Assembly (NCBI RefSeq): GCF_900168205.1
Contig: NZ_FUZE01000002.1
Coordinates: forward strand, 352,154-416,153
DNA length: 64,000 bases
DNA from: Chryseobacterium balustinum
GTDB taxonomy: Bacteria > Bacteroidota > Bacteroidia > Flavobacteriales > Weeksellaceae
Reading direction: 5' to 3'
Positions 1 through 64,000 of this stretch are shown piece after piece (the stretch's first letter is position 1; each line of letters opens with the position of its first letter). The translations under genes were made by a program, and so were the position numbers. The notes beneath the pieces were generated by a model. It did no database searches. It worked only from the letters and a program-made list of their open reading frames with translations, and was not told where the DNA came from.

Positions 1-616
1 TAAATTCTACTTTTTTACCTTTAGGATTTAAAGTTGCCAAACCAAAGGCCGCCCCCAAAGTACCTCCGGAAATATCGATCGCATTGCTCCAACCATTGTC
101 TTGTACGATCCCACCCGCAATTGAGGCTACAGCTCCGGCTGCAATAGAGTATAAAATGAGTTTATTATTCCTGGAATCGTTTAAATTATCTACATAATTT
201 CCAATTTGTGCCACACGTTCTCCTTCACAGTCAAATTCTGCGGCAACAGCGTCTAATTCAGTCAATGCAATGGTTATTTTACTATTGATTTTCATCTTCA
301 GCTGCAAAACTTTCACCTGAGAACTCAATGATGAATCTTTTTTTAGTTTCACAATTTCGTTCACTTCATCCAAATTATCCAAAGCATTTAGAACCAAAAT
401 ACTCTGGTCAGAAAAAATACTTTTCAGTTGCTGATTAGCTGCAATAATAGAATCTGAATTATAAGAAGGTAATTTATTTTCATAATTATACTTGAAAGGC
501 GCTTTGCAATAGCTGTCTTTCAAAGTAAGAATATTCTGTTTAATGACCTGATTTTTCTTTGAAACACAGGAAGTCAACAAAATAAAAGCGGCAAAAATTG
601 GGTATATTTTTTTCAT
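1..616 (-). CDS. Partial hypothetical lipoprotein (runs off the left edge)
   Basis: The frame opens at an ATG at 616 and stays open to the window edge, giving 205 codons with no stop. The N-terminus is a lipoprotein signal peptide: two lysines, a hydrophobic stretch and a lipobox LLTSC, with Cys17 the expected lipidated residue. The middle is helical with heptad-like Leu/Val/Ile spacing. Near the window edge comes a Gly/Ala-rich hydrophobic stretch (IAAGAVASIAGGI) that could insert in or lie on a membrane. I do not recognise the family. It probably sits in the periplasm or on the outer membrane. The first ATG is well placed because the signal peptide begins there. Confidence 0.75.
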   Translation of the reverse strand, partial: MKKIYPIFAAFILLTSCVSKKNQVIKQNILTLKDSYCKAPFKYNYENKLPSYNSDSIIAANQQLKSIFSDQSILVLNALDNLDEVNEIVKLKKDSSLSSQVKVLQLKMKINSKITIALTELDAVAAEFDCEGERVAQIGNYVDNLNDSRNNKLILYSIAAGAVASIAGGIVQDNGWSNAIDISGGTLGAAFGLATLNPKGKKVEF

Positions 617-717
617 TAAAATTCAATTAAAAAAATATGAATCTTAATACTAAGATAGTACAAATAAAAAAATCCACCTGAAAACAGATGGATTTTAATT
701 TATTTTTAAGGATTAGA

Positions 718-1152
718 TTATTTAATATCTAATAATTCTACCTGAAATACCAATGTAGAATTGGGACCGATTTCTTTGCTAATTTGCTGATCTCCATACG
801 CTAAATGCGGTGGAATAATCAATCTCCATTTGCTTCCTACGGGCATTAATTGAAGCGCTTCTGTCCATCCTTTGATTACTTTATTCAACGGAAATGAAGC
901 AGGTGTTCCTCTTTTTACAGAGCTGTCGAAAACTTTTCCGGCAATTGTTGTTCCGTGATAATGACATTTTACCATTGATTTCGGGCCTGGCTTTGGGCCA
1001 TCACCTTCGGTCATGATTTCGTACTGCAATCCGCTTGGTAACTGCACTACACTTTCTCTTTTACCGTATTCAACCATATATTCCTGACCGTCTTTCAGGT
1101 TTTTTTCTGCCAATTCCTTTTTTTTCTTAAATAACAAATCTGCTACTCCCAT
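718..1152 (-). CDS. FKBP-type peptidyl-prolyl cis-trans isomerase, cytoplasmic
   Basis: Catalyses cis-trans isomerisation of Xaa-Pro bonds and probably helps protein folding. About residues 40-143 form one FKBP domain: the VKCHYHGT strand, VFDSS, the KVIKGWTEALQLMPVGSKW segment around the active site, and the final strand STLVFQVELLDI. There is no signal peptide; the short N-terminus is lysine-rich and helical, so it should act in the cytoplasm, unlike the exported FkpA. The frame opens earlier at a TTG at 1167, but that TTG lies inside a perfect TATCTTTG promoter box, so I take the ATG at 1152 (144 residues). It is monocistronic. An exact orthologue name is not certain. Confidence 0.92.
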   Translation of the reverse strand: MGVADLLFKKKKELAEKNLKDGQEYMVEYGKRESVVQLPSGLQYEIMTEGDGPKPGPKSMVKCHYHGTTIAGKVFDSSVKRGTPASFPLNKVIKGWTEALQLMPVGSKWRLIIPPHLAYGDQQISKEIGPNSTLVFQVELLDIK

Positions 1153-1164
1153 AACTTTTTTTTG

Positions 1165-1172
1165 CAAAGATA
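1165..1172 (-). promoter_or_regulatory. Bacteroidota -7 promoter box for the FKBP gene
   Basis: TATCTTTG on the minus strand matches TAnnTTTG exactly. It ends 12 bases before the ATG, so the transcript would be nearly leaderless. I did not find a convincing -33 TTTG. Confidence 0.6.
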
Positions 1173-1368
1173 AGATTTATGCATAAATGATAAATCATAA
1201 TTGATAATTGAGATAAATATCAATTATGATAAACTTCCAGCTTCAAACATCAAATGTCAGGCTTTTATTATCGCTTCAAATTACATCAATAAAAACATTA
1301 AAAAATGTTTAACATTCTCGTAACGTAAAAATAAAAACTTGGCGTTATCATTGAGTTTTAAAAACTAT

Positions 1369-2370
1369 ATGCCAAATCCATTAAGATATAATAAGAACTT
1401 TGAAAAACTCAGCTATGAGGAAAAACAACTCTTGGAAGAAACCAAAAAGAGCATAGCCGATTTTGTGGAATACTCATCTACGATAAGTGATGTAAATTAT
1501 GCCACAAGAAATGCCCACGCAAAAACCTATGCTGTTCTGAAAGGAGTATTTATCATCAACAAAGATATTCCGCAAGACCTAAAATCTGTTTTTGACAGCG
1601 AACACTATGAAATTACCGCAAGATTATCTAATGCGCATCTTAAAATTAATAAAAGTAAAAAAGATATTCCTGCCTACGGTTTTGCTATTAAAATAAAAGA
1701 TGATTCTGGGAAAACGATTTCCAATTATCCTTTGGTTAATTTCCCGTTGTTTCCCGTGAACTCTGTTTCTGTATTTTTGAAGCTTTTCACTTCACTCAAC
1801 CGGTTTTTTATAAAGAAATGGAGTCATTTATTTTCAGTTTTAAAGCAGATTTACAAGGTTATTCCTTTCACTTTAAACCCATCATTTTTGAAAAATGTCT
1901 GGAAACTTCTTTTAAACAAAAATAATTTCATCCTTTCTTTTGATTTTTATTCTGTGGGAGCATATCGCTTTGATGATAAAATGATTAAGATAAAAGTAAG
2001 CCCTAAAAACGTAGATAAAAATTTTGGCAAAAAGCAATCTATAAAAGATGCTGTTGAATTGTTTTTCAGAACTCAAGACTTTGCAGCAGATGTTTATATT
2101 CAGTTTTGTTATAATCTGAAAGATCAACCTATCAACAAGCTTAATGTCGAATGGAAAAACTCACCTTTCATCAAAATAGGAGAAATTAAAATTGAAAAAG
2201 GTTCATTACTCAATCCTAAAGGCTGCGAGAATGAACTTCTATCTTTCAATCCTTTTGATAGTGCTGAAATCTTTCAACCTGTGGGAAAAATTCAGAAACT
2301 CAGAGATGAAGCGTATAAAGTTTCGCTACAGACGAGAAAGAAGATTAATAAGCTGTTGAAGTATAAATAA
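1369..2370 (+). CDS. Catalase-fold heme protein-like, function unknown
   Basis: A 333-residue protein resembling the catalase-like heme-binding superfamily rather than a true catalase. The recognisable core is near residues 45-110: ATRNAHAKTYAVLKGVF, then ITARLSNAH and IPAYGFAIKI, matching the conserved His-containing N-terminal part of that fold. The C-terminus SFNPFDSAEIFQPVGKI resembles the WNP region of the same family. It is shorter than catalases and has no signal peptide. It may use peroxide or a lipid peroxide, but activity cannot be read from the sequence. The longest frame starts at TTG 1339; ATG 1369 (MPNPLRY) is more plausible. It converges on terC across a strong terminator. Confidence 0.6.
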   Translation: MPNPLRYNKNFEKLSYEEKQLLEETKKSIADFVEYSSTISDVNYATRNAHAKTYAVLKGVFIINKDIPQDLKSVFDSEHYEITARLSNAHLKINKSKKDIPAYGFAIKIKDDSGKTISNYPLVNFPLFPVNSVSVFLKLFTSLNRFFIKKWSHLFSVLKQIYKVIPFTLNPSFLKNVWKLLLNKNNFILSFDFYSVGAYRFDDKMIKIKVSPKNVDKNFGKKQSIKDAVELFFRTQDFAADVYIQFCYNLKDQPINKLNVEWKNSPFIKIGEIKIEKGSLLNPKGCENELLSFNPFDSAEIFQPVGKIQKLRDEAYKVSLQTRKKINKLLKYK

Positions 2371-2372
2371 TG

Positions 2373-2429
2373 TTGATAGTTGATAGTTGATAGTTGATAG
2401 TTGATAGTTGATAGTTGATAGTTGATAGT
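2373..2429. repeat. Tandem heptanucleotide repeat (TTGATAG, about 8 copies)
   Basis: Eight near-perfect copies of a 7-base unit follow the stop codon of the catalase-like gene and precede the terminator hairpin. It is non-coding and probably slippage-prone. Different 7-mers are repeated the same way at the right end of the window. Confidence 0.95.
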
Positions 2430-2440
2430 GAAAATAAGAA

Positions 2441-2477
2441 ACATACAAGGCTTTACGATCTGTAAAGCCTTGTATGT
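2441..2477. terminator. Bidirectional intrinsic terminator
   Basis: A perfect 16-bp stem (arms 2441-2456 and 2462-2477) with a 5-base loop, followed on the plus strand by TTTTAATTTT. It lies between the convergent catalase-like and TerC genes and could end both transcripts. Confidence 0.85.
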
Positions 2478-2492
2478 TTTAATTTTATTTAG

Positions 2493-3524
2493 TTATTCTT
2501 TTACTTCATCATCTTTCTTATCGGGAAACATAACAGAAATAAGTACCGAAAGCACCAAAACTCCACCTACAATTCCTAATGAAACCGGAGATGAGATATG
2601 ATACCAAGGTGCAATTAACATCTTAACACCGATAAATGCTAAAATAATTGCCAACCCATAAGGTAGCTTGCTGAACATGTGAATGAAGTTTGCCAATAGG
2701 AAATACAAAGATCTTAATCCTAAAATTGCAAAAATATTTGAGGTATAAAGGATAAATGGATCTTTTGAAATCGCAAAAATAGCCGGAATAGAATCTACCG
2801 CAAAAAGAACGTCTGTAAACTCAATTACTGCTACAACGACTAAAAGTGGTGTTGCCATTTTGATTCCGTTCTGAACGGTGAAAAACTTGTCGCCATCATA
2901 ATTGTCTGAAACTTTCCAAAAGCTTTTAATCAATTTAGCACCTGCTGTATCGCTGTAATCTTCATCTTCATCGTCTCCGCCATCACCCCAAGATTTTATT
3001 CCTGCATAAATAAGGAATAAACCAAAAAGAGTCATCACAACATTAATCCTTACTACATATCCTAAGATATCCATCTCAGGTAAATACGTTAAATCAATCA
3101 ATTCAACACCTGCAAAGATAAAGATGGCTCTGAAAATCAGTGCTCCAATAATCCCCCAGAATAAAACTTTATGATGTAAGAATTTTGGCACTTTAAAGAA
3201 ACCAAAAACCAATATAAATACGAAGAGGTTGTCTACGGAAAGTGCTTTCTCAATCCAATATGCTGCTTGATACTGTGTAAACTTTTCTACTGCTATTGCG
3301 TGGCTCTCTGAGGTACCATCTGTATTGAAAACCCAGTACACAACTCCTGAAAAAACCATTGACAGCGAAATCCAGACAATTGACCAGATTGTAGCCTCTT
3401 TTGAAGAAACCTCATGACTTTTTTTATTGAATACTCCCAAATCGAGAAGCAACATGATAACCACCGTTATCGCAAACCCCCACACCAAACCAGGATGCAG
3501 TTCTAAAATATTGTATTTTTCCAC
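2493..3524 (-). CDS. terC: TerC/Alx-family integral membrane protein
   Basis: Polytopic inner-membrane protein of the TerC family, linked to tellurite resistance and more generally to metal (Mn2+) export and stress. The 343 residues contain about eight hydrophobic segments. Family hallmarks are EKALSVDNLFVFILVF near residue 90 and FAVDSIPAIFAISKDPFI near 242, both carrying the membrane-embedded acidic residues. An acidic loop (DGGDDEDEDYSD, near residue 180) separates the two halves. It is the last gene of the ter operon, 105 bases downstream of the first TerD gene. Length and motifs are normal. Confidence 0.95.
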   Translation of the reverse strand: MEKYNILELHPGLVWGFAITVVIMLLLDLGVFNKKSHEVSSKEATIWSIVWISLSMVFSGVVYWVFNTDGTSESHAIAVEKFTQYQAAYWIEKALSVDNLFVFILVFGFFKVPKFLHHKVLFWGIIGALIFRAIFIFAGVELIDLTYLPEMDILGYVVRINVVMTLFGLFLIYAGIKSWGDGGDDEDEDYSDTAGAKLIKSFWKVSDNYDGDKFFTVQNGIKMATPLLVVVAVIEFTDVLFAVDSIPAIFAISKDPFILYTSNIFAILGLRSLYFLLANFIHMFSKLPYGLAIILAFIGVKMLIAPWYHISSPVSLGIVGGVLVLSVLISVMFPDKKDDEVKE

Positions 3525-3629
3525 TTTAATTCTGTTTATTATATGATAAAAGCAATAACCGTAAATATACAGCTATTGCTAATGATTGTAGTCTAAAACA
3601 ATACTATTTCAGACATTATTTTATAATTT

Positions 3630-4241
3630 TTACAAATATTTTTCCTGAACAGTCTTTACGGTCTGCTCCAGTTTTTTATCTGAAGTAGCATCTCCGATCG
3701 CGTTGAATTTCCACTCACCGTTTCTCTTATAGAAAACTCCCATTACCATTGATACATGTCCGACGAAAGATTTATCATTGGCAATATCATATTTGGCAAA
3801 AACTTCTCTTACGTTTGTTGGAGTTCCTTCATAGATTCTAATTGATGCAAAAGGAATCGTTCCGAAATCCTGACCTTTGTAACTGTGTAAAACCATTGCT
3901 ACATGTTCAACAGCAGGATCTAAATTAGAAAAATCTACTGTGATTACTTCGTTGTCTAATCCGTCATCACCATTCACATCACCAGTTAAATCGTCACCGC
4001 TGTGTTTTACAGAACCGTTTTTAGATTTAAGGTTTCCAAAATAAATTACCTCAGTTGCATTTTTATTTGAATCATACAAGATGCAGCTTCCATCTAAGTC
4101 TACTGCTTCTTTTGAAGTTCCACCGAAGAAACTTTTCTTCTCGATAGCACCCCAGTTGATTCCTACGCAAGCCTGGGAAAGCGTAGTCCCGTTTTCTTTG
4201 GTAAGGTTTATTCTCTGACCTTTTTGTAAGTTAATAGCCAT
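3630..4241 (-). CDS. terD: TerD-domain protein (first of two)
   Basis: Cytoplasmic calcium-binding TerD-fold protein of the tellurite/phage/colicin resistance system. It opens MAINLQKGQRINL, the standard TerD start, and continues with VDLDGSCILYD and the acidic loop HSGDDLTGDVNGDDG that binds Ca2+ in this family. At 203 residues it is slightly longer than the classical 190-residue TerD, with an insertion after the first strand (IEKKSFFGGTSKEAV), as seen in divergent TerD/TerE paralogues. The exact ter letter is not certain. A 209-base gap separates it from the next gene upstream, so it may have its own promoter. Confidence 0.93.
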   Translation of the reverse strand: MAINLQKGQRINLTKENGTTLSQACVGINWGAIEKKSFFGGTSKEAVDLDGSCILYDSNKNATEVIYFGNLKSKNGSVKHSGDDLTGDVNGDDGLDNEVITVDFSNLDPAVEHVAMVLHSYKGQDFGTIPFASIRIYEGTPTNVREVFAKYDIANDKSFVGHVSMVMGVFYKRNGEWKFNAIGDATSDKKLEQTVKTVQEKYL

Positions 4242-4289
4242 TATTTCTTTTTGTTTAGTTATTTTTTTTGAATCTCTGCTTCATTGCTC

Positions 4290-4385
4290 AATTTAATTTA
4301 AACGCAAAGCCTGCAAAGATTTTTGTTAAATCTGTTCTGCATATTTTCGTTCGCAAAGGCGTTTCACTCAGCAAAGAAAATTTGC
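4290..4385. repeat. Decayed dispersed intergenic repeat
   Basis: AT-rich stretch with AACGCAAAG, GCAAAGATTTTT and TTCGCAAAGGCGTTTCACT. Related wording recurs at about 9110-9195 and 47133-47215, so this is one degraded copy of a dispersed non-coding element. Confidence 0.4.
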
Positions 4386-4450
4386 ATACTTAAAATATAG
4401 AGTAGAAAATAAATTTAAATAAACTTTTTACTTTTTACTTTTTACTTTTA

Positions 4451-5398
4451 TTAATTATTTAAATTTAAATTAAGCATTGCCCGAAGAATATTGGTTTCTT
4501 CGTTCACATCAAATATTTTACTCATAATATCGATACTTTCCAGATTTCTGAGATAATCTTTCAGAACTGCTATTACATCTGCCGAGAGCTCTTTCTTCCT
4601 AAATTCCATTGTTTCGTTGAGGTCTTCGTTTTTTCTTTTCAGCTGATTGATGATCGAGATCTGATTAGATTCGTTTTCATCAGTATTTAATGCAGCTAAA
4701 TCTTCATCATCTATTAGATACATTTTTTTTTCTTCTACATTAAAGATAAAATGCTCATCAGACTGAAAAATCTTAAACAATTCATATTCTTCTCTTTCAA
4801 CACGATATCCGCAGACAAAACGCACTTTAAAATTCTGAATATTGAGTTTCCCCAACAATTTTCTTTCAATACAATAATCCTGATACTGGTAAAACGGAGC
4901 TGATTGAGGTTTCAGTTTATCTTCTTCTACTTCTGTTCTGTAAAATTCTGCAGCGTATTTTTTATGAAAATACAACACATCATTCCAGTTTAGGGTAGCT
5001 CTGTTTTCGGTTAGATCTTTATACAAATTTCTCAAATGCTCAGAAAAAATTCCGCTGTAGATCTTCCTATCGGTTTCAAAACTGTCGGTCTTTTTTTCTT
5101 CGAAAGAAGCAATGTATCGGTTGTTGATATTAATTTCGTTAATAACAGCCAGCAAATCGTTTTCCTTTTTCTTTTTTATTTTGGTCAACAATTCTATCAG
5201 ACTGTCGGTATATTGCAGGTGAAAAAGTTCTAATTTATTAAAATCTAACGTCTGATTTTCATTAAATAAATTATGAATGACATCAGTTTTAATATAAATC
5301 GCAATGATATCAACATTTTCAAAGAAATTAGCCAGAAGTTTAAGCCTTGTTAATCTTCTTTTGCTTTGAGACATTATGATTGCAACCTCCTCATTCAC
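4451..5398 (-). CDS. Unknown ter-operon protein, 315 aa
   Basis: I do not recognise this family. The protein is soluble and highly charged. The N-terminal third is helical and Lys-rich (TKIKKKKENDLLAV). The middle (residues about 185-235) looks like a beta-rich segment (VRFVCGYRVEREEYELF, FIFNVEEKKMYLID). The C-terminus is a coiled coil (ISIINQLKRKNEDLNETMEFRKKEL). It lies 15 bases after telA and before the first TerD gene, so it is almost certainly part of the ter complex or its regulation. An internal ATG at codon 9 (MSQSKRRL) is an alternative start. There is no signal peptide and no obvious enzyme motif. Confidence 0.8.
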   Translation of the reverse strand: MNEEVAIIMSQSKRRLTRLKLLANFFENVDIIAIYIKTDVIHNLFNENQTLDFNKLELFHLQYTDSLIELLTKIKKKKENDLLAVINEININNRYIASFEEKKTDSFETDRKIYSGIFSEHLRNLYKDLTENRATLNWNDVLYFHKKYAAEFYRTEVEEDKLKPQSAPFYQYQDYCIERKLLGKLNIQNFKVRFVCGYRVEREEYELFKIFQSDEHFIFNVEEKKMYLIDDEDLAALNTDENESNQISIINQLKRKNEDLNETMEFRKKELSADVIAVLKDYLRNLESIDIMSKIFDVNEETNILRAMLNLNLNN

Positions 5399-5413
5399 CT
5401 TTTTACCGTCTTA

Positions 5414-6580
5414 TTACCCTCTGATGTTTGCTTTTAATTCGCTTTCCAACGTCTGAAGATCCTGATCTAATTTTCTTCTGCTTTCGGTACCTTGTTTCTG
5501 AATCTGTTTCACTTCATTCAAAGTATTGATCAACATTGCAGTTGTTTCTTTCAACGTTTCAGCAGAAACAATTGTCTGCTCGTTTGCTCTTGCAACATTT
5601 CTTGAATTCTGACCCAAACGTTCTGCATTTTTCTTTAGAATATCTTCAGTTGTTTGCGAAACTTTCTGCTGAATCTCGATATTCTGCTGTTGTCTGTGCA
5701 TTGCAACTGCTAAAGAAAGCTGATTCTTCCAAACCGGTAAAGTTGTCGTAAGAATCGTCTGTGCTTTTTCAGCAATCGAAACGTTGTTATTCTGCACCAA
5801 TCTAATTTGTGGAAGAGACTGCATCATAATCAAACGAACCACTTTTAAGTCTGCTAATCTTCTATCTAATCTGTTGATAAAATCTCTTTTGTCAGCAATC
5901 TGATAGTCTGCAAAATTCTGAACATTCGCTTCCATATTTGCCAATTCCAAAGCCGCTTTTTCCATTCTTAAATTTCCGGCAATCACCAGATCTTCAATGG
6001 CTTTAATGGAATTCACATTGCTGTCAAAAATAGTCTGTAAAACCGCATTATCCTTAGTTGAAGTGATAATTCCGGCGTTTACTTTATGTGAAATCTGGTC
6101 GATATTATTCGTGATTTTATCATATTTAGCGAAAAGATTATCAACCTGAGTCAACATTTTTTTCATAAAAGGAATTTTGCTTAAAAAACCTTTTACTCCG
6201 CCGTTATTGATTTCGTCTACGTCTACATAGTTCAATTCGACCAATAAATTATTAATCAATTCTCCTACTTCACCAGAATTTGATCTTCTTACATTCCCTA
6301 AGAAACTGTCACTCTGATTGGCTAAAGTTTTCTGTAATTCTGAACCGAAATTAACGATCGATCCAGGATTAGTTTCATCAATTGCATTAGCAACCATTTC
6401 GTATTTTGCACGATCCTGCTGCTGAATCTGATTTAAATTCACGTTTCCATCTCTATCCATCAAAACTGCAGGAGCTGCAGGATCAGGTTGAAGAGATTGA
6501 CTCGTAGATGGTGTCGGATCAAAACTTTTCAGTGGTTCAATTGATCCCAGTGGATCGTTTGGGTTATTCTGATTATCCAT
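5414..6580 (-). CDS. telA: TelA/KlaA-family toxic anion resistance protein
   Basis: Soluble, all-helical TelA family protein (388 residues) that accompanies TerD and TerC proteins in tellurite/stress systems. The first 50 residues are Pro/Asn/Gln-rich and disordered. The rest is long amphipathic helices with family-typical stretches: GFLSKIPFMKKMLTQVDNLF near 130, the DRRLADLKVVRLIMMQSLPQ region near 240, and TTLPVWKNQLSLAVAMHRQQ near 285. Its mechanism is unknown; Ter complexes at the membrane have been proposed. It lies 6 bases downstream of terD and is translationally close to it. Confidence 0.94.
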   Translation of the reverse strand: MDNQNNPNDPLGSIEPLKSFDPTPSTSQSLQPDPAAPAVLMDRDGNVNLNQIQQQDRAKYEMVANAIDETNPGSIVNFGSELQKTLANQSDSFLGNVRRSNSGEVGELINNLLVELNYVDVDEINNGGVKGFLSKIPFMKKMLTQVDNLFAKYDKITNNIDQISHKVNAGIITSTKDNAVLQTIFDSNVNSIKAIEDLVIAGNLRMEKAALELANMEANVQNFADYQIADKRDFINRLDRRLADLKVVRLIMMQSLPQIRLVQNNNVSIAEKAQTILTTTLPVWKNQLSLAVAMHRQQQNIEIQQKVSQTTEDILKKNAERLGQNSRNVARANEQTIVSAETLKETTAMLINTLNEVKQIQKQGTESRRKLDQDLQTLESELKANIRG

Positions 6581-6586
6581 AATTGA

Positions 6587-7141
6587 TTATTGATACATTG
6601 ATACAAATTTATCCAGACCGTCTCTCTGCCCGCTTCCTACTGCTTCGAATTTCCATTCTCCGTTTCTGTTGTAGATTCTTCCGAATTCTACTGCTGTTTC
6701 GATAGAGAAATCTTCGTCTAATTCATATTTTAAAATCTCTTCATTGGTTTCTGTATTGAAAATTCTGATGAAAGAATTTCTTACCTGTCCGAAGTTTTGT
6801 CTTCTTGCATCTGCATCGTGAATGGTTACCACAACCGTAATTTCTTGTACTGCAGCATCAATTTTCGTTAAATCGATTTTGATTTGCTCGTCATCACCAT
6901 CACCATCACCTGTCAAATTATCCCCAGAATGGATTACAGCTTTATCAGGAGATTCAAGGTTGTTATAAAAAATAAAATGATTATCTGAAACCAGTTTTTT
7001 GCTGTCATTCAACAGGAATAAAGAAGCATCTAAATCAAAAGCTCCACCTGTTGAAGTATTATTTACGTCCCATCCTAAACCGATGGTAAATTTTGGTGCA
7101 TTTATATTTTCTCTTTGCCCTTTCTGTAAGTTAATTGCCAT
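6587..7141 (-). CDS. terD: TerD-domain protein (second of two)
   Basis: Classical 184-residue TerD/TerE protein: MAINLQKGQR start, FTIGLGWDVN, FDLDASLFLLND, the double Ca2+-binding acidic loop HSGDNLTGDGDGDDEQ, and the C-terminal strand GRIYNRNGEWKFEAVGSG. Calcium binding is known for the family; the acidic residues are all present here. Its start overlaps the end of the phosphoribosyltransferase gene by 11 bases, indicating coupled translation. It is the canonical member of the two TerD paralogues here; the copy at 3630-4241 is more divergent. Confidence 0.95.
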   Translation of the reverse strand: MAINLQKGQRENINAPKFTIGLGWDVNNTSTGGAFDLDASLFLLNDSKKLVSDNHFIFYNNLESPDKAVIHSGDNLTGDGDGDDEQIKIDLTKIDAAVQEITVVVTIHDADARRQNFGQVRNSFIRIFNTETNEEILKYELDEDFSIETAVEFGRIYNRNGEWKFEAVGSGQRDGLDKFVSMYQ

Positions 7142-7955
7142 AATAGATTTCTGTTTGTGTTAAAGTGTTTATATTATTTTCGTACTCTTTTATTAAATGA
7201 TAATTGTTGCTGATGGCTAGCTCGATTAAATCATCTGTATGCTGTTTTTTTACATTTGAGGTAAGATACTCAAAATTTTCGGAATTTAACCCTAAAATAT
7301 ATTTTACAATTCGCGTATTAAACTGAAAACTTTCTTTAGCCATCACCTTTACAACATCCTGAACATCTTTCACCGTATAGTAATTAAAAAAGTTTTCAAT
7401 GGTTGGATCGATGTCAAAATTGGTCAGTTCAGCGTAATACATAAACAGAAAATCGGCACTTACTGCATATTGATTGAGAATTTTATTCACCGTATACTCA
7501 TGGCTACCTGTAATTTTAATATCATCGATAAAAATGCACAGTTTTCCTCTTAAAAAATCTTTATCTAAATAATAAGTATCATTCGCAATCAGGCTTTTAC
7601 GGTCTTCAAAACTAAGATTTCCGTAATCTGTAGTGTAGGTATGATTTCTATTGATCTTAGACAATACACTCGACTTTTTTCCTTTCTGGAAAAGATAAAA
7701 ATCAAGATATTTTTTAAAATAAAAACACAGGAAATTAGATGCCGTAGGAATCGCCATATACGGACTCGGTAAAACCACAATTTCTTTTTCGGTAGCTAAA
7801 ATCTCTTGATGTTGACTGATAAATCCATCAAAAAGCTCTTTTGCAAATTTTTCTGCATAGGCTTTATCACCATACTTGAAATAGCTGTACTCTGCCGGCG
7901 AAAAAGTAAACTTCTCCGCAGAATCTATTTTATGTAAACTATAACGCTTGTTCAT
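7131..7955 (-). CDS. Phosphoribosyltransferase-like enzyme of the ter operon
   Basis: Type I PRTase-fold protein, 274 residues. The PRPP-binding motif is seen as LCIFIDDIKITGSHE at residues 139-153, matching the hydrophobic-DD-x-x-x-TG-[ST] signature. A second conserved patch VLPSPYMAIPTASNF (61-75) fits the loop after strand 1. In ter systems such PRTases occur with HAD phosphatases, and a nucleoside-like metabolite pathway has been proposed for them; the HAD gene directly upstream (8-base gap) fits that. The substrate is unknown. The C-terminal 90 residues are helical and do not match a hood domain I recognise. Confidence 0.82.
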   Translation of the reverse strand: MNKRYSLHKIDSAEKFTFSPAEYSYFKYGDKAYAEKFAKELFDGFISQHQEILATEKEIVVLPSPYMAIPTASNFLCFYFKKYLDFYLFQKGKKSSVLSKINRNHTYTTDYGNLSFEDRKSLIANDTYYLDKDFLRGKLCIFIDDIKITGSHEYTVNKILNQYAVSADFLFMYYAELTNFDIDPTIENFFNYYTVKDVQDVVKVMAKESFQFNTRIVKYILGLNSENFEYLTSNVKKQHTDDLIELAISNNYHLIKEYENNINTLTQTEIYYGN

Positions 7956-7963
7956 AATTAAAT

Positions 7964-8632
7964 TTAATATTTGAGTAGGTGCGCACTAAAACCAAAATCT
8001 ATAGCACCTTTATAATCTGCGATCGGGTTATCGCCAATATGCAAAATCTGATCCATTTGAAGTTCCTGATTTCTGATCTGATTTTTCACTTCCTGAAAAA
8101 CCAAAGGATTCGGTTTAGAGCATTTGATCTCATCAGAATAAATGTGGAAATCGATGTATTGCTCAAGATTTTCGTTCATCAAAAATTTTCGCATGGTTTT
8201 ACCTTTGATGAAACCTGTATTGCTCAGAATATTGATTGTCTTTCCCTGATTTTTAATTTCATCAAAAAAATCATGCAATTTATCAAAAATAACCACAGGT
8301 TTGTATTCTAAAAACAAATCTTCACTTTTTTGGTAAAATGTATTCAGAGTCTCTTTATTCAATTGTTTGATATCAACGTTTAATGAATTTAAAATCAATA
8401 AATAAATCTCAAAAGTATCGACGTTTCCACCGATTACTTCATTGATCGTATTACACAAATCATCGTAATATTTTACTGCTTTTGCAACTTCATCAATGGG
8501 CTTATTCACATTAAAAAAAGACGAAAAAAGCTCAACTCTTTTTGCCTTAAATTGAGGATGAGATTTTATTAAAGTGAGCCACAGATCAAACGAAAAATGA
8601 TCATGCTTATGAATGTCAATATCTGTTTTCAA
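7964..8632 (-). CDS. HAD-superfamily hydrolase of the ter operon
   Basis: 222-residue HAD phosphatase. Motif I is FSFDLWLT (Asp16 the nucleophile). The usual second Asp is replaced by Trp18, as haloacid-dehalogenase-type members replace it by Tyr. Motif II is ILSNTG, motif III lies in CSKPNPLVF and motif IV is HIGDNPIADYKGA. A helical cap occupies residues 25-110. It is the first gene of the ter operon and probably acts with the neighbouring PRTase. With the second Asp missing, the reaction may not be a simple phosphatase step. Confidence 0.87.
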   Translation of the reverse strand: MKTDIDIHKHDHFSFDLWLTLIKSHPQFKAKRVELFSSFFNVNKPIDEVAKAVKYYDDLCNTINEVIGGNVDTFEIYLLILNSLNVDIKQLNKETLNTFYQKSEDLFLEYKPVVIFDKLHDFFDEIKNQGKTINILSNTGFIKGKTMRKFLMNENLEQYIDFHIYSDEIKCSKPNPLVFQEVKNQIRNQELQMDQILHIGDNPIADYKGAIDFGFSAHLLKY

Positions 8633-8891
8633 AATATTATACGTTAATTATGTTAGCTTTTATTGAAAAAGATCTTATTAATATTTTACATTTTTTTATC
8701 ATCTCAATGTGTTTTAATTTCATTTCTTTCAAAGATAAAATTTTTCATTCAATCTTGATTTTTTTTAAGATTCTTTATGAGTTTTATTTAATAGCCGAAA
8801 TTAATAATGATTTTACTTTTCCTAAAAATAGTATGAAAATTTTTGTCATTCAAATATTTTTTATAATTTCGCAACCGATTAACAATCAACA

Positions 8892-8978
8892 ATGTCAACA
8901 AAAATGATAAATATAATTTCTTTAAGCAATCCTATCAGAGCTGTGTTCTTTGGTAGCACTAAATATTTATCTGAATAA
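8892..8978 (+). CDS. Possible 28-residue peptide or small RNA unit
   Basis: A 28-codon frame from ATG 8892 to TAA, ending in the residues VFFGSTKYLSE. About 20 bases upstream is TAATTTCG, one base from the TAnnTTTG box, with TTTG about 19 bases before it. A clean terminator follows 35 bases after the stop. Promoter, short frame and terminator make a compact transcription unit of about 150 bases. The peptide is not one I know. A small RNA is equally possible. Confidence 0.35.
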   Translation: MSTKMINIISLSNPIRAVFFGSTKYLSE

Positions 8979-9012
8979 CGATCGTCCTTTATAAAACAAA
9001 AAATATAACGAA

Positions 9013-9040
9013 GGCCTATCTGTTCAGATAGGTCTTTTTT
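9013..9040 (+). terminator. Intrinsic terminator
   Basis: GGCCTATCT and AGATAGGTC pair around a 4-base loop, followed by TTTTTT. It closes the small unit at 8892. Confidence 0.8.
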
Positions 9041-9339
9041 GCTACCCTATTTTCAGCTTTTCAATTATTCGAAAAACTTCTGTTGTTCGATGATGAAAGT
9101 TGGATTTTTTCTTTAAACGCGAAGTTTCTTATAATTTAGACTGTATATTTTCAGTGAGCAAAAAAATAGCGACAAAGTCGCTGATGAAGTACGCTTCTTA
9201 AAATCAATTTTATTGATTTAGTCTTTGTCCTCTTAAATTTAGCTTAAGTTTTAATAAATCTTTGCGTCAAAAAATTCAAAAAAAATATCACTCAACAATA
9301 TTTCAGAAGTTTAAAAATCAACAATTTAAATTTAACAAA

Positions 9340-11406
9340 ATGAAATACAATACACGAAATATAGGGATAATAGCACACGTCGATGCCGGAAAAACCACTC
9401 TCACGGAAAGATTGCTTTATTACACAGGAATGATCCATAAAATTGGAAACGTAGACGATGGAAATACCACGATGGATAAAGACATTCAAGAGAAAAACAG
9501 AGGAATAACGATTTCATCTGCTGCGATTTCCACACAATGGAAAAAAGATCAGAATGTTTTTAATATCAATATTATTGACACTCCAGGACACATTGATTTC
9601 GCAGTGGAAGTTGAACGTTCTTTGAGAGTTTTGGACAGCGTAATTGCCGTTTTCTGTGCTTCTTCGGGAGTGCAGCCACAAACGGAAAACGTTTGGTTTC
9701 AAGCCGAAAAACATGGAATTTCAAAAATATGTTTCATTAATAAGATGGACAGAATCGGAGCTGATTTCTTTGCCGTTTTAAATGAAATCAAAACTAAACT
9801 CAATGCAATTCCTTTGGTTTTGCAAATTCCAATCGGTTCAGAAGACAATTTTGAAGGCATTATTGATTTAATTAAACAAAAAGCGTTGTATTGGATGGAT
9901 GAAAACGGTGAAACAATTATTGAAAAGGAAATTCCTAAAAATTATCAATCAGAAGCCAACGAATGGAGAATCAAATTAATGGAAACTTTAGCCGAATTTG
10001 ACGAAACTTTTTTTGAAATATTCATGGATTCTGAAACTAAAATTTCTGAAGAAATGATTTTTGAAGCGATACAAAGAACTTGTCAGTCAAGGAGTTTAGT
10101 TCCTGTTTTATGCGGTTCTGCTTTTAAAAATAAAGGCGTTCAACCCTTACTTGATGCGATTGTAAGTTATCTTCCTGCTCCGAATCAATTGCCTTCTATT
10201 AAAGGAAAAGATGCCAAAACGGAAGAAACAATCGAGCTTGAAAGAAATGAAGAAGAAACTTTTTCAGGGTTGGTTTTCAAGGTTGTGATTGATAAACACA
10301 TGGGAAAATTGGCGATGCTCAGAATTTATTCAGGAAAAATCAATTCTGGAGACAATGTTTTGAATGTGAGAACAGCTGAAAATTTCAGAATTTCGAGGAT
10401 TTTACAGATGCAATCGGACAAAACGTTAACTATTGAAGAAGGAAAAGCCGGAGATATTGTTGCCTTAACAGGAATAAAAGATGCGAAAACAGGAGATTCT
10501 TTATCTTCCATTAAAAGACCTGTCTTGCTTGAATCTATTACGATTCCAGCTCCGGTTATTCGAGTTTCAATTGAACCGAAAACGAATGCTGATGAAAAAT
10601 CTTTCGGTTTGGTTTTAGCCAAAATTCAGGAAGAAGACCCTTCGTTGGTTGTTGAAAGAGACAAACAAACGGGAGAAACTTTATTGAGTGGTTTGGGAGA
10701 ATTGCATCTTGAAGTAACTTTAGAAAAAATAAGATTGACTCATGGAATTGAAATCAATCAGGGAAAACCTAAAGTTTCTTACCGGGAAATTTTAACCGAA
10801 ACCAGAAGGCACAGAGAAAAACTTTCCAAACAAAACGGTGGAAGCGGACAATTTGCCGACATTACTTTTGAAATTGGACCTCGTGAAGACAACGAGATTG
10901 GTTTGAAGTTTATCAACCAAATCAAAGGCGGTGTAATTTCGAATGAGTTTATTCCGTCTATTGAGAAAGGTTTCAGAGAAGCGATGGAAAATGGAACTTT
11001 GAGCGGAAATCCTCTGGAAAGTATGAAAATTACACTTTTGGATGGATCTACTCACTCGGAAGATTCTAAAGCTTATGATTTTGAAATGGCTGCGAGAGAT
11101 GGTTTTAGAGCGATTGCGAAAAGCTGTAAACCGAAATTATTAGAACCAATCATGCAGGTTGAAATTCAAAGCATTGAAGAATACACCGGAGTTGTGACTG
11201 CCGATATCAACAAACGAAGAGGAATAATTACTTCGATTGATGAAAAATCAGGAAGAAAAATTTTCGCAGCGGAAGTTCCTTTGGCTTCTACTTTTGGATA
11301 TATTTCTGATCTGAGAACTTTGACAAGCGGTAGAGCTTCGATCAGCATGAAATTGTCGCACTATGCTTTAGTGCCTGATTTCATTGCGAATACATTAATA
11401 ACCTAA
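9340..11406 (+). CDS. fusA: Elongation factor G paralogue (translational GTPase)
   Basis: A 688-residue EF-G-type GTPase. G1 is AHVDAGKTT, the switch I region has RGITISSA, G3 is DTPGHIDF and G4 is NKMD; all are intact, so GTP hydrolysis is expected. Domains II to V follow at normal length, including LSGLGELHLEV (domain III) and the domain IV segment with YREIL. It is probably a second EF-G copy: it stands alone, not in the rpsL-rpsG-fusA operon, and has unusual switch I spacing. It could be specialised for ribosome recycling or stress. The longest frame starts at TTG 9262; the ATG at 9340 (MKYNTRNIGI) matches the family start. Confidence 0.93.
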   Translation: MKYNTRNIGIIAHVDAGKTTLTERLLYYTGMIHKIGNVDDGNTTMDKDIQEKNRGITISSAAISTQWKKDQNVFNINIIDTPGHIDFAVEVERSLRVLDSVIAVFCASSGVQPQTENVWFQAEKHGISKICFINKMDRIGADFFAVLNEIKTKLNAIPLVLQIPIGSEDNFEGIIDLIKQKALYWMDENGETIIEKEIPKNYQSEANEWRIKLMETLAEFDETFFEIFMDSETKISEEMIFEAIQRTCQSRSLVPVLCGSAFKNKGVQPLLDAIVSYLPAPNQLPSIKGKDAKTEETIELERNEEETFSGLVFKVVIDKHMGKLAMLRIYSGKINSGDNVLNVRTAENFRISRILQMQSDKTLTIEEGKAGDIVALTGIKDAKTGDSLSSIKRPVLLESITIPAPVIRVSIEPKTNADEKSFGLVLAKIQEEDPSLVVERDKQTGETLLSGLGELHLEVTLEKIRLTHGIEINQGKPKVSYREILTETRRHREKLSKQNGGSGQFADITFEIGPREDNEIGLKFINQIKGGVISNEFIPSIEKGFREAMENGTLSGNPLESMKITLLDGSTHSEDSKAYDFEMAARDGFRAIAKSCKPKLLEPIMQVEIQSIEEYTGVVTADINKRRGIITSIDEKSGRKIFAAEVPLASTFGYISDLRTLTSGRASISMKLSHYALVPDFIANTLIT

Positions 11407-11408
11407 AA

Positions 11409-11444
11409 AACGAGGGCTGTAAATTTTATTTTGCAGTCCTTGTT
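11409..11444 (+). terminator. Terminator of the EF-G paralogue
   Basis: An imperfect stem (AACGAGGGCTGTAAA against TTTTGCAGTCCTTGTT) starts 3 bases after the stop. The rest of the gap to 11685 is AT-rich with no feature I can name. Confidence 0.6.
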
Positions 11445-11685
11445 TGGTTATTAAAAACTTTAGATTATCATTCAGATTCTACTTCATTTATTGAGCATAT
11501 TATTCAAGAGATTTTAGATTAAGAATAATAAATTTCTTTAAAAATCCTCCAAGCGTAAATATTATTTTAAACAAAACAACAGACAATCACATATTTTAAC
11601 AAATAAATCACAATTAAAACAACTATTATTAGATTAAAAACTAAAAATAATAGCAAAAACACAGAAATTACTCAAAAACTATAAG

Positions 11686-11693
11686 TATATTTG
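11686..11693 (+). promoter_or_regulatory. -7 promoter box of the LamG protein gene
   Basis: TATATTTG matches TAnnTTTG, 23 bases before the ATG. Confidence 0.55.
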
Positions 11694-11716
11694 AGAAACC
11701 ATTAAAATTAATACTC

Positions 11717-12652
11717 ATGAAAAGAATCTTTCTACTATCTTCAGTTCTATTTTCTTTATTCGCAAAAGCACAAACGCCAGCTTATGTTCCGTCTTCAGGA
11801 CTAGTTGCCTGGTGGGGTTTTAGCGGCAGTGCAATCGATTACAGTGGGAATTCAAATGATTTAACTGTCAATGGAGCAACGTTGACGGCAGACCGTAACG
11901 GAACCGCAAATTCGGCATACGCTTTCAACGGAAGTAGCGGACATTTAACAAGATCCACTCTTTCTTACAATTTTGCACAAAGCGGAACTTATTCAATATC
12001 ATTTTGGATGAAAAAAACCGGAAATTCTGAAGGCGTAGCAATGATGAGTGGCTCAAACACAGGAGGCAACTTCATTTGGCTTCTACAATGCGATGCTACA
12101 AAAACTATTTTTGGAACCAATAAACAAGGAGAATCCTGGACTTGGGCAAACGGACCCAATTATTCTACCACCGCATGGGAACATTTCGTAGCCGTTTACA
12201 ACGCTCAAACCATGCAGCTTTACAAAAACGGAACCTTAGTAGCAACCACTACGAACACCTACACCAACTCAACATCAGCCGCAATGCCTTTTTATATTGG
12301 AAGAGCGATTGGCGGTGGAAATATTGCTGCAAGTATTGATGATGTAGGAATTTGGAGCAGAGCACTTTCTACAACTGAAATTGCACAATTATACAGCAGT
12401 AATCTTTCAACAAGTGATATAAAATCTACAAAAGCCAATATCAGTATTGCTCCAAACCCGGTAAATGATATCCTGTATGTAAATATTCCCTTAAAAGGTA
12501 AAAATACATACAAGATTATTGATGTTAACGGCAGAGCAGTATTAAAAGGAGAATTAAATGATTCAAAAAACATTAATGTTTCTCTTCTTACAAAAGGAGC
12601 CTATTTCCTTGAAGTTGAAGGCATATCTAGTTTAAAGTTTATAAAAAAATAA
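11717..12652 (+). CDS. Secreted LamG/concanavalin-type protein with T9SS sorting tail
   Basis: 311 residues. An N-terminal Sec signal peptide ends at AKAQ. Residues about 27-225 form a LamG-like jelly roll: GLVAWWGFSGSAIDYSGNSND, AYAFNG, YSISFWMKK, WEHFVAVYN, LYKNGTLV and SIDDVGIWSRALSTTEIAQLY. About residues 235-311 are a type A T9SS C-terminal domain (ISIAPNPVNDILYVNIP, YKIIDVNGR, GAYFLEVEG, then KFIKK). It is therefore expected on the cell surface or outside the cell. LamG domains often bind glycans; no catalytic domain is present, so adhesion is the likely role. Monocistronic. Confidence 0.9.
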   Translation: MKRIFLLSSVLFSLFAKAQTPAYVPSSGLVAWWGFSGSAIDYSGNSNDLTVNGATLTADRNGTANSAYAFNGSSGHLTRSTLSYNFAQSGTYSISFWMKKTGNSEGVAMMSGSNTGGNFIWLLQCDATKTIFGTNKQGESWTWANGPNYSTTAWEHFVAVYNAQTMQLYKNGTLVATTTNTYTNSTSAAMPFYIGRAIGGGNIAASIDDVGIWSRALSTTEIAQLYSSNLSTSDIKSTKANISIAPNPVNDILYVNIPLKGKNTYKIIDVNGRAVLKGELNDSKNINVSLLTKGAYFLEVEGISSLKFIKK

Positions 12653-12660
12653 CAAATAAA

Positions 12661-12695
12661 AACCGCTTCAATTTGAATCTTGAAGCGGTTTTATT
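12661..12695. terminator. Bidirectional terminator
   Basis: AACCGCTTCAA pairs with TTGAAGCGGTT, followed by a T-rich tail on the plus strand. It lies between the convergent LamG and SulP genes. Confidence 0.85.
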
Positions 12696-12716
12696 TTTAT
12701 CAATCATAATCCTCAA

Positions 12717-14255
12717 TCATTTCTGCGGCATCACCTTATAGGTAGTATCTTCCTGAATATTTACTTCAATTACTGCTTCAGCATTTTTCAACATTTTCCG
12801 ACAATCTTCGCTAAGATATTTTAAATGTAATTTTTTGTTTTGCTGAGCATATTTTTTAGAAAGCTTGTCTAAAGCGTCGATTGCACTCATATCAACAATT
12901 CTGCTTTCTTTGAAATCAATAACCACTTCCTCTGGATCATTTTCAGGATCAAATTTATCGGTAAAGGTGGTAACAGAACCAAAAAAAAGAGGTCCGAAAA
13001 TTTCATAATATTTTACACCATTTTCATCAAAATGCTTTCTTGCACGAATTCTTTTGGCATTATCCCAGGCAAAAACTAGGGCTGAAATAACCACTCCAAT
13101 TAAAACAGCTAAAGCCAGATTGTGCAAAACTATCGTGATTAAAGCTACTGTAATTCCCACAAAAATATCTGATTTTGGCATTTTATTGACAATCCTAATC
13201 GAAACCCATTGAAATGTACTTATTGCAACCATCATCATTACACCCACCAAAGCAGCCATCGGAATTTTTTCTATAAACGGAGCTCCGACAAGGATGATAA
13301 TTAAAATAGTAATGGATGCAATTATTCCAGAAAGTCTAGCCCTTGAACCGGCATTTAGATTTACCAAAGTTTGGGCAACCATTGCACAACCTCCCATTCC
13401 ACCGAAGAATCCGTTTGTAATATTAGCTAAACCCTGAGCGACAGATTCTTTATTGGCACTTCCTTTTGAATTGGTAATTTCATCGACCATTGACAGCGTC
13501 AAAAGAGATTCTATCAAACCAACACCTGCCATAATCAAAGCATAAGGAAAAATAATCTGCAAAGTTTCTAATGAAAAAGGAAGCTTTGGGATATGGAAAC
13601 TTGGTAAACTACCACTTATATTGGCAATATCGGCCACTGTCTTCGTATTAACTCCAAAGCCTAAAACGATTCCAAAAACAACTAATATCGCAACTAAAGA
13701 AGCAGGAACTACTTTTGTTATTTTTGGAAAGAAATAAACAATAGCAATCGTTAAAGTCGTTAAACCCAACATGATATATAAAGATGAGCCTTGCAACCAA
13801 CTTACTACTCCATTTGTATCCGTAATTTTAAACTGTTCCACTTGAGCCATAAAAATAATGACGGCTAAACCATTTAGAAAACCATACATTACAGGCTGCG
13901 GAATGAGTCTAACAAATTTTCCTAATTTAAAAATCCCTACAAAAAGCTGTAAAACTCCGGCTAAAATTACGGTGGCAAAGAGATATTCTATTCCGTGAGA
14001 TTGTATTAACGCAATTAAAACAACGATTGTTGCTCCTGCTCCGCCGGAAACCATTCCTGGACGGCCACCCAAAACCGCAGTTACCAACCCCATCATGAAA
14101 GCTGCATACAATCCGACTAATGGAGAAAGCCCTGCCAAAATTGCAAATGAAAGCGATTCTGGAATCATGGTCATCGCAACGGTAAAACCAGCTAAAACCT
14201 CATTTTTAAGATTTATTTTTTTGGAAAAGTCAAATAAAGCTAAAGACGGCATCAT
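12717..14255 (-). CDS. SulP-family anion transporter with STAS domain
   Basis: 512-residue SLC26/SulP transporter: about 12-14 membrane helices with the family sequence AGFTVAMTMIPESLSFAILAG near residue 20, LVGLYAAF, and GGMGGCAMVAQTLVNLNAG near 290. The C-terminal STAS domain (about 415-505) includes DFKESRIVDMSAIDALDKL. Family substrates are sulfate, bicarbonate or other anions; the sequence does not decide which. It stands alone on the minus strand. A second Met at codon 2 makes the exact start ambiguous by one residue. Confidence 0.92.
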   Translation of the reverse strand: MMPSLALFDFSKKINLKNEVLAGFTVAMTMIPESLSFAILAGLSPLVGLYAAFMMGLVTAVLGGRPGMVSGGAGATIVVLIALIQSHGIEYLFATVILAGVLQLFVGIFKLGKFVRLIPQPVMYGFLNGLAVIIFMAQVEQFKITDTNGVVSWLQGSSLYIMLGLTTLTIAIVYFFPKITKVVPASLVAILVVFGIVLGFGVNTKTVADIANISGSLPSFHIPKLPFSLETLQIIFPYALIMAGVGLIESLLTLSMVDEITNSKGSANKESVAQGLANITNGFFGGMGGCAMVAQTLVNLNAGSRARLSGIIASITILIIILVGAPFIEKIPMAALVGVMMMVAISTFQWVSIRIVNKMPKSDIFVGITVALITIVLHNLALAVLIGVVISALVFAWDNAKRIRARKHFDENGVKYYEIFGPLFFGSVTTFTDKFDPENDPEEVVIDFKESRIVDMSAIDALDKLSKKYAQQNKKLHLKYLSEDCRKMLKNAEAVIEVNIQEDTTYKVMPQK

Positions 14256-14981
14256 TATATATTATAATATTATTGAAAATTACATAAATTAATTATTAAA
14301 TATAAAATAGTACATAAATAAACTATTTTATATTTTCATTTAATCAAAAAAGAATTTTATTATTCCTTTTGCAAAAATAAGACTTCTCAATTACTATTAG
14401 GTCAACAAAGATTACTATTCATCAACTGTTGAATTGTATTGTATTGAAAATGTATAAGAAAGAAGTAATATGAATTTTGATAACATTGCATTATACCCTA
14501 TTTTAACACCCTATTATCAACATAAATTAAATTTTATTAACGTACGAATAAAAAAATAATAGTGATTTATTCGTCTTTTTTTTTAAATTTGAAAAACAAA
14601 CAAGACAAGTATTAAATATATTTGAACAATATTATATCAAATCGTCTAGTATAACAGCGATAGAGAATTTTTAATAAATTTAATTAATATCAAATTTTTA
14701 TTAAATCACTCTTTAAGTAATTGTTGTAAGATTTGAAATCATTATTCAGATTATATATATAATTTTATATTTTGTTTGCAAACCAATCACAAAACACAAA
14801 TTGCTGAAAATCAATTTTTTACAATCAACCAAACATTAAAATTGTAAAGTAATTAGACAGCTATTTTTAAGAGCAACTCACAACCATGTAGAAATTGTTT
14901 CACAATTTAATTACAGGGCTCTCAAAATCATTCATTTACTCCACAAATACGATTAATTTAAAAAAAAGCGATTATCAATAA
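14256..14981. other. 726-base AT-rich intergenic region
   Basis: It separates the divergent SulP and HTH genes and must hold both promoters. I see runs of A/T, a TTTGCAAA palindrome near 14776 and no reliable frame, RNA or strong hairpin. No promoter box matches TAnnTTTG well enough to name. Confidence 0.4.
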
Positions 14982-15401
14982 ATGTTATACAAAAACATAC
15001 ATATAGGTAAGTACATTAAGGAAATGGTAGACCACAAAAACATTTCTATAGAAAGAATCTGTAATTTTCTTGCAAAAGATGAAGAATTTGTTGAGAACAT
15101 ATACGAAAGCAAATCAATAGACACAGATATCTTATTAAGATGGAGCAAGCTGCTAGAATATGATTTTTTCAGGTTATACAGCTCACATTTGATACTATAT
15201 GCTCCCCCAGCAGCAGTAAACAAAACCGACACTCCAAAATCTGACAAAACACCACAATTCAGAAAAAACATTTACACTCAGGAAATAAAAAATTTCATTT
15301 TAAGCAAAATCGAGTCTGGAGAAATGACTCAAGCTGAGGTAATTAAAGAATATTCTATTCCAAAGAGCACATTACACCGTTGGATTCAGAAAAAAATATA
15401 A
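14982..15401 (+). CDS. Small transposase-like HTH (Psq-type) protein
   Basis: 139 residues with two recognisable parts. Residues 1-75 form a helical domain (YIKEMVDHKNISIERIC, DILLRWSKLLEYDFFRLYSS) seen in a family abundant in Chryseobacterium. Residues 95-139 form a helix-turn-helix (EIKNFILSKIESGEMTQAEV, IPKSTLHRWIQKKI) of the kind found at the N-terminus of IS3-type transposases. No DDE catalytic domain follows and no terminal inverted repeats flank it, so it is better read as a DNA-binding regulator than a transposon. It is followed at 24 bases by a second HTH gene. Confidence 0.65.
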   Translation: MLYKNIHIGKYIKEMVDHKNISIERICNFLAKDEEFVENIYESKSIDTDILLRWSKLLEYDFFRLYSSHLILYAPPAAVNKTDTPKSDKTPQFRKNIYTQEIKNFILSKIESGEMTQAEVIKEYSIPKSTLHRWIQKKI

Positions 15402-15424
15402 TCAACCAAAATCACACTATTTTT

Positions 15425-15757
15425 ATGAGACCAAATTACAACAGGATCTACCAAGATCTTTTACAACAACAGTATCCGGAAAAGCTGGAATGCCCTAAAA
15501 TTAAAGAACATTTAGGCAGATTAGACTCAACGGAAGAGATTTTAAAGCTGAATCAAAGACTTTTTAAACAAAACAAAGAGACTTCTAAAACCAACCAGCA
15601 GCTTAAAACCTACGACAAAAAAACCATGATGAAGCTTCTGACTTATCAGAAAAAGCACGATTTCTCTACCAGTTTTATGTCGAGAAAATACAACATCAGC
15701 CGAACTACTTTTTCTAAATGGAAAAAAATACTTGAAAAAGAGCTTCAGCCAATTTAA
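15425..15757 (+). CDS. Small HTH protein paired with the upstream gene
   Basis: About 110 residues from ATG 15425. The longer frame begins at TTG 15380, inside the preceding gene. The C-terminal 50 residues are a helix-turn-helix: MKLLTYQKKHDFSTSFMSRK followed by NISRTTFSKWKKILEKEL. The N-terminal half is charged and Gln/Lys-rich without a known fold. It shares the transposase-type HTH style of its neighbour, so the pair may act together. Function unknown. A terminator follows the stop at once. Confidence 0.6.
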   Translation: MRPNYNRIYQDLLQQQYPEKLECPKIKEHLGRLDSTEEILKLNQRLFKQNKETSKTNQQLKTYDKKTMMKLLTYQKKHDFSTSFMSRKYNISRTTFSKWKKILEKELQPI

Positions 15758-15769
15758 AAGTATAACAAA

Positions 15770-15800
15770 AAAAACACTACATTTTCAGTAGTGTTTTTTT
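15770..15800. terminator. Bidirectional terminator
   Basis: AAAAACACTAC pairs with GTAGTGTTTTT around a 7-base loop. It separates the plus-strand HTH pair from the convergent AAA+ ATPase gene. Confidence 0.85.
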
Positions 15801-15810
15801 ATCATCCATT

Positions 15811-18800
15811 TCAATTTTTATTTAAAACATCTTTTATTCCATCGAGACCTTCGCTGAATTGAGCTAATAATGCAATCACCTGCATCATTCGGTCATTTTC
15901 ACCTAAACCTTTTATTGATTTATTCTTTACAAAAGTTTTTTTAATTTCTTGCCAACGCGAATTTTCATCTTCCGAAAGTATATTCATCAATTCCTTCAAT
16001 TTAAGCATATTCGCTTCTGCTCCGGTTGTTAATGTTTGAGATTCATTTTGGTAATGATTTAAAACAATCTGCAGTACTTCTTCCTCTTTTAAAATCGGCT
16101 GAATCTGTGTAATGAGTTTATTCATATTTCGGTAAGAACCCTGTAGTTTGAAAGATGGTTCGTTACGATAATCATCAGACATAGCCGCAGAAGCAATGTA
16201 TTGCTTATTCACTTTTAAAACAATATTTCTTACTTTCAAGATGTTTTCGAGTACCTTTCTAAAATCTGAAATTTCGTTTGAACTAAAGTTTCCTGCCAAA
16301 TCTACATTCGGAGAATTAGACTGAACACTGTCATACAAATGATACAGATTTTCCATTCCAAACTGAGTCAATCGGGTAAGATAATCGTTTGACATCAAAG
16401 AATTTTCAATCAAACTTAAATCAAACAACTCAGTTTTATTGCCTGAAATTTCGCCTAAATTATAAGTATCGGAACGGTTTGCCAACATATCAGGAATTTT
16501 GAATTTCTCACCGCTTTCAGTGTAAGGATTTCCGGCCATCACCAAACAGAAACGTTTTGACCTTAAATCATAGGTTTTACTTTCACCATTGTAAATCCCT
16601 TCAATCTTTCGCTGTCCGTCTGCCAAAGAAATAAATTTCTGTAAAAATTCCGGATTACAGTGCTGAATATCGTCAAGATATAACATCACATTATCACCCA
16701 TTTCCAAAGCCAAATTCAACTTTTCAAGTTCCTGTTTTGCTCCTGCATTTTTTGCTTCGCTCGGATCTGTGGAAACAATATCATGACCAATTGACGGGCC
16801 ATTGATCTTTATGAAAACCAATCCCATTCGATCTGCCATATATTCCATCAACGTAGTTTTTCCGTAACCAGGAGGCGAAACGAGGAGCAACATTCCCATT
16901 CTGTCGGTACGTTTATCATTTCCTACTGTTCCTAATTGTTTAGCCAAATTGGCACCAATCAACGGAAAATAAACATCGTTAATCAATCTGTTTCTTACAA
17001 ATGAACTTAAAACCTGCGATTTGAAAGTATCAATTTTCAAGGCTTTCTTTTTATCGTTTACCCATTTTGCTTTTAATTCCTGAAACTGCTTGTATTTCGG
17101 AACAACCACTCCATTGAAATGAGTTAGACGAGCTGTAAATTCATAATAATTTAAACTGTAGTCAAGATCTTTTTCTAAAGATTTCAAACCTTTAAGAATC
17201 GCTTCATAAGCGATATGAAGAATGTTTTTAGTATCAAAATGTTGTGTTACAAAAAACACAGCCGTTTCTTTTTTAATATCATCTTCAAAATTGAGTTCTG
17301 AATTAAATAAAAAGGCATTTAAAGCACTTTCAGCAATAGAAAAACAAGCAGCTGGATACTTTTTCAACGCATCGAGCTGGTCGATAAATTCGAGGTCTTT
17401 CCCTTTTTCTTTGAGATCTTTTAAAAATGATTCATATAATAAACCTGCTTTTTCTGAAACTAAAAAGGCAGATTTGTTTTCTTTTCTTAAATAAAATGCA
17501 GCATTCAGACAATTTACCTCAGCAAAAAGATGATTAGCCAAAGCAAATGATTTTATTTCACTCGATAATTCATCATTAAGATACTGAAAACCTTTATCCG
17601 TCGTAAATGATTTTGAAACCAATGCTGCAGCCTCAAACTGTTTCTGATAATACTCTTTTTTTTCTTCATTCAGAAAATACCAAAATAATTGCGCTAAAGC
17701 CCGTTCTTTCGGAGTAAACTGCATCAATCCTAATTCATTATGCATTTGCTGAAGTTTTGAAACGATTGTCAATGCATCTTCATCGTGAATTCCTTTCACC
17801 AAACCTTCCCCAAAATGCTCCGTCATAAACTGCTGAATTGCAATTCGGTTTTGTTCTTCGGTATTGATATTTTTATTGTTTAAAAAAACATTCCATGCTA
17901 AATATTCGAAGCGTTTTACATTAGAATTTTCAGAAATATATTCCTGATTCCAGACTTCTTTGTAATCTAAAATGGTTTCAAAATTCAATGGCTCATAAAA
18001 TCCGGTTCCTGTCAAATGATAATAATACTGCGCATTTCTCAACACCAAAGTAAGATCTAATTTCTGACGGTTGACTGCAAATTTGTAATCACCTAAAGCA
18101 ATCACATTGTCACCGTCGGCATAGATTTCTTTTTTATCTTTAAGCTTTCTGACCGCTTCCTGCTGAGAAGTTTTCAATAAAGTCTGAATTTCTTCCGCTT
18201 TTGCAGAATCCTCAAAATCCATCAACTGTCGGGAAATATCTCTGATTTTTTCAACCATTAAATCGGTAGCGAAATATCCGTTTATCTCATTTTCAGAATC
18301 AAAAGACTCACCTTTCGTCTGAACAGATTTTAAAATTCGTTGTGCAGAATCGTATAAACTTTGAGTCCGTTTATTTCTAGACTCCGTTAACTGAACTCTT
18401 TTGTTTTGGAAATGACTATAAACCTCTTCTCTTTTTTCACCAATTTTCTCGATAAATTCATCAAAATCAACAAATTTTGTTTCCATTTCCTCCAACTGAA
18501 TGGAAAGTTTGGTTAAATATTCATCACATTTTTCGGGAGTTTGAGACAATTCAAGAAAGTTAATCACTGACTGATCAAACAACGTCATTTGTGCCTGAAA
18601 ATCTGCAGATAATTCTTTACCTGAAATTTCTCTTTTTCTTTTAGAAAGTTCTAATCTTTCCTGATTTAATCTTGCAAAAATCACAGAAATATTTTCAATA
18701 ATCTGTGTCGATTGTGAAGTGTCTTCAATTTTTAAATTATTGACAATATCAACCAAAAGTTCAAGTTGCCCAGATAAATTATTGATTTCTTCCTCAATGG

Positions 18801-20622
18801 TTTTGGCGTCGATTGCTTTCTGTAAATTGATGATGTTTTCAGAAATTTGCTGTGCTCTGTTTTGATAAGGCAATAAAGAATCTTCCTGAAGCAGGAAATT
18901 CACACAGGCATTTGAAAGTTCTTCTGAACGCTCTGAAAGTGATTTTTCCAAAGAATCAAGAATAGCAGCATCCACATATTTCAGATCTCGGGCTCCGATA
19001 ATTTCACCACGCAAAGCTCTGATCTGCGAAAGCATATCAATATATTCTGTCAGCTGAGAATAATTAATTCTTTTGGTATCGTCTAAAATTTTCTCGCAGG
19101 CTAGTTTGATTTTTTCAACCGCTTCGGAGGTGTTTTTTTTCTGCTCGACAACTTTTTCATATTCATTGATTGCCGAATGAGCAATATTCCTGATTTCTTT
19201 TAAAGGCTGATCGAGATTTTCAACCTCATCATCACTAAGGAAATAATAAGCATCCAAAATAGTAGTGGAAAGCTTGACAATATCGTCGTACAATCCGCTG
19301 TAAGAATCTTTTTTATTCAAAAGCGTGATCAATTCCTGACTTTCTGCCATGACTCTTACAATATCTTTATTCCCGATTTTGTAAAGAAGCGTATCTGATT
19401 TTTCGGTATTCGGTAATAATTCTTTTGAATATGGAGTCTGCCAAATCTGAGCTAAATGATGTTTTGTGGTTTCGAGAGTTTCTCTTAGATAAATTAATCT
19501 TCCATCATTTAAAATAGAAAAACCACTGCAACGAATCGGTGTCTCGATAGTTTGCGTAATGATATTGTATGAAATCAGCTGATAATTATTGGTTTTATCA
19601 TCATAAAAAACATACATAAAGTTTTCACCATTCGGTTCCGAAATCGTTTTCAGATAATGAAGCCTATTCTGATCCTGAGAAATCACCTTTAAACCTCCCG
19701 TCTGCAAAGCATAACCGTTCGAGAAAAGAACGCCCTGATTTTCCGGAAGCAAAACTGCCGAATATTTCAAAGTATCAACTCTTGAAACTATTTTTTCTTT
19801 ATGATTATAAATAAAATAACGCTCAGATTCCTGATAAGGTTTAATTTTAAATAAAACCAGATTATCAAGATCACAAAAATGAATTTCAGCATCGTCGAGG
19901 TTCTGATCTTTATGAATAACATCTTCAGAATAAATTCCTTTTCCGCTATCGGTATTGTCTTCAATTTTTATCGTGATGTCACCGCCAATCGACTCTACAA
20001 AAACTTTATCAGCCAAAGAAACGTGCGGAAATTTTCCACTTCGCTGCATATCTCTCGTTGCTTTCGTCCATGCGAAACCATGTTGTGGCGGATAAGTCAC
20101 CTCCGAAGCACTTCGAGAATCAATATAAACCAACTTATCTTCCTTAATTAGCCATTTAAAAGCTTTGATATCGGAAGTACTTTCAGATAACTGAAAAACC
20201 ATATACAGATAGTTTTCGGTAAAATGAAAGCGTGCAAAAAAAGTATTTCTGTAATATTTATAGAGATTTTTAAACTCGTCAATAAAAATTTCATCTCCAA
20301 TTAAAGAAGAGTCCTGCGGTTCAAAACGATCGTTATTAATTTTATATATTGAAAAAACATCAGTGATATTGATCTCCGTCTGTAAACCCAAATGCGCATT
20401 AGAACCAAAGACTAAAATATCTTTCAGTGAGAAAATATCTTTGGCCACGCAGTTGTGCTCCGTAGAAATTCTTTCGTTGGCAATGAGCGAAAAATCTACT
20501 CCACCGAAAATCTCCTTACGGTTTTCGTTCAGCTTCTTAAGCCTTTGAACGAGGTCGTTTTTCTGCTCATTCAAACGGTTCTGAATTATTTCGTATGTCC
20601 CTGAATTTAATTGTTCTGACAT
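15811..20622 (-). CDS. Giant AAA+ 'DNA repair ATPase' (DUF3686-type)
   Basis: 1603 residues. About 1-430 are beta-rich with repeating short strands, suggesting a propeller-like domain. About 430-850 are long coiled coils (LSKRKREISGKELSADFQAQ and similar), and 850-1230 a mixed middle region. A C-terminal AAA+ module near residue 1260 has Walker A SPPGYGKTT, Walker B VMLYLDDIQH and a sensor-1-like stretch VMAGNPYTES. Such proteins are annotated as ATPases involved in DNA repair, but the function is inferred. The flotillin/YqiJ pair directly upstream on the same strand is a recurring neighbour and suggests a membrane-linked remodelling complex. All motifs are intact. Confidence 0.85.
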   Translation of the reverse strand: MSEQLNSGTYEIIQNRLNEQKNDLVQRLKKLNENRKEIFGGVDFSLIANERISTEHNCVAKDIFSLKDILVFGSNAHLGLQTEINITDVFSIYKINNDRFEPQDSSLIGDEIFIDEFKNLYKYYRNTFFARFHFTENYLYMVFQLSESTSDIKAFKWLIKEDKLVYIDSRSASEVTYPPQHGFAWTKATRDMQRSGKFPHVSLADKVFVESIGGDITIKIEDNTDSGKGIYSEDVIHKDQNLDDAEIHFCDLDNLVLFKIKPYQESERYFIYNHKEKIVSRVDTLKYSAVLLPENQGVLFSNGYALQTGGLKVISQDQNRLHYLKTISEPNGENFMYVFYDDKTNNYQLISYNIITQTIETPIRCSGFSILNDGRLIYLRETLETTKHHLAQIWQTPYSKELLPNTEKSDTLLYKIGNKDIVRVMAESQELITLLNKKDSYSGLYDDIVKLSTTILDAYYFLSDDEVENLDQPLKEIRNIAHSAINEYEKVVEQKKNTSEAVEKIKLACEKILDDTKRINYSQLTEYIDMLSQIRALRGEIIGARDLKYVDAAILDSLEKSLSERSEELSNACVNFLLQEDSLLPYQNRAQQISENIINLQKAIDAKTIEEEINNLSGQLELLVDIVNNLKIEDTSQSTQIIENISVIFARLNQERLELSKRKREISGKELSADFQAQMTLFDQSVINFLELSQTPEKCDEYLTKLSIQLEEMETKFVDFDEFIEKIGEKREEVYSHFQNKRVQLTESRNKRTQSLYDSAQRILKSVQTKGESFDSENEINGYFATDLMVEKIRDISRQLMDFEDSAKAEEIQTLLKTSQQEAVRKLKDKKEIYADGDNVIALGDYKFAVNRQKLDLTLVLRNAQYYYHLTGTGFYEPLNFETILDYKEVWNQEYISENSNVKRFEYLAWNVFLNNKNINTEEQNRIAIQQFMTEHFGEGLVKGIHDEDALTIVSKLQQMHNELGLMQFTPKERALAQLFWYFLNEEKKEYYQKQFEAAALVSKSFTTDKGFQYLNDELSSEIKSFALANHLFAEVNCLNAAFYLRKENKSAFLVSEKAGLLYESFLKDLKEKGKDLEFIDQLDALKKYPAACFSIAESALNAFLFNSELNFEDDIKKETAVFFVTQHFDTKNILHIAYEAILKGLKSLEKDLDYSLNYYEFTARLTHFNGVVVPKYKQFQELKAKWVNDKKKALKIDTFKSQVLSSFVRNRLINDVYFPLIGANLAKQLGTVGNDKRTDRMGMLLLVSPPGYGKTTLMEYMADRMGLVFIKINGPSIGHDIVSTDPSEAKNAGAKQELEKLNLALEMGDNVMLYLDDIQHCNPEFLQKFISLADGQRKIEGIYNGESKTYDLRSKRFCLVMAGNPYTESGEKFKIPDMLANRSDTYNLGEISGNKTELFDLSLIENSLMSNDYLTRLTQFGMENLYHLYDSVQSNSPNVDLAGNFSSNEISDFRKVLENILKVRNIVLKVNKQYIASAAMSDDYRNEPSFKLQGSYRNMNKLITQIQPILKEEEVLQIVLNHYQNESQTLTTGAEANMLKLKELMNILSEDENSRWQEIKKTFVKNKSIKGLGENDRMMQVIALLAQFSEGLDGIKDVLNKN

Positions 20623-20689
20623 ATTTTAGATATTAGATGTTAGATGCTAGATTTTAGACTAGCATCGTAATGTTAAAAACATTTATTTT

Positions 20690-20817
20690 TTTAATCATTA
20701 AGAATTATTAAGTAATTAAGAGTCATTAAGTTTAGCTTCGCTTTAAGGTTCACGCTTATAAAAATCTAGTGATTTTCTTAACTGAACTTAACACCTTAAT
20801 AATTCTTAATGATTAAA
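20690..20817. repeat. Perfect 23-bp inverted repeat between flotillin and AAA+ genes
   Basis: Arms 20690-20712 and 20795-20817 are perfect reverse complements (AT-rich, containing ATTAAGAATTATTAAG) around 82 bases. Transcribed, it would form a 23-bp hairpin in the flotillin-to-ATPase message. It could be an RNase III-type processing site, a decayed mini-transposon, or the end of a dispersed element. The rest of the 337-base gap holds short TTAGAT-type repeats only. Confidence 0.85.
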
Positions 20818-20959
20818 TTTTTAAAATTCATATTGGAAAAAACTCTCAAAACATCATTGAAAATCACACAATGAGAGTTTTTAATTAATTTTATAGATAG
20901 GATTTTATCCTATCCTTTGTTAAATCGTCCCTTTGGGACTCTATCAGAAATTCATTTAG

Positions 20960-22969
20960 TTATCTGATTGGTTTTTGGTCGATGCCAAGATTTTTAGCCA
21001 TATCCATTGCTCTTTCTAGAAGACCTCTTTCCTGCTGATTGGCGATACCGTTGAGTTTAAAAATCAGACTTGCAATACTCATATTTTTGATATCTTCTGA
21101 GGATACATTGTATTTTTCAACCATTCCCATTACTTTGCCAATGATGTTTTCACCATCACCCAGTAAATTTTCTTTTACCAAAGTAGCGTTTTCACTATGG
21201 CTAATGAATTTATCTAAACCTTTTCCTGCAGAAACCTGACGAATCACATTATCAAAGAACGTATTATCTCCACCCACGATGTCAATTTTTGCAGACTTGA
21301 ATGCTTCCGCAAGAACGCCAGCCTGAGCTTGAGCAATATCTTTCTGAATTGAGATTTGCGCCAACTCCACTTCTTTTTCTTTTGCTAAAGTCAATCGGAA
21401 TTCTTCATGCTCTTTTCCTGCATCGTTTAATTTTTTCATTGCTTCGGCTTTTTCGGTAATTCCGGCTGCTTCTGCAAATGCTTTTTCTTTAATAACTTCA
21501 GCCTGTGCAATACCTTCTTTTCTCTCTGCTTCCGCTTTTTTCTCAATAACAATCGATTCTACGATTCCCTGTCTTTCGGCTGCATCAGCTTTTGCATGAA
21601 GAACCTGAGCTTCAGATAAACCAACTGTTGCTTCTTCCTTCGCTTTTGCATCAGCAATAATTTTACGAGCTTCTGCTTCTTTTTCTGCTCCGTCACGTTT
21701 TGCCTGAGCTTCGATGACGTATTTTTGAGCATCTTTTTCTGCAGATAACCTTCTTGATTCTGCTGCTCTGGTTTCCTGGATTAATTTCTTTTCAGCTTCC
21801 TGAGTCGCCAAAGTGATTTCCACCTGTTTCGTTCTGTCTGCTGTTTTGAAAGCTTCCAGATCTTTAATTCCCTGCTGTTCTTCTACAACCGTTTTTTCCA
21901 TCGTCAAACGCTCGCGGATCGCATCCTGAATATTTTTCTTCTCCAATTCGATTGCTTTTTCCTTTTCGATCTGAGCCAAAGAAACAATTCTTTCTCTTTC
22001 CGTTGCTTCCAACATTTGGTCTTTCTGTACTCTTTCAGTTTCCACCAAATCGGCACGTTCTTTATTTTTCGCAGCTATAACAACCTGCCTTTGTTTATTT
22101 TCCTCGGCGATTTGAAGTTTTTCTTCGGTTGCAATTCGAACAGTTTCATATTTTAAACGTTCTTCTTCAGTTACTTTTAAAATCTCAGCATTTTCTCGGG
22201 ATTTAATATTAGCAACTTCTCTTTTTTGAGATTCTTCTTTTTCAGCCAATTGTTTTTCCAGCTCTAAAATAGCTTCACGAGCCTCCACATTTTGTTTCGT
22301 AATAATTTTTTCTTCATCTCTACGAACCTGATTGGCTTTAATATTTTGATTAGCCGTTAATTCAGTAATTTTTTTAATCCCTTCTGAATCTAAAATATTG
22401 TCTTTATCTAAATTCTCTATTTTTGTCTGCTCTAAATAATCAATCGCACAGTCATCTAAAACATAACCATTCAAATCTGTTCCGATAATATCTAAAATTT
22501 CCTGACGGAATTCACTTCTTGCCTCATACAATTCAATGAATTCAAACTTTTTACCTACGGTTTTCAAGGCTTCAGAAAATTTAGCTTCAAATAATTCTCT
22601 CAACGTGTTGATATCAGAAGCTCTCTGACAACCAATCGTCTGTCCCACATTCACAATATCATCCGCCGATTTATTAACTCTGATAAAGAAAGCCACCTGA
22701 ATATCGGCTCTCATATTATCTTTACAAATTAATCCTGCTCTTCCTTCTCGGGCAATTTCCAGTTTTTTCACGGAAATATCCATCGATTCCATTCTGTGAA
22801 TAACCGGAATTACAATCCCTGCATTGAAGAAAACTTTCGTTCCTCCATAACCGGTTCTTAAAATAACGATTCCCTGAACGGTTTTTTTATACATTGATAA
22901 AATCCAGAAAATCAATCCGAGCGATGCTACCACAACGACAACAATCCCAACAATCAAAGGTGTATTCAT
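20960..22969 (-). CDS. yqiK: Flotillin-like SPFH/band-7 membrane protein (YqiK type)
   Basis: 669 residues. One N-terminal membrane helix (about 5-27), an SPFH/band-7 domain (about 35-200, including VFFNAGIVIPVIHRMESMDI and NVGQTIGCQ), then about 300 residues of Glu/Ala/Lys-rich coiled coil with the EA-repeats of flotillins. The C-terminal 100 residues (FFDNVIRQVSAGKGLDKFI) are the flotillin oligomerisation tail. It organises membrane microdomains in model systems. It lies 223 bases downstream of the YqiJ-like gene and upstream of the AAA+ ATPase, all on one strand. Confidence 0.93.
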   Translation of the reverse strand: MNTPLIVGIVVVVVASLGLIFWILSMYKKTVQGIVILRTGYGGTKVFFNAGIVIPVIHRMESMDISVKKLEIAREGRAGLICKDNMRADIQVAFFIRVNKSADDIVNVGQTIGCQRASDINTLRELFEAKFSEALKTVGKKFEFIELYEARSEFRQEILDIIGTDLNGYVLDDCAIDYLEQTKIENLDKDNILDSEGIKKITELTANQNIKANQVRRDEEKIITKQNVEAREAILELEKQLAEKEESQKREVANIKSRENAEILKVTEEERLKYETVRIATEEKLQIAEENKQRQVVIAAKNKERADLVETERVQKDQMLEATERERIVSLAQIEKEKAIELEKKNIQDAIRERLTMEKTVVEEQQGIKDLEAFKTADRTKQVEITLATQEAEKKLIQETRAAESRRLSAEKDAQKYVIEAQAKRDGAEKEAEARKIIADAKAKEEATVGLSEAQVLHAKADAAERQGIVESIVIEKKAEAERKEGIAQAEVIKEKAFAEAAGITEKAEAMKKLNDAGKEHEEFRLTLAKEKEVELAQISIQKDIAQAQAGVLAEAFKSAKIDIVGGDNTFFDNVIRQVSAGKGLDKFISHSENATLVKENLLGDGENIIGKVMGMVEKYNVSSEDIKNMSIASLIFKLNGIANQQERGLLERAMDMAKNLGIDQKPIR

Positions 22970-23192
22970 ATTTTTATAGTTTATTTATTTTAATGTGTTT
23001 TTAATTTATTTAAATCATCAAAATCATTTCCCTATCCCTAAAGAGAGTAATTTCAGATTCTTAAGAAACTTCGCATCCTTTAGGGACGGATAAACAAAAT
23101 TTCATCATGAGTTAATACTTTTAATTTTTAAAGAAAACAGTCTAAAATTTTAATAAAAAGTATCATAAAAAAAGCGATCATTATTTCATTGT

Positions 23193-23840
23193 TTAAAATC
23201 TTATTTCTTCTGCTACGTAATAAATTCTTTTCTCCCGATCTTCATCCACAATATATACAACCGTTCCGTGATTAATCACCTCTCCATCTTTACTTCTCAC
23301 CATTAAAATCATGGGGTCATTTCCTATAAAAACTTCAAGCATTCCGGTTTTAGCTCCGTGAATTGTTGATTTCATTCTTCCTTGTCTGCCAAGAAAATCG
23401 TGAGAAACTTCACCTTTATGATTAATTTCTCTGAAGAAAGGATTCAACGGTTTTAAAATTAATTTAGTCAACAACATGCTTACTAAAAATATAGGAATCA
23501 CAAGTAAAGCAGAAACCCACAATCCTAAAGATAAAAATGCTTCGATATAAAATGAACCCAACCATGTTAACAAAAGTGACAATGTGAGAAAATAGGTAAT
23601 CGGCACAATATCAAGATTCAGAAACTTCAAAAATTGAAGCCAGCCAGAAGCATCATCCGGAATATGAATATGCCCATCCGGACTGTCTATATCTGCATCA
23701 AGATCTGCATCAATCCCAACATCAATATCCAAACCTGTGATGATGGTAAAAAGCCAATAAATCACAGACAAAATCAGCAGCACGCTCAAAACCGTATTGA
23801 CCGGCGAAAAAGCTGTAGTTAAAAATTCATGATAGGTCAT
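23193..23840 (-). CDS. yqiJ: YqiJ-type membrane protein with OB-fold domain
   Basis: 215 residues from ATG 23840; the frame opens at TTG 23864 but the ATG (MTYHEFLTTAF) fits better. Three or four membrane helices occupy about 12-140, interrupted by an unusually acidic Asp-rich loop (DIDVGIDADLDADIDSPDG, near 38-56). The C-terminal 70 residues form an NfeD-like OB-fold (LGRQGRMKS, EVFIGNDPMILMVRS). In enterobacteria yqiJ precedes yqiK, as here, supporting a flotillin-partner role at the membrane. Confidence 0.85.
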   Translation of the reverse strand: MTYHEFLTTAFSPVNTVLSVLLILSVIYWLFTIITGLDIDVGIDADLDADIDSPDGHIHIPDDASGWLQFLKFLNLDIVPITYFLTLSLLLTWLGSFYIEAFLSLGLWVSALLVIPIFLVSMLLTKLILKPLNPFFREINHKGEVSHDFLGRQGRMKSTIHGAKTGMLEVFIGNDPMILMVRSKDGEVINHGTVVYIVDEDREKRIYYVAEEIRF

Positions 23841-24013
23841 ATGCGTTTTTTTAAAATTAATCAATTCACAACAAATACCAATTTAAATAAAACATTTAAA
23901 GCATTACAATCTAAAAACTTCACTTATTTACTTAATTTTGACTGATTGCACACAAATATAATAAAATTTAATCAAATTGCAAATATTATTAGCAAATTAA
24001 TTAAATTTAATAT

Positions 24014-24021
24014 TACATTTG
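24014..24021 (+). promoter_or_regulatory. -7 promoter box of the XRE regulator
   Basis: TACATTTG matches TAnnTTTG and lies 18 bases before the ATG at 24040. The TTG sometimes called as the start overlaps this box. Confidence 0.6.
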
Positions 24022-24039
24022 CAAAAAAGATTAGAACAC

Positions 24040-24651
24040 ATGAGTTTTTTCGGAGCTAATATTAAAACAATAAGACAGGCAAAAGGTTTAAGTCAACAAG
24101 CGTTCGCAGATTTATTTGATTTAACCAGAGGCGTTATAGGCGCTTATGAAGAAGGAAGATCCGAACCTAAAATATCCACCCTACTCACTGTTGTACATTA
24201 CTTTAATCTGGATTTAGACAAATTCTTAACGGTTCCTTTAACTATCGATGATTTAAATAAACCGGAAAATTTCGAAAAATTCCAATTATCTTTCAATTCA
24301 GATTTACCTTATGAAGAAAATAACATTGATAATAATATTAAATATAACTCACTGCAAAAAGCGTTAGCAAATATTGATTTAATCTATGAATTTACAGAAA
24401 GTACATTGCTTTTATCAAATTACAACCTAGGAGACTTCTTGTTTTTAATAAAATCTAATATCTTAAAGCAAAACCCTGAAACGCTATTATTTTTGGAAGA
24501 AGGAAGTTTGAAATACCTTTCTTCGATTGCAAAAGAAGATTATTCTAAAAAAGAAGTGTATAAAATTTCCGGCTATCTTTCTTTTGAGCAAAAAAATATC
24601 CTCTCCAGTATTTTGGAAAGGATTGAGATTTTGGAAAAAAGAGGGAAATAA
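24040..24651 (+). CDS. XRE-family transcriptional regulator
   Basis: 203 residues. An N-terminal Cro/C1 helix-turn-helix (about 5-60): IKTIRQAKGLSQQAFADLF then VIGAYEEGRSEPKISTL. The C-terminal 120 residues are helical with no fold I know. It is divergent from the YqiJ/flotillin operon and could regulate it. The promoter box sits directly upstream and the region between the divergent genes is short (about 200 bases), so shared control is plausible. DNA target not visible. Confidence 0.88.
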   Translation: MSFFGANIKTIRQAKGLSQQAFADLFDLTRGVIGAYEEGRSEPKISTLLTVVHYFNLDLDKFLTVPLTIDDLNKPENFEKFQLSFNSDLPYEENNIDNNIKYNSLQKALANIDLIYEFTESTLLLSNYNLGDFLFLIKSNILKQNPETLLFLEEGSLKYLSSIAKEDYSKKEVYKISGYLSFEQKNILSSILERIEILEKRGK

Positions 24652-24670
24652 AATCTAATATTCTTTTATT

Positions 24671-24862
24671 TTATTTCTGACCTCGATGCCTGAGACTTCT
24701 GATTAAAAAGAAAACAGAAAATAGAAAAGTGCAGAGATAGACAATACTCAATGCCGTCTTGTCGACCGTCAGGGTTCTAAAATCAATTTGCTTCCATAAT
24801 GCACCTCCTACAATAATGGCGATGATAGCGAAGAAAAACGTTCCTCCTTTTTTATTTTCCAT
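24671..24862 (-). CDS. Small two-helix membrane protein
   Basis: 63 residues from ATG 24862 (MENKKGGTFFF); the longer frame uses a TTG at 24892. Two predicted membrane helices (FFFAIIAIIVGGALW and ALSIVYLCTFLFSVFFLI) are joined by a short charged loop (RTLTVDK), and the C-terminus is positive (RSLRHRGQK). Function unknown. It lies 47 bases downstream of the alpha/beta hydrolase gene, on the same strand, and may be co-transcribed. Confidence 0.6.
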   Translation of the reverse strand: MENKKGGTFFFAIIAIIVGGALWKQIDFRTLTVDKTALSIVYLCTFLFSVFFLIRSLRHRGQK

Positions 24863-24909
24863 AGTTGTTATTTTTTTAGTTTTAATTAGCAATCTTGCGA
24901 GAACAACTT

Positions 24910-26202
24910 TTATATTTTTTCAAAAAAATCCAAAACAGCTTTATTAAATTTCTCAGGCATATTTTGGGGAGCTTCATGATCTCCACCTTTAAAAATAAGC
25001 ATTTTACCATTCGGAATTTTATCTGCAATAAGTTTGGTGTGTTTTTCTGGCATCACATCATGTTCTCCCGCCATCACTAAAGTCGGCGCTTGTATTTTTT
25101 TCAATTCGTCTGGATTGATATTGGGCTCGGTAAGAAGAAGTATTTTTAGACGGTAATCCATATTGTTTTCTGCGACACCTTTTGCTTTCATTTCTTTCAC
25201 CTGTTGATTGAGAATTTTATTGATTTTAGGATCTACAGAAGTTTTGTTATTGTACAAAACCGTTCCCATAATTGCCATTTTCTTGACTTTATCAGGATGT
25301 TCCATTCCTAAAATGACCGCAATGTTTCCACCGTCGCTCCAGCCTAAGACGTTTACATTTTTAAGATTCATTTGATCTAAAAAAACATTCACATCATCCG
25401 CCATTAATTCATAAGTTAGCTTTGTATCGTTTGAAGTTGAATTTCCCTGACCGCGACTGTCTAAACCAATTACCTGATATTTTTTGCTTAAAACTTCGAG
25501 CTGATTATTAAAACTTGCCATCGAACTATTGTTTCCGTGAATTAACAAAAGCGGTTCGCCTTGTCCGTAGACTTCATAGTATAATTTCACACCATTTACA
25601 TCCATCAACTTTCCGATTTCTTTATTATTTCCGAAACCAGATGTAACGACAGCAGCTGAATTATCAATAAACAAAGACTGCTTCCCTGATAAAGGTTTAG
25701 CATCTGAAATTGACATTGTAGAACCGTCATCTTTAGCATAAGACTGCCAAGGCATCAAAGATGCATCTTCAAAACCACCGTTTTTTAAAGGAACTTCTAT
25801 CTTATTTTTGCCTTCCAAAATGAACAATTTAAAATCATCAAGGTAATAACTTCCTTTACCCGCAACAGAAATTCCTACAGCGATTCCTTTTGCGTTTTTA
25901 ATAATTTTTCCCCTAAGCTCATATGGACTCCATTCTCCTTTTTTATAATAAATCTGTGCATCATCGCTATGAATCATGCCTTTCATTCCTGTTCCTTTTC
26001 CGTCCAGAAACAAAGCACTTAATACCATCCATGAATTATTACTTATATCACTGTTGTAAAATATTTTTCCTTCAAGAATAAAATTCTTACCCTGATATTT
26101 TTCAATATTGACTACCTGAACAACCTGATAAAGCTGGCCTGATATTTTAGAAAAAATAATAAAAAAGAGAAATAGAAAAAGTTTCAAAGTTAATCTTATC
26201 AT
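24910..26202 (-). CDS. Secreted alpha/beta hydrolase with N-terminal CBM-like domain
   Basis: 430 residues. The signal peptide ends near ISGQ. Residues about 30-185 resemble a carbohydrate-binding-type beta sandwich (NFILEGKIFYN, GSYYLDDFKLFILEG, NGGFED, GKQSLFIDNS). Residues 195-430 are an alpha/beta hydrolase: oxyanion loop LLIHGNNSS, nucleophile elbow GWSDGG, acid in VMAGEHDVMP and catalytic His in GGDHEAPQ. All triad residues are present. The substrate is unknown; an esterase or lactonase role is likely. It is periplasmic or exported, lacking a T9SS tail. Confidence 0.88.
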   Translation of the reverse strand: MIRLTLKLFLFLFFIIFSKISGQLYQVVQVVNIEKYQGKNFILEGKIFYNSDISNNSWMVLSALFLDGKGTGMKGMIHSDDAQIYYKKGEWSPYELRGKIIKNAKGIAVGISVAGKGSYYLDDFKLFILEGKNKIEVPLKNGGFEDASLMPWQSYAKDDGSTMSISDAKPLSGKQSLFIDNSAAVVTSGFGNNKEIGKLMDVNGVKLYYEVYGQGEPLLLIHGNNSSMASFNNQLEVLSKKYQVIGLDSRGQGNSTSNDTKLTYELMADDVNVFLDQMNLKNVNVLGWSDGGNIAVILGMEHPDKVKKMAIMGTVLYNNKTSVDPKINKILNQQVKEMKAKGVAENNMDYRLKILLLTEPNINPDELKKIQAPTLVMAGEHDVMPEKHTKLIADKIPNGKMLIFKGGDHEAPQNMPEKFNKAVLDFFEKI

Positions 26203-26386
26203 GGTGATGTAATTTTAGTTATTAAATGATATACAGAAGACAATAAATGTTTCAATTTGGTTACAGCCTTTTTATAAAAAACTTATATTACATTTCTTTA
26301 AACGGCTTATAACAAAGATATAAACCTTCTAATTTTATTTCACAAAATAAAGATAAAAATACAAAATATTATTTTCCAAATAAAAA

Positions 26387-26412
26387 AATCCTTCCCGAAT
26401 TTGGAAAGGATT
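26387..26412 (-). terminator. Intrinsic terminator closing the Y RNA array
   Basis: On the minus strand AATCCTTTCC pairs with GGGAAGGATT, followed by TTTTT. It begins 18 bases after the last Y RNA-like unit and defines the 3' end of the array. Confidence 0.85.
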
Positions 26413-26430
26413 TGAATGATTCATTAAAAT

Positions 26431-26568
26431 AATAAAAGGTAAAAATCAAGAAAAGAATGCGGGGCATGTCAAGCCGGAGTCGAACCGGATAGCCTTGCCG
26501 GAGTTACCAACTTCGCTATTCCTCCCCATGAGTGAGACGAAGTATCTTTTCTCTACGACACTTTTATT
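26431..26568 (-). ncRNA. Y RNA-like unit VII (D arm before T arm)
   Basis: The ends pair AATAAAAG with CTTTTATT. The internal loop has TGTCGTAG opposite TGATTTTTAC. The inner helix is AGAAAAGA with TCTTTTCT. The tRNA-like part here is in normal tRNA order: a GGGG/CCCC stem, a D-arm-like part with AGTTGGTAA, then a T arm CCGG-TTCGACT-CCGG. There is no anticodon arm. In this unit the acceptor-like stem, not the anticodon stem, joins the Ro-binding stem, unlike units I, III and VI. It is the last unit before the terminator. Confidence 0.7.
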
Positions 26569-26573
26569 TTTTT

Positions 26574-26723
26574 AAACAAGGCAACAGTCAAAAAGTGTGT
26601 CGTGCTCTAACCAACTGAGCTACTCTCCCAATAGAAATTGTGTTTTATTGGTGGAAGAGACGGGACTCGAACCCGCGTCCCCGTCGTGATAATCGAAGTA
26701 ACACTATTCTACGGCACTTGTTT
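26574..26723 (-). ncRNA. Y RNA-like unit VI (full YrlA topology)
   Basis: Ends pair AAACAAG with CTTGTTT. Conserved TGCCGTAG faces TTGCC. Inner pairing is AGTGT with ACACT. The tRNA mimic runs T arm (GCGGG-TTCGAGT-CCCGT), acceptor 3' strand CTCTTCC, a 23-base closing loop, acceptor 5' strand GGGAGAG, then D arm GCTC-AGTTGGTTA-GAGC. The acceptor pairs over 7 bp with one G-T. ACCA follows the acceptor, but CCAAT also pairs with ATTGG in the loop, so an encoded CCA end is probably coincidence. Confidence 0.82.
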
Positions 26724-26739
26724 TTATTTTTCAAATTAA

Positions 26740-26847
26740 AAAGAGGCGAAAGGCGAGAAAACCACGAATAAGTCTTAACACTTATTTTCTGGATTTGAAC
26801 CAATATCATAAGATTTACCGAAGTAAGTTTTCTTTACGGCACTCTTT
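26740..26847 (-). ncRNA. Y RNA-like unit V (T arm and acceptor hairpin, no D arm)
   Basis: Ends pair AAAGAG with CTCTTT. Conserved TGCCGTAA faces CGCC. The inner helix is AGAAAAC with GTTTTCT (7 bp). The T arm is TTGG-TTCAAAT-CCAG. The acceptor is a perfect 7-bp hairpin, AATAAGT/ACTTATT, closed by GTTAAG. No D arm is present. Confidence 0.75.
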
Positions 26848-26863
26848 ATTTAAACTGAATTTA

Positions 26864-26963
26864 AAAGAGGTAACTCATTGAAACACTTCCCAATCTTTTT
26901 CAAGATCGTTTGGACTCGAACCAAAATTACACCAAGAAGTAAGTCTTTTCTACGACACTCTTT
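26864..26963 (-). ncRNA. Y RNA-like unit IV (T arm and acceptor hairpin, no D arm)
   Basis: Ends pair AAAGAG with CTCTTT. Conserved TGTCGTAG faces TTACC. Inner pairing is ACTTC with GAAGT. The T arm is TTTGG-TTCGAGT-CCAAA. The acceptor is CGATCTT/AAGATTG closed by a GAAA loop. The D arm is missing, so this is a compact half-mimic like unit V. Confidence 0.75.
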
Positions 26964-26969
26964 ATTTTT

Positions 26970-27112
26970 AAATCAAGGTAAAAATTAAGAATCTTTCAGT
27001 GCTTTTGCTCTACCGACTGAGCTACTCTTCCGTTTTTAAGGAAAAGGCAGGATTCGAACCCGCGACCCAAAGATTAAATATCTAAGTATGATTCTAAAAC
27101 GACACTTGATTT
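26970..27112 (-). ncRNA. Y RNA-like unit III (full YrlA topology)
   Basis: Ends pair AAATCAAG with CTTGATTT (8 bp, perfect). Conserved TGTCGTTT faces TTTTTACC. The inner helix is AGAATC with GATTCT. The T arm is GCGGG-TTCGAAT-CCTGC. The acceptor CTTTTCC pairs with GGAAGAG over 7 bp across the closing loop TTAAAAAC. The D arm is GCTC-AGTCGGTA-GAGC. Best-formed member of the array, with T arm first and D arm second. Confidence 0.85.
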
Positions 27113-27124
27113 TTTTATATTTTT

Positions 27125-27203
27125 AAAACCGAGCAATTTTTAAAAAGAGTTTTAAATTCAATGTAAAGTCGAAGGAACTCTTTTTTACGGCATCAGTTGT
27201 TTT
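27125..27203 (-). ncRNA. Y RNA-like unit II (degenerate, no tRNA mimic)
   Basis: Keeps the conserved TGCCGTAA and a 10-bp inner helix (AAAAAGAGTT with AACTCTTTTT). The apex is a 24-base loop with only a trace of a T loop (CTTCGACT). The outer pairing AAAAC/GGTTTT is weak. It reads as a minimal or decaying unit of only 79 bases. Confidence 0.55.
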
Positions 27204-27338
27204 AAAGTAAGGTAAAAATCAAACAGAGACTTACCGACAGAGCGATACCAATTACGCCATCTCGGATTTCCAAGAACAGGAGTCGAACCTGTATTGCTGT
27301 CCCCAAACGAAGAAATTCTGTTTTACGACACTTACTTT
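27204..27338 (-). ncRNA. Y RNA-like unit I (full YrlA topology)
   Basis: Ends pair AAAGTAAG with CTTACTTT (8 bp). Conserved TGTCGTAA faces TTTTTACC. The T arm is ACAGG-TTCGACT-CCTGT. Acceptor strand TCTTGG pairs with CCGAGA across a 4-base AAAT loop. The D arm is GCG-T-AATTGGTAT-CGC. Directly after it an anticodon-stem equivalent, CTGTC/GACAG (5 bp), joins the mimic to the Ro-type stem. First unit after the candidate array promoter. Confidence 0.83.
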
Positions 27339-27362
27339 TTTGTTATTTGTTATTTATTATTG

Positions 27363-27370
27363 CAAAATTA
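27363..27370 (-). promoter_or_regulatory. Candidate -7 box for the Y RNA array
   Basis: TAATTTTG on the minus strand matches TAnnTTTG. Transcription would start near 27356, about 18 bases before unit I. No clear -33 element, so the array might also be reached by read-through from the TROVE operon. Confidence 0.5.
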
Positions 27371-27630
27371 TTGCGTTGGTGCGCATTCTTTTTACGCAGT
27401 TGAAATTTATTTTGAATATTTATTTATTGTTCGTTTTGCCTTGAAGCAAAAGAACCAAAAATTCAAGGCTTGGAAACTCCGGCTAAAAATAATCTATACT
27501 CTCTAAAAATTCTAAAACTTGCGCGAATTCAATATTTGTTTTTCGATTCGATATCTGTGTCGCGCTTCAAACAGTAGAATTTTCTTAACGTTCGTATAGC
27601 TTATTTTCTTAACGCCTACATTTCCTATGT
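27371..27630. other. Intergenic DNA between the HEPN-like gene and the Y RNA array
   Basis: Low-complexity AT-rich DNA. About 27430-27490 looks like a dispersed flavobacterial intergenic repeat (CCTTGAAGCAAAAGAACC, CAAGGCTTGG). I see no gene. Confidence 0.4.
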
Positions 27631-27664
27631 CGTCATTGCGAGGAGCGGAGCGACGAAGCAATCT
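27631..27664. repeat. REP-like palindromic element
   Basis: GTCATTGCGAGGAGCGGAGC followed by GACGAAGCAATC is the style of short palindromic repeat dispersed in many bacterial genomes. It abuts the 3' end of the HEPN-like gene. Confidence 0.55.
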
Positions 27665-27668
27665 TTAA

Positions 27669-28358
27669 TTATTTAAAAAGCATTTCATTAAAATTCGGTA
27701 TAACTTCTTTAGCCATAATTAAAACTTGTTGATTTTTTTCTCGAATATAATTCTGTTCTAATATATCTGTTAAGAAGTTATGTAAATCATTAGTGATTTT
27801 GAAAAACTCAATAATCATTTCTCCAGTTTTATCTCCATCAAATTGAATTATTGTGTTGTAGTATAAATCTACATCATCGCTAATATGACCACTAATATTA
27901 TTTCTAATAATTTTCATATCAGCTTCGTATTTATACTCTTTTTTAAAAACTTTTATTGAATTATTAATATTTACAAAATTTTCTTTAAGATGCGGAAGTG
28001 CATTTTCTGAAAGTTCATTTAAGAATTTTCCATATTTACTAAATGTTTTAAAAATTTCAAAAACAGTTAAATATACATTTTTTTTTACATAAATTTTCTC
28101 CCAGTTATTTGAAGCATTATAAAGCATTTTGCTCGACACCGCTAAATCAAGATTAGCTATTGCAAACAATGAACTGACATCATTAATTTTCCTCACTAAA
28201 TCAAAACCATTCAAGCATATATCAATATCATTCTTATCAAAATGTGTTTTTACATAATCAATTATTTTATTTACTTTCTGTGCTGTATCTAATAAACCTG
28301 TAAAAACAGCAACTGTAGAATCTGCAGAATTATTAAAACTTTTATTCATTGTTTTCAT
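27669..28358 (-). CDS. Helical protein between Ro60 and Y RNAs, possible HEPN
   Basis: 229 residues, nearly all helical, soluble, no signal peptide. I do not recognise the family. One segment, MKIIRNNISGHISDDVDLYYN (about 148-168), contains R-x5-H in a hydrophobic helix context, the pattern of HEPN nucleases and HEPN-type nucleotidyltransferase partners (R-x4-6-H). The rest (KVNKIIDYVKTHFDKND, NFLTDILEQNYIREKNQQ) fits a helical bundle. It sits directly between the TROVE gene and the Y RNA array on the same strand, so a role in handling these RNAs is likely. HEPN assignment is an inference from one motif. Confidence 0.6.
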   Translation of the reverse strand: MKTMNKSFNNSADSTVAVFTGLLDTAQKVNKIIDYVKTHFDKNDIDICLNGFDLVRKINDVSSLFAIANLDLAVSSKMLYNASNNWEKIYVKKNVYLTVFEIFKTFSKYGKFLNELSENALPHLKENFVNINNSIKVFKKEYKYEADMKIIRNNISGHISDDVDLYYNTIIQFDGDKTGEMIIEFFKITNDLHNFLTDILEQNYIREKNQQVLIMAKEVIPNFNEMLFK

Positions 28359-28381
28359 AATTATTATTTATTGGGTTTTTA

Positions 28382-28475
28382 TTCCTAGCCCCGATTGCAA
28401 CGGCATCCTTTTTCTGAAATGGCTTGAAAAAAGCGTTGGCGAAAAAGATATAGTGGAAAGCGGGATCAAGCTTCT
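28382..28475 (-). repeat. Dispersed flavobacterial intergenic repeat, copy 1
   Basis: Minus-strand GCTTGATCCCGCTTTCC ... GTTGCAATCGGGGCTAGG matches in layout the element at 63509-63622 (GCTATTTCCGGCTATTCGC ... GCTTCTATCCGGGCTAGG). Both have a conserved head, a variable centre and a conserved GGGCTAGG tail. It lies in the gap after the TROVE gene. Confidence 0.7.
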
Positions 28476-28550
28476 AAATTACAGTAATATTCAGGATAAA
28501 ATCATTCATCATTTATCACTTATAATTTATTCTAATTAAAGCAGCACCTT

Positions 28551-29819
28551 TTACAGCACTACTTTTTTAATCATTTCTACTGCCGATTTTTTGCCTTCCA
28601 AAGCATTCAATACATCGAAAATTTTGTCGGACCAACCTGCGATAAGATAGACATCATTTTTTCGGACATCCAACGGTGGTTTTCCGTAACCAGCCAAATC
28701 AAATAGATACAATTTTGCATTCGGATTGATTTTTTTGTATCGGCTCCAAGAGTTTTCGAAAGCATTGGTAAATCCACCGGTATCCCACATTTGAGTATCG
28801 GTAAACAACATGATTTTATCTGCTTTTTCTTTTTTGTTGATTAAATCTTCAAGCACAAGATGACCATTCGTGGAATAACCCACTTCACCTTCTCTTTTGT
28901 AGAATGCATCTACGTTTCTCAGAATACCGTTTTTCGGCATCGGAACTCTTTTCCAACGGTCACCAAACATACCTGTAATCACGTTTTTGCACTGCGACTG
29001 CAACATCATCGACATTAACAGACCGATATCGTACAACAAAACTTTAGATCTCGGAGAAATTGACTGTTGCATCGAACCCGAAACATCTGCCGCAATCACT
29101 ACCGAAGTTTCGAAGCCAAAACCTTTGATGTTTTTTGCACTTACCATCATCGCATCTTCCAATGCTTCCAGGATCGATGACAAATATGGTGAATCGATTG
29201 TTTTCAATTCTCTATACGCCGCCAAAAATCTGAATGGCAATTGTTTTGAGTTTCTTACCGCTTTTTCATCTGACAAATAGTTGCAAACTTTGTACATCGC
29301 ATCAGAAGAAACTTTGGCTTCCAAAATATTTCTAAGGTTTCTCAAAGTCGCCATATAACCCAATTTGTTGCTGAAGATCAATTCTTCCCATTTGTTTTTG
29401 AAAGCTGATTTTCTTTCAGCGTCATCGGCAAATTTGGTCTGACCCAACATTGAAAGTTCAACTTCCCAAGTATAAGGAGTTTCCAATGCATCGTTGACGA
29501 TCTTGTTGAAAATTGCCTGCTGATTTCCATCTTTTGCTTTTGGGTGAACCAAGAACAAAGCATCTTTTAAAGTAACTTCTGCTTTTCTGTTGTATTTTGC
29601 GAATTGGTATTCATCAAATTTGTTGAAAGATTTTACCAAACCTTTTTGGATTTGTTTTGAAAGTTTATTCAACTTTTTAGTTTCCGTTCTTTCGTTTGCC
29701 AATTGGTAATACGCCAGTAATTCTGTGATTTCATCAGCTCTTTGGATAACTCCGTCAACGGTTTTACTTATCAAGTCAGTACCCATGAAATTTGATTTTC
29801 TTAAAAAATTAAATTTCAT
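28551..29819 (-). CDS. TROVE/Ro60-family RNA-binding protein with vWA domain
   Basis: Ro60-type protein: in known cases a ring of HEAT-like helices binds Y RNA outside and misfolded RNA ends in the central hole. Here residues about 15-230 are the helical TROVE part (KLNKLSKQIQKGLVKSFNKF, ALFLVHPKAKDGNQQAIFNKI, GYMATLRNLRNILEAKVS). From about 245 the vWA domain has an intact MIDAS core: AADVSGSMQQS and FTDTQMWD. At 422 residues it is shorter than animal Ro60. ATG 29819 (MKFNFLRK) resembles other TROVE starts; ATG 29786 (MGTDLIS) is an alternative. A perfect inverted repeat spans both starts. Y RNA-like genes lie downstream, as is typical for bacterial rsr. Confidence 0.88.
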   Translation of the reverse strand: MKFNFLRKSNFMGTDLISKTVDGVIQRADEITELLAYYQLANERTETKKLNKLSKQIQKGLVKSFNKFDEYQFAKYNRKAEVTLKDALFLVHPKAKDGNQQAIFNKIVNDALETPYTWEVELSMLGQTKFADDAERKSAFKNKWEELIFSNKLGYMATLRNLRNILEAKVSSDAMYKVCNYLSDEKAVRNSKQLPFRFLAAYRELKTIDSPYLSSILEALEDAMMVSAKNIKGFGFETSVVIAADVSGSMQQSISPRSKVLLYDIGLLMSMMLQSQCKNVITGMFGDRWKRVPMPKNGILRNVDAFYKREGEVGYSTNGHLVLEDLINKKEKADKIMLFTDTQMWDTGGFTNAFENSWSRYKKINPNAKLYLFDLAGYGKPPLDVRKNDVYLIAGWSDKIFDVLNALEGKKSAVEMIKKVVL

Positions 29820-29826
29820 GGGTACT
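29778..29826 (-). promoter_or_regulatory. 16-bp inverted repeat spanning the TROVE start codons
   Basis: Arms 29778-29793 and 29811-29826 are perfect reverse complements (AGTACCCATGAAATTT), spacer 17 bases. Each arm contains one of the two candidate ATGs (29786 and 29819). As RNA it would hide both starts in a strong hairpin. Confidence 0.8.
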
Positions 29827-29881
29827 GTTTTTATTGTTAAACATTTTTGGAGGATTATCACTTCCTCTCTGATTTTTTATG

Positions 29882-29889
29882 CAAAGTAA
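29882..29889 (-). promoter_or_regulatory. Candidate -7 box of the TROVE gene
   Basis: TTACTTTG, one base from TAnnTTTG, with a leader of about 60 bases to ATG 29819. The same octamer precedes the tiny gene at 39195-39320. Confidence 0.4.
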
Positions 29890-30086
29890 AAGTGGTGTTG
29901 CGCAGTGTTTTTGCGTAGTGAAAAGATTTCTGAAAAAGTTTTCATTTTTTGTTGGAAAATCGCAAAGACGCAAAGCTTTATTTTGTTACAAACTGTTTTT
30001 AAGACGCAAGGATTTTATCTGCGAAAAAATTCATTGTGTTGTCGTTGTGAGGGATGAAATGATTTTAAAAAGATATATCCAAGAAT

Positions 30087-30164
30087 TTTGTCATTCCGTA
30101 GAAATCTAAGTGGTAGTGATAATTTAGATTCCACGCTTCACTGCGTTCCGCTCTGAATGACAAA
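30087..30164. repeat. Inverted-repeat-bounded intergenic element
   Basis: Ends TTTGTCATTC and GAATGACAAA are perfect inverted repeats around about 58 bases, with AGATTCCACGCTTC inside. It resembles dispersed miniature elements. The remainder of the 29820-30316 gap holds a degraded GCGCAAAGACGCAAAG repeat. Confidence 0.65.
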
Positions 30165-30288
30165 CATACCGTCGAATTTTAAAAAAGCTAACAACAAGCA
30201 ACTATCAACAAACTACCAAATACAATTTGTCTATCATTCATTTAATATAAAGGAATCAACAATGTAAAATTTTTGAAAATCTCTTTTC

Positions 30289-30296
30289 TAGCTTTG
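30289..30296 (+). promoter_or_regulatory. -7 promoter box of the VOC gene
   Basis: TAGCTTTG matches TAnnTTTG, 20 bases before ATG 30317. Confidence 0.55.
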
Positions 30297-30316
30297 TTTT
30301 GATTAAAATTAAAACT

Positions 30317-30763
30317 ATGATTAAAGGATTATATGAAACTCACGTCCAGGTAAGTAATCTGGAAAATGCTATTCAATTTTACACTGAAGTTTTAGGATTG
30401 GAATTCGCTCATAAAGACGAAAACCGTCCCATTGCTTTTTTATGGATTGGAAAAAATAAAGAATCCATGCTTGGATTGTGGGAGCAGAAAGAAAATTTGC
30501 AGACCAGACATTTTGCTTTTGCGGCTGATAAAGAAGACATTCTGAATTATTCAGTTGAGTTTTTGAAAAATAAAAATTTAAAACCTTACAACTTTTTAAA
30601 AGACGGAATTGATAAGCCAATGGTTTTTGCTTGGATGCCCGCTTTAGCGATTTATTTTAATGATCCTGATGGAAATCAACTGGAATTTATTTCGATCTTG
30701 GAAGGTGATGCAAAGCCAGAATTGGGTGTGCTTTCTTATGAGGAATGGTTGGAGAGAAAATAA
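30317..30763 (+). CDS. VOC-superfamily (glyoxalase/bleomycin-resistance fold) protein
   Basis: 148 residues from ATG 30317; the longer frame starts at TTG 30299. The fold is clear from HVQVSNLENAIQFYTEVLGL at the start and FNDPDGNQLEFISILEG near 110-126, which supply the typical metal-binding His and Glu positions. Family members include glyoxalases, dioxygenases and thiol transferases; the reaction cannot be chosen here. It is the only plus-strand gene inside an otherwise minus-strand locus, so it may be an insertion unrelated to the RNA system. Confidence 0.9.
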   Translation: MIKGLYETHVQVSNLENAIQFYTEVLGLEFAHKDENRPIAFLWIGKNKESMLGLWEQKENLQTRHFAFAADKEDILNYSVEFLKNKNLKPYNFLKDGIDKPMVFAWMPALAIYFNDPDGNQLEFISILEGDAKPELGVLSYEEWLERK

Positions 30764-30786
30764 AAGATACGTTTTGAAAACGGAGT

Positions 30787-31815
30787 CTAATAACTACTTT
30801 GTAAAATATCAATAATATCATTTAATTTATCTTTTTTATCTGAAAAATAAAATTTCAATTCCTGATAAACGAATTCTTTAATTTCACTCTGAACTTTGGG
30901 AGTTCCTAATTTCCATCGTGTAGCACCTAAAAAAGAAAGTTCACCATTAACTGAAGCATACAACAAGAGATGATTTTTTAGTTTTGTATTTGAAATATTT
31001 AGCTTCAAATTACTCTTCACAGCTTCTTCTTTTAAGAATTTTTTAAACCCTTGTAAAATTCCATTCAAAAGAGACCCTCCTAAAATTGTTTCTTTATAAT
31101 TGGCATAAACTTTAATTCTTGGTTTTAAACTCAAACCTTCAACAAAAGCTAGTGATAATGAATATGAAAAATCTGTTTTTTTATTAAGATTTAGTTTAAA
31201 AAAAGGAGAATTATATCTAAAATTCTTCTCTATTTCGAAATCGATTATTTCTGATAAACCTTTTGGGTAATGAAAAATATTGATTTGTAATTCAGTAGAT
31301 GATTTATCAATACTTTTGATTTTAAGTTCTGAATTTAAAAAACCATACCTTCTTAATAAGGTATTTAAATGCGGATAACTTAAGTTTAAATTTTTAAAAA
31401 TATCTTTATCAATTGTAAAATCAAATTTTATTTTACGAGCCTCATCATTAATAATTTCATTTTCAATTTTAAATATTCCCTTATTAGAGCTTAAAACAAA
31501 ATTTTCATTAATTTCAATTTTCAAAAAATCAGACAAAGCAACAAGACAGGCTATCGAAAGGTAAAAATGTGAATCTTTGTAATTATTAATATTTTTAATT
31601 GCATTTGATAATAAAGTTGAGCTTTTAGTACTTTTACTTTCTATAATAACACGATTATTTTTATACAATATACAAATAACTTCATAAAATTCTATTGCTA
31701 TAAAATCCTGAATTAAATAGTGAATTAATTCATTAAATCCCGAATTATCTAAAGCTCCAATATACATTCCCGGTCGCTTCCTGATGTGTTCTAAAACATT
31801 ATAATTCTCAGTCAT
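30787..31815 (-). CDS. Degenerate GyrB/ParE-like protein (GHKL plus transducer only)
   Basis: 342 residues. The N-terminus, VLEHIRKRPGMYIG, is the GyrB/ParE signature, and the C-terminus resembles the transducer (S5) domain: LEVVxG-like LAFVEGLSLKPRIKVYA, then FLGATRWKLGTPKVQSEI, where GyrB has QTKTKLG. The ATP site is gone: the usual EVVDNAIDE is replaced by YLIQDFIAIEF and DDGRGIP by ESKSTKSS. No TOPRIM or cleavage domain follows. It probably cannot bind ATP normally; a scaffold, or a binding or inhibitory role, is possible. It is 58 bases downstream of an exonuclease gene on the same strand. Confidence 0.8.
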   Translation of the reverse strand: MTENYNVLEHIRKRPGMYIGALDNSGFNELIHYLIQDFIAIEFYEVICILYKNNRVIIESKSTKSSTLLSNAIKNINNYKDSHFYLSIACLVALSDFLKIEINENFVLSSNKGIFKIENEIINDEARKIKFDFTIDKDIFKNLNLSYPHLNTLLRRYGFLNSELKIKSIDKSSTELQINIFHYPKGLSEIIDFEIEKNFRYNSPFFKLNLNKKTDFSYSLSLAFVEGLSLKPRIKVYANYKETILGGSLLNGILQGFKKFLKEEAVKSNLKLNISNTKLKNHLLLYASVNGELSFLGATRWKLGTPKVQSEIKEFVYQELKFYFSDKKDKLNDIIDILQSSY

Positions 31816-31873
31816 AAATAAAATAAAAATCCCTCTAAATATACGAATTTCAAAAGGTTTTATTAAATTTTGC

Positions 31874-32422
31874 CTACACTTTTTTCAAACACCAAAATAG
31901 AATCTTGGCAATATTCTTCACATCGTCAATTCCTCTGTGATGTGTGCCCACTAAAGGAAATTTCAATTCTTTCAAAGCCCTATCCATTCCTACGCTTTTT
32001 CGAATCGGATGCAATTGAGCGAATAACGTTTTAACATTAATGTGGTCATCACTCAAAGGATAATCGACATTGAATCTTCTTGCCTGATTTTGAAGCATAT
32101 TCAAATCATAGTTTCCGTAGCTTGCCCAAGTCAAGTCTTCAGAATTGTATTCTACTCTCAGAATATCCAGAGCATCTTCCAGAAAAATCCCTTCATCATC
32201 AAGCATTTGTTGAGTAATAGAAGTCAGTTCCGTACAAAACGGACTCACTTTTGAGTATTGAGGTTTAATTAAAATCCCCTCATTTTGTGAAATCTTACCG
32301 GTTTTTGCATCCATAATACAAACTCCGATTTCTATAATTTCACTTTCCTGTCCTCTTGGCGGTCGGTCATTCCAACACGTGGCTTCGAGGTCTATAATTA
32401 ATATATTGTCTGTTGTTTTCAT
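31874..32422 (-). CDS. Eri1/KapD-like DEDDh 3'-5' exonuclease A
   Basis: 182 residues. DEDDh catalytic set: IDLEATCW (Asp11, Glu13), YGNYDLNML (third Asp), and HHRGIDDVKN (His and fourth Asp). TSITQQM is the conserved Exo II-adjacent motif. The closest known families are Eri1/3'hExo and bacterial KapD, which trim 3' ends of structured RNA, so RNA is the likely substrate. It is one of three paralogues at the locus (also 32537 and 34778), which share the start MKTT..ILIIDLEATCW or a close variant. All catalytic residues are present. Confidence 0.9.
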   Translation of the reverse strand: MKTTDNILIIDLEATCWNDRPPRGQESEIIEIGVCIMDAKTGKISQNEGILIKPQYSKVSPFCTELTSITQQMLDDEGIFLEDALDILRVEYNSEDLTWASYGNYDLNMLQNQARRFNVDYPLSDDHINVKTLFAQLHPIRKSVGMDRALKELKFPLVGTHHRGIDDVKNIAKILFWCLKKV

Positions 32423-32442
32423 TTGTTTAAAAAAATTAATAT

Positions 32443-32526
32443 TTGTAGCTGGAAGTCTGAAGCTGGAGGCTGGAAGTCAATTTCGCACCGCAAAAACTTC
32501 CCACTTCCTTCATCCATCTTCCTGAC
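32443..32526. repeat. Degraded inverted repeat (AGCTGGAAG type)
   Basis: Left side AGCTGGAAGTCTGAAGCTGG, right side ACTTCCCACTTCCTTCATCC. It matches in style the element at 36153-36237 and forms an imperfect hairpin between two exonuclease genes. Confidence 0.55.
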
Positions 32527-32536
32527 CAAATTATTA

Positions 32537-33079
32537 CTACAAAATTTCTCTTAAAATTTTGGCAGCGTTGTAAGCATCGTCTGCTCCGCTGTGATGATTT
32601 CCTTCAAAATCCATATTCATATATTTCAGGGCTCTTTTTAAACCCATCATTTTATGAAGTCCGATATGATTTTTGAATTGATACATCACATTAATATAAT
32701 TTTCTGAGAAAGGATTTTCGATTCCGAGATAATCACACTGTTCCATGATTTGTTCTTTATCAAAATTCCCAAAGCCTGCCCAAGTAAGCGAAGTTGAATG
32801 ATATTCTTTTTTGATTTTCTCACAGGCTTCCTCAAAATAAATTCCTTTTTCTTCGATTAATTGTGGTGTTATTCCGGTGAGTTCTGTACAAAATTTATTG
32901 ATTTTAGACCTTTCAGGAATTACATAGATGCTTTGTTTCCTGGAAATTGCTTTTGTTGTTCTGTTTAATTCGCAAATTCCGATTTCTATGATATCAACTT
33001 TTTGTCCAGCTGGGATTCTATCGTTTTCCCAGCATGTGGCTTCCAAATCGATGATTAATATTTCATTGGTTGTTTTCAT
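32537..33079 (-). CDS. Eri1/KapD-like DEDDh 3'-5' exonuclease B
   Basis: 180 residues, paralogue of the neighbouring exonuclease A. Catalytic residues: IDLEATCWEND (Asp11, Glu13), GFGNFDKEQI, and HHSGADDAYN. TELTGITPQLI and the KMMGLKRALKYMNM segment fit the Eri1 family. No extra nucleic-acid-binding domain (SAP or zinc) is attached, so target choice may depend on partners such as the TROVE protein. It is separated from paralogue A by a 114-base repeat-bearing gap. Confidence 0.9.
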   Translation of the reverse strand: MKTTNEILIIDLEATCWENDRIPAGQKVDIIEIGICELNRTTKAISRKQSIYVIPERSKINKFCTELTGITPQLIEEKGIYFEEACEKIKKEYHSTSLTWAGFGNFDKEQIMEQCDYLGIENPFSENYINVMYQFKNHIGLHKMMGLKRALKYMNMDFEGNHHSGADDAYNAAKILREIL

Positions 33080-33266
33080 TTTACTATTTTATTACATATT
33101 TTTTCATTCATCTGCATTTGGTTTTCATTGGAGGAGAGGTGGGAAGAAATACCCTAAAGAAGAATTGATGTTGCTGCTAAAGCTCTGCAAAGATAAAACC
33201 ATCAGTACGCATTCTATTTACGCAGTAAAAAATAATTTCAAAAAAAACTCCCCGAAGGGAGCTATT

Positions 33267-33830
33267 TTAATTTCTTGGTGCAAAAGGCGGTGTCCATTTC
33301 TTTTTCTTCATCAATTCTTTGATTTCTTCATAAGAAACAGGATAAAAATTATGGCAATCAACACCTACATCAATACTTAAAGCATTTTCATCATCCGATA
33401 ATGTTCCGTGTGAATGACCGTATAATTGCCATGTTCCGTGATGAGAACCGTTCCAGGTGCGCATTGCGTAATGAAAAAGCATGATCTTCTGTTTGCCCAT
33501 TTTATGACTTTCGTCTTCCACATAAAGCTCGTGGTAATCTTTGATCCATTCGAACCTTTCCGGAACCCGAAGCGCAGAATATTCATGATTGCCTTTTATC
33601 AGATGGATTTTTCCATTTAGTCTGTCTAAAATTTCTTTTGTAAAATCTGGTTTTCCTAAACTTACATCGCCCAAGTGATAGACAGTATCATCTTTTCCTA
33701 TTTTTTCGTTCCATCGTTTGATAAGTTGCTCATTCATTTCCTCCGTCGACTCAAAAGGCCGTTCGGAAAATTTTATAATATTGGCATGACCGAAATGATG
33801 GTCTGCCGTAAAAAATATATTTGTTTGCAT
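33267..33830 (-). CDS. Calcineurin-like metallophosphoesterase
   Basis: 187 residues with the complete metallophosphoesterase signature: ADHHFGHANI (D-x-H), HLGDVSLG (GD), KGNHE (GNHE), and LYGHSHGTL (GH-x-H). Substrates in this family range from nucleotides to nucleic acid ends. Beside cREC and the exonucleases, a 2',3'-cyclic or terminal phosphate on RNA is an attractive but unproven substrate. It lies 14 bases after the DinB-fold gene. Confidence 0.92.
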   Translation of the reverse strand: MQTNIFFTADHHFGHANIIKFSERPFESTEEMNEQLIKRWNEKIGKDDTVYHLGDVSLGKPDFTKEILDRLNGKIHLIKGNHEYSALRVPERFEWIKDYHELYVEDESHKMGKQKIMLFHYAMRTWNGSHHGTWQLYGHSHGTLSDDENALSIDVGVDCHNFYPVSYEEIKELMKKKKWTPPFAPRN

Positions 33831-33844
33831 TTTTTTTAATTTTT

Positions 33845-34402
33845 TTAATTGTTTTCTAATTCATTATTTTCCATCTGAGTAACGTTTCTCTGAGCGTGAA
33901 GTGAAAGGAAATAAATGTATTCATACACATTGATTTTTCCCAATCCATTCACGGTCATTGTTGTTTCACAGAGAAGACCTTCTCCATTTTTCATCAAGTC
34001 TAAATAGTTTAAGCATTGATGATATTGTTGAGAAATTAAACTACTGATTTTATTTAAATTCAATTCTCCTTTGGGCTCCATATGTTCTGGTCTTATCAAT
34101 TCAAACGCACCATACTCGCCTACTTTCTCAAATTTTTCTTTATCGAAACTGTAGTTTTCTATTTCAAAATTTAAATCAAGATTGCGATAATTTCGCATTG
34201 CTTTTTTTGAACCTTTATCAATAAGAATCAACAAGTAAAAGTTCGTCAAATAAATATGCTCTAAAATCTGTTGAACCGTCCAACCTCCATTTGAAGGTTG
34301 ATAATTCAAGGTTCTATTATCTTTATCAAACCATCTGTCAACCTCATCGAAACTGAGATTCAAATGCTTTCTTATATCTTGAATTAATCTAAAAATGTCC
34401 AT
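33845..34402 (-). CDS. DinB-fold four-helix protein
   Basis: 185 residues. DinB_2/YfiT-type features: FRLIQDIRKHLNLSFDEVDR, the WTVQQILEHIYLTNFYLL helix with a conserved His, and FLSLHAQRNVTQME with a second His/Gln pair near the C-terminus that can bind a metal. Members are thiol-dependent transferases or have unknown function. Its start codon overlaps the stop of the cREC gene by one base (TAATG), so translation is coupled. No RNA role can be read directly. Confidence 0.85.
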   Translation of the reverse strand: MDIFRLIQDIRKHLNLSFDEVDRWFDKDNRTLNYQPSNGGWTVQQILEHIYLTNFYLLILIDKGSKKAMRNYRNLDLNFEIENYSFDKEKFEKVGEYGAFELIRPEHMEPKGELNLNKISSLISQQYHQCLNYLDLMKNGEGLLCETTMTVNGLGKINVYEYIYFLSLHAQRNVTQMENNELENN

Positions 34403-34773
34403 TACAATTTTTTAAAGTTGTTTAAAAGTCCTTCAATATTTTCCTTTCCAACAGGATTCATGGAGTGGCAATAGAATTTTGGTAAGTCCAAATAGTTATC
34501 CATACAATATTCTACCAGCCATTTTGCACAATCATAGCCTGTTTTTTCAACAAACTCCTGAGAATTTGGTTCTAAATAATGTTCATCTGCAAGGTCATGG
34601 TCAAAAGAAATCATTTCCGGAAGTCCTTTTTCCAAAATTCTGTTGACAAACTGCTCATAATTTCGAACGATATACCAATCTTTTCTGAGAAAAATATCCT
34701 GTTTGGTATAATGATAGGCCTCAAACGGATATCTTATATCATCCAGAAATAGTAATCTTTTTGTTAACTCCAT
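34402..34773 (-). CDS. Cyclic-phosphate-processing receiver-like protein (cREC)
   Basis: 123 residues with a receiver-type fold: LLFLDDIRYP (paired Asp11-Asp12), MISFDHDLADEHY, and YCHSMNPVGKENI. This arrangement matches the cyclic-phosphate-processing receiver-domain family, proposed on comparative grounds to act on 2',3'-cyclic phosphates in RNA repair. It is not a response regulator: there is no output domain and no kinase nearby. Gene order, between an Eri1-like exonuclease and the DinB/phosphoesterase pair, agrees with RNA end processing. The activity itself is a published prediction, not something seen here. Confidence 0.8.
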   Translation of the reverse strand: MELTKRLLFLDDIRYPFEAYHYTKQDIFLRKDWYIVRNYEQFVNRILEKGLPEMISFDHDLADEHYLEPNSQEFVEKTGYDCAKWLVEYCMDNYLDLPKFYCHSMNPVGKENIEGLLNNFKKL

Positions 34774-34777
34774 TGCT

Positions 34778-35323
34778 TTAGTTTTTTAAAACTTGATACA
34801 ATAATTTTGCTGTGTTAAAAGCGTCATCTGCACCATTATGATTGCTCCCTTCAAATTCTATATTTCTTGTCTGAAGTTCTTTCAATAATCCAATTGGCTT
34901 TTCACCAGTCATTAAACTTATCAAAACCTTCAAATCAAGATACGTTTCACTAAAGGGAAATTTAATATCAAATTCTTGACATTGACTTTCCATAATTGAT
35001 TTGTCAAATCCACCATAACCGGCGTATGTTCTTCGTAATGAATTGTATCTGTTTTTGATATTTGAACAGGCTTCTTTAAAAGAAATCCCTTCTTTTTCTA
35101 GTTCTCCAGAAGTAATTCCTGTCAATTTTGTACAATATTCGCTTACTTCCGATCGTGTCGGTTTTATCAAATAGCTTCTTTTGTCTTCGATATTTCCGTC
35201 CGACATATTGAGTTTGCAAATTCCGATTTCAATGATTTCTCTTTTTTGATCTTCAGGAGTTTGCCCTTTTTCCCAACATGTAGCTTCGATATCTATGACA
35301 ATTACTTTGTCGTATAAAAACAT
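34778..35323 (-). CDS. Eri1/KapD-like DEDDh 3'-5' exonuclease C
   Basis: 181 residues, third exonuclease paralogue. Catalytic residues: IDIEATCWEKG (Asp11, Glu13), GYGGFDKSIM, and NHNGADDAFN; TKLTGITSGEL is the family motif. It differs from A and B mainly in the middle segment (FSETYLDLKVLISLMTGEKP). It is 4 bases upstream of the cREC gene and 13 bases after the ATP-grasp gene, so the three are one transcription unit. All residues needed for activity are present. Confidence 0.9.
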   Translation of the reverse strand: MFLYDKVIVIDIEATCWEKGQTPEDQKREIIEIGICKLNMSDGNIEDKRSYLIKPTRSEVSEYCTKLTGITSGELEKEGISFKEACSNIKNRYNSLRRTYAGYGGFDKSIMESQCQEFDIKFPFSETYLDLKVLISLMTGEKPIGLLKELQTRNIEFEGSNHNGADDAFNTAKLLYQVLKN

Positions 35324-35336
35324 TTTAATTTATTTT

Positions 35337-36113
35337 TTAATTGGAAAAGTAAATATTCAATGCTTTGATAATACTTTTCACGTTGGTGTTTGGATAAAAT
35401 CCGGAACTATTGATACAATTTATTTCAACAATTTTCCAGCCTTCATCTGTTAAACAAATATCCATTACAAAAGCTTCTTCAAGATTGAAAAGTTGGATCA
35501 TTTTATTGGCGAAATTTAATCCATCTTCTGACACGTTTTCTTCGAAAGGTGCATTATCATTAAATTTATAATATCCTGCATCGATAATCTGTCCGCCAAC
35601 GATCCAAAGTCTAGCTTCTTTTATTGTTAGTTTTGCTTCAGAAATCTGAACCAAAGAATCTTCTGTAATTCTGTTGGATCTATTTTTCAATGCTTCAAAA
35701 ACAAAATCTTTCCATTCTGTTTCACTGAAAACTTTTCCTGTGAAAATTTTAGCTTCATTGTAAGGTTTGATGAATTTAATTTCACCTTTTTTCCAAATCA
35801 ATTCTTCTGAAATTTTATGAACGGAAACTTTGTGATTCAAAAGGTTTTCACCATAAAATTTAGAATACACTTCATACAAATGATTGCCTCCGTAAAAAGA
35901 ACCGGGAAACCAATCGGTATTTTGTTTTGCCAATCTCGCGATCGTCACCGAACCGTAAACGAAAACATCTTTTCTGTCTGTTTCGAAGTCTATTTTTTCT
36001 GCTGTTGGAGGAATATTAATTACACTGTAATCAATATTCAATTCTTCCAAAGCATCAAAAATTTTATAATGATCGGGGTCTAAATACACATTAGCCTGAA
36101 CTAAAAAATACAT
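35337..36113 (-). CDS. ATP-grasp domain protein (R2K-type)
   Basis: 258 residues. A small N-terminal domain, then an ATP-grasp core: EARLWIVGGQIIDAGYYKF, and the metal-binding end MDICLTDEGWKIVEINCINS, where Asp, Glu and Asn align with ATP-grasp catalytic positions. It resembles the R2K clade found in conflict and RNA-repair neighbourhoods. The family joins carboxylate to amine or ligates similar groups; substrate unknown. It could modify a protein or an RNA end. It is co-transcribed with exonuclease C. Confidence 0.8.
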   Translation of the reverse strand: MYFLVQANVYLDPDHYKIFDALEELNIDYSVINIPPTAEKIDFETDRKDVFVYGSVTIARLAKQNTDWFPGSFYGGNHLYEVYSKFYGENLLNHKVSVHKISEELIWKKGEIKFIKPYNEAKIFTGKVFSETEWKDFVFEALKNRSNRITEDSLVQISEAKLTIKEARLWIVGGQIIDAGYYKFNDNAPFEENVSEDGLNFANKMIQLFNLEEAFVMDICLTDEGWKIVEINCINSSGFYPNTNVKSIIKALNIYFSN

Positions 36114-36152
36114 GGTTACTAGTTTTTAAAGGTTCTTTTATTTAATTTTTTT

Positions 36153-36237
36153 GATGGAAGTTAGAAGCGGGATGTGGGGAGTTAATATCATACTGTTAAA
36201 AAACTTCCAACTTCCTACATCTCGCTTCCAGCTTTTA
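36153..36237. repeat. Degraded inverted repeat (GAAGTTAGAAGCGGGA type)
   Basis: Left arm GGAAGTTAGAAGCGGGATG, right arm ACATCTCGCTTCCAGC, imperfectly complementary. Related to 32443-32526. It ends at the stop codon of the YkuK-like gene and could act as a terminator-like hairpin. Confidence 0.6.
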
Positions 36238-36723
36238 TTACACCATCATATCAGCACAATTTGAACTTGCAAATGCGTAAGGTTTTGCTTTAAATATATA
36301 ACCCATTCCCATAATGTACCCCATTGCATCTTTCAAAGCAACATTGGATTTAAAATCCGGGTCGGTGTTAATGTCTGCGTGTACCTCCATTTCCACATCA
36401 TATGTTTCCAGAATAGAGCAAATGGCGTAGGCGATTTCTACGGATTTGTTGACCTCGTTCAACATTCGCTCTTTGATACTGATATTCTGTATTTCTCTTT
36501 CTTTTCTGATAAAGGTAAACGCTCCTTTTCCCTCACGAATAAAGACCACTGCCGTAGCATAATTAATGGCGTCACCGTAAACGTGGGAGTCTGAACCCAC
36601 ACACACTTTCAGTCGATGTCCATTTGCCTGTTCGCGAATGATGGCTTCTTCTACCAATTGCGTGATAGAATGTTGGAAAAATTTTCCGGTCATGTTTTGC
36701 CATGTTTGTTGTTGCGTTTCCAT
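36238..36723 (-). CDS. YkuK-family (DUF458) RNase H-fold protein
   Basis: 161 residues. The N-terminal strand KVCVGSDSHVYGDAINYAT supplies the first Asp of an RNase H-like fold; later EVHADINTDPDFKSN and GYIMGMGYIFKAKPYA complete the pattern typical of B. subtilis YkuK relatives. The family is predicted to be a nuclease or a nucleic-acid-binding protein; catalysis has not been shown that I know of. It is the first protein gene after the tRNA-like cluster (108 bases), on the same strand, and may be transcribed from it. Confidence 0.82.
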   Translation of the reverse strand: METQQQTWQNMTGKFFQHSITQLVEEAIIREQANGHRLKVCVGSDSHVYGDAINYATAVVFIREGKGAFTFIRKEREIQNISIKERMLNEVNKSVEIAYAICSILETYDVEMEVHADINTDPDFKSNVALKDAMGYIMGMGYIFKAKPYAFASSNCADMMV

Positions 36724-36830
36724 TTTTTCTACATGTTTAAGTTTTATATTTTTTATAATTCATAAATGATTTTTACTTGCGGTTATTTTTCTAATTTCTA
36801 ATCTCTAGTTTCTAATTTCTATTTTTCTGT

Positions 36831-36902
36831 TGATTCATCAGGACTCGAACCTGAACAACAAGAGTCAAAGTCTTGTGTGCTGACCAATTACACTATGAAT
36901 CA
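36831..36902 (-). tRNA. tRNA-Gln (anticodon TTG)
   Basis: 72 bases: acceptor TGATTCA/TGAATCA (7 bp), D arm GTGT-AATTGGTCA-GCAC, anticodon stem CAAGA/TCTTG with loop CTTTGAC, T arm CAGG-TTCGAGT-CCTG. The cloverleaf is complete. No CCA is encoded. Last gene of the cluster. Confidence 0.85.
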
Positions 36903-36976
36903 GTTTTAATTATAATTGATAAATAATAAGCGATAAATGATATTTTTCCACTGTAAATTCATCATTTATCTTTCTG

Positions 36977-37050
36977 TGGAGCAGACAGGAATCGAACCTA
37001 TACCTTTAGTTTTTCAGACTAACCTGCAGACCTGCCCCACCACTCTTCCA
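36977..37050 (-). tRNA. tRNA-Phe-like (anticodon GAA)
   Basis: Anticodon stem TTAGT/ACTAA and loop CTGAAAA give GAA. T arm TAGG-TTCGATT-CCTG. The acceptor (TGGAAGA/TGCTCCA) has two mismatches and the D arm is replaced by a GCAGG/TCTGC-like stem, so it is remodelled. Charging is uncertain. Confidence 0.65.
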
Positions 37051-37138
37051 GGTTTATGAATGATAATTGATAAGTTATAAATGGTACCATTGCTACTTTT
37101 ATCATTTATTATTGATGATTTATCAATTATGCTTTTGT

Positions 37139-37211
37139 ACGGAAAGAGGGAGTCGAACCCTCAATATCTTGAGCCTAAATCAAGTGTGTCTGCCAGTTCC
37201 ACCATTCCCGC
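37139..37211 (-). tRNA. tRNA-Leu-like (anticodon TAG) without the long variable arm
   Basis: Acceptor GCGGGAA/TTTCCGT (7 bp, two G-T). Leu-type D arm (GTGGAACTGGCAGACAC). Anticodon stem CTTGA/TCAAG, loop TTTAGGC. T arm GAGGG-TTCGACT-CCCTC. Bacterial tRNA-Leu has a long variable arm; here only about 5 bases remain. Confidence 0.72.
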
Positions 37212-37313
37212 AAGTTTTTATGAGTAATGTGTAATTAATAATATAAATTCATACTTAATAATTTATGATGGCAATAATTACTCATTGCACATTACTAATT
37301 ATTTATATTTTGT

Positions 37314-37385
37314 ACTCTATAAGGGAATCGAACCCTTGTTTTCTGCTCGAAAGGCAGGCGTCCTGAACCGTTAGACGAATAGAGC
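37314..37385 (-). tRNA. tRNA-Glu (anticodon TTC)
   Basis: 72 bases: acceptor GCTCTAT/ATAGAGT, D arm GTCT-AACGGTTCA-GGAC typical of tRNA-Glu, anticodon stem CCTGC/GCAG with loop CTTTCGA, T arm AAGGG-TTCGATT-CCCTT. The innermost anticodon pair is C-A, a mild defect. Confidence 0.82.
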
Positions 37386-37474
37386 ATTTTTCTTGTGAAT
37401 GGTGAATCGTCAATTTACTTTGCAGTCAAATTTTTAAAATTGACAATTGACTTATTCATTATTCCCTTTTTTTG

Positions 37475-37546
37475 ACCACTAACCAGGAGTCGAACCTGAA
37501 CAACAAGAGTATATTTCCTGCATGCTGCCATTACATTATCAGCGGT
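37475..37546 (-). tRNA. tRNA-Gln-derived gene with altered anticodon loop
   Basis: The 3' half copies the tRNA-Gln at 36831 (TCTTGTTGTTCAGG-TTCGACT-CCTG). Acceptor ACCGCTG/TAGTGGT has 7 bp with two wobbles. The anticodon stem CAGGA/TCTTG is kept by compensating changes, but the loop is AATATAC: position 33 is A, not T, and the triplet would read TAT. Probably non-decoding or a decoy. Confidence 0.6.
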
Positions 37547-37552
37547 ATTTGT

Positions 37553-37635
37553 GGAAGTAGTAGAATTTGAACCTACTCAGCAATGAAGCAACAGATTTAC
37601 AGTCTGCCCCGACTCTCCAACTTCGGCGTACTTCC
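37553..37635 (-). tRNA. tRNA-Tyr (anticodon GTA)
   Basis: 83-base class II tRNA: acceptor GGAAGTA/TACTTCC, D arm CCGA-AGTTGGAGAG-TCGG, anticodon stem GCAGA/TCTGT with loop CTGTAAA, a long variable arm, T arm GTAGG-TTCAAAT-TCTAC. Well formed. Confidence 0.88.
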
Positions 37636-37731
37636 AAATTTTGATAAATGTTAATTGATAAGAGATAAATGATTTCCATCTTCATTCTAACTTCTAATTT
37701 CTAACATCTAATTTCTCTTTTGAAGAAAAAC

Positions 37732-37787
37732 AAAGCCTGTCATTATTTTTTTGTTTGATATAAGAACTTCTACGCTCGACAGACTTT
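37732..37787 (-). ncRNA. Unknown conserved hairpin, copy a
   Basis: AAAGTCTGTC pairs with GACAGGCTTT (10 bp) around a loop containing GCGTAGAAGTTCTTATATC. Lies between the Cys-anticodon gene and tRNA-Tyr. Three copies share stem and loop. Confidence 0.75.
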
Positions 37788-37826
37788 TACTTTTTCTTCG
37801 GAACTAATCTCATTTTAGTTATTTGA

Positions 37827-37907
37827 GATGGTTATGGGATTCAAACCCACTCAGTTTTCACAACGGTTTTGCAGACCGCCCCGACTCTTCCACTTCGGCG
37901 AACCATC
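37827..37907 (-). tRNA. Class II tRNA-Tyr scaffold with Cys anticodon (GCA)
   Basis: 81 bases: acceptor GATGGTT/AACCATC, D arm CCGA-AGTGGAAGAG-TCGG as in the neighbouring tRNA-Tyr, anticodon stem CGGT/ACCG with loop CTGCAAA, long variable arm, T arm GTGGG-TTTGAAT-CCCAT. Normal tRNA-Cys is class I. The body looks like Tyr while the anticodon reads Cys codons. Confidence 0.8.
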
Positions 37908-37988
37908 GTTTTTTTTAAAACTAGTTGTTGGTTTCTAGTTGATAGTTTTTAGAAATATCAAGTTTCTAAATTCTAACTTCTAATTGAA

Positions 37989-38052
37989 AAATAAAGCCTG
38001 TCTTAATTTTTTGTTTGATATAAAAACTTCTGCGCTTTGACAAACTTTATTT
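37989..38052 (-). ncRNA. Unknown conserved hairpin, copy b
   Basis: AAATAAAGTTTGTC pairs with GACAGGCTTTATTT (14 bp). The loop has GCGCAGAAGTTTTTATATC as in copy a. C-G pairs of copy a appear here as T-G, so pairing is preserved. Confidence 0.75.
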
Positions 38053-38108
38053 TACCTAAAAATTTATATTATGTTTAAATTTCCATTTTTCTGTTTAATT
38101 GAGTTAAG

Positions 38109-38168
38109 AAAAAGCCTGTCTATATTGTGTTTTTGGCGTAAAGATCTTCTGCGCTTGACAAACCTTTT
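38109..38168 (-). ncRNA. Unknown conserved hairpin, copy c
   Basis: AAAAGGTTTGTC pairs with GACAGGCTTTTT. The loop has GCGCAGAAGATCTTTACG. The most divergent copy, just downstream of tRNA-Asn. Confidence 0.72.
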
Positions 38169-38205
38169 CTCTTCTCTTTGAAACAATTAATATTTAGTTA
38201 TTTGC

Positions 38206-38276
38206 GATTCCGGAAAGGCTCGAACTTTCAACTTCCGGTTTAACAGACCGGCGCTCTACCATTGAGCTACAGAATC
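38206..38276 (-). tRNA. tRNA-Asn (anticodon GTT)
   Basis: 71 bases: acceptor GATTCTG/CGGAATC, D arm GCTC-AATGGTA-GAGC, anticodon stem CCGGT/ACCGG with loop CTGTTAA, T arm GAAAG-TTCGAGC-CTTTC. Complete cloverleaf with a short D loop. Confidence 0.87.
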
Positions 38277-38423
38277 ATTTTTAATTTGCTAATGGTCAAT
38301 TATCAATCTGACATTGCTTGTCAATTTTAAAAATTCACTTGTGAAACAAAAGTGACAATTGACTATTCATTTTTTTCGTCTGGAAAGCAAGATTGTTCAT
38401 TGTTCCTTTTTTATTATTTTTTA

Positions 38424-38503
38424 AAGGCATTCACGAATGCTTCGCATTTCGAACTTGCGACCTCCCGCGTCCAAGACGGGGAAACAACCACCGTTATCCT
38501 TCC
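38424..38503 (-). tRNA. tRNA-Pro-like, degenerate (anticodon TGG)
   Basis: A good anticodon arm (CCCGT/GCGGG, loop CTTGGAC) and a Pro-type AGGTCGCAAGTTCGA T-arm start survive. The D arm is broken. The acceptor is reduced to AAGG/CCTT and a GCATTC/GAATGC hairpin is inserted after the T arm. Probably not chargeable. Boundaries are approximate. Confidence 0.5.
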
Positions 38504-38512
38504 AGTTTTGCA

Positions 38513-38569
38513 GATTCACTTCAAAAATCTTCTCCGAGAGACAGTCGGATCGGAAATTTTCTGTGAATC
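38513..38569 (-). ncRNA. 57-nt armless tRNA-like RNA with Asp anticodon loop (GTC)
   Basis: Perfect acceptor GATTCAC/GTGAATC, then an AAAAT/ATTTT helix, then a perfect anticodon arm TCCGA-CTGTCTC-TCGGA. D and T arms are absent. The anticodon arm is nearly the same as in the next gene, so it may derive from it. Confidence 0.65.
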
Positions 38570-38574
38570 GTTGC

Positions 38575-38644
38575 AGTCTATGCGAGAATCGAACTCGCGG
38601 TGTCCAAGAGACAGTCGGACAGGTTACCATTACCTCAATAGACC
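38575..38644 (-). tRNA. tRNA-Asp-like (anticodon GTC)
   Basis: 70 bases: acceptor GGTCTAT/ATAGACT, D arm AGGT-AATGGTA-ACCT, anticodon stem TCCGA/TTGGA with loop CTGTCTC, T arm GCGAG-TTCGATT-CTCGC. An alternative stem TGTCC/GGACA would give an 11-base loop. Confidence 0.7.
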
Positions 38645-38654
38645 ATTTTTTTGC

Positions 38655-38738
38655 GGAGAGCAAAGGAATCGAACCTTCACTACTGTCGTAGAACTCATTA
38701 GCAGTAAGCCGCAACAAACCAATATTTGCCTACTCTCC
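38655..38738 (-). tRNA. tRNA-Ser (anticodon GCT)
   Basis: 84-base class II tRNA: acceptor GGAGAGT/GCTCTCC, D stem GCAA/TTGC, anticodon stem GCTTA/TGAGT with loop CTGCTAA, variable arm CTAC-GACA-GTAG, T arm GAAGG-TTCGATT-CCTTT. Confidence 0.82.
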
Positions 38739-38744
38739 TTTTGT

Positions 38745-38817
38745 GACCTCGACAAGATTCGAACCTGTAACCCTCGTTTTAGAAAACCGATGCTCTAGCC
38801 AATTGAGCTACGAGATC
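38745..38817 (-). tRNA. tRNA-Arg (anticodon TCT)
   Basis: 73 bases: acceptor GATCTCG/CGAGGTC, D arm GCTC-AATTGGCTA-GAGC, anticodon loop TTTCTAA with one stem mismatch (TCGGT/AACGA), T arm ACAGG-TTCGAAT-CTTGT. Typical tRNA-Arg(TCT) body. Confidence 0.8.
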
Positions 38818-38822
38818 TTTGT

Positions 38823-38895
38823 AACCCCAGAAAGATTTGAACTTTCAACCCCCGGTTTAAAAGACCGGTGCTCTAACCATTTGAGCTATGAGATT
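38823..38895 (-). tRNA. tRNA-Lys (anticodon TTT)
   Basis: 73 bases: acceptor AATCTCA/TGGGGTT (two T-G wobbles), D arm GCTC-AAATGGTTA-GAGC, anticodon stem CCGGT/ACCGG with loop CTTTTAA, T arm GAAAG-TTCAAAT-CTTTC. Complete. Confidence 0.82.
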
Positions 38896-38903
38896 CTATT
38901 TGT

Positions 38904-38976
38904 AATCTCAGAAGGATTCGAACCTTCAACCTTCGGTGTCGTAAACCGACGCTCTATCCAATTGAGCCATGAGATT
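38904..38976 (-). tRNA. tRNA-Arg (anticodon ACG)
   Basis: 73 bases: perfect acceptor AATCTCA/TGAGATT, D arm GCTC-AATTGGATA-GAGC, anticodon stem TCGGT/ACCGA with loop TTACGAC, T arm GAAGG-TTCGAAT-CCTTC. Complete; A34 would be edited to inosine. Confidence 0.84.
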
Positions 38977-38996
38977 GTTTTTTTTAACTTTTATGT

Positions 38997-39057
38997 AATC
39001 CCAGAAGGACTCGAACCTTCAACCTTCGGCGTATCCAACCAATTGAGCTATGAGATT
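38997..39057 (-). pseudogene. Truncated tRNA-Arg-like gene without anticodon arm
   Basis: 61 bases sharing both ends with the 38904 gene (AATCTCATAGCTCAATTGG and GCCGAAGGTTGAAGG-TTCGAGT-CCTTC), but lacking the 3' side of the D stem and the 5' side of the anticodon stem. Either a deletion derivative or an anticodon-less tRNA-like RNA. Confidence 0.6.
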
Positions 39058-39066
39058 TTCACTTTG

Positions 39067-39138
39067 GGTATCTCCGGGGATCGAACCCTGTTCTCCGGTG
39101 CCACAAACCGACGCTTTACCAAATAAGCTAAAGAAACC
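39067..39138 (-). tRNA. tRNA-His-like (anticodon GTG)
   Basis: 72 bases: acceptor GGTTTCT/AGATACC (one mismatch), D arm AGCT-TATTTGGTA-AAGC, anticodon stem TCGGT/ACCGG with loop TTGTGGC, T arm CAGGG-TTCGATC-CCCGG. C73 is present, but position -1 is T rather than the G normal for tRNA-His. First gene of the cluster. Confidence 0.72.
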
Positions 39139-39144
39139 ATAAAA

Positions 39145-39171
39145 AAAGCGCCTCTTTTCGGGAGGCGCTTT
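39145..39171 (-). terminator. Intrinsic terminator directly upstream of the tRNA-like cluster
   Basis: AAAGCGCCTC pairs with GAGGCGCTTT, followed on the minus strand by TTTTTTT. It ends only 7 bases before the tRNA-His-like gene, so that cluster has no room for a promoter after it. Confidence 0.88.
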
Positions 39172-39194
39172 ATATTTTTTGACGTGTCGCTATA

Positions 39195-39320
39195 TTAGCT
39201 GACCCATTTATATAAGCACCTTTTATCCACAAATTCACTATCAAGAATACACGCAAGTCCCATCGCCTCTTGTCCGTGTCGTCTTGAATACTGATTAGAT
39301 ATGTTATGTAATTGTTTCAT
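39195..39320 (-). CDS. Possible 41-residue peptide upstream of the tRNA-like cluster
   Basis: ATG 39320 to TAA, 41 codons, Arg/His-rich in the middle (QYSRRHGQEAMGLACILD) with two Cys and an ending KWVS. A candidate box TTACTTTG lies 68 bases upstream and a strong terminator 24 bases after the stop, so it forms its own small transcript. I do not know the peptide. A leader or small RNA whose terminator gates the tRNA-like cluster is an alternative reading. Confidence 0.4.
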   Translation of the reverse strand: MKQLHNISNQYSRRHGQEAMGLACILDSEFVDKRCLYKWVS

Positions 39321-39387
39321 TATATTCTTGTTGTGTAAAATTGTTTTTTGAAAAGATTAAAAACGTATTGCTTTTAATTTTCGATTG

Positions 39388-39395
39388 CAAAGTAA
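39388..39395 (-). promoter_or_regulatory. Candidate promoter of the 41-residue frame
   Basis: TTACTTTG, one base from TAnnTTTG, with TTTG about 20 bases upstream. The spacing fits the Bacteroidota -33/-7 pattern. Confidence 0.5.
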
Positions 39396-39649
39396 GTATG
39401 AAATTTTTTAATCCGCAAATTTATTTTTCAATCAACTACCTGAAAACCAATTAATTATATTCAATTTTTGGAATAGAGAATTTCTGTCTGTAATATTTTA
39501 CAGATATCAATTTCACCTAAATGACTGTCTCTCATTGGTTTTCCTATCACGTCTTATTTTCTAATTATTTGTTCATTGTTGATTAAATTATTTTCACTTT
39601 TATGGTTATTTTTTTTCATTCTAAATAATTCCTGCCCTAAAAACACAAA

Positions 39650-39674
39650 AAACGCCTCGATGACCGAGGCGTTT
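39650..39674 (-). terminator. Terminator of the 42-residue frame
   Basis: AAACGCCTCG pairs with CGAGGCGTTT, with TTTTTT after it on the minus strand. Confidence 0.88.
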
Positions 39675-39704
39675 CTGCAGTATTTTGATTAAATCTTTAC
39701 GAGT

Positions 39705-39833
39705 TTACAGTAAAAAATTTTCAAAGCAAGCACATTTCGCCTCATCAGATATCATCCATTCATATCCAAACGATCCCTTTACTACAGGGTGATCGCATAG
39801 ATTTAAACTGATATGTGCTCTTTGTATTGTCAT
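39705..39833 (-). CDS. Possible 42-residue peptide, own promoter and terminator
   Basis: ATG 39833 to TAA, 42 codons (MTIQRAHISLNLCDHPVV..., ending CACFENFLL) with three Cys. A perfect TATCTTTG box lies 13 bases upstream and an intrinsic terminator 30 bases downstream. This is a complete miniature gene or a small RNA. It shows no clear similarity to the 41-residue frame. Function unknown. Confidence 0.45.
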   Translation of the reverse strand: MTIQRAHISLNLCDHPVVKGSFGYEWMISDEAKCACFENFLL

Positions 39834-39846
39834 AATTTTATTGGTG

Positions 39847-39854
39847 CAAAGATA
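39847..39854 (-). promoter_or_regulatory. -7 promoter box of the 42-residue frame
   Basis: TATCTTTG on the minus strand, exact match to TAnnTTTG. Confidence 0.6.
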
Positions 39855-39936
39855 ATTGTTTTTCTTCTTTAATTTATAATTTTCATGAGAACGGGTAATA
39901 AAACTGATAGTTTTTAAAAGCTTTAATCATCAAATA

Positions 39937-40203
39937 TTATAAATCATTACTGTCATTTTCTTCATTCAAAAATTTTTCAAGATCTGGAAGTAAGCTCCCT
40001 TGATAATCATATAAACTTTTATGTTCGGAAGTTCTAATAATTACAATCTCTTTTGCTTCCATTAATGAAAGTTGCGGAAATATTTCTCTGCTTTTTTTAA
40101 TTGTAACCAATGGAGATTTATACTGTTCCATCATTTCATCTACAATTTCGTACACGCTTTTATCTTTATGTTTTAAATGAAGATACTTACTTGTATTATC
40201 CAT
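39937..40203 (-). CDS. Unknown 88-residue protein at the end of the MoxR-bpX operon
   Basis: Small charged soluble protein. The centre VTIKKSREIFPQLSLMEAKEIV resembles the C-terminal fold of ribosomal protein L7/L12 in its L-x-x-AKxxV pattern, but the match is short. It lies 27 bases after the TPR gene on the same strand and is probably the last gene of that operon. No catalytic motif. Confidence 0.6.
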   Translation of the reverse strand: MDNTSKYLHLKHKDKSVYEIVDEMMEQYKSPLVTIKKSREIFPQLSLMEAKEIVIIRTSEHKSLYDYQGSLLPDLEKFLNEENDSNDL

Positions 40204-40230
40204 TTTACAATTTTTAATTTTTTAATTAAA

Positions 40231-41247
40231 TCAATTTCTAAACATTTTATTTCTCCCTGTTCTGTATCTCGAAATATCTTTTAAAATCACCTCATCTTTT
40301 GGATTGAAATGCTTCAGTTCATTGATGATGGAAGAATGATTTTCTATATTTTCGGCAATGATCTCGTAAGCGATATTCCTTGTTGTTTCCTGTAGTTTTG
40401 AATCTTTTTTAAACTCATGTTTCATCGCTTCAAGATAAATTAATTTCTTATCAGAAGGAGTTTTGAGGTATAAATTTTGAATTGTATAATTTAGATTATC
40501 AACGTTATTGATATTTACGAAATAGTTATTCAGACAATTAAAAGCATCTTTATTTTCTTCCCAACCTTGTAATAAAATTTTCTGAGCTTCTTCCGGAACA
40601 TCCATTTTTTTGCGGTAGATAAGAGAAGCTTTCACCATTTGATCGTTGCTTACATAATCATCAACAACCATTTGGTAATAAGAATTCGCATTTTTGGTAT
40701 CATTAATTTGCATATAAAGATCACCCACTTTTTCTTTTTGCTCGAGCTCTTTATACAGTTCAATTGATTTTTGATATTGCTTTGCTTTTTCAAAACAAGA
40801 CGCAGCTTCCGATTTATTTTTTAATTTTTTAAGGTAAATCACGGCAGCTTCGTTGTACAAACCACCATCTTCAAGCGTTTTTGCACCACGGTAATTGTCA
40901 TTCAGCAAATTCATATACACTTTTGCGGCTCTTGTATAATCTTTTTCGGCAATGTATTTTTCGGCTAGTTCTTCGTACTTGTTTCTGATTCTGTCGAACA
41001 AAGAATTTTCAAGATAAAAATTTCCTCCACTACCTTTTCTTCCTGAAGAATTTCCAGATTTTTCTTTATTTTCAAGAGCGATGATTACAAAAAATATAAT
41101 TACTAAAACTACTATGAAAATCACCAGATTTCCAATAACGCTCCAAAATGTTTTCTGAAAAAGCTCAGCAAAAATCGCAATGATTTTAATAATTGCCAAA
41201 ACCACAAGTGCTCTCAGAAACTTATCGATAAACTTCTGCTTATTCAT
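40231..41247 (-). CDS. Membrane-anchored TPR-like protein of the MoxR-bpX operon
   Basis: 338 residues. Two N-terminal membrane helices (about 10-30 and 37-60), a Gly/Ser-rich linker (GNSSGRKGSGG), then helix-turn-helix solenoid repeats of TPR type: YIAEKDYTRAAKVYMNLLND, GLYNEAAVIYLKKLKNK, EAASCFEKAKQYQKSIELYK and so on to about 230. A more divergent helical end follows. It probably presents a protein-binding scaffold at the cytoplasmic face of the inner membrane. It overlaps the preceding gene by 8 bases, so translation is coupled. No enzyme motif. Confidence 0.8.
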   Translation of the reverse strand: MNKQKFIDKFLRALVVLAIIKIIAIFAELFQKTFWSVIGNLVIFIVVLVIIFFVIIALENKEKSGNSSGRKGSGGNFYLENSLFDRIRNKYEELAEKYIAEKDYTRAAKVYMNLLNDNYRGAKTLEDGGLYNEAAVIYLKKLKNKSEAASCFEKAKQYQKSIELYKELEQKEKVGDLYMQINDTKNANSYYQMVVDDYVSNDQMVKASLIYRKKMDVPEEAQKILLQGWEENKDAFNCLNNYFVNINNVDNLNYTIQNLYLKTPSDKKLIYLEAMKHEFKKDSKLQETTRNIAYEIIAENIENHSSIINELKHFNPKDEVILKDISRYRTGRNKMFRN

Positions 41248-42889
41248 TCTCTTCAGATTTTAAAATGGTTTTATCTTCGCGAAAAAGTCTGTACAAAAGA
41301 AGAGCTACACAAATAATCAATATCCAGACAAACCAGTTATAGCCAAACATTTCGATGATTGGATAAAAAATATAACTCAACAGAGCAATCAAAACAACCA
41401 TGAGGAAGATCTTGATTCCTATCGGAACATTTTCGCCACCGAAATGTATTTTTTTCTTTTTAAAAAGGAATGAGTACAATCCTACAGCTCCTGCCATTAA
41501 AACAATTAGCCAAAAAATATCTGATGCCGAAACTTTTTCAGAATCACTTGACTCGCCTTTATTCCCTTCAAGATAAGCCTGCGAATTTTCATCCATATTA
41601 GAAATTGGTGGCTCAATAGTTCCGTAGCGTTTCCCTAAAGAGTCAGCCATCAAAATCTGTTTTTTATTGAGAACCATTTTCACGACACCTTTATCGGCAG
41701 GAATTCCGTTTCCTTCTTTTTTGAGAGAATCTGTGATTTTATTTTGTAGTTTTTCGGTATTTTCTGTAATTACTTTTACTATTTTTTTATTGTAAATCGT
41801 TTTGAGAGAATCTTTTGTTTTTCCTTCATCAATTCTATATTTCTCAACATCTTTCACCACATCATCCATTGATTTTTCGTGAAATTCTTTCGTTGCTTCA
41901 TGAAAATCATTCATCAATTTCCCTCTTCGCTTTCTGTAAATAGAATCAATTTTTATATCAATATCAGTAATCCCAGATTTAAACGCCAAAATTTTTCCGA
42001 TCTTGTTTTGCTGTTGAACTTTCCCGGAATTCACATGTTCCTCGGTCTCATCCTTAGTCAACTGAAATCCTATTCTCGCAACGACAATTAAAATGATAAA
42101 AACAAAAAAGAGCCAGCGGTAATTCCCTGAACCTGAGTTTTCCTCTGAAGAATTATCACTTCCACTAAAAAAGTTTTGAAACCAAGTTCCAAATTTGAAT
42201 TTACCAAACCCATCTCCTCTGGAAGTTCCCATAATATCTAACGGAACTCCCAATTCTACAGCTCTTTCAGGATATTTTTCAATATATTTTAAATATTTTT
42301 CGATTTCCTTTTTATTTCCTGCCATTACTTTTTTCATATCAAAAGGCAGGTTTTTCATCCACTCTTCTTCAGTTTGCGGTTTTTGAAGCGCTTCCATCAC
42401 TTGGTCATCATCCATTTCCACCATAAAACTTTTAATTTCTTGGGAAATTGTTACTCCTTTTGATGGTTTTCGAATCTTATCTTCTGATTGTTTAGGATGA
42501 TTAATTAGTGAAATCCAATCAATTTCTTCATTCAATTTCACCAACCCGAAATCAGGATGCATCACCAGAAAATCAGCATTGATATTTTGCCAGTCTTCAG
42601 GATTGATTTTAGGATAAAAAGTGGTGTTTTCAGGAATAAAAAACCTGTCTTCAATACTTTGAAAATAAGAATTCTTGCCAATTTCAGAAGGAGCAAGGTT
42701 TTTAAAAATTAAAAAGCATCCATACAGAATATTGGGTTCGTTGGAAGGAATTGGAAATGACCGAACTTCATTTAAATCAATTCCTAAAGTTTCCATTTCG
42801 TGCAGCCACGTCAATGGTGAAGAACTTTTTATTAAAAGTCCTTTTTTAGGATAATTGTTTTTCGGAAAAGGTTTAATTCTCAGTTCCAT
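41240..42889 (-). CDS. bpX-type component with membrane helices
   Basis: 549 residues. Residues 1-160 form a beta-rich bpX-like domain (LLIKSSSPLTWLHEMETLG, ILYGCFLIFKN, DFLVMHPDFGLVKL). A helical linker follows, then one membrane helix near 258-275 (WLFFVFIILIVVARIGF). A Lys/Asp-rich predicted extracytoplasmic segment comes next, and three more membrane helices lie near the end. Together with MoxR and vWA genes this fits the MoxR-vWA-bpX ternary system; which bpX class it belongs to I cannot say. It overlaps the vWA gene by 17 bases. Confidence 0.7.
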   Translation of the reverse strand: MELRIKPFPKNNYPKKGLLIKSSSPLTWLHEMETLGIDLNEVRSFPIPSNEPNILYGCFLIFKNLAPSEIGKNSYFQSIEDRFFIPENTTFYPKINPEDWQNINADFLVMHPDFGLVKLNEEIDWISLINHPKQSEDKIRKPSKGVTISQEIKSFMVEMDDDQVMEALQKPQTEEEWMKNLPFDMKKVMAGNKKEIEKYLKYIEKYPERAVELGVPLDIMGTSRGDGFGKFKFGTWFQNFFSGSDNSSEENSGSGNYRWLFFVFIILIVVARIGFQLTKDETEEHVNSGKVQQQNKIGKILAFKSGITDIDIKIDSIYRKRRGKLMNDFHEATKEFHEKSMDDVVKDVEKYRIDEGKTKDSLKTIYNKKIVKVITENTEKLQNKITDSLKKEGNGIPADKGVVKMVLNKKQILMADSLGKRYGTIEPPISNMDENSQAYLEGNKGESSDSEKVSASDIFWLIVLMAGAVGLYSFLFKKKKIHFGGENVPIGIKIFLMVVLIALLSYIFYPIIEMFGYNWFVWILIICVALLLYRLFREDKTILKSEENE

Positions 42890-45275
42890 ATTCTACAATT
42901 TGATGAATAAATGGGTCTAAATATTCCATAATCATATCTTCCATTTTTCTCATTTTCAGCAAAGTGGTTTCAGGCAAATAATATTCTGAGCCCCCAAATT
43001 CTGTATGGCTCGCCAAAGCCAAATAGCCAGCTTCGGTAGATGGAATGTAAAATTCCGGAACATTTTGATTACTGCTTTTAAAAGTCAGCATTCCACGGGA
43101 ATCTGTAATGATTTCGCTGCCTTCTGAAAATGTAAATCTATTTTTATTTTGCTGAGCAAAAATCTTCATCGGATATTTATTTCTGTAAAAAACCAATGAA
43201 TGATCATAATTCTGGGTCAGTTCATTATTAGAAATCACTAATCCAAATTCAGTATTGATTCCGACATTATTGAAATTATTTAAAATTTTAACTCCGATAT
43301 TATTCAATTTATTGAGTTCAGTTTCAACTTTTGAATTATTTTTATCCATTTCATTAACCTTGTCGAAAGTTTCTTCTAAAGAAATATCACCATCGATGTT
43401 TATCCTGTAGTTGTAAGGAATTTCAATTTGGTGTAAATAAAAATTTTTATCAAAATAGATCAATTTATGCTGATGGGGAATTTTATGCCCTGACAAATTC
43501 AGTTCAGAATATTCTTTTGTATTTAAGTTTAATTTAGAAATCAATTTTTTATCCCGTTGATAATGGCATAAAATAAATTGATGTTGTTTGTTTTTAGCTA
43601 AAGCAAACTGGCCTTTTGGCCTCACCGAAATATCTTCAAACAAAACCTCACAACCCCGATGAATTTTATACTGATCGTAATAATTTTTATTGTAATAATT
43701 ATCAGATAAATAGGTTTTAAGCAACTGTTTTTTAGAACTTAAAATAAAAAACTCGCCTTCATACAAAAATGTAGCAATTCTATTTTTTGAAGTTGGAAAT
43801 AAAATCGGATAATTCAAAGGAACATCTGCTTTTTTACTTCTCAGAGAGTTGTTATTTTCTCCTTTTTGATTTCTCTTCGGTGGATTTGCCCATAATTCCT
43901 GCAACGGAAGCATGATTTTCTGGACGTGTTTTCTTGTTCCTTTATGATGCTTGTAAAAATTCAGTTCACCTTCTGCGGAAGTCGTCACCAAAAATTTCAG
44001 TCGATCCCGATTTTCTTGAATAACTTTCTGCAGCTTTTGATTTTCTAAATTTTCCTGATTGGTAATAAAAAAAACTTCAAGATCTTTCTCGGTATGCTCT
44101 TCACTAAAAAACTTTTCCAACGATTGAGAAACTTCCAAAACCGGACTTACGATATTAAGATGATCGATCACCTCCTCCACTTGATCAAGCTTGATCGGAA
44201 TTGAATTTTGTCCTAAAGCAAAAACTTTACATTCAGAATGCGCTTTTGGATGTTTGATAACTGCAATGGCTGATGCAAATGCCAAAACTTTCGGAGTTCC
44301 CCAATTTTTCAGAGAAGTATCAATTAAAATAATTCTTTCAAAAACATTTTCTTCAGGCGGGATTTCACGCTGAATGTATAAAGCTTCATTATTTGCAACA
44401 CGATTCATAAAAACCTCATCTTCATTGGCAAATTCCGACAAAAGCATTCTGCTGAAATCACCTTTGTTGGTCATATCTGAAACGCCTCCAATCGGTTGTT
44501 CACCGGGAGAAAGGTGACGCATTGGAATTTTCAGTCCGCTCCAGATTCTTTTAATTAAACTTCCAACCTGGAAAGTTTTGGGTTCTTCGATGAGTTCCTG
44601 GATAAAATCTTTATCGGTTTCTATTGTTGTTTCTTCTTCAATAACTTCTTCTTCAATATCAGCAATTTTCAAATTACCTTTCATTACTTGAATAATCATT
44701 TGACTTGAAGGAAATTTTTCATTCAAAGCTACCAAGATCCCTAAATCTTTGGAAAACTTCGAAACAGTAATTTCTATTTTCTGTGCTGAATCGGCAATTT
44801 TTCGTGAATTTCGTAAATATCCATTTAAAATATATTCCGATTGTTTTTCCGAAATATTATTAGACGCATACTTGAATATTGTCTGTAAAAGAAGAACTCT
44901 ATTTTTCCCTTTTTTATAATTGTTATGGAGAGATTTTAATGTTTCTAAAAATTGAAATGCAGGACGAATCAAATGTTTAACATATTCATGCCTTGCCAAA
45001 GGATGTTTTCTGAGATTTGTTTTAATACCTTTTATATCTAAATATCCTTCGTTTGTTGCATATAAAGCTAATAAAAGAGGGTTCAAAATTGGTAAACCGT
45101 TAAGTTGAAGCTCCTTCAAGATCTCAATCAGATAAGGTCTATAAACAACAGCCCCAATATTCTGAAACGAAATAAGATTATTTTCATTATAGCCGGTATC
45201 GTCCGGAACATCTTCATCCGTTGTCCATTCCCAGAAATAACTTTCGTAAGATTGGAAATATTCTTTTAATTCCAT
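42873..45275 (-). CDS. vWA-beta-propeller protein of the MoxR-bpX system
   Basis: 800 residues. A helical N-terminal part (1-230) is followed by a vWA domain at about 300-450 (RIILIDTSLKNWGTPKVLAF, LEVFFITNQENL). The MIDAS is degenerate: D-T-S-L-K replaces D-x-S-x-S. The last 340 residues are repeated short strands (FLYEGEFFILSS, LIYFDKNFYLHQIEI) consistent with a beta propeller. In this system the vWA and propeller are thought to bind targets that the MoxR ATPase remodels. It overlaps genes on both sides, so the operon is tightly coupled. Confidence 0.8.
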   Translation of the reverse strand: MELKEYFQSYESYFWEWTTDEDVPDDTGYNENNLISFQNIGAVVYRPYLIEILKELQLNGLPILNPLLLALYATNEGYLDIKGIKTNLRKHPLARHEYVKHLIRPAFQFLETLKSLHNNYKKGKNRVLLLQTIFKYASNNISEKQSEYILNGYLRNSRKIADSAQKIEITVSKFSKDLGILVALNEKFPSSQMIIQVMKGNLKIADIEEEVIEEETTIETDKDFIQELIEEPKTFQVGSLIKRIWSGLKIPMRHLSPGEQPIGGVSDMTNKGDFSRMLLSEFANEDEVFMNRVANNEALYIQREIPPEENVFERIILIDTSLKNWGTPKVLAFASAIAVIKHPKAHSECKVFALGQNSIPIKLDQVEEVIDHLNIVSPVLEVSQSLEKFFSEEHTEKDLEVFFITNQENLENQKLQKVIQENRDRLKFLVTTSAEGELNFYKHHKGTRKHVQKIMLPLQELWANPPKRNQKGENNNSLRSKKADVPLNYPILFPTSKNRIATFLYEGEFFILSSKKQLLKTYLSDNYYNKNYYDQYKIHRGCEVLFEDISVRPKGQFALAKNKQHQFILCHYQRDKKLISKLNLNTKEYSELNLSGHKIPHQHKLIYFDKNFYLHQIEIPYNYRINIDGDISLEETFDKVNEMDKNNSKVETELNKLNNIGVKILNNFNNVGINTEFGLVISNNELTQNYDHSLVFYRNKYPMKIFAQQNKNRFTFSEGSEIITDSRGMLTFKSSNQNVPEFYIPSTEAGYLALASHTEFGGSEYYLPETTLLKMRKMEDMIMEYLDPFIHQIVEYGTEN

Positions 45276-46009
45276 TCTTGTGATTTTTCAGTCAGACGAA
45301 ATGAACTTACAGATAGTTTTCTGAAATTCTCTTTATTAATGGATAAAACACTTCCGGTTTCGCTCCACAAAAGCCAGTCTTCGTTGCATTCATTATACTT
45401 TCTTTGCAATAAAGAACTCAGATTTTTAAATTCAAAATCAAAACCTGTTGGTAGAAGATGATCATCTTTTAACCAAAAAGTTTTTCCGGGAAAGCCTAAT
45501 AATGGAGTTCCCATAAATAATGCTTTATCATTAATGACAATCCAATCCAGTTTTTCTAATTTGAATTTTGGTGTCGCAATAATTACGTCTTTAATTTCCG
45601 AGATTGAGCAAAGCAAAGCCATTGCAGGCTGTTCTTCTTCACTTGGCTTTAATTTAACTTCAATCTTTTCATCAATTCCAAAAAAATTATTATTTGAAAT
45701 AGGAAAAGTGAGCTTTAAAGCTTTATCAATCGGAGTCCAGAGCAAAGCGGTTCTCATTTTTTTACTCGGAACCAATGCATCTTTTCTGAATAAAAGTCCA
45801 TCCCTCAATTCATACAAAATAAAATTCGGCAACTGCTGAATTTCCGACGAAGCGGCCTGTTCATCGGTAAAACCTTTCAGCCAGATTATTTCTTCATCTA
45901 TCGCAATCTGAACATTTTTCCAGTCACGAATTGCACCAAGAAAATCTTCATCCGCTTTTGGAAGCTCTGCCCAAAAAATTTTTATACTGTTTGAAGAATC
46001 TTCTGCCAT
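45266..46009 (-). CDS. bpX-type component, 247 aa
   Basis: Soluble beta-rich protein without signal peptide: IKIFWAELPKADEDFLGAI at the start, WLKGFTDEQ, LLWTPIDKALKLTFPISNNN, KLDWIVINDKALFMGTPLLG. The alternation of strands and a W/L-rich end (EDWLLWSETGSVLSI) suits the small bpX components of MoxR-vWA systems. It overlaps the MoxR gene by 28 bases and the vWA gene by 10, typical of subunits of one complex. No catalytic residues seen. Confidence 0.7.
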   Translation of the reverse strand: MAEDSSNSIKIFWAELPKADEDFLGAIRDWKNVQIAIDEEIIWLKGFTDEQAASSEIQQLPNFILYELRDGLLFRKDALVPSKKMRTALLWTPIDKALKLTFPISNNNFFGIDEKIEVKLKPSEEEQPAMALLCSISEIKDVIIATPKFKLEKLDWIVINDKALFMGTPLLGFPGKTFWLKDDHLLPTGFDFEFKNLSSLLQRKYNECNEDWLLWSETGSVLSINKENFRKLSVSSFRLTEKSQEWN

Positions 46010-47115
46010 AAACTTTCAATTTCTTGTTGAATGTATTGTTTTTGCTCAGGATTTCTGATCCAGTCGCATCGGGTTTGAAGATATCTTAATTTATCTTTTA
46101 TCACGTTTTGCTCTTCAAAACTTAATGTTCCGCTATTCCATTTTTCGATCAGGATTTTCACATCTTTCATCACTTCTTCAGGATTGGGGATTTTATTTTG
46201 CAAAGCTTGCGGATGAGACTTTGGATGGTCGTCTTTTTCAATCGTTCTGTTGATAATTCCTTCTAAAATTTCAATCTGTTCTTCGGTGTCCCAAATATGC
46301 TTCAGTACCCATAGATCTGAAAGAATAGCTTCGTTTCGACCACAAATTAAAGCACTTGCCGCAATCAGATTTTGCAACTTCACGGCTCTACGGTCGGAAA
46401 TTGCAATCCCTGTATTTCTAAGATTGATGATTGTATTTAAATAGACTTCGTAAATGGGTTTCAAATCAATACTTTTACACAAATTCTGAAGCTCTCGGAT
46501 TTCATCTGAAAAGATTTCCGGAGTTTCGGTTTCGAGAATATTTTCGAGTTTTCTACCAGCTAAAAGTACTTGTTGAAGAAGATCCGGATTTACATTATCA
46601 ACATTAATTCTAATTAAAAAACGGTCAAAAAGTGCATTCAAAGCTTCATCTTCAGGAAGAACGTTACTTGCACCGACAAACATCAATGCAGGAAGCTTCC
46701 TTGTTTCTTTTCCTCTTTTGAAAATCTTTTCATTTAAAGCCATCAAAAGAGAATTTAAGATTGCCGAATTGGCATTGAAGATTTCATCCAGAAAAACCAT
46801 CGACGCTTCAGGCATCATCCCTTCTGTGTTGGTTAACAATTCTCCTTCTTTTAATTTTCTGATATCAAAAGGACCAAAAATTTCGTTGGGTTCGGTGAAA
46901 CGGGTTAATAGATATTCAAAGTTTTTACCGTCTGTCACCGTATTTGCCAATGTTCTTACAATGGCAGATTTTGCGGTTCCGGGAGGTCCGTATAAAAATG
47001 CATTTTCTCTTGCCAACAAACATATTCCGAGCAAATCTACAACGTCATTTTTCCCGACAAAAGTATCTTTAACATAGGCGAGAACTTTGTTTAATTTTTC
47101 TATATTTTGAGTCAT
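45982..47115 (-). CDS. MoxR-family AAA+ ATPase
   Basis: 377 residues. AAA+ core: Walker A LYGPPGTAKS (42-51), Walker B MVFLDEIF (106-113), sensor 1 in FVGASNVLPEDE, arginine finger region ALFDRFLIRI. C-terminal lid about 240-330. MoxR proteins act as chaperone-like ATPases with vWA partners; the partner is encoded two genes downstream. The domain set is normal and intact. A 126-base gap separates it from the bpX-like gene upstream, and its 3' end overlaps the next gene. Confidence 0.92.
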   Translation of the reverse strand: MTQNIEKLNKVLAYVKDTFVGKNDVVDLLGICLLARENAFLYGPPGTAKSAIVRTLANTVTDGKNFEYLLTRFTEPNEIFGPFDIRKLKEGELLTNTEGMMPEASMVFLDEIFNANSAILNSLLMALNEKIFKRGKETRKLPALMFVGASNVLPEDEALNALFDRFLIRINVDNVNPDLLQQVLLAGRKLENILETETPEIFSDEIRELQNLCKSIDLKPIYEVYLNTIINLRNTGIAISDRRAVKLQNLIAASALICGRNEAILSDLWVLKHIWDTEEQIEILEGIINRTIEKDDHPKSHPQALQNKIPNPEEVMKDVKILIEKWNSGTLSFEEQNVIKDKLRYLQTRCDWIRNPEQKQYIQQEIESLWQKILQTV

Positions 47116-47241
47116 TTTTTAATTTAATTTTAAACGCAAAGAGCGCAATTTTTTTTTTTAATAGCTAACTGCTTTTAAGTTCGCGAAGGCGTTTGACTTC
47201 GTCGAATCTTCGATTTCACTTAACCAAGAAATACAAACAGT

Positions 47242-47883
47242 TTAATTTTCTACTATTTGTAATTCTCTCCAAAAAATATCTTTGTACATCCCAAATTCTG
47301 CAATCAGCAATTGGTTGATATATGGAATTTCCGCCAATGAATAAGCTTTCTTTTCAACGATTCTTTCAAGATATAATTTTCGGTAGATTTTGTCTTTTAA
47401 TTCTTCTTCCCAATTGATTTTTTCAAGATTTAAATCTAATCCAATTCCTGAATAATGAAACTGGTGTAAAATATTTTCCAGCATTTTCACCAAAGGGTCT
47501 GTAGAATCTGCAATCTGAAGCGCATGGAGCAATTGTGGTAAAAACCTCAACGACAAATCTGCGGATAAAATTGCGGAAACATTTTTTTCACCTAGATATT
47601 GCGGAATCACTTTTTCTAAATTTTTCGCCGTATCTTTTCTTATTAAATACAACTGTGCACTGTGATACAAAACTTTTGCAGACCAAATGGCAGCTTCTTT
47701 ATTGAATGGAATCTTATCTGATAAAAAATCTAATCTTTCTTTTTCAAAATCCGATTCGAAAAAATCTTCCGCCTCTTTTTCTTCTTTTTCAGACAGCGTT
47801 TTAAAATCTGAAAAAATAGTCAGTGTACCTTCTTTTCTGAGAAGAAACAAAGTGTCTAAAAACGGGGATTTATTTTCCATCAT
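47242..47883 (-). CDS. bpX-type/unknown first gene of the MoxR operon, 213 aa
   Basis: Soluble, helical and acidic at the start (LSEKEEKEAEDFFESDFEKE), then AIWSAKVLYHSAQLYLIRKD and LRFLPQLLHALQIADSTDP. The last third (EKINWEEELKDKIYRKLYLE) is also helical. It is the first gene on the strand before MoxR and fits the small helical component (bpX0-like) of these systems. I cannot confirm the class. No enzyme motif. Confidence 0.65.
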   Translation of the reverse strand: MMENKSPFLDTLFLLRKEGTLTIFSDFKTLSEKEEKEAEDFFESDFEKERLDFLSDKIPFNKEAAIWSAKVLYHSAQLYLIRKDTAKNLEKVIPQYLGEKNVSAILSADLSLRFLPQLLHALQIADSTDPLVKMLENILHQFHYSGIGLDLNLEKINWEEELKDKIYRKLYLERIVEKKAYSLAEIPYINQLLIAEFGMYKDIFWRELQIVEN

Positions 47884-48043
47884 CTAACAAAAATAGAATT
47901 ATTTTCTTGAATTATTTATGAATTTCAAAACCTGAAATAAGAATTTACTTCTTCAACGAACAAATAACTGCAGAATTCTCATTAAATTTATATAAAAATT
48001 AATTTCTTATCCTAAGTCAATGAATCGGAAATCATTCTTCCCT

Positions 48044-48051
48044 TAGATTTG
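48044..48051 (+). promoter_or_regulatory. -7 promoter box of the YceI-like gene
   Basis: TAGATTTG matches TAnnTTTG, 31 bases before the ATG. Confidence 0.6.
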
Positions 48052-48082
48052 CAGTATTAAATAACAACAAAAAATAAATACA

Positions 48083-48595
48083 ATGGCTACAAAATGGAAT
48101 TTAGACCCAGCACACAGTGAAATTACTTTTAAAGTAAAACACATGATGATCTCTAACATCAAAGGTAATTTTACCAATTTCAATGCAGAGATCGAAGCTG
48201 AAGACGATACTTTTGCGAATGCAAAAACTACCGCTACAATTAATGTAGATTCTATCTCTACTCACAATACAGACAGAGATAATCACCTGAAATCTGCAGA
48301 ATTCTTTAATGCAGAAGCTAACCCAACCATTACTTTTGAGTCTAATGCTCTTAATAATTCTGTGACCGGAAATCTTACCGTAAACGGAGTTACGAAGCCA
48401 ATTACTTTGGATGTAGATTTCGGAGGAATCAATGTAGATCCTTGGGGAAATACAAAGGCAGGTTTTTCTTTTGAAGGAAAAATCAACAGAAAAGATTTCG
48501 GACTTAACTGGAATGCAGCTCTTGAAGCAGGGGGTGTAATGGTAAGCGAAGAAGTGAAAATTGCAGGTGAATTACAGTTTGTAAAACAAGCTTAA
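48083..48595 (+). CDS. YceI-family lipid-binding protein
   Basis: 170 residues of the YceI lipocalin-like fold: WNLDPAHSEITFKVKHMMIS, NVDSISTHNTDRDNHLKSAEFF, GNLTVNGVTKPITL, and FEGKINRKDFGLNWNAALEA. YceI proteins bind long isoprenoids such as polyprenyl pyrophosphate or ubiquinone-type lipids. There is no signal peptide, unlike E. coli YceI, so this is a cytoplasmic variant common in Bacteroidota. Monocistronic, with a clear promoter box. Confidence 0.93.
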   Translation: MATKWNLDPAHSEITFKVKHMMISNIKGNFTNFNAEIEAEDDTFANAKTTATINVDSISTHNTDRDNHLKSAEFFNAEANPTITFESNALNNSVTGNLTVNGVTKPITLDVDFGGINVDPWGNTKAGFSFEGKINRKDFGLNWNAALEAGGVMVSEEVKIAGELQFVKQA

Positions 48596-48712
48596 TTTTA
48601 AAATAAATTTCTGCAAGCCACAAAAACGTGGAATAATGAAATAATTAGTTTTTTAAATCAGAAGGTTCAGGGATTATTATTTAACCTTGAACCTTTTTTA
48701 ATCTAAATACAA

Positions 48713-49537
48713 ATGAATCTCAACGATTTACAGAATATAAGCAGTCAGTTTAATAATTCGCAGAAAATGCCGGTTCTTTTTCTTGGTCACGGTTCTCCGA
48801 TGAATGCCATTGAAGAAAATCAGTTTGTACAGGGTTTTAGAAATGTGGCAAAAGAAATTCCGAAACCTAATGCGATTTTGTGTATTTCTGCACACTGGTT
48901 CACCCGCGGAACAAAAGTTACTGCGATGGATATGCCCAAAACGATTCATGATTTTGGTGGTTTTCCGCAAGCTTTATTTGATGTGCAATATCCTGCTCCG
49001 GGAAATCCTGAATTAGCACATGAAGTTGCAGATATTTTAAATCCAATCGTTGAAGAAGACCACAATTGGGGGCTTGATCATGGAGCTTGGTCTGTAATTA
49101 AACACATGTATCCCAATGCTGATATTCCCGTGATTCAGTTAAGTATTGATTATACAAAACCACCGCAATATCATTTTGATTTGGCTAAAAAATTAGAGAA
49201 ATTAAGAGAAAAAGGTATTTTAATTATCGGGAGTGGAAATATTGTGCATAATCTAAGATTAATTGACTGGCGAAACATTGATACTGTTGGCGCAGGTTGG
49301 GACTGGGCAATTGAAGCTCGTGAAAAAACCAACAACTGGCTTCTTGACGGAAATTTTCAGAACCTTATTGATTATCAAAAACAGGGAACTTCTCTGCAAT
49401 ACGCCATTCCTACACCCGATCATTATTTGCCATTGATCTATTCTTTAGGTTTAAAAAATAAATCGGAAGACCTGGTTTTATTTAATGATGATTTAATTGG
49501 CGGTTCGCTAAGTATGACAAGTGTGAAAATCGGTTAA
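48713..49537 (+). CDS. ygiD: YgiD-type extradiol dioxygenase (DODA family)
   Basis: 274 residues of the LigB/YgiD superfamily (4,5-DOPA dioxygenase extradiol): PVLFLGHGSPMNAIEEN with a metal His, AILCISAHWFTRG with the second His, DHNWGLDHGAWSVIKHMYP, and GSGNIVHNLRLIDW. The non-haem iron (or zinc) site is intact. It cleaves the catechol ring of DOPA-like aromatics. It is 117 bases after the YceI gene on the same strand, possibly co-transcribed. Length normal. Confidence 0.93.
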   Translation: MNLNDLQNISSQFNNSQKMPVLFLGHGSPMNAIEENQFVQGFRNVAKEIPKPNAILCISAHWFTRGTKVTAMDMPKTIHDFGGFPQALFDVQYPAPGNPELAHEVADILNPIVEEDHNWGLDHGAWSVIKHMYPNADIPVIQLSIDYTKPPQYHFDLAKKLEKLREKGILIIGSGNIVHNLRLIDWRNIDTVGAGWDWAIEAREKTNNWLLDGNFQNLIDYQKQGTSLQYAIPTPDHYLPLIYSLGLKNKSEDLVLFNDDLIGGSLSMTSVKIG

Positions 49538-49596
49538 ATTAAATTTCTTTTAGCCTTCTTTTTTTTATCACTATAAATTTAGTAATATTGTTTACC

Positions 49597-50760
49597 ATGA
49601 AAAAAACAGTATTGCTTTTCTTAATGATTTGTCCTTTTTACGTGCTTTTGTCACAAACCATAAAAGGTACAGTTGTGAATGACATCGACAAACCGATTGC
49701 GAATGTCAGCATTTATCTCGACGGAACGAAAACGGGAACGACTTCTACTTCAGACGGAAGTTTTAGTATTACTTCAAACCATAATAACAGCCTGGTTTTT
49801 CAGAAAGATGATTACGAAACTTTTACTGTAAACACTTCGGAGGTTTTAAATAAAAAACTGAAAGTCGTTTTGATTAAAGCGAAGGAAATTGAAGAAGTTG
49901 TCATCATTCCGTTTACAGAAGCCACGTATAAAAATTACATCAATTTCTTTCTGGATTCTTTTATTGGATATGACAAAGAAAATGTGAGGATCAAGAATCA
50001 GCGTTCACTAAAGTTTGCCTATGATAAAAGTAATAAAAATTTAAAAGTAAAGGCTCCACAGACTTTAATTATTGAAAACAAAAATTTAGGATATACTATC
50101 GAATATAATCTTGTAGAATTCTCTGCAAATTTTGATGAAAACACTACTCGATTTGTAGGTACCAGCTTCTTCAAGGAAACAAAAAGCACCGATAAAGTAA
50201 AGCTGAATAGAATGAATGCTTACGACGGCAGTCAGGTTCATTTTTTCAGAAGTGTTTTCGCAAATAAAGTTGCTGATGAAGGCTTCATTGTGAATCAGAT
50301 CACCAAGTTTCCGAACTCAAAATATCCGACTGAAGAAGAATTGCAACGACTTAAAGATTTTACAGAAATGTTTAAATCAAAAGGTACACTGAATGTTCCG
50401 GAAGATATTTTAGATATTAGTAACCGTAAAAGAAACGAGCAACCGTATAAAATTGCGATTACAAAAACTCAGATTCCTGAAACTGATTACACTAAAAAAA
50501 CAGACAATAAACTATATTTGGATTATAATCATATGATGCAGATTAATTTCAAAAAGTATTTTTATGAGTTGAAAAAAGGGCAGTTTGTAAAAGCTACAAC
50601 CCCAATTGTACAGACCTCTTTTCTTCATCCTGAAAACGATACTTTTGAAATTTATACTAACGGAAATACTTCAAACCCAGGTATGCTGACGAATCAAGGA
50701 GAATTCACCAAAAATAAAATTGAATTTCTTTTACCTTTAGATTATGAATTAGGAAATTGA
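49597..50760 (+). CDS. Secreted protein with carboxypeptidase-like regulatory domain
   Basis: 387 residues from ATG 49597 (MKKTVLLFLMIC); TTG 49588 is rejected because the signal peptide starts at the ATG. After the signal peptide (cleavage near LLSQ) comes a CarboxypepD_reg-like domain (about 22-95): IKGTVVNDIDKPIANVSIYL, TSTSDGSFSI. The rest (KFAYDKSNKNLKVKAPQTL, GYTIEYNLVEFSANF) matches a type of Bacteroidota protein that carries this domain in the periplasm. No plug-barrel of a TonB receptor is present. Function unknown. Confidence 0.85.
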   Translation: MKKTVLLFLMICPFYVLLSQTIKGTVVNDIDKPIANVSIYLDGTKTGTTSTSDGSFSITSNHNNSLVFQKDDYETFTVNTSEVLNKKLKVVLIKAKEIEEVVIIPFTEATYKNYINFFLDSFIGYDKENVRIKNQRSLKFAYDKSNKNLKVKAPQTLIIENKNLGYTIEYNLVEFSANFDENTTRFVGTSFFKETKSTDKVKLNRMNAYDGSQVHFFRSVFANKVADEGFIVNQITKFPNSKYPTEEELQRLKDFTEMFKSKGTLNVPEDILDISNRKRNEQPYKIAITKTQIPETDYTKKTDNKLYLDYNHMMQINFKKYFYELKKGQFVKATTPIVQTSFLHPENDTFEIYTNGNTSNPGMLTNQGEFTKNKIEFLLPLDYELGN

Positions 50761-50787
50761 CAATTATTAAAATTTTCCATAAAAAAA

Positions 50788-50810
50788 ATCGGAAGATAAA
50801 ATCCTCCGAT
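50788..50810 (-). terminator. Terminator of the cystatin-like gene
   Basis: On the minus strand ATCGGAGGATTTTATCTTCCGAT forms a hairpin (ATCGGA/TCCGAT core) followed by TTTTTTTT. Confidence 0.7.
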
Positions 50811-50844
50811 TACAATCAAATTACAATATGATAAGTGCTTTAAT

Positions 50845-51117
50845 TTAGATTCTTGTAATAGAAACAATATGTGGTACGCCTTCGATTGGGCTATAAACTT
50901 CCACAATAGCTTCCCAAATTACATCTGAAGGAGGCATAGAAGCATCACATTTGAAGCGATAATTAGTTCCGTTTACAATTTGTGTAGATACCATTTTAGG
51001 AGAATATTTTACTCCTACAAATCCTCTCATTGCTTCGTCAAATACTTTTTGATCTTCTGGCGTAAGAGCGTGATACGCTGTCCATCCTCCTACTAATGAT
51101 TTTTGTGCTGTTGTCAT
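50845..51117 (-). CDS. Stefin/cystatin-like cysteine protease inhibitor homologue
   Basis: 90 residues, no signal peptide. It fits the stefin layout: an N-terminal Gly pair (LVGGWTAY, G10-G11), one helix (LTPEDQKVFDEAMRGFVG), then STQIVNGTNYRFKC, where Q46-I-V-N-G50 is the cystatin Q-x-V-x-G motif and TNY follows as in animal stefins. Later strands: DVIWEAIVEVYSPIEG and HIVSITRI. Known members inhibit papain-like proteases. In bacteria the role is unclear; it could guard against host or internal proteases. Monocistronic with its own terminator. Confidence 0.8.
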   Translation of the reverse strand: MTTAQKSLVGGWTAYHALTPEDQKVFDEAMRGFVGVKYSPKMVSTQIVNGTNYRFKCDASMPPSDVIWEAIVEVYSPIEGVPHIVSITRI

Positions 51118-51535
51118 GATTAATATTTTGTTTTTCTCCTACTCTTGTGGCTTTTCGGATTACGCCCCGTTTTTGAATGGTTGCTGGTCTCCATGGTTAA
51201 AAGTTTTTTACAGATTGCTTTTAAACTTCTCTGTATTTGTTTGTGATCACATGACAAAGCTACTATAGAAAAAATATATTTAATAGCGTATAAATACGTA
51301 TTTTAAATTTTAAGTATAATTACCAAATACCATATTTAAATTAAAATTCAACAAAAACAAACAACTAAAAACAATATTTCAATAACAATAATACACATTA
51401 AGAACAAAAAACATATTTTAAATCCAAGCTAAAATTACTAATTTGTAATCACAAAAAAATTCGGAAGAGTTTAACTTCCGAATATATTTACAGTTAAAAA
51501 ATCCTTAAATTCTATATTTTTTTAACCCTTAAGAT
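51118..51535. other. 418-base intergenic region
   Basis: Upstream DNA of the cystatin-like gene, AT-rich. At its right end lies the terminator of the subtilase gene (51459-51483). No frame or RNA that I can support. Confidence 0.5.
51459..51483 (-). terminator. Terminator of the subtilase gene
   Basis: ATTCGGAAG and CTTCCGAAT pair around AGTTTAA; on the minus strand TTTTTTT follows. Confidence 0.85.
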
Positions 51536-53041
51536 TTATTGCACCGCTTGTAAAACATTAATATTTCCATATCCGTAATCTGCATTCTTGGTTGGATAAT
51601 AGGTTGCAGACTGTCTCATTTTATTTAAAACCTGATCTCTCGTCCATGACGGATTTTTAGACCAAACCAAAGCTGCAATACCTGCAGTAGAAGCAGTTGC
51701 CACAGAAGAGCCGCCTACATAATCGGTTTGTGCATTGTAGTAACTCAATACAGGTATATTATTTCCCGAAGCTCTTTCCATCTGATACGTAAAATCTATT
51801 TCACTTCCAGAATGGCAAACATCACATTTTTGATTAGATGTATTTTCTTTAACACCAGTTATAGCCTGTGTTTCTGGCATCCAAGCCGGAAAAATTACGC
51901 CGACAAATGTGGTAAAACTTGTAGAAGTTCCACCAGCACAGAAAATAAGTTTTCCTTTAGAATAAGCGTATTTTACACCGTCTTCAATTTTTCCAACTGA
52001 GAAAATATGTCCCATCGACATTGAAATTATTTTTACACTTGCCGTATTTCCAAGATTGGTAAAGGCGATTTTCACTCCTTCTTGTTCGTGATACCCATCC
52101 AAAACAACATTAGAAGCTGCACGATAAGAAATCAAGTTTGCATTATAGGCAACACCAACCGGTTGTCCCTGATTATTTCTCGGAGCCGCCATTGCAGAAG
52201 CCATGCTCGTTCCGTGACCGCATTTATCATCCGCTCCGTCATAACCAGAACTCCATGGCCAAACAGAATCTACATACACTCCGTTTTTACTGATCGTTCT
52301 TCCCGAAGATGAACCATTATTAAAACTGCCACTCAACAAACTTTGATTGAAAGAAACTCCTGAATCGATTAATCCGATGGTAACTCCGGCTCCTGTGCTG
52401 TAATTCCATGCGCTGGTAATATTATGTTTTGCAAATGACCAAGGTGCTTTTGCGTTTGGAGTTACGGTAGTGTAATCTGAAGCATTCAGAGCGGTTGATT
52501 CCAATCCACAACCTGAAGAACTTCCACTTGATTTAGCCGTGGTTCCATTTATCTTATTTTCATTTTCAAAATAACGGTAATCTGCAGGCTCAAAGTAGCG
52601 TATTGATTTTAATTTTCGCAAAGCAATCACCGTTTCCTGCTTTTCGATATAAACATCGATTTGATTTAAAAATTCATCAGAAGCCAATAAAACTCTCTCG
52701 TTTTTTCTTTCATATTGCTGAATAACATCTAAAATTTCCTGTTGTAAAGCCTCAGAATTAGAAGATTTACTTCTATCAAAATCATCTTTTGAATTTCCGA
52801 AACCAATGGAAGCTATTTTATTTCCCTGAACAATCCCGCTCCACAAAAAGTGTGAGGAAGTCTCGTTCCATGAAAATCTTCCTTTCGTTTTGGTGGTTTG
52901 ATTAATCTGTTCGTTGATTTGTCTTGCACTCAAAGGATCTGTCTGTACAATTTCTGCTTCGATAGCATTGGTCTGCATGTCTTCTGTAGAACAAGAGCTC
53001 AGCGCAAAAACTGCCAATACGTAAAATACACATTTTTTCAT
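51536..53041 (-). CDS. S8-family subtilase lipoprotein, altered oxyanion site
   Basis: 501 residues. Lipoprotein signal peptide (LSSC). Propeptide about 35-150. Catalytic domain: Asp in IGLIDSGVS, His in CGHGTSMA, Ser in GGSSVATASTAG. The oxyanion-hole Asn of subtilases (usually AAGN) is replaced: the stretch is IFCAGGTS. Activity may be lowered or the hole completed differently. The N-terminal lipid anchor suggests the outer membrane or periplasm. A GSSSGCG-type linker precedes the core. Followed by a terminator. Confidence 0.88.
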   Translation of the reverse strand: MKKCVFYVLAVFALSSCSTEDMQTNAIEAEIVQTDPLSARQINEQINQTTKTKGRFSWNETSSHFLWSGIVQGNKIASIGFGNSKDDFDRSKSSNSEALQQEILDVIQQYERKNERVLLASDEFLNQIDVYIEKQETVIALRKLKSIRYFEPADYRYFENENKINGTTAKSSGSSSGCGLESTALNASDYTTVTPNAKAPWSFAKHNITSAWNYSTGAGVTIGLIDSGVSFNQSLLSGSFNNGSSSGRTISKNGVYVDSVWPWSSGYDGADDKCGHGTSMASAMAAPRNNQGQPVGVAYNANLISYRAASNVVLDGYHEQEGVKIAFTNLGNTASVKIISMSMGHIFSVGKIEDGVKYAYSKGKLIFCAGGTSTSFTTFVGVIFPAWMPETQAITGVKENTSNQKCDVCHSGSEIDFTYQMERASGNNIPVLSYYNAQTDYVGGSSVATASTAGIAALVWSKNPSWTRDQVLNKMRQSATYYPTKNADYGYGNINVLQAVQ

Positions 53042-53299
53042 ACTAAAATATTTAAAATTTGGTACTCCAAGATATTAATTTCTAATGATATAGAAATATT
53101 AAAATTTTATTTTGAACAGAAAAAACTATGTTGTAAATACTTTACAATAATCACAATTTCAAATTTATTTTTCATGATTAAACTTCATCACAAAAGGAAT
53201 TAATAATCCCCAGATTTAACATAATAACCCCAATCAATAGTAAAAACTTAATACTTAAAGTTATTCTTAAAATCCTACAGTTATCTGAACTTGTTTTCG

Positions 53300-53307
53300 T
53301 AAATTTG
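53300..53307 (+). promoter_or_regulatory. -7 promoter box of pfkA
   Basis: TAAATTTG matches TAnnTTTG, 20 bases before the ATG. Confidence 0.65.
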
Positions 53308-53327
53308 TGTTTGAAATTTTTTACTAG

Positions 53328-54314
53328 ATGAAAGAAAGTGCTGTAAAAAAAATTGCAGTTCTTACTTCAGGAGGAGATTCTCCTGGTATGAACGCAGCAT
53401 TAAGAGCGGTTGTAAGAACCGCAAATTATTATAATATCGAATGTTACGGTGTAAGAGAGGGCTACAATGGTCTGATTCACGATGATTTCCTGAAAATGGG
53501 GCCTCGTTCCGTAAAAAATATAATCAATCAGGGTGGTACGATTCTTAAATCTGCCCGTTCCGTAGAATTCAGAACCAAAGAAGGTCGCCAAAAAGCGTAT
53601 GACAATTGCATGAAATATGGAATTGATGCTTTGGTGTGCATTGGTGGTGACGGTACTTTTACGGGAGCTAAAATCTTTAATGAAGAATTTGGCATCAGAG
53701 TAATTGGTGTTCCCGGAACTATTGACAATGATATTTTCGGAACCGATAATACTATTGGGTATGATACCGCTTTGAATACAGCAATGGATGCAATTGACAA
53801 AATCCGTGATACGGCGACTTCTCACAACAGAGTTTTCTTTGTTGAGGTGATGGGGCGTGATGCAGGTTTCATCGCCTTAAACAGTGGTTTGGCAACCGGA
53901 GCTTTAGACATCCTTATTCCTGAGAAAAAAGACAGTATGGATGAGCTTTTTGCTAACTTCAGAAATGCTGAAAAAACAGGAAAAGCTTCAAGTATTGTTG
54001 TTGTAGCTGAAGGTGAAAAACTTGCAAATATCTACGAACTGGCTGAGCAAACTCAAAAAGAATTCCCGGATTATGATATTCGTGTAGCTATTTTAGGTCA
54101 CATCCAAAGAGGAGGTTCACCAAGTTGTGCCGATAGAGTTTTGGCAAGCAGACTGGGTTACGGAGCTGTGGTAGGATTAATGGAAGGGCAAACCAACGTA
54201 ATGGCAGGAATGCGTTCTAACGATATTGTTTATACAGAGATCGAGGAGGCAATCAAAAAACACAACGAAATCAATAAAGATCTTTTATTAATTTCTGAAA
54301 TTTTAGCAATCTAA
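53328..54314 (+). CDS. pfkA: 6-phosphofructokinase (ATP type)
   Basis: 328 residues. Converts fructose-6-phosphate to fructose-1,6-bisphosphate. GGDSPGMNAALRA (ATP site start), YNGLI, CIGGDGTF (GGDG marks ATP rather than pyrophosphate use), PGTIDNDIFGTD with the catalytic TIDND, VEVMGRDAGFIA, GHIQRGGSPSC. Length is normal for the bacterial enzyme. It is 34 bases upstream of gap on the same strand, giving a two-step glycolytic operon. Catalytic and effector-site residues are present. Confidence 0.97.
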   Translation: MKESAVKKIAVLTSGGDSPGMNAALRAVVRTANYYNIECYGVREGYNGLIHDDFLKMGPRSVKNIINQGGTILKSARSVEFRTKEGRQKAYDNCMKYGIDALVCIGGDGTFTGAKIFNEEFGIRVIGVPGTIDNDIFGTDNTIGYDTALNTAMDAIDKIRDTATSHNRVFFVEVMGRDAGFIALNSGLATGALDILIPEKKDSMDELFANFRNAEKTGKASSIVVVAEGEKLANIYELAEQTQKEFPDYDIRVAILGHIQRGGSPSCADRVLASRLGYGAVVGLMEGQTNVMAGMRSNDIVYTEIEEAIKKHNEINKDLLLISEILAI

Positions 54315-54342
54315 CTATTTAATATAATTTTTAAAAAAGTAA

Positions 54343-55353
<1,011 letters not shown>

Positions 55354-55375
55354 TTGATTAATCTTTTATGATATA

Positions 55376-55402
55376 AAAAAAACCTTCCGGATGGAAGGTT
55401 TT
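55376..55402. terminator. Terminator of the pfkA-gap operon
   Basis: AAAAAACCTTCC pairs with GGAAGGTTTTTT around GGAT. Effective on the plus strand, possibly on both. Confidence 0.9.
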
Positions 55403-55435
55403 TTTGTTTAAACAAATAGCTCACTTTCTCTAATA

Positions 55436-56863
55436 TTAAAAAGATATAGCTTTACTAAAACCTAATTGAAGTAAAGAAAAATCCTGTTTTCTGTCAGAGA
55501 AATTTAGATAATTTACAAACCTTAAAAATATTTTATCTGCTTTGTTTTTATTTGGAAAATAAGAAATAGCAGCTTTAAACGAAGCCAAATGATTCCACTC
55601 ATCATTGTCTACATATATATTAGGATTCATTTTTTGGAATAAATACCTTACCCGGAGATCCAAAGAAAAGTTATTAAGCTTTTTACTTTTAAGTGCTAAT
55701 TCAGCATAAGGAGTATGAACACCTATCACAACTTTATTATCTACAATATTAAGATTACTCGAGCTATAAATATATCCAGCTTTAAGTTCAAGAGAATTAT
55801 GTGGACGCCAATCGAACCTTAAAAGATTAGTATCAATACCAACAGCATAAGTATAACGTCTAAACAAATCGAGTCTATTTATTTCTTTGTCTGAAGATAC
55901 CTGAATTGTATCGAATTTGCTATCTATTCTACTGAAATGAAAGAATGGCTCAATAGCATCAAATGGCATAAAAACATAGGAATTTCTATAGGTGCCACGA
56001 TGCAGATAAAATTTTGAATTAGCTTCAAACTGCATCAATCCGTTTGCTTCATTTCCAAAAACAGCTAACAAATCTGTATAAACCTGTAAATTAACCAATG
56101 AATTTAAATTATTGTTTGCAACAAGCATTTTAGAATCAGTAGTAACCGTTCCATCTGTGTTAAACTTATTTTTCAACTTTAATTCTTTATCTTCAGGAAA
56201 GTAATTGAACCTTCTATCTGCTTCAAAATAAATGGCGTCCTTAAGAAAAACAAAACTGTTATCTCTAGGATTATAAAGCTTATCATTAAATCTTTTTTCT
56301 AAGGTAATCAATGGTATAGGAGAATTACTAGAAAAAGTATTTCCACCTTTAGTATAAACCCGAAGATGATCTATCACTCCTTCATTGATTGCCACTGCAA
56401 TACTATCTATATAACCTATATCTAAAGTAAAATCTACACCTTTCTTTGCAAAAGGCACAGAGACATTTGTCCATGTTCTATTTACTTTTTTTTTATAAAT
56501 TCCATCAATATCTTCATTTGCTTTTACATTTATTTTTCTATAAAGCTTCTTATTAACTTTAATAAGATTATCGATTTTTTCTCTTGAGCTAAGGTATTCA
56601 TCCGCACTTTCTATAGGAAAATGATTTTTAAAGATAATTGCATAATCTCTAATGTAGAAAAAGCCAATTTTAGTGGTATCGCTATTCTTTTCATCAATTA
56701 ATTTCTTGATTTTAGAGAGTAATTCATCATTATCAGATTTTTTGGTAGCATCACCTACTACCGTTTTTGATGTTGTATCAAAATCTTTGACTTCAAACTT
56801 TTCTTGTCCGAAAGCCATTCCCACCCACCCGAGCAGAAACAGCAATAAAATTTTTGTTCTCAT
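55436..56863 (-). CDS. Predicted outer-membrane beta-barrel protein
   Basis: 475 residues. Signal peptide (cleavage near AFGQ). Residues about 40-90 are charged and helical (DELLSKIKKLIDEKNSD). From about 120 alternating strands appear (WTNVSVPFAKKGVDFTLDIG, YAVGIDTNLLRFDWRPHNSL, ELKAGYIYSSSNL, SLDLRVRYLFQKM), and the protein ends in Phe (FSLLQLGFSKAISF), as integral barrels do. I do not recognise the family. It may be a porin-like or surface-attachment barrel. It stands alone, upstream of a lysozyme gene. Confidence 0.7.
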   Translation of the reverse strand: MRTKILLLFLLGWVGMAFGQEKFEVKDFDTTSKTVVGDATKKSDNDELLSKIKKLIDEKNSDTTKIGFFYIRDYAIIFKNHFPIESADEYLSSREKIDNLIKVNKKLYRKINVKANEDIDGIYKKKVNRTWTNVSVPFAKKGVDFTLDIGYIDSIAVAINEGVIDHLRVYTKGGNTFSSNSPIPLITLEKRFNDKLYNPRDNSFVFLKDAIYFEADRRFNYFPEDKELKLKNKFNTDGTVTTDSKMLVANNNLNSLVNLQVYTDLLAVFGNEANGLMQFEANSKFYLHRGTYRNSYVFMPFDAIEPFFHFSRIDSKFDTIQVSSDKEINRLDLFRRYTYAVGIDTNLLRFDWRPHNSLELKAGYIYSSSNLNIVDNKVVIGVHTPYAELALKSKKLNNFSLDLRVRYLFQKMNPNIYVDNDEWNHLASFKAAISYFPNKNKADKIFLRFVNYLNFSDRKQDFSLLQLGFSKAISF

Positions 56864-57038
56864 GATTACTTTTGTTTTTTATGGTTAGTTTTATAAAAAG
56901 CGAAAAAGCAACTACCAAAATATTGGCAGCCGAGTTTTCAGGTATTAGTTTACACAAATATCTGTAATTTTTTAACGCAAAAATGATTTTATAGAATAAT
57001 TTTTTAAGAATTATTAACAATAATTAAGAAAAGATTAA

Positions 57039-57902
57039 TTAATCTAAAGTTAAGCTTTTCAGCGACCAAACTCCGCCGTTATAGATATTCAGATCTATTT
57101 TAGAATTGATTCCGTACACAATTCCGTTTTCTGTAAATTGCCAGAAATCCCAATGATCTTCAGGTGAAGGTTCGGGAACATCGTTGTAATTGGCAAGCCA
57201 GATTGGGTAGCCATCAAATTCGCCTCTCAGAAAATCTTTGTAATAATGATAATAGGTGTAAATAATAGGTTTTTCACCATAAGTTTCTTCTACAATTTTA
57301 CACCAGATTTTCAAGTCTTCAATCAGCTTTTCTTTCGACTTACTTTTGGGAATTTTTTCAATATCTAAAACCGGAGGCAAATCGCCACTTTCAAGTTTTA
57401 CATTATCCAAAAAATTGTTTGCCTGAATGACCGGATCTTCATCAGCCCGGTAAAAATGATATGCTCCACGAATGAGGTTATGTTCTTTTGCAGAAGCCCA
57501 GAATTCATCGAAATTTTTATCGGCATTTCTATTTCCCATCGTCGCTCTCATCACCACAAATTCAAGCGGAATTGTTTTATTCCCGACGCTCAGACTATCC
57601 CATTTTATATCTTCTTTATTTTGATAATGAGAAATATCAAAACCATACGTTTTATCAAGATTATTTGAAATAATTTTCTGAATTCTCAGAGTTTCAGATT
57701 CGCTGTTTTTTAGCTTCTTATGAGCGAATTTATTAAAATATAAGGCGTAATAATAACTGATTGATTGCTTTAAATATAAACCTGTTCCGATAAGCGCAAT
57801 CACCAAGATGAGCAATATAATTTTCCGACGCAAAAAATAATTCTTTCGTCTTGATTTGTGGATGTTTTTGGCAGTTTTTTTGGTGTACTTTTTAGGGCTC
57901 AT
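57039..57902 (-). CDS. Membrane-anchored GH25 lysozyme
   Basis: 287 residues from ATG 57902 (MSPKKYTKK). A longer frame to 58172 overlaps the divergent NDH-2 gene and is rejected. Lys/Arg-rich N-terminus, one membrane helix (about 24-45: IILLILVIALIGTGLYL), then a GH25 domain: YGFDISHYQ with Asp, VVMRATMG, GAYHFYRADEDP, PPVLDIEKIP with the catalytic Asp/Glu pair, PIIYTYYHYY, and WDFWQFTENG. It cleaves the MurNAc-GlcNAc bond of peptidoglycan, presumably on the periplasmic face. Confidence 0.93.
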   Translation of the reverse strand: MSPKKYTKKTAKNIHKSRRKNYFLRRKIILLILVIALIGTGLYLKQSISYYYALYFNKFAHKKLKNSESETLRIQKIISNNLDKTYGFDISHYQNKEDIKWDSLSVGNKTIPLEFVVMRATMGNRNADKNFDEFWASAKEHNLIRGAYHFYRADEDPVIQANNFLDNVKLESGDLPPVLDIEKIPKSKSKEKLIEDLKIWCKIVEETYGEKPIIYTYYHYYKDFLRGEFDGYPIWLANYNDVPEPSPEDHWDFWQFTENGIVYGINSKIDLNIYNGGVWSLKSLTLD

Positions 57903-57954
57903 AAAGTTTTGTAAAACTAACTTTTTAAGCCTTAAAAATACTAAATAAAATAAG

Positions 57955-57962
57955 TAAATTTG
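57955..57962 (+). promoter_or_regulatory. -7 promoter box of the NDH-2 gene
   Basis: TAAATTTG matches TAnnTTTG, 6 bases before ATG 57969, so the transcript is almost leaderless. The TTG in this box has been read as a start; it is not. Confidence 0.65.
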
Positions 57963-57968
57963 TGTATT

Positions 57969-59231
57969 ATGGAAACACGCGAAAAGGTTATCATCATTGG
58001 AGGAGGTTTTGCGGGATTGCAGCTTGCAAAAACGCTGAACAATAAAAATAAAAAGGTAATTGTTCTCGACAGAGTAAATCATCACATGTTTCAACCGCTT
58101 TTCTATCAGGTTGCTTGTGGACGAATTGAGCCTTCCAATATTTCTTTTCCTTTCAGAAAAATCTTTCAGCAATCCAGAAATACACAGTTTCGTTTAACCG
58201 ATGTAAAATCTATTGATCCGGCCAATAATAAGGTCATTACTGACGAAGCAGAATTTACTTACGACAAATTAATTATCGCTACAGGTTGTAAAACTAATTT
58301 CTTTGGTAATAAAGATCTCGAAAGTAAAGCTTTTGGGATGAAAAATACCCAGGAAGCCATTAGCATCAGAAATCATGTTTTATTGACCTTCGAAAAACTG
58401 ATTCTTGAAAAAAGCCGAAGCGACGACGGAAACTGGAATATTGTCATCGTAGGAAGCGGACCAACCGGAGTAGAATTAGCCGGCGCTTTTTCAGAGATGA
58501 AAAAAGAAATCCTTCCGCGCGATTATCCTTACATGAATTTTGATCAGCTTCAAATTATTCTGGTAAGTTCTACCGAAAAACCCCTTGCCGTAATGAGCCC
58601 TGAAGCTCAGGAAAAATCAGAAAAATATTTAAAAGAATTAGGCGTAAACTTCCTGAGTGGTGAAATTGTAACCGATTATGATGGCGATAAAGTGTACATG
58701 AAAAGCGGCAAAGAAATCCCTTCGAATAATGTAATCTGGGCTGCAGGAGTTACAGGAAATGTCATTGACGGATTTCCTTCAGAAAATTTAGTCAGAAATC
58801 GATATATCGTTGATCGTTTCAATAAAGTAAAAGGCTACGACAATATTTATGCAGTTGGAGATATTGCCTACATGGAAACTCCGAAATATCCTCAAGGTCA
58901 TCCTCAAGTTGCGAATGTTGCCATCAATCAGGCAAAAAATTTAGGCAAAAACTTTCTGAGGAAAAATAAAAACGAATGGGTTGAATATGAGTATAAAGAC
59001 CAAGGTTCATTAGCAACCATCGGAAAGCATAGAGCCGTTGTTGACTTGCCATTTATAAAATTTCAGGGATTTTTAGCCTGGTATTTTTGGATGTTCTTAC
59101 ATTTAATGCTTATTTTGAGCGTTCGAAATAAACTGGCGATATTTTTTAACTGGATGTGGAGCTATTTTAATAAAGATTCTTCCTTACGTCTGATTATTTC
59201 GCCATCCCAAAAAAATAATACGCAGCAATGA
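57969..59231 (+). CDS. ndh: Type II NADH dehydrogenase
   Basis: 420 residues from ATG 57969. Two Rossmann dinucleotide sites: [17 protein letters not shown] near residue 7 (FAD) and [17 protein letters not shown] near 160 (NADH). FQPLFYQVA is the NDH-2 signature near residue 40. The C-terminal amphipathic or membrane segment ([20 protein letters not shown], about 375-400) anchors it to the inner membrane. It feeds electrons from NADH to the quinone pool without proton pumping. The stop overlaps trmD by 4 bases (ATGA), so the two are translationally coupled. Confidence 0.95.
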
Positions 59232-59902
59232 GAATTGACATTATAAGCGTGCTTCCAGAATTAATGGAAAGCCCGTTTCAAACTTCTATTTTGAAAAGAG
59301 CAGTTGATAAAGGTATTGTAGAAGTACATTTTCATCAGTTGAGAGACTGGTCCATCAACAAACACCGCCAGATTGATGACGAACCTTACGGTGGCGGTGC
59401 AGGAATGGTGATGATGATTGAGCCTATAGATAAATGCATTTCTGAGCTTAAATCTCAGAGAGAATATGATGAAATCATTTATTTGACACCTGATGGAGAA
59501 ACTTTAAACCAAAAAATTGCCAACACTCTTTCTATTAAAAACAATCTGATCTTTTTGTGCGGTCACTACAAAGGAATTGATCAGCGTGTAAGAGATCTGC
59601 ATATTACCAAAGAAATTTCTATCGGTGATTTTGTTTTGACTGGTGGTGAATTGGCGGCCTGCGTTTTGGCAGATTCTATTATCCGTCTCGTACCGGGTGT
59701 TTTAAATGACGAGCAAAGTGCTTTAACAGACAGTTTTCAGGATGATTTGCTTTCTCCTCCCATTTACACAAGACCAGAATCTTATAAAGGTTTGGATGTT
59801 CCAAAAATTCTTTTAAGTGGAAATTTTGCTAAAATAGAAGAATGGAGACATGATCAAGCCATAAAAATAACTACCGAAAAACGTCCTGATCTTTTAGAAT
59901 AA
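59228..59902 (+). CDS. trmD: tRNA (guanine-N1)-methyltransferase
   Basis: 224 residues. Makes m1G37 in tRNA using SAM. Knotted SPOUT fold: [20 protein letters not shown], the interface Asp region [50 protein letters not shown]. Essential in bacteria. The start overlaps the NDH-2 gene stop. Length 224 is normal. There is no direct link to the tRNA-like cluster 20 kb away, although that gene set contains substrates (Leu, Pro, Arg). Confidence 0.97.
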
Positions 59903-60169
59903 GTCCCAAAAAGCTATGCAATAGATAGTTTTAATGTAAATTTCACATTATTTATTGGATTTTTCTAACAAATATTTCCCTTACAGATGTATTGTTTTTA
60001 ATTGAACAATACATCGTTTTTTTTGAAATTTATATTGTAAATTTGTAAAATATTTATCATTGTAATTAAAATTTAAGATTTTACAAATCAATTTGATTGA
60101 AGCTTTTTTTAAAGTTGAAATTTTATTATATTTAGTGGTAAGTTAAAATTTTATTACAATTAGAAAAAT

Positions 60170-61117
60170 ATGTCGATGGAGCTCTTTGCTTTTTACAATG
60201 TTGAAAATTTATTTTTGCCCGATCCGCCGCAGATTCATAAACTCGACCCCACAAAATCAGGATTACGAAACTGGGATGATAGAAAGTACAGAACTAAGCT
60301 CTCCAAAATTGCACATGTTTTTCGTTTAATGAAAGAAGAAAACGGGATTTTACCTGCCCTTATCGGCTTATGTGAAATTTCTGGAAAAAAGGTATTAGAA
60401 GATCTGATACAGCTTGATCCCTTCAGTTCACAATACGGAATTGTACACTACAATTCTCTCGATGAGCGAAAAGTGGATGTTGCTCTGCTTTATGATAAAT
60501 CTAAAGTAGAAATTATAGATTCTGAAGCAATCACTTTCTTTTTTGAAATTGTAGACAACAAACCTGATAATTATGACACAACAAGGGATGTACTCTTTGC
60601 CAAAGTAAAATTTAAAGAGGAAATAATGAATGTTTTTGTTGCTCACCTTCCTTCGAAGAGAGAAAAAGACATTAATCAGCCCAAAAGAAACTTTATAATG
60701 GATGAAATTCGTGGAAGGATTTTAAATATTATTAATGAAGATAAAGAACATGTCATTTTATGTGGAGACTTTAACCAAAACCCGGATGATGAAAATTTGA
60801 TAAAAATTCTTTACGACAATACACAGAAAAAAGTATTACAAAATCCTTTTCAAAAACTGTTTTCAAATAAAAAATATTCTACTTTTCATTATAAATCCGG
60901 ATTATTGTTTGACCAGATTATGCTGTCTGATTCTTTTTTTAAAGCTGATGCTGCAGTATCTTTTCAGGATGCAAAAATTTTTAATCCTGAAAGTATGAGT
61001 ACCCAAAATAGAGGTTTTGAAGGCAGACCCTTCAGAACTTATGCAGGAACAAGGTATCTAGGTGGATTTAGTGACCATTTTCCGGTATTAGTGACTTTTA
61101 AAAGTAAAACATATTGA
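60170..61117 (+). CDS. EEP-superfamily nuclease/phosphatase
   Basis: 315 residues of the endonuclease/exonuclease/phosphatase fold: FAFYNVENLF at the start (Asn and Glu of the metal site), LIGLCEISG, FVAHLPSKRE, VILCGDFNQNPDD (the D-x-N motif) and GFSDHFPVLVTF at the end (the SDH motif). All catalytic residues are present. No signal peptide. Substrate could be DNA, RNA or a phosphodiester. The gap before it (59903-60169) is AT-rich without a visible gene. A second Met at codon 3 is a possible start. Confidence 0.9.
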   Translation: MSMELFAFYNVENLFLPDPPQIHKLDPTKSGLRNWDDRKYRTKLSKIAHVFRLMKEENGILPALIGLCEISGKKVLEDLIQLDPFSSQYGIVHYNSLDERKVDVALLYDKSKVEIIDSEAITFFFEIVDNKPDNYDTTRDVLFAKVKFKEEIMNVFVAHLPSKREKDINQPKRNFIMDEIRGRILNIINEDKEHVILCGDFNQNPDDENLIKILYDNTQKKVLQNPFQKLFSNKKYSTFHYKSGLLFDQIMLSDSFFKADAAVSFQDAKIFNPESMSTQNRGFEGRPFRTYAGTRYLGGFSDHFPVLVTFKSKTY

Positions 61118-61118
61118 G

Positions 61119-61592
61119 ATGAAAAATACAGACGACGGCACAAGCTATCAATTGGATGCGCTAGACAAAGAAATTATTTATATGCTGATGGACAATTCTA
61201 AAAGTTCTCTAGCTTATATATCTAAACAAGTAGGGATATCTACCACCGCTGTGCATCAGAGAATCAAAAAACTCGAATTGGCAGGGGTTATAGAAAATTC
61301 TATATCATTTTTAAACCCAAGAAAAATAGGATATAAAGTAGTTTCATACATCGGTATGTTTCTTGATCAACCCAGTCATTATCCTGAAGTTGTAAAAGCT
61401 TTAAAAGAAGTAAATGAAGTGGTAGAAGCACATTACACCACTGGGAATTACACTATTTTTCTAAAAGTTTTATGTAAAGACAATGATCATTTAATGCAAA
61501 TCTTAAGTAAACTTCAGAAGCTGAAAGGGGTTACAAGAACCGAAACTTTCATATCTTTGGAACAAGGTATTTACAGACAACTGAAAGTATAA
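61119..61592 (+). CDS. Lrp/AsnC-family transcriptional regulator
   Basis: 157 residues. N-terminal winged HTH (LDALDKEIIYMLMDNSKSSL, ISKQVGISTTAVHQRIKKLE) and a C-terminal RAM/AsnC ligand domain (KVVSYIGMFLDQPS, VVEAHYTTGNYTIFLKVLC). These bind amino acids and act on nearby operons. It begins 2 bases after the nuclease gene and ends 3 bases before deoC, so the three are one operon. The effector is unknown. Confidence 0.94.
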   Translation: MKNTDDGTSYQLDALDKEIIYMLMDNSKSSLAYISKQVGISTTAVHQRIKKLELAGVIENSISFLNPRKIGYKVVSYIGMFLDQPSHYPEVVKALKEVNEVVEAHYTTGNYTIFLKVLCKDNDHLMQILSKLQKLKGVTRTETFISLEQGIYRQLKV

Positions 61593-61594
61593 TT

Positions 61595-62341
61595 ATGATA
61601 AACATTGCTCAATATTTAGATTCGACCTATTTAAAAACACCACAACAGTCAGGAATTTCTGAACCAGAAACGCTGCAGATTGTAAAAGATTTAGCTCAGG
61701 AAGCGATTGATCATCACATTTTTGCGGTAATGATTCGTCCGGATTATGTTGCTGAAATTAAAAGTTTTTTGAATGAAAAGAAAGCTAATGTGATTGTAGG
61801 AACAGTAATTGGTTTTCATGAAGGAACCTATTCTGTTGACGAAAAACTTGCTGAAGCAAACAAAGCGATCAATGACGGAGCAGATGAATTGGATTTTGTA
61901 ATTAATTATGAAGCTTATCTGAATGGAAATGTAGAACTTGTAAAAGATGAGTTTGTAAGATGTACGCAACTATGTATTCAGCATCAAAAAATTGCAAAAT
62001 GGATTATTGAAATTGCAGCTTTGACAGATGCACAAATTGCAGACATTACTAAAAATATTTCAACCTGGGCTGAAGTAAATTTTGATGAAAAAGATCTAGA
62101 AAACATTTTCGTAAAATCTTCAACAGGCTTTTTTCAAACAGAAAACGGAAAACCAAACGGAGCAACCTTCGAAGGAATCAAAATAATGCTCGATAATGCG
62201 GGTAAACTTCCCGTAAAAGCAGCAGGTGGAGTAAGAACTCCCGAAGATGCAGAAAAGATGATTAAACTAGGCGTAAAAAGGGTTGGAACTTCTTCCGCAT
62301 TAGCTCTTATAAAAAATAATTCTCCTTCAGAAGGATATTAA
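61595..62341 (+). CDS. deoC: Deoxyribose-phosphate aldolase
   Basis: 248 residues. Splits 2-deoxyribose-5-phosphate into glyceraldehyde-3-phosphate and acetaldehyde, a step in deoxynucleoside breakdown. LDSTYLKTPQQSG, GADELDFVINYEAYL, the Schiff-base lysine region IFVKSSTGF, and PVKAAGGVRTPEDAEKM with the second catalytic Lys are intact. Follows the Lrp gene in a tight operon. A terminator lies 25 bases after the stop. Confidence 0.96.
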   Translation: MINIAQYLDSTYLKTPQQSGISEPETLQIVKDLAQEAIDHHIFAVMIRPDYVAEIKSFLNEKKANVIVGTVIGFHEGTYSVDEKLAEANKAINDGADELDFVINYEAYLNGNVELVKDEFVRCTQLCIQHQKIAKWIIEIAALTDAQIADITKNISTWAEVNFDEKDLENIFVKSSTGFFQTENGKPNGATFEGIKIMLDNAGKLPVKAAGGVRTPEDAEKMIKLGVKRVGTSSALALIKNNSPSEGY

Positions 62342-62365
62342 ATTAAACAAAACTTTTTAAAATAT

Positions 62366-62392
62366 AAAACCCATCAGATTTTGATGGGTTTT
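62366..62392. terminator. Terminator between deoC and dusB
   Basis: AAAACCCATCA pairs with TGATGGGTTTT. The convergent genes share it. Confidence 0.88.
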
Positions 62393-62396
62393 AATT

Positions 62397-63395
62397 TTAT
62401 GCTTGTTGAGCTTGATATTCTGCGTAAAACTCCTGAGTTTCCTGAATTACTGCATCCATTTCTTCCAAAGTATATACTTCTAAAAATTTTCTTCTGAAAT
62501 CTTTAAAATGTGGAATTCCACGGAAATAATTGCTATAATGCTGCCTCATTTCAATTAATCCCAATTTTTCACCTTTCCATTCAGCACTCCATTCAGCATG
62601 TTGACGCACGGCTAATAATCTGTCTGAAATAGTTGGAGCCGCTAAGTTCTCACCCGTTTTAAAGAAATGCTTTATTTCATTAAAAATCCACGGATATCCA
62701 ATTGCAGCACGACCAATCATAATTCCGTCGCACGCATATTTATTTTTATATTCTAATGCCTTTTCTGGAGAATCTATATCTCCGTTTCCGAAAATTGGAA
62801 TCTCAATATTAGGATTTTGTTTAATTCTTGAAATATGTTCCCAATCGGCTTCTCCTTTATACATTTGTCCACGCGTTCTTGCGTGAATAGTTAAAGCTTT
62901 AATTCCAGTTTCCTGAAGACGTTCGGCAACTTCATCAATATTAATTGAATTGCTGTCCCATCCCAAACGGGTTTTCACCGTTACAGGAAGGCTCGTAGAG
63001 CTTACAACTGCTTTCGTCAGACGAACCATCATATCAACATCCTTCAAAACACCGGCACCAGCACCTTTGCAAACTACTTTTTTCACAGGGCAACCGAAAT
63101 TAATATCTACCAAATCAGGATTTACAGTTTCCACAATTCTTGCAGACATTGCCATAGCCTCTTCATCACCACCAAAAATCTGAATTCCTACAGGTCTTTC
63201 ATAATCGAAAATATCCAGTTTTTTTCTGCTCTTCATTGCATCACGAATTAAACCCTCAGAAGAAATAAACTCCGAATACATCAAATCTGCTCCATGCAAT
63301 TTACACAAACGTCTGTATGGAGGGTCACTCACATCTTCCATCGGAGCCAACAACAGCGGAAATTCCGGCAGTTCTATATTGCCTATTTTTATCAT
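62397..63395 (-). CDS. dusB: tRNA-dihydrouridine synthase B
   Basis: 332 residues, FMN-dependent, reduces uridine to dihydrouridine in the tRNA D loop. FPLLLAPMEDVSDPPYR (FMN site), DINFGCPVKKVVCKGAGAG with the catalytic Cys, ALTIHARTRGQMYKGEADW, IPIFGNGDIDSPEKA, and DGIMIGRAAIGYPWIF are intact. Length normal. Single gene on the minus strand at the right side of the window. The Flavobacteriia usually carry one or two Dus proteins; the B assignment rests on length and motif order. Confidence 0.93.
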   Translation of the reverse strand: MIKIGNIELPEFPLLLAPMEDVSDPPYRRLCKLHGADLMYSEFISSEGLIRDAMKSRKKLDIFDYERPVGIQIFGGDEEAMAMSARIVETVNPDLVDINFGCPVKKVVCKGAGAGVLKDVDMMVRLTKAVVSSTSLPVTVKTRLGWDSNSINIDEVAERLQETGIKALTIHARTRGQMYKGEADWEHISRIKQNPNIEIPIFGNGDIDSPEKALEYKNKYACDGIMIGRAAIGYPWIFNEIKHFFKTGENLAAPTISDRLLAVRQHAEWSAEWKGEKLGLIEMRQHYSNYFRGIPHFKDFRRKFLEVYTLEEMDAVIQETQEFYAEYQAQQA

Positions 63396-63508
63396 GGTGC
63401 AAATTTACGAATTTCTAAACTTTAAACAATTTAATAATATCTATTATCTTGATACTTAAATGTGTTAGTATACAAAATAAAGATTCTTATATCATAAATT
63501 GCCTTTTC

Positions 63509-63622
63509 AGGAGCTATTTCCGGCTATTCGCTTTTACTCCTCACTCCATTGCTTTTCCATCACTAAACCCTCTTCTCTCCAACTCATGTTCCGGGGTAAC
63601 CGCTTCTATCCGGGCTAGGATT
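63509..63622 (+). repeat. Dispersed flavobacterial intergenic repeat, copy 2
   Basis: GAGCTATTTCCGGCTATTCG ... ACCGCTTCTATCCGGGC with tail GGGCTAGG. Same head-centre-tail layout as the minus-strand copy at 28382. Non-coding. Confidence 0.7.
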
Positions 63623-63850
63623 ACAGTCTTTTTATAATAATATTTGTCCTTTAATTAAAATTAAAGGCTTCCAATTCATCTTTTCAGAATTCAATATTTA
63701 CCATCTTTAAATGTAAAGCTCAAAAATCAAAATTTTAATTAAGATTTACACTCAAGATAAAAGATAAAACATAACAAGCACTCCGGAGGCGTGCAACCTT
63801 TGTAGCACATTACAGCATCATTTTTTTCATAAGCTCCGGAGGAGCGATAC
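63623..63850. other. Non-coding region at the right edge
   Basis: AT-rich with a GCTCCGGAGGAGC-type palindromic repeat near 63782 and 63834. No gene seen. Confidence 0.5.
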
Positions 63851-63952
63851 AACTAACAACTAACAACTAACAACTAACAACTATAATTAGGCAATAGGCA
63901 ATAGGCAATAGGCAATAGGCAATAGGCAATAGGCAATAGGCAATAGGCAAAA
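63851..63952. repeat. Two tandem heptanucleotide repeats
   Basis: Five copies of AACTAAC (63851-63885) and eight to nine copies of GGCAATA (63891-63952). Like the TTGATAG repeat at 2373 the unit is 7 bases. Probably slippage-prone, no coding frame. Confidence 0.93.
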
Positions 63953-64000
63953 TTACTTATTGCTTATCTTCAAAAGTTTATAACAAAAAAAAAGTCTCAT

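Follow-up and report, generated by a model that had tools for sequence, protein, structure and literature searches.

A tandem array of Y RNA-like genes beside Ro60 in Chryseobacterium balustinum: a shared predicted Ro60 stem with varied heads, likely interchangeable adaptors for tRNA-handling enzymes

INTRODUCTION

Why would a bacterium keep seven different Y RNA-like genes in a row beside the gene for Ro60? The question was raised by a stretch of 64,000 nucleotides from Chryseobacterium balustinum, called the window below, which an earlier note based on the letters alone had read as a head-to-tail array of Y RNA-like genes with YrlA topology. The window is the final part of a contig of 416,153 bases, and the genome measures 4.86 Mb.

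The literature excerpts that we consulted portray bacterial Y RNAs either as single RNAs or as the pair YrlA and YrlB; such an RNA has a stem for Ro60 and a tRNA-like head, and the purpose of the head is presented as unsettled. According to the same kind of excerpts, the Deinococcus Y RNA tethers PNPase to Ro60 (PMC4726728, PMC8394870), YrlA is a substrate of the tRNA-modifying enzymes DusA and TruB (PMC8394870), and the Ro60 site on vertebrate Y RNA is a helix of seven base pairs with a bulged C and a three-nucleotide bulge (PMC4726728). Tandem or rRNA-like bacterial Y RNAs appear in none of the titles and abstracts of the literature searched; within that coverage, the array is a new variant of bacterial Y RNAs.

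RESULTS

Seven units with one plan and different heads

Seven head-to-tail units follow one another on the minus strand from 27338 down to 26431, each with ends that pair and a UGYCGU box (Table 1). This repeat plan, already drawn in the earlier note, was confirmed at that position and in related loci. The note had also described an ACC or GCC facing the UGYCGU box, and the RCC partner indeed covaries among the 416 candidate units analyzed below. Unit II, with GCUC, is the exception; read by eye, its outer stem has A-U where class F has G-C. The single terminator proposed for the array has its counterpart in the terminator-like hairpin found 3' of the last unit.

A tRNA-mimic domain had been ascribed to every unit. 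That description fits units I, III and VI, but unit II has no tRNA-like head and units IV and V have no D arm. For units I, III and VI, RNAalifold recovered the claimed order of T arm, closed acceptor and D arm on alignments of the relatives' sequences. The head of unit I is a permuted tRNA mimic with a Leu/Gln-like D arm, and that of unit VI comprises an acceptor of 7 bp, ACCA and a long AT-rich linker joining the acceptor strands. We rejected a YrlA layout for the array as a whole: four of the seven units (II, IV, V and VII) lack the T arm-acceptor-D arm order, unit VII being unpermuted.

Table 1. Features of the Ro60 locus, in positions of the window
Feature	Position	Strand	Remarks
Predicted promoter -7 box TAATTTTG (TANNTTTG type)	27363..27370	-	32 nt before unit I
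Unit I, class D: Ro60-type stem, inner helix, anticodon-stem equivalent, T arm, closed acceptor hairpin, D arm	27204..27338	-	
Unit II, class F (by eye): Ro60-type stem and plain hairpin, no tRNA-like head; 3' box GCUC	27125..27199	-	
Unit III, class A: permuted tRNA mimic (YrlA layout), short D loop	26970..27112	-	YrlA 36.7 bits, E 3.6e-6
Unit IV, class C: T arm and hairpin, no D arm	26862..26965	-	
Unit V, class C: T arm and hairpin, no D arm	26738..26849	-	
Unit VI, class B: permuted tRNA mimic, long D loop	26573..26724	-	YrlA 33.1 bits, E 4e-5
Unit VII, class E: unpermuted head, two nested hairpin helices then T arm	26431..26568	-	
Predicted intrinsic terminator, 3' of last unit	26386..26413	-	Terminator-like hairpin
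Ro60/TROVE protein, 436 aa	28551..29861	-	N-terminal 83-codon block missing relative to the relatives compared
229-aa ORF between Ro60 and array, no Pfam match	27669..28358	-	In 2/80 related loci
14 ARAGORN tRNA genes in array	36829..39138	-	
Island genes: three RNase_T-family exonucleases, metallophosphoesterase, DinB_2, cREC (cyclic-phosphate processing), R2K ATP-grasp, RNaseH_like	31874..36723	-	

Searches with known RNA families

At gathering cut-offs, Rfam searches detected no family in the array, and no Y RNA anywhere in the window or in the seven other loci searched. The YrlA covariance model (RF02553), a search that the earlier note had suggested, brought no unit to its gathering score of 69 bits; the scores in the window are those of Table 1, and locus L045 gave 42.2 bits. 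Unit VII scored 20.6 bits with the Deinococcus Y RNA model (RF01053; cut-off 80). ARAGORN found 0 tRNA genes between 26380 and 27420, the tRNA model reached 23.7 bits on the array (cut-off 29), and the match of unit VI to the permuted tmRNA model (E 0.0015) was under the cut-off of that model. We disregarded other weak Rfam matches (tRNA, tmRNA, VrrA and further ones), all of them below their cut-offs. The folding energies of the seven units as single sequences do not stand out either (z -2.31 to +0.58), so the case rests on comparison.

The units are conserved beside Ro60 and their stems covary

Related loci were collected by searching a collection of genome contigs with the Ro60 protein and keeping the best 80 of 301 relatives, mostly Chryseobacterium with Epilithonimonas, Flavobacterium and one Pedobacter; the nearest named relatives by Ro60 are Chryseobacterium. 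Units lie 3' of Ro60 in the window and in 78 of these 80 loci, and the contigs of the remaining two end about 0.2 and 1.7 kb after Ro60.

To detect units, outer-arm pairing plus CC served as the sole criterion for the 3' box, so that the facing base was unconstrained. Among the resulting 416 candidates, the facing bases were C-G in 185, U-A in 180, U-G in 24, C-A in 1 and others in 26. The control, made up of the opposite strand and upstream DNA and containing more bases than the test, yielded 27 candidates, 4 of them C-G or U-A. The 377 candidates with a standard Y-R pair and an arm score of at least 5 were kept for classing. A strict detector, which overlooks units with a changed box such as unit II of the window and has an upper limit of 190 nt, found a median of 5 units per locus (range, 1 to 9) and at least three in 68 of 79 loci. 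Because of the length limit, the longer class R was found separately.

Class alignments were thinned for similarity and then hand-picked, so that they contain 34 of 69 units for class B, 33 of 76 for A, 28 of 36 for E, 32 of 48 for D and 31 of 61 for C. In classes A, B and D, RNAalifold predicted an outer helix with a one-base bulge, G-C and Y-R pairs and then an inner helix, followed in the head by a T arm, an acceptor stem with a closing loop or linker, and a D arm. The one-base bulge in the outer helix and the covarying G-C and Y-R pairs that follow it make up a Ro60-type lower stem. Paired cells amounted to 99.0% in class B (unit VI), 98.8% in class D (unit I), 97.9% in class E (unit VII) and 97.3% in class A (unit III), with two-sided changes at 17 of 30, 17 of 34, 16 of 29 and 10 of 28 pairs, respectively. 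In each of these classes the covariation score was matched by 0 of 500 shuffles; when partners were shifted by 1 to 3 columns, pairing fell to 34 to 55%. Across homologous loci, these four classes thus keep 97 to 99% of the predicted pairs.

The D-arm helix of classes A and B says little, since it contains no two-sided change; class D has one D-arm pair with two-sided changes in 13 of 32 sequences. For class C (T arm plus short hairpin), which shows two-sided changes at 10 of 19 pairs but low energy, support is weaker. The units form one covarying RNA family tied to Ro60.

Unit classes keep one order and differ in their D arms

The units fall into about a dozen classes, those of the window being D (unit I), F (II, by eye), A (III), C (IV and V), B (VI) and E (VII). 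The order D-F-I-A-G-J-C-R-B-E was obeyed by 805 of 831 pairs of different classes; it was derived from the same data on which it was tested, namely 10 classes in 76 loci including the window, with H, K, L and single units left out. Shuffled labels agreed with it in 49.8% of pairs, with a maximum of 57.4%. As the units form about a dozen classes in one order, we rejected the idea that they are homogenized repeats.

One representative per class was compared with the D arms of the genome's tRNAs, using 500 simple shuffles. The D arm is of the Met/His/Asn type in class B, of the Phe and then Lys/Gly type in class A, of the Leu type in classes D and K and of the Trp/Glu type in class J, each scoring above all 500 shuffles; Gln comes out on top in the class mean of D. 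The heads of classes I and E are only weakly similar to tRNA D arms, with 26 and 11 of 500 shuffles doing equally well. The spacing between D-stem motifs also differs: 62 of 76 units of class A have 5 nt there, and 53 of 69 units of class B have 6 nt. Class G has no tRNA-like head; its head did not match the rRNA contig, and its copy in locus L045 gave no Rfam match on its own strand up to an E value of 1.

A 23S rRNA-like head in some relatives

Class R, of about 205 to 210 nt, was found in 14 of the 80 related loci and is absent from the window. Its place is close to the array's end, flanked by C and B in loci where both of these classes were detected; in a fifteenth locus, L059, an rRNA match is present but no full class R unit. 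The unit carries a sense match to 23S rRNA in helices that we take to be H69-H71. In locus L045, 33 of 33 nt are identical to the 23S rRNA of the window genome itself (E 1.2e-11), and reversed sequences gave no match in that comparison. The bacterial LSU rRNA model did not recognize class R (7.7 bits, E 2.8), which outside the 33-nt match is not rRNA-like beyond shuffles (135/500).

The 14 copies have a mean column identity of 87% over 242 columns, with 98.5% of cells paired. Two-sided changes occur at 11 of 63 pairs, a number equaled by 1 of 500 shuffles, and the covariation score was reached by 0 of 500; the count of further pair types was not above shuffles (234/500). The core pattern of class R is present in 17 of 296 genomes of the family, all from the genus of the window, and the control pattern in 0.

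The units follow the orthologous type of Ro60 across genomes

TROVE matches were found in 118 of the 296 family genomes, 109 of the orthologous type and nine divergent (33 to 43% identity). The unit signature AAGTGYCGTAN{7,13}TACTTCG occurs in 99 of the 296 genomes (the reversed control pattern gave 1 hit), and these are 99 of the 109 genomes with an orthologous Ro60 and 0 of the remaining 187. The nine genomes with a divergent TROVE protein therefore have no signature. Among the 150 signature matches listed, 148 share the strand of Ro60 and follow it on the 3' side at a distance of 354 to 4101 nt; the other two come from one genome, whose Ro60 contig ends there. The position beside Ro60/TROVE that characterizes bacterial Y RNA genes was thus found in the window, in the related loci and in the family genomes. 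The tandem set, which the earlier note had taken for an unusual expansion, is the rule beside this type of Ro60.

In a wider sample of 296 genomes of the phylum, the class B covariance model gave full-length matches of at least 60 bits in 16 of 24 genomes with TROVE and in 0 of 272 without; the other 8 TROVE genomes had no match at that level. A full-length match of 43.1 bits was found in one genome of this sample without TROVE, and weaker, mostly partial matches were found in 165 of the 296 genomes (E <= 0.001).

The Ro60 protein and its gene neighborhood

The neighboring gene is a relative of Ro60, as had been proposed, by both profile and predicted fold. The protein matched PF05731 with 85.9 bits and vWA_Ro60 with 24.5 bits, under the cut-off of 27.7 for the latter, and for the predicted models of this protein and of a full-length relative, 13 of 13 PDB matches each (E <= 0.001) were Ro60/TROVE structures. 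In all 24 Ro60 sequences compared, D259, S261 and S263 (DxSxS) are invariant, as are Lys-Tyr at residues 89-90 and His-Pro at 106-107, in a region that presumably binds Y RNA in Xenopus Ro60.

Compared with L034, the window gene lacks a clean in-frame block of 249 bp (83 codons) near the N terminus, and its ORF has 436 codons where 77 of 80 relatives have at least 505. With these codons missing, the HEAT-repeat ring may be incomplete; the predicted model still matches Ro60 structures. Because of the missing codons, the Ro60 system of this genome may be impaired, or the assembly may be wrong.

Upstream of Ro60 lie genes for three RNase_T proteins, a metallophosphoesterase, cREC, R2K ATP-grasp and RNaseH_like proteins, MoxR-vWA-beta-propeller (bpX) genes and 14 tRNA genes, and island genes recur around part of the related loci. 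Thirteen of the 14 anticodons of the tRNA array recur in genes of different sequence at other sites of the genome, Ile-UAU alone being unique. At least three tRNA genes were found within about 10 kb on either side in 22 of the 80 related loci. An Rnl2-type RNA ligase and a Band_7 protein are encoded in L045, RtcB in L101 and RlaP with RtcB in L105. A scan of 26 window ORFs revealed no RNA ligase; the genome has RtcB genes on other contigs, and its only RNA_ligase-domain match falls below the cut-off. The excerpts consulted of PMC7824862 put forward a role for cREC in processing cyclic phosphates at RNA ends and, likewise as a proposal, present TROVE as a platform for RNA repair that has a tRNA-like partner.

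A promoter box precedes the first unit

Counting the window, 42 of 79 loci have the motif TANNTTTG, which we take to be the flavobacterial -7 consensus, in the 60 nt that precede the first detected unit. Of the inner units, 10 of 298 are preceded by it; the shuffle expectation is 1.7%. Its frequency depends on the first class: 22 of 24 loci for F, 16 of 31 for D, 4 of 9 for A and 0 of 11 for B. No such box was found within 60 nt upstream of the first unit in 37 of the 79 loci, including all 11 that begin with class B. From the spacing of the units and the presence of a promoter box before the first one only, we infer a single transcript from 27370 to 26386 that is later cut into single RNAs.

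DISCUSSION

The array shares several traits with known systems. Like YrlA and YrlB in the Salmonella rsr-yrlBA-rtcBA operon, its units adjoin the Ro60 (Rsr) gene and have a Ro60-type stem, the locus contains RNA-repair genes, and the permuted T arm-acceptor-D arm head of YrlA, without a free CCA end, recurs in units I, III and VI. Whereas that operon encodes two RNAs, a median of 5 units per locus was detected here, in about a dozen ordered classes that also include T-arm-plus-hairpin, unpermuted, headless and 23S-like units. Unit VII resembles the Deinococcus radiodurans Y RNA (RF01053), which has a T-arm-bearing head and likewise lies beside Rsr, but is one member of a diversified array. In circularly permuted tRNA genes and permuted two-piece tmRNA the 3' half also comes first, and unit VI shares with them an encoded CCA and a linker; here, the Ro60-type stem replaces the anticodon stem, and no role in translation is implied. 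The RNA-repair clusters of phages, with TROVE and a tRNA-like partner, have the TROVE protein, cREC, RNA ligases and tRNA genes in common with these loci, but the excerpts consulted of the source (PMC7824862) describe neither a diversified tandem Y RNA array nor an rRNA-like head.

We propose that the seven genes, with one predicted Ro60 stem and four kinds of head, mostly mimics of tRNA parts, encode likely interchangeable Ro60 adaptors for tRNA-handling enzymes, a proposal that we hold to be somewhat better than evenly balanced. Once released from the transcript between predicted promoter and predicted terminator, each RNA would attach to Ro60 by the stem that bears the single-base bulge, by analogy with vertebrate, Deinococcus and Salmonella Y RNAs. 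We consider binding of the units to Ro60 likely. The exposed head could then attract or occupy enzymes that read tRNA, such as modification enzymes, PNPase, end-trimming exonucleases and ligases. Since the island has a spare set of tRNAs and genes for RNA-end processing, and sister islands encode RNA ligases (Rnl2 type, RtcB), these ribonucleoproteins might serve the repair or clearance of damaged tRNA. The varied heads, together with the 23S rRNA-like head of some relatives, would widen the range of enzymes or RNAs served. Handling of tRNA is not the whole story, because unit II and class G have no tRNA-like head. That the heads are exchangeable adaptors in RNA repair specifically is our best reading, with about an even chance of being right.

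More tentatively, and with doubts that outweigh our confidence, Ro60 might be regarded as a programmable platform for RNA quality, and the Y RNA heads as a library of structured-RNA mimics that recruit or occupy modifying, repairing and cutting enzymes. As part of that reading, the library would cover generic short- and long-loop tRNAs, Leu/Gln-like and Trp/Glu-like tRNAs, a T arm with a hairpin and, in 14 of the 80 loci, the 23S H69-H71 core. The array amounts to a natural experiment, in which one stem stays constant and about a dozen heads are kept distinct and ordered. The likeness of each head would point to a candidate for the enzyme recruited by that unit, and as each head predicts a different partner, the question of what the heads do can be tested directly. 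A 23S-like head would stretch Y RNA mimicry from tRNA to rRNA, and would strengthen the link between Ro60, which is an autoantigen in lupus and Sjogren's syndrome, and the repair of both.

Other explanations of the varied heads were considered. They might be decoys that bait tRNA-cleaving nucleases (rRNA-cleaving ones in the relatives) or enzymes of invading phages, each head shielding one group of real RNAs and Ro60 merely stabilizing the bait. We find this rather unlikely, even though D-arm type and D-loop length vary by class and the neighborhood includes cREC, the bpX genes and a spare tRNA set. Toxins that cleave tRNA usually target the anticodon loop, which counts against decoys, and the head structures predicted for classes A to E contain no anticodon arm. 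For Salmonella, the consulted part of PMC7790460 suggests the YrlA head as a possible anticodon-nuclease inhibitor, yet reports that YrlA fragments were undetected when tRNAs were cut. It seems to us more improbable still that the array simply supplies many copies of an ordinary tether between PNPase and Ro60, in which only the stem matters and the heads drift. The stem is indeed common to all units, and tethering of PNPase is the role described for the Deinococcus Y RNA in the excerpts of PMC4726728 and PMC8394870. Nevertheless, the heads are kept by class, with two-sided changes and one order across species, which drift would not yield, and the high column identity of class R argues in the same direction.

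Finally, the units could be thought of as debris of tandem tRNA genes, given that T arm, acceptor and D arm also follow one another where two such genes adjoin and that there is a tRNA array in the vicinity. In its own genome, the class B model gave eight matches, two of them beyond those listed, and each of the three that were listed from outside the array bridges a pair of tandem tRNA genes. These junction matches extend over model positions 40-132 or 47-132 of 163 and lack the outer stem, ARAGORN sees no tRNA in the array, and the Ro60-type stem and both acceptor strands covary. We give this explanation almost no credence, and as a description of the present-day state we rejected it, since the covariation of the outer stem contradicts it. 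As for its origin, the permuted head may have arisen from such a junction of tandem tRNA genes.

tRNA genes and tRNA-like sequences

The row of tRNA genes in the Ro60 island was compared with the rest of the genome. The anticodons of 13 of its 14 genes are also served by a second gene elsewhere, Ile-UAU being the only one without another, and the array copies are divergent in sequence. The row looks like a spare tRNA set maintained next to Ro60.

Searching the genome of the window with the class B model (unit VI of the Y RNA-like array) gave three matches listed outside the array, all partial and each lying across a junction of tandem tRNA genes. Such junctions read T arm, acceptor, D arm, and it is possible that the permuted YrlA head arose from one of them. 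A tRNA-like gene with an enlarged anticodon region was detected at site L168 by Rfam (49.6 bits across 108 nt) and is not among the ARAGORN genes of the genome. It adjoins an RtcB-like gene and may possibly be a further tRNA-like partner in RNA repair.

Features of the Ro60 island and of other sites
Feature	Position	Strand	Remark
Flavo-1 RNA motif (RF01705)	28383-28471	+	62.7 bits
Three RNase_T-family exonucleases	31874-35323	-	same island
Row of 14 tRNA genes	36829-39138	-	ARAGORN
MoxR-vWA-beta-propeller ternary system (bpX0-bpX4, bpMoxR)	41240-47883	-	beyond tRNA array
tRNA-like gene (L168)	G000:C41:12700-12920
RtcB-like gene	G000:C41:12956-13729
Class G unit	L045:12978-13118		conserved unit class, present in 15 loci
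23S-like unit	L045:13392-13628

Array units in related loci

The related locus L045 and 13 further related loci hold an array unit, absent from the window, part of which matches the H69-H71 stretch of 23S rRNA in the sense orientation. In L045, 33 of 33 nt of the match are identical to 23S rRNA. For class G, no T arm was recognized, no rRNA match was found, and Rfam gave nothing on the unit's own strand in L045.

The Ro60 gene and the Flavo-1 motif

Judged against its relatives in L034 and L035, which both carry the block, the window Ro60 gene (28551-29861, minus strand) cleanly lacks a 249-bp in-frame block (83 codons) near 29783, reflecting either a true deletion or an assembly error. The Flavo-1 motif sits just 3' of this gene on the opposite strand, and it is also close to Ro60 in three related loci (L035, L072 and L101).
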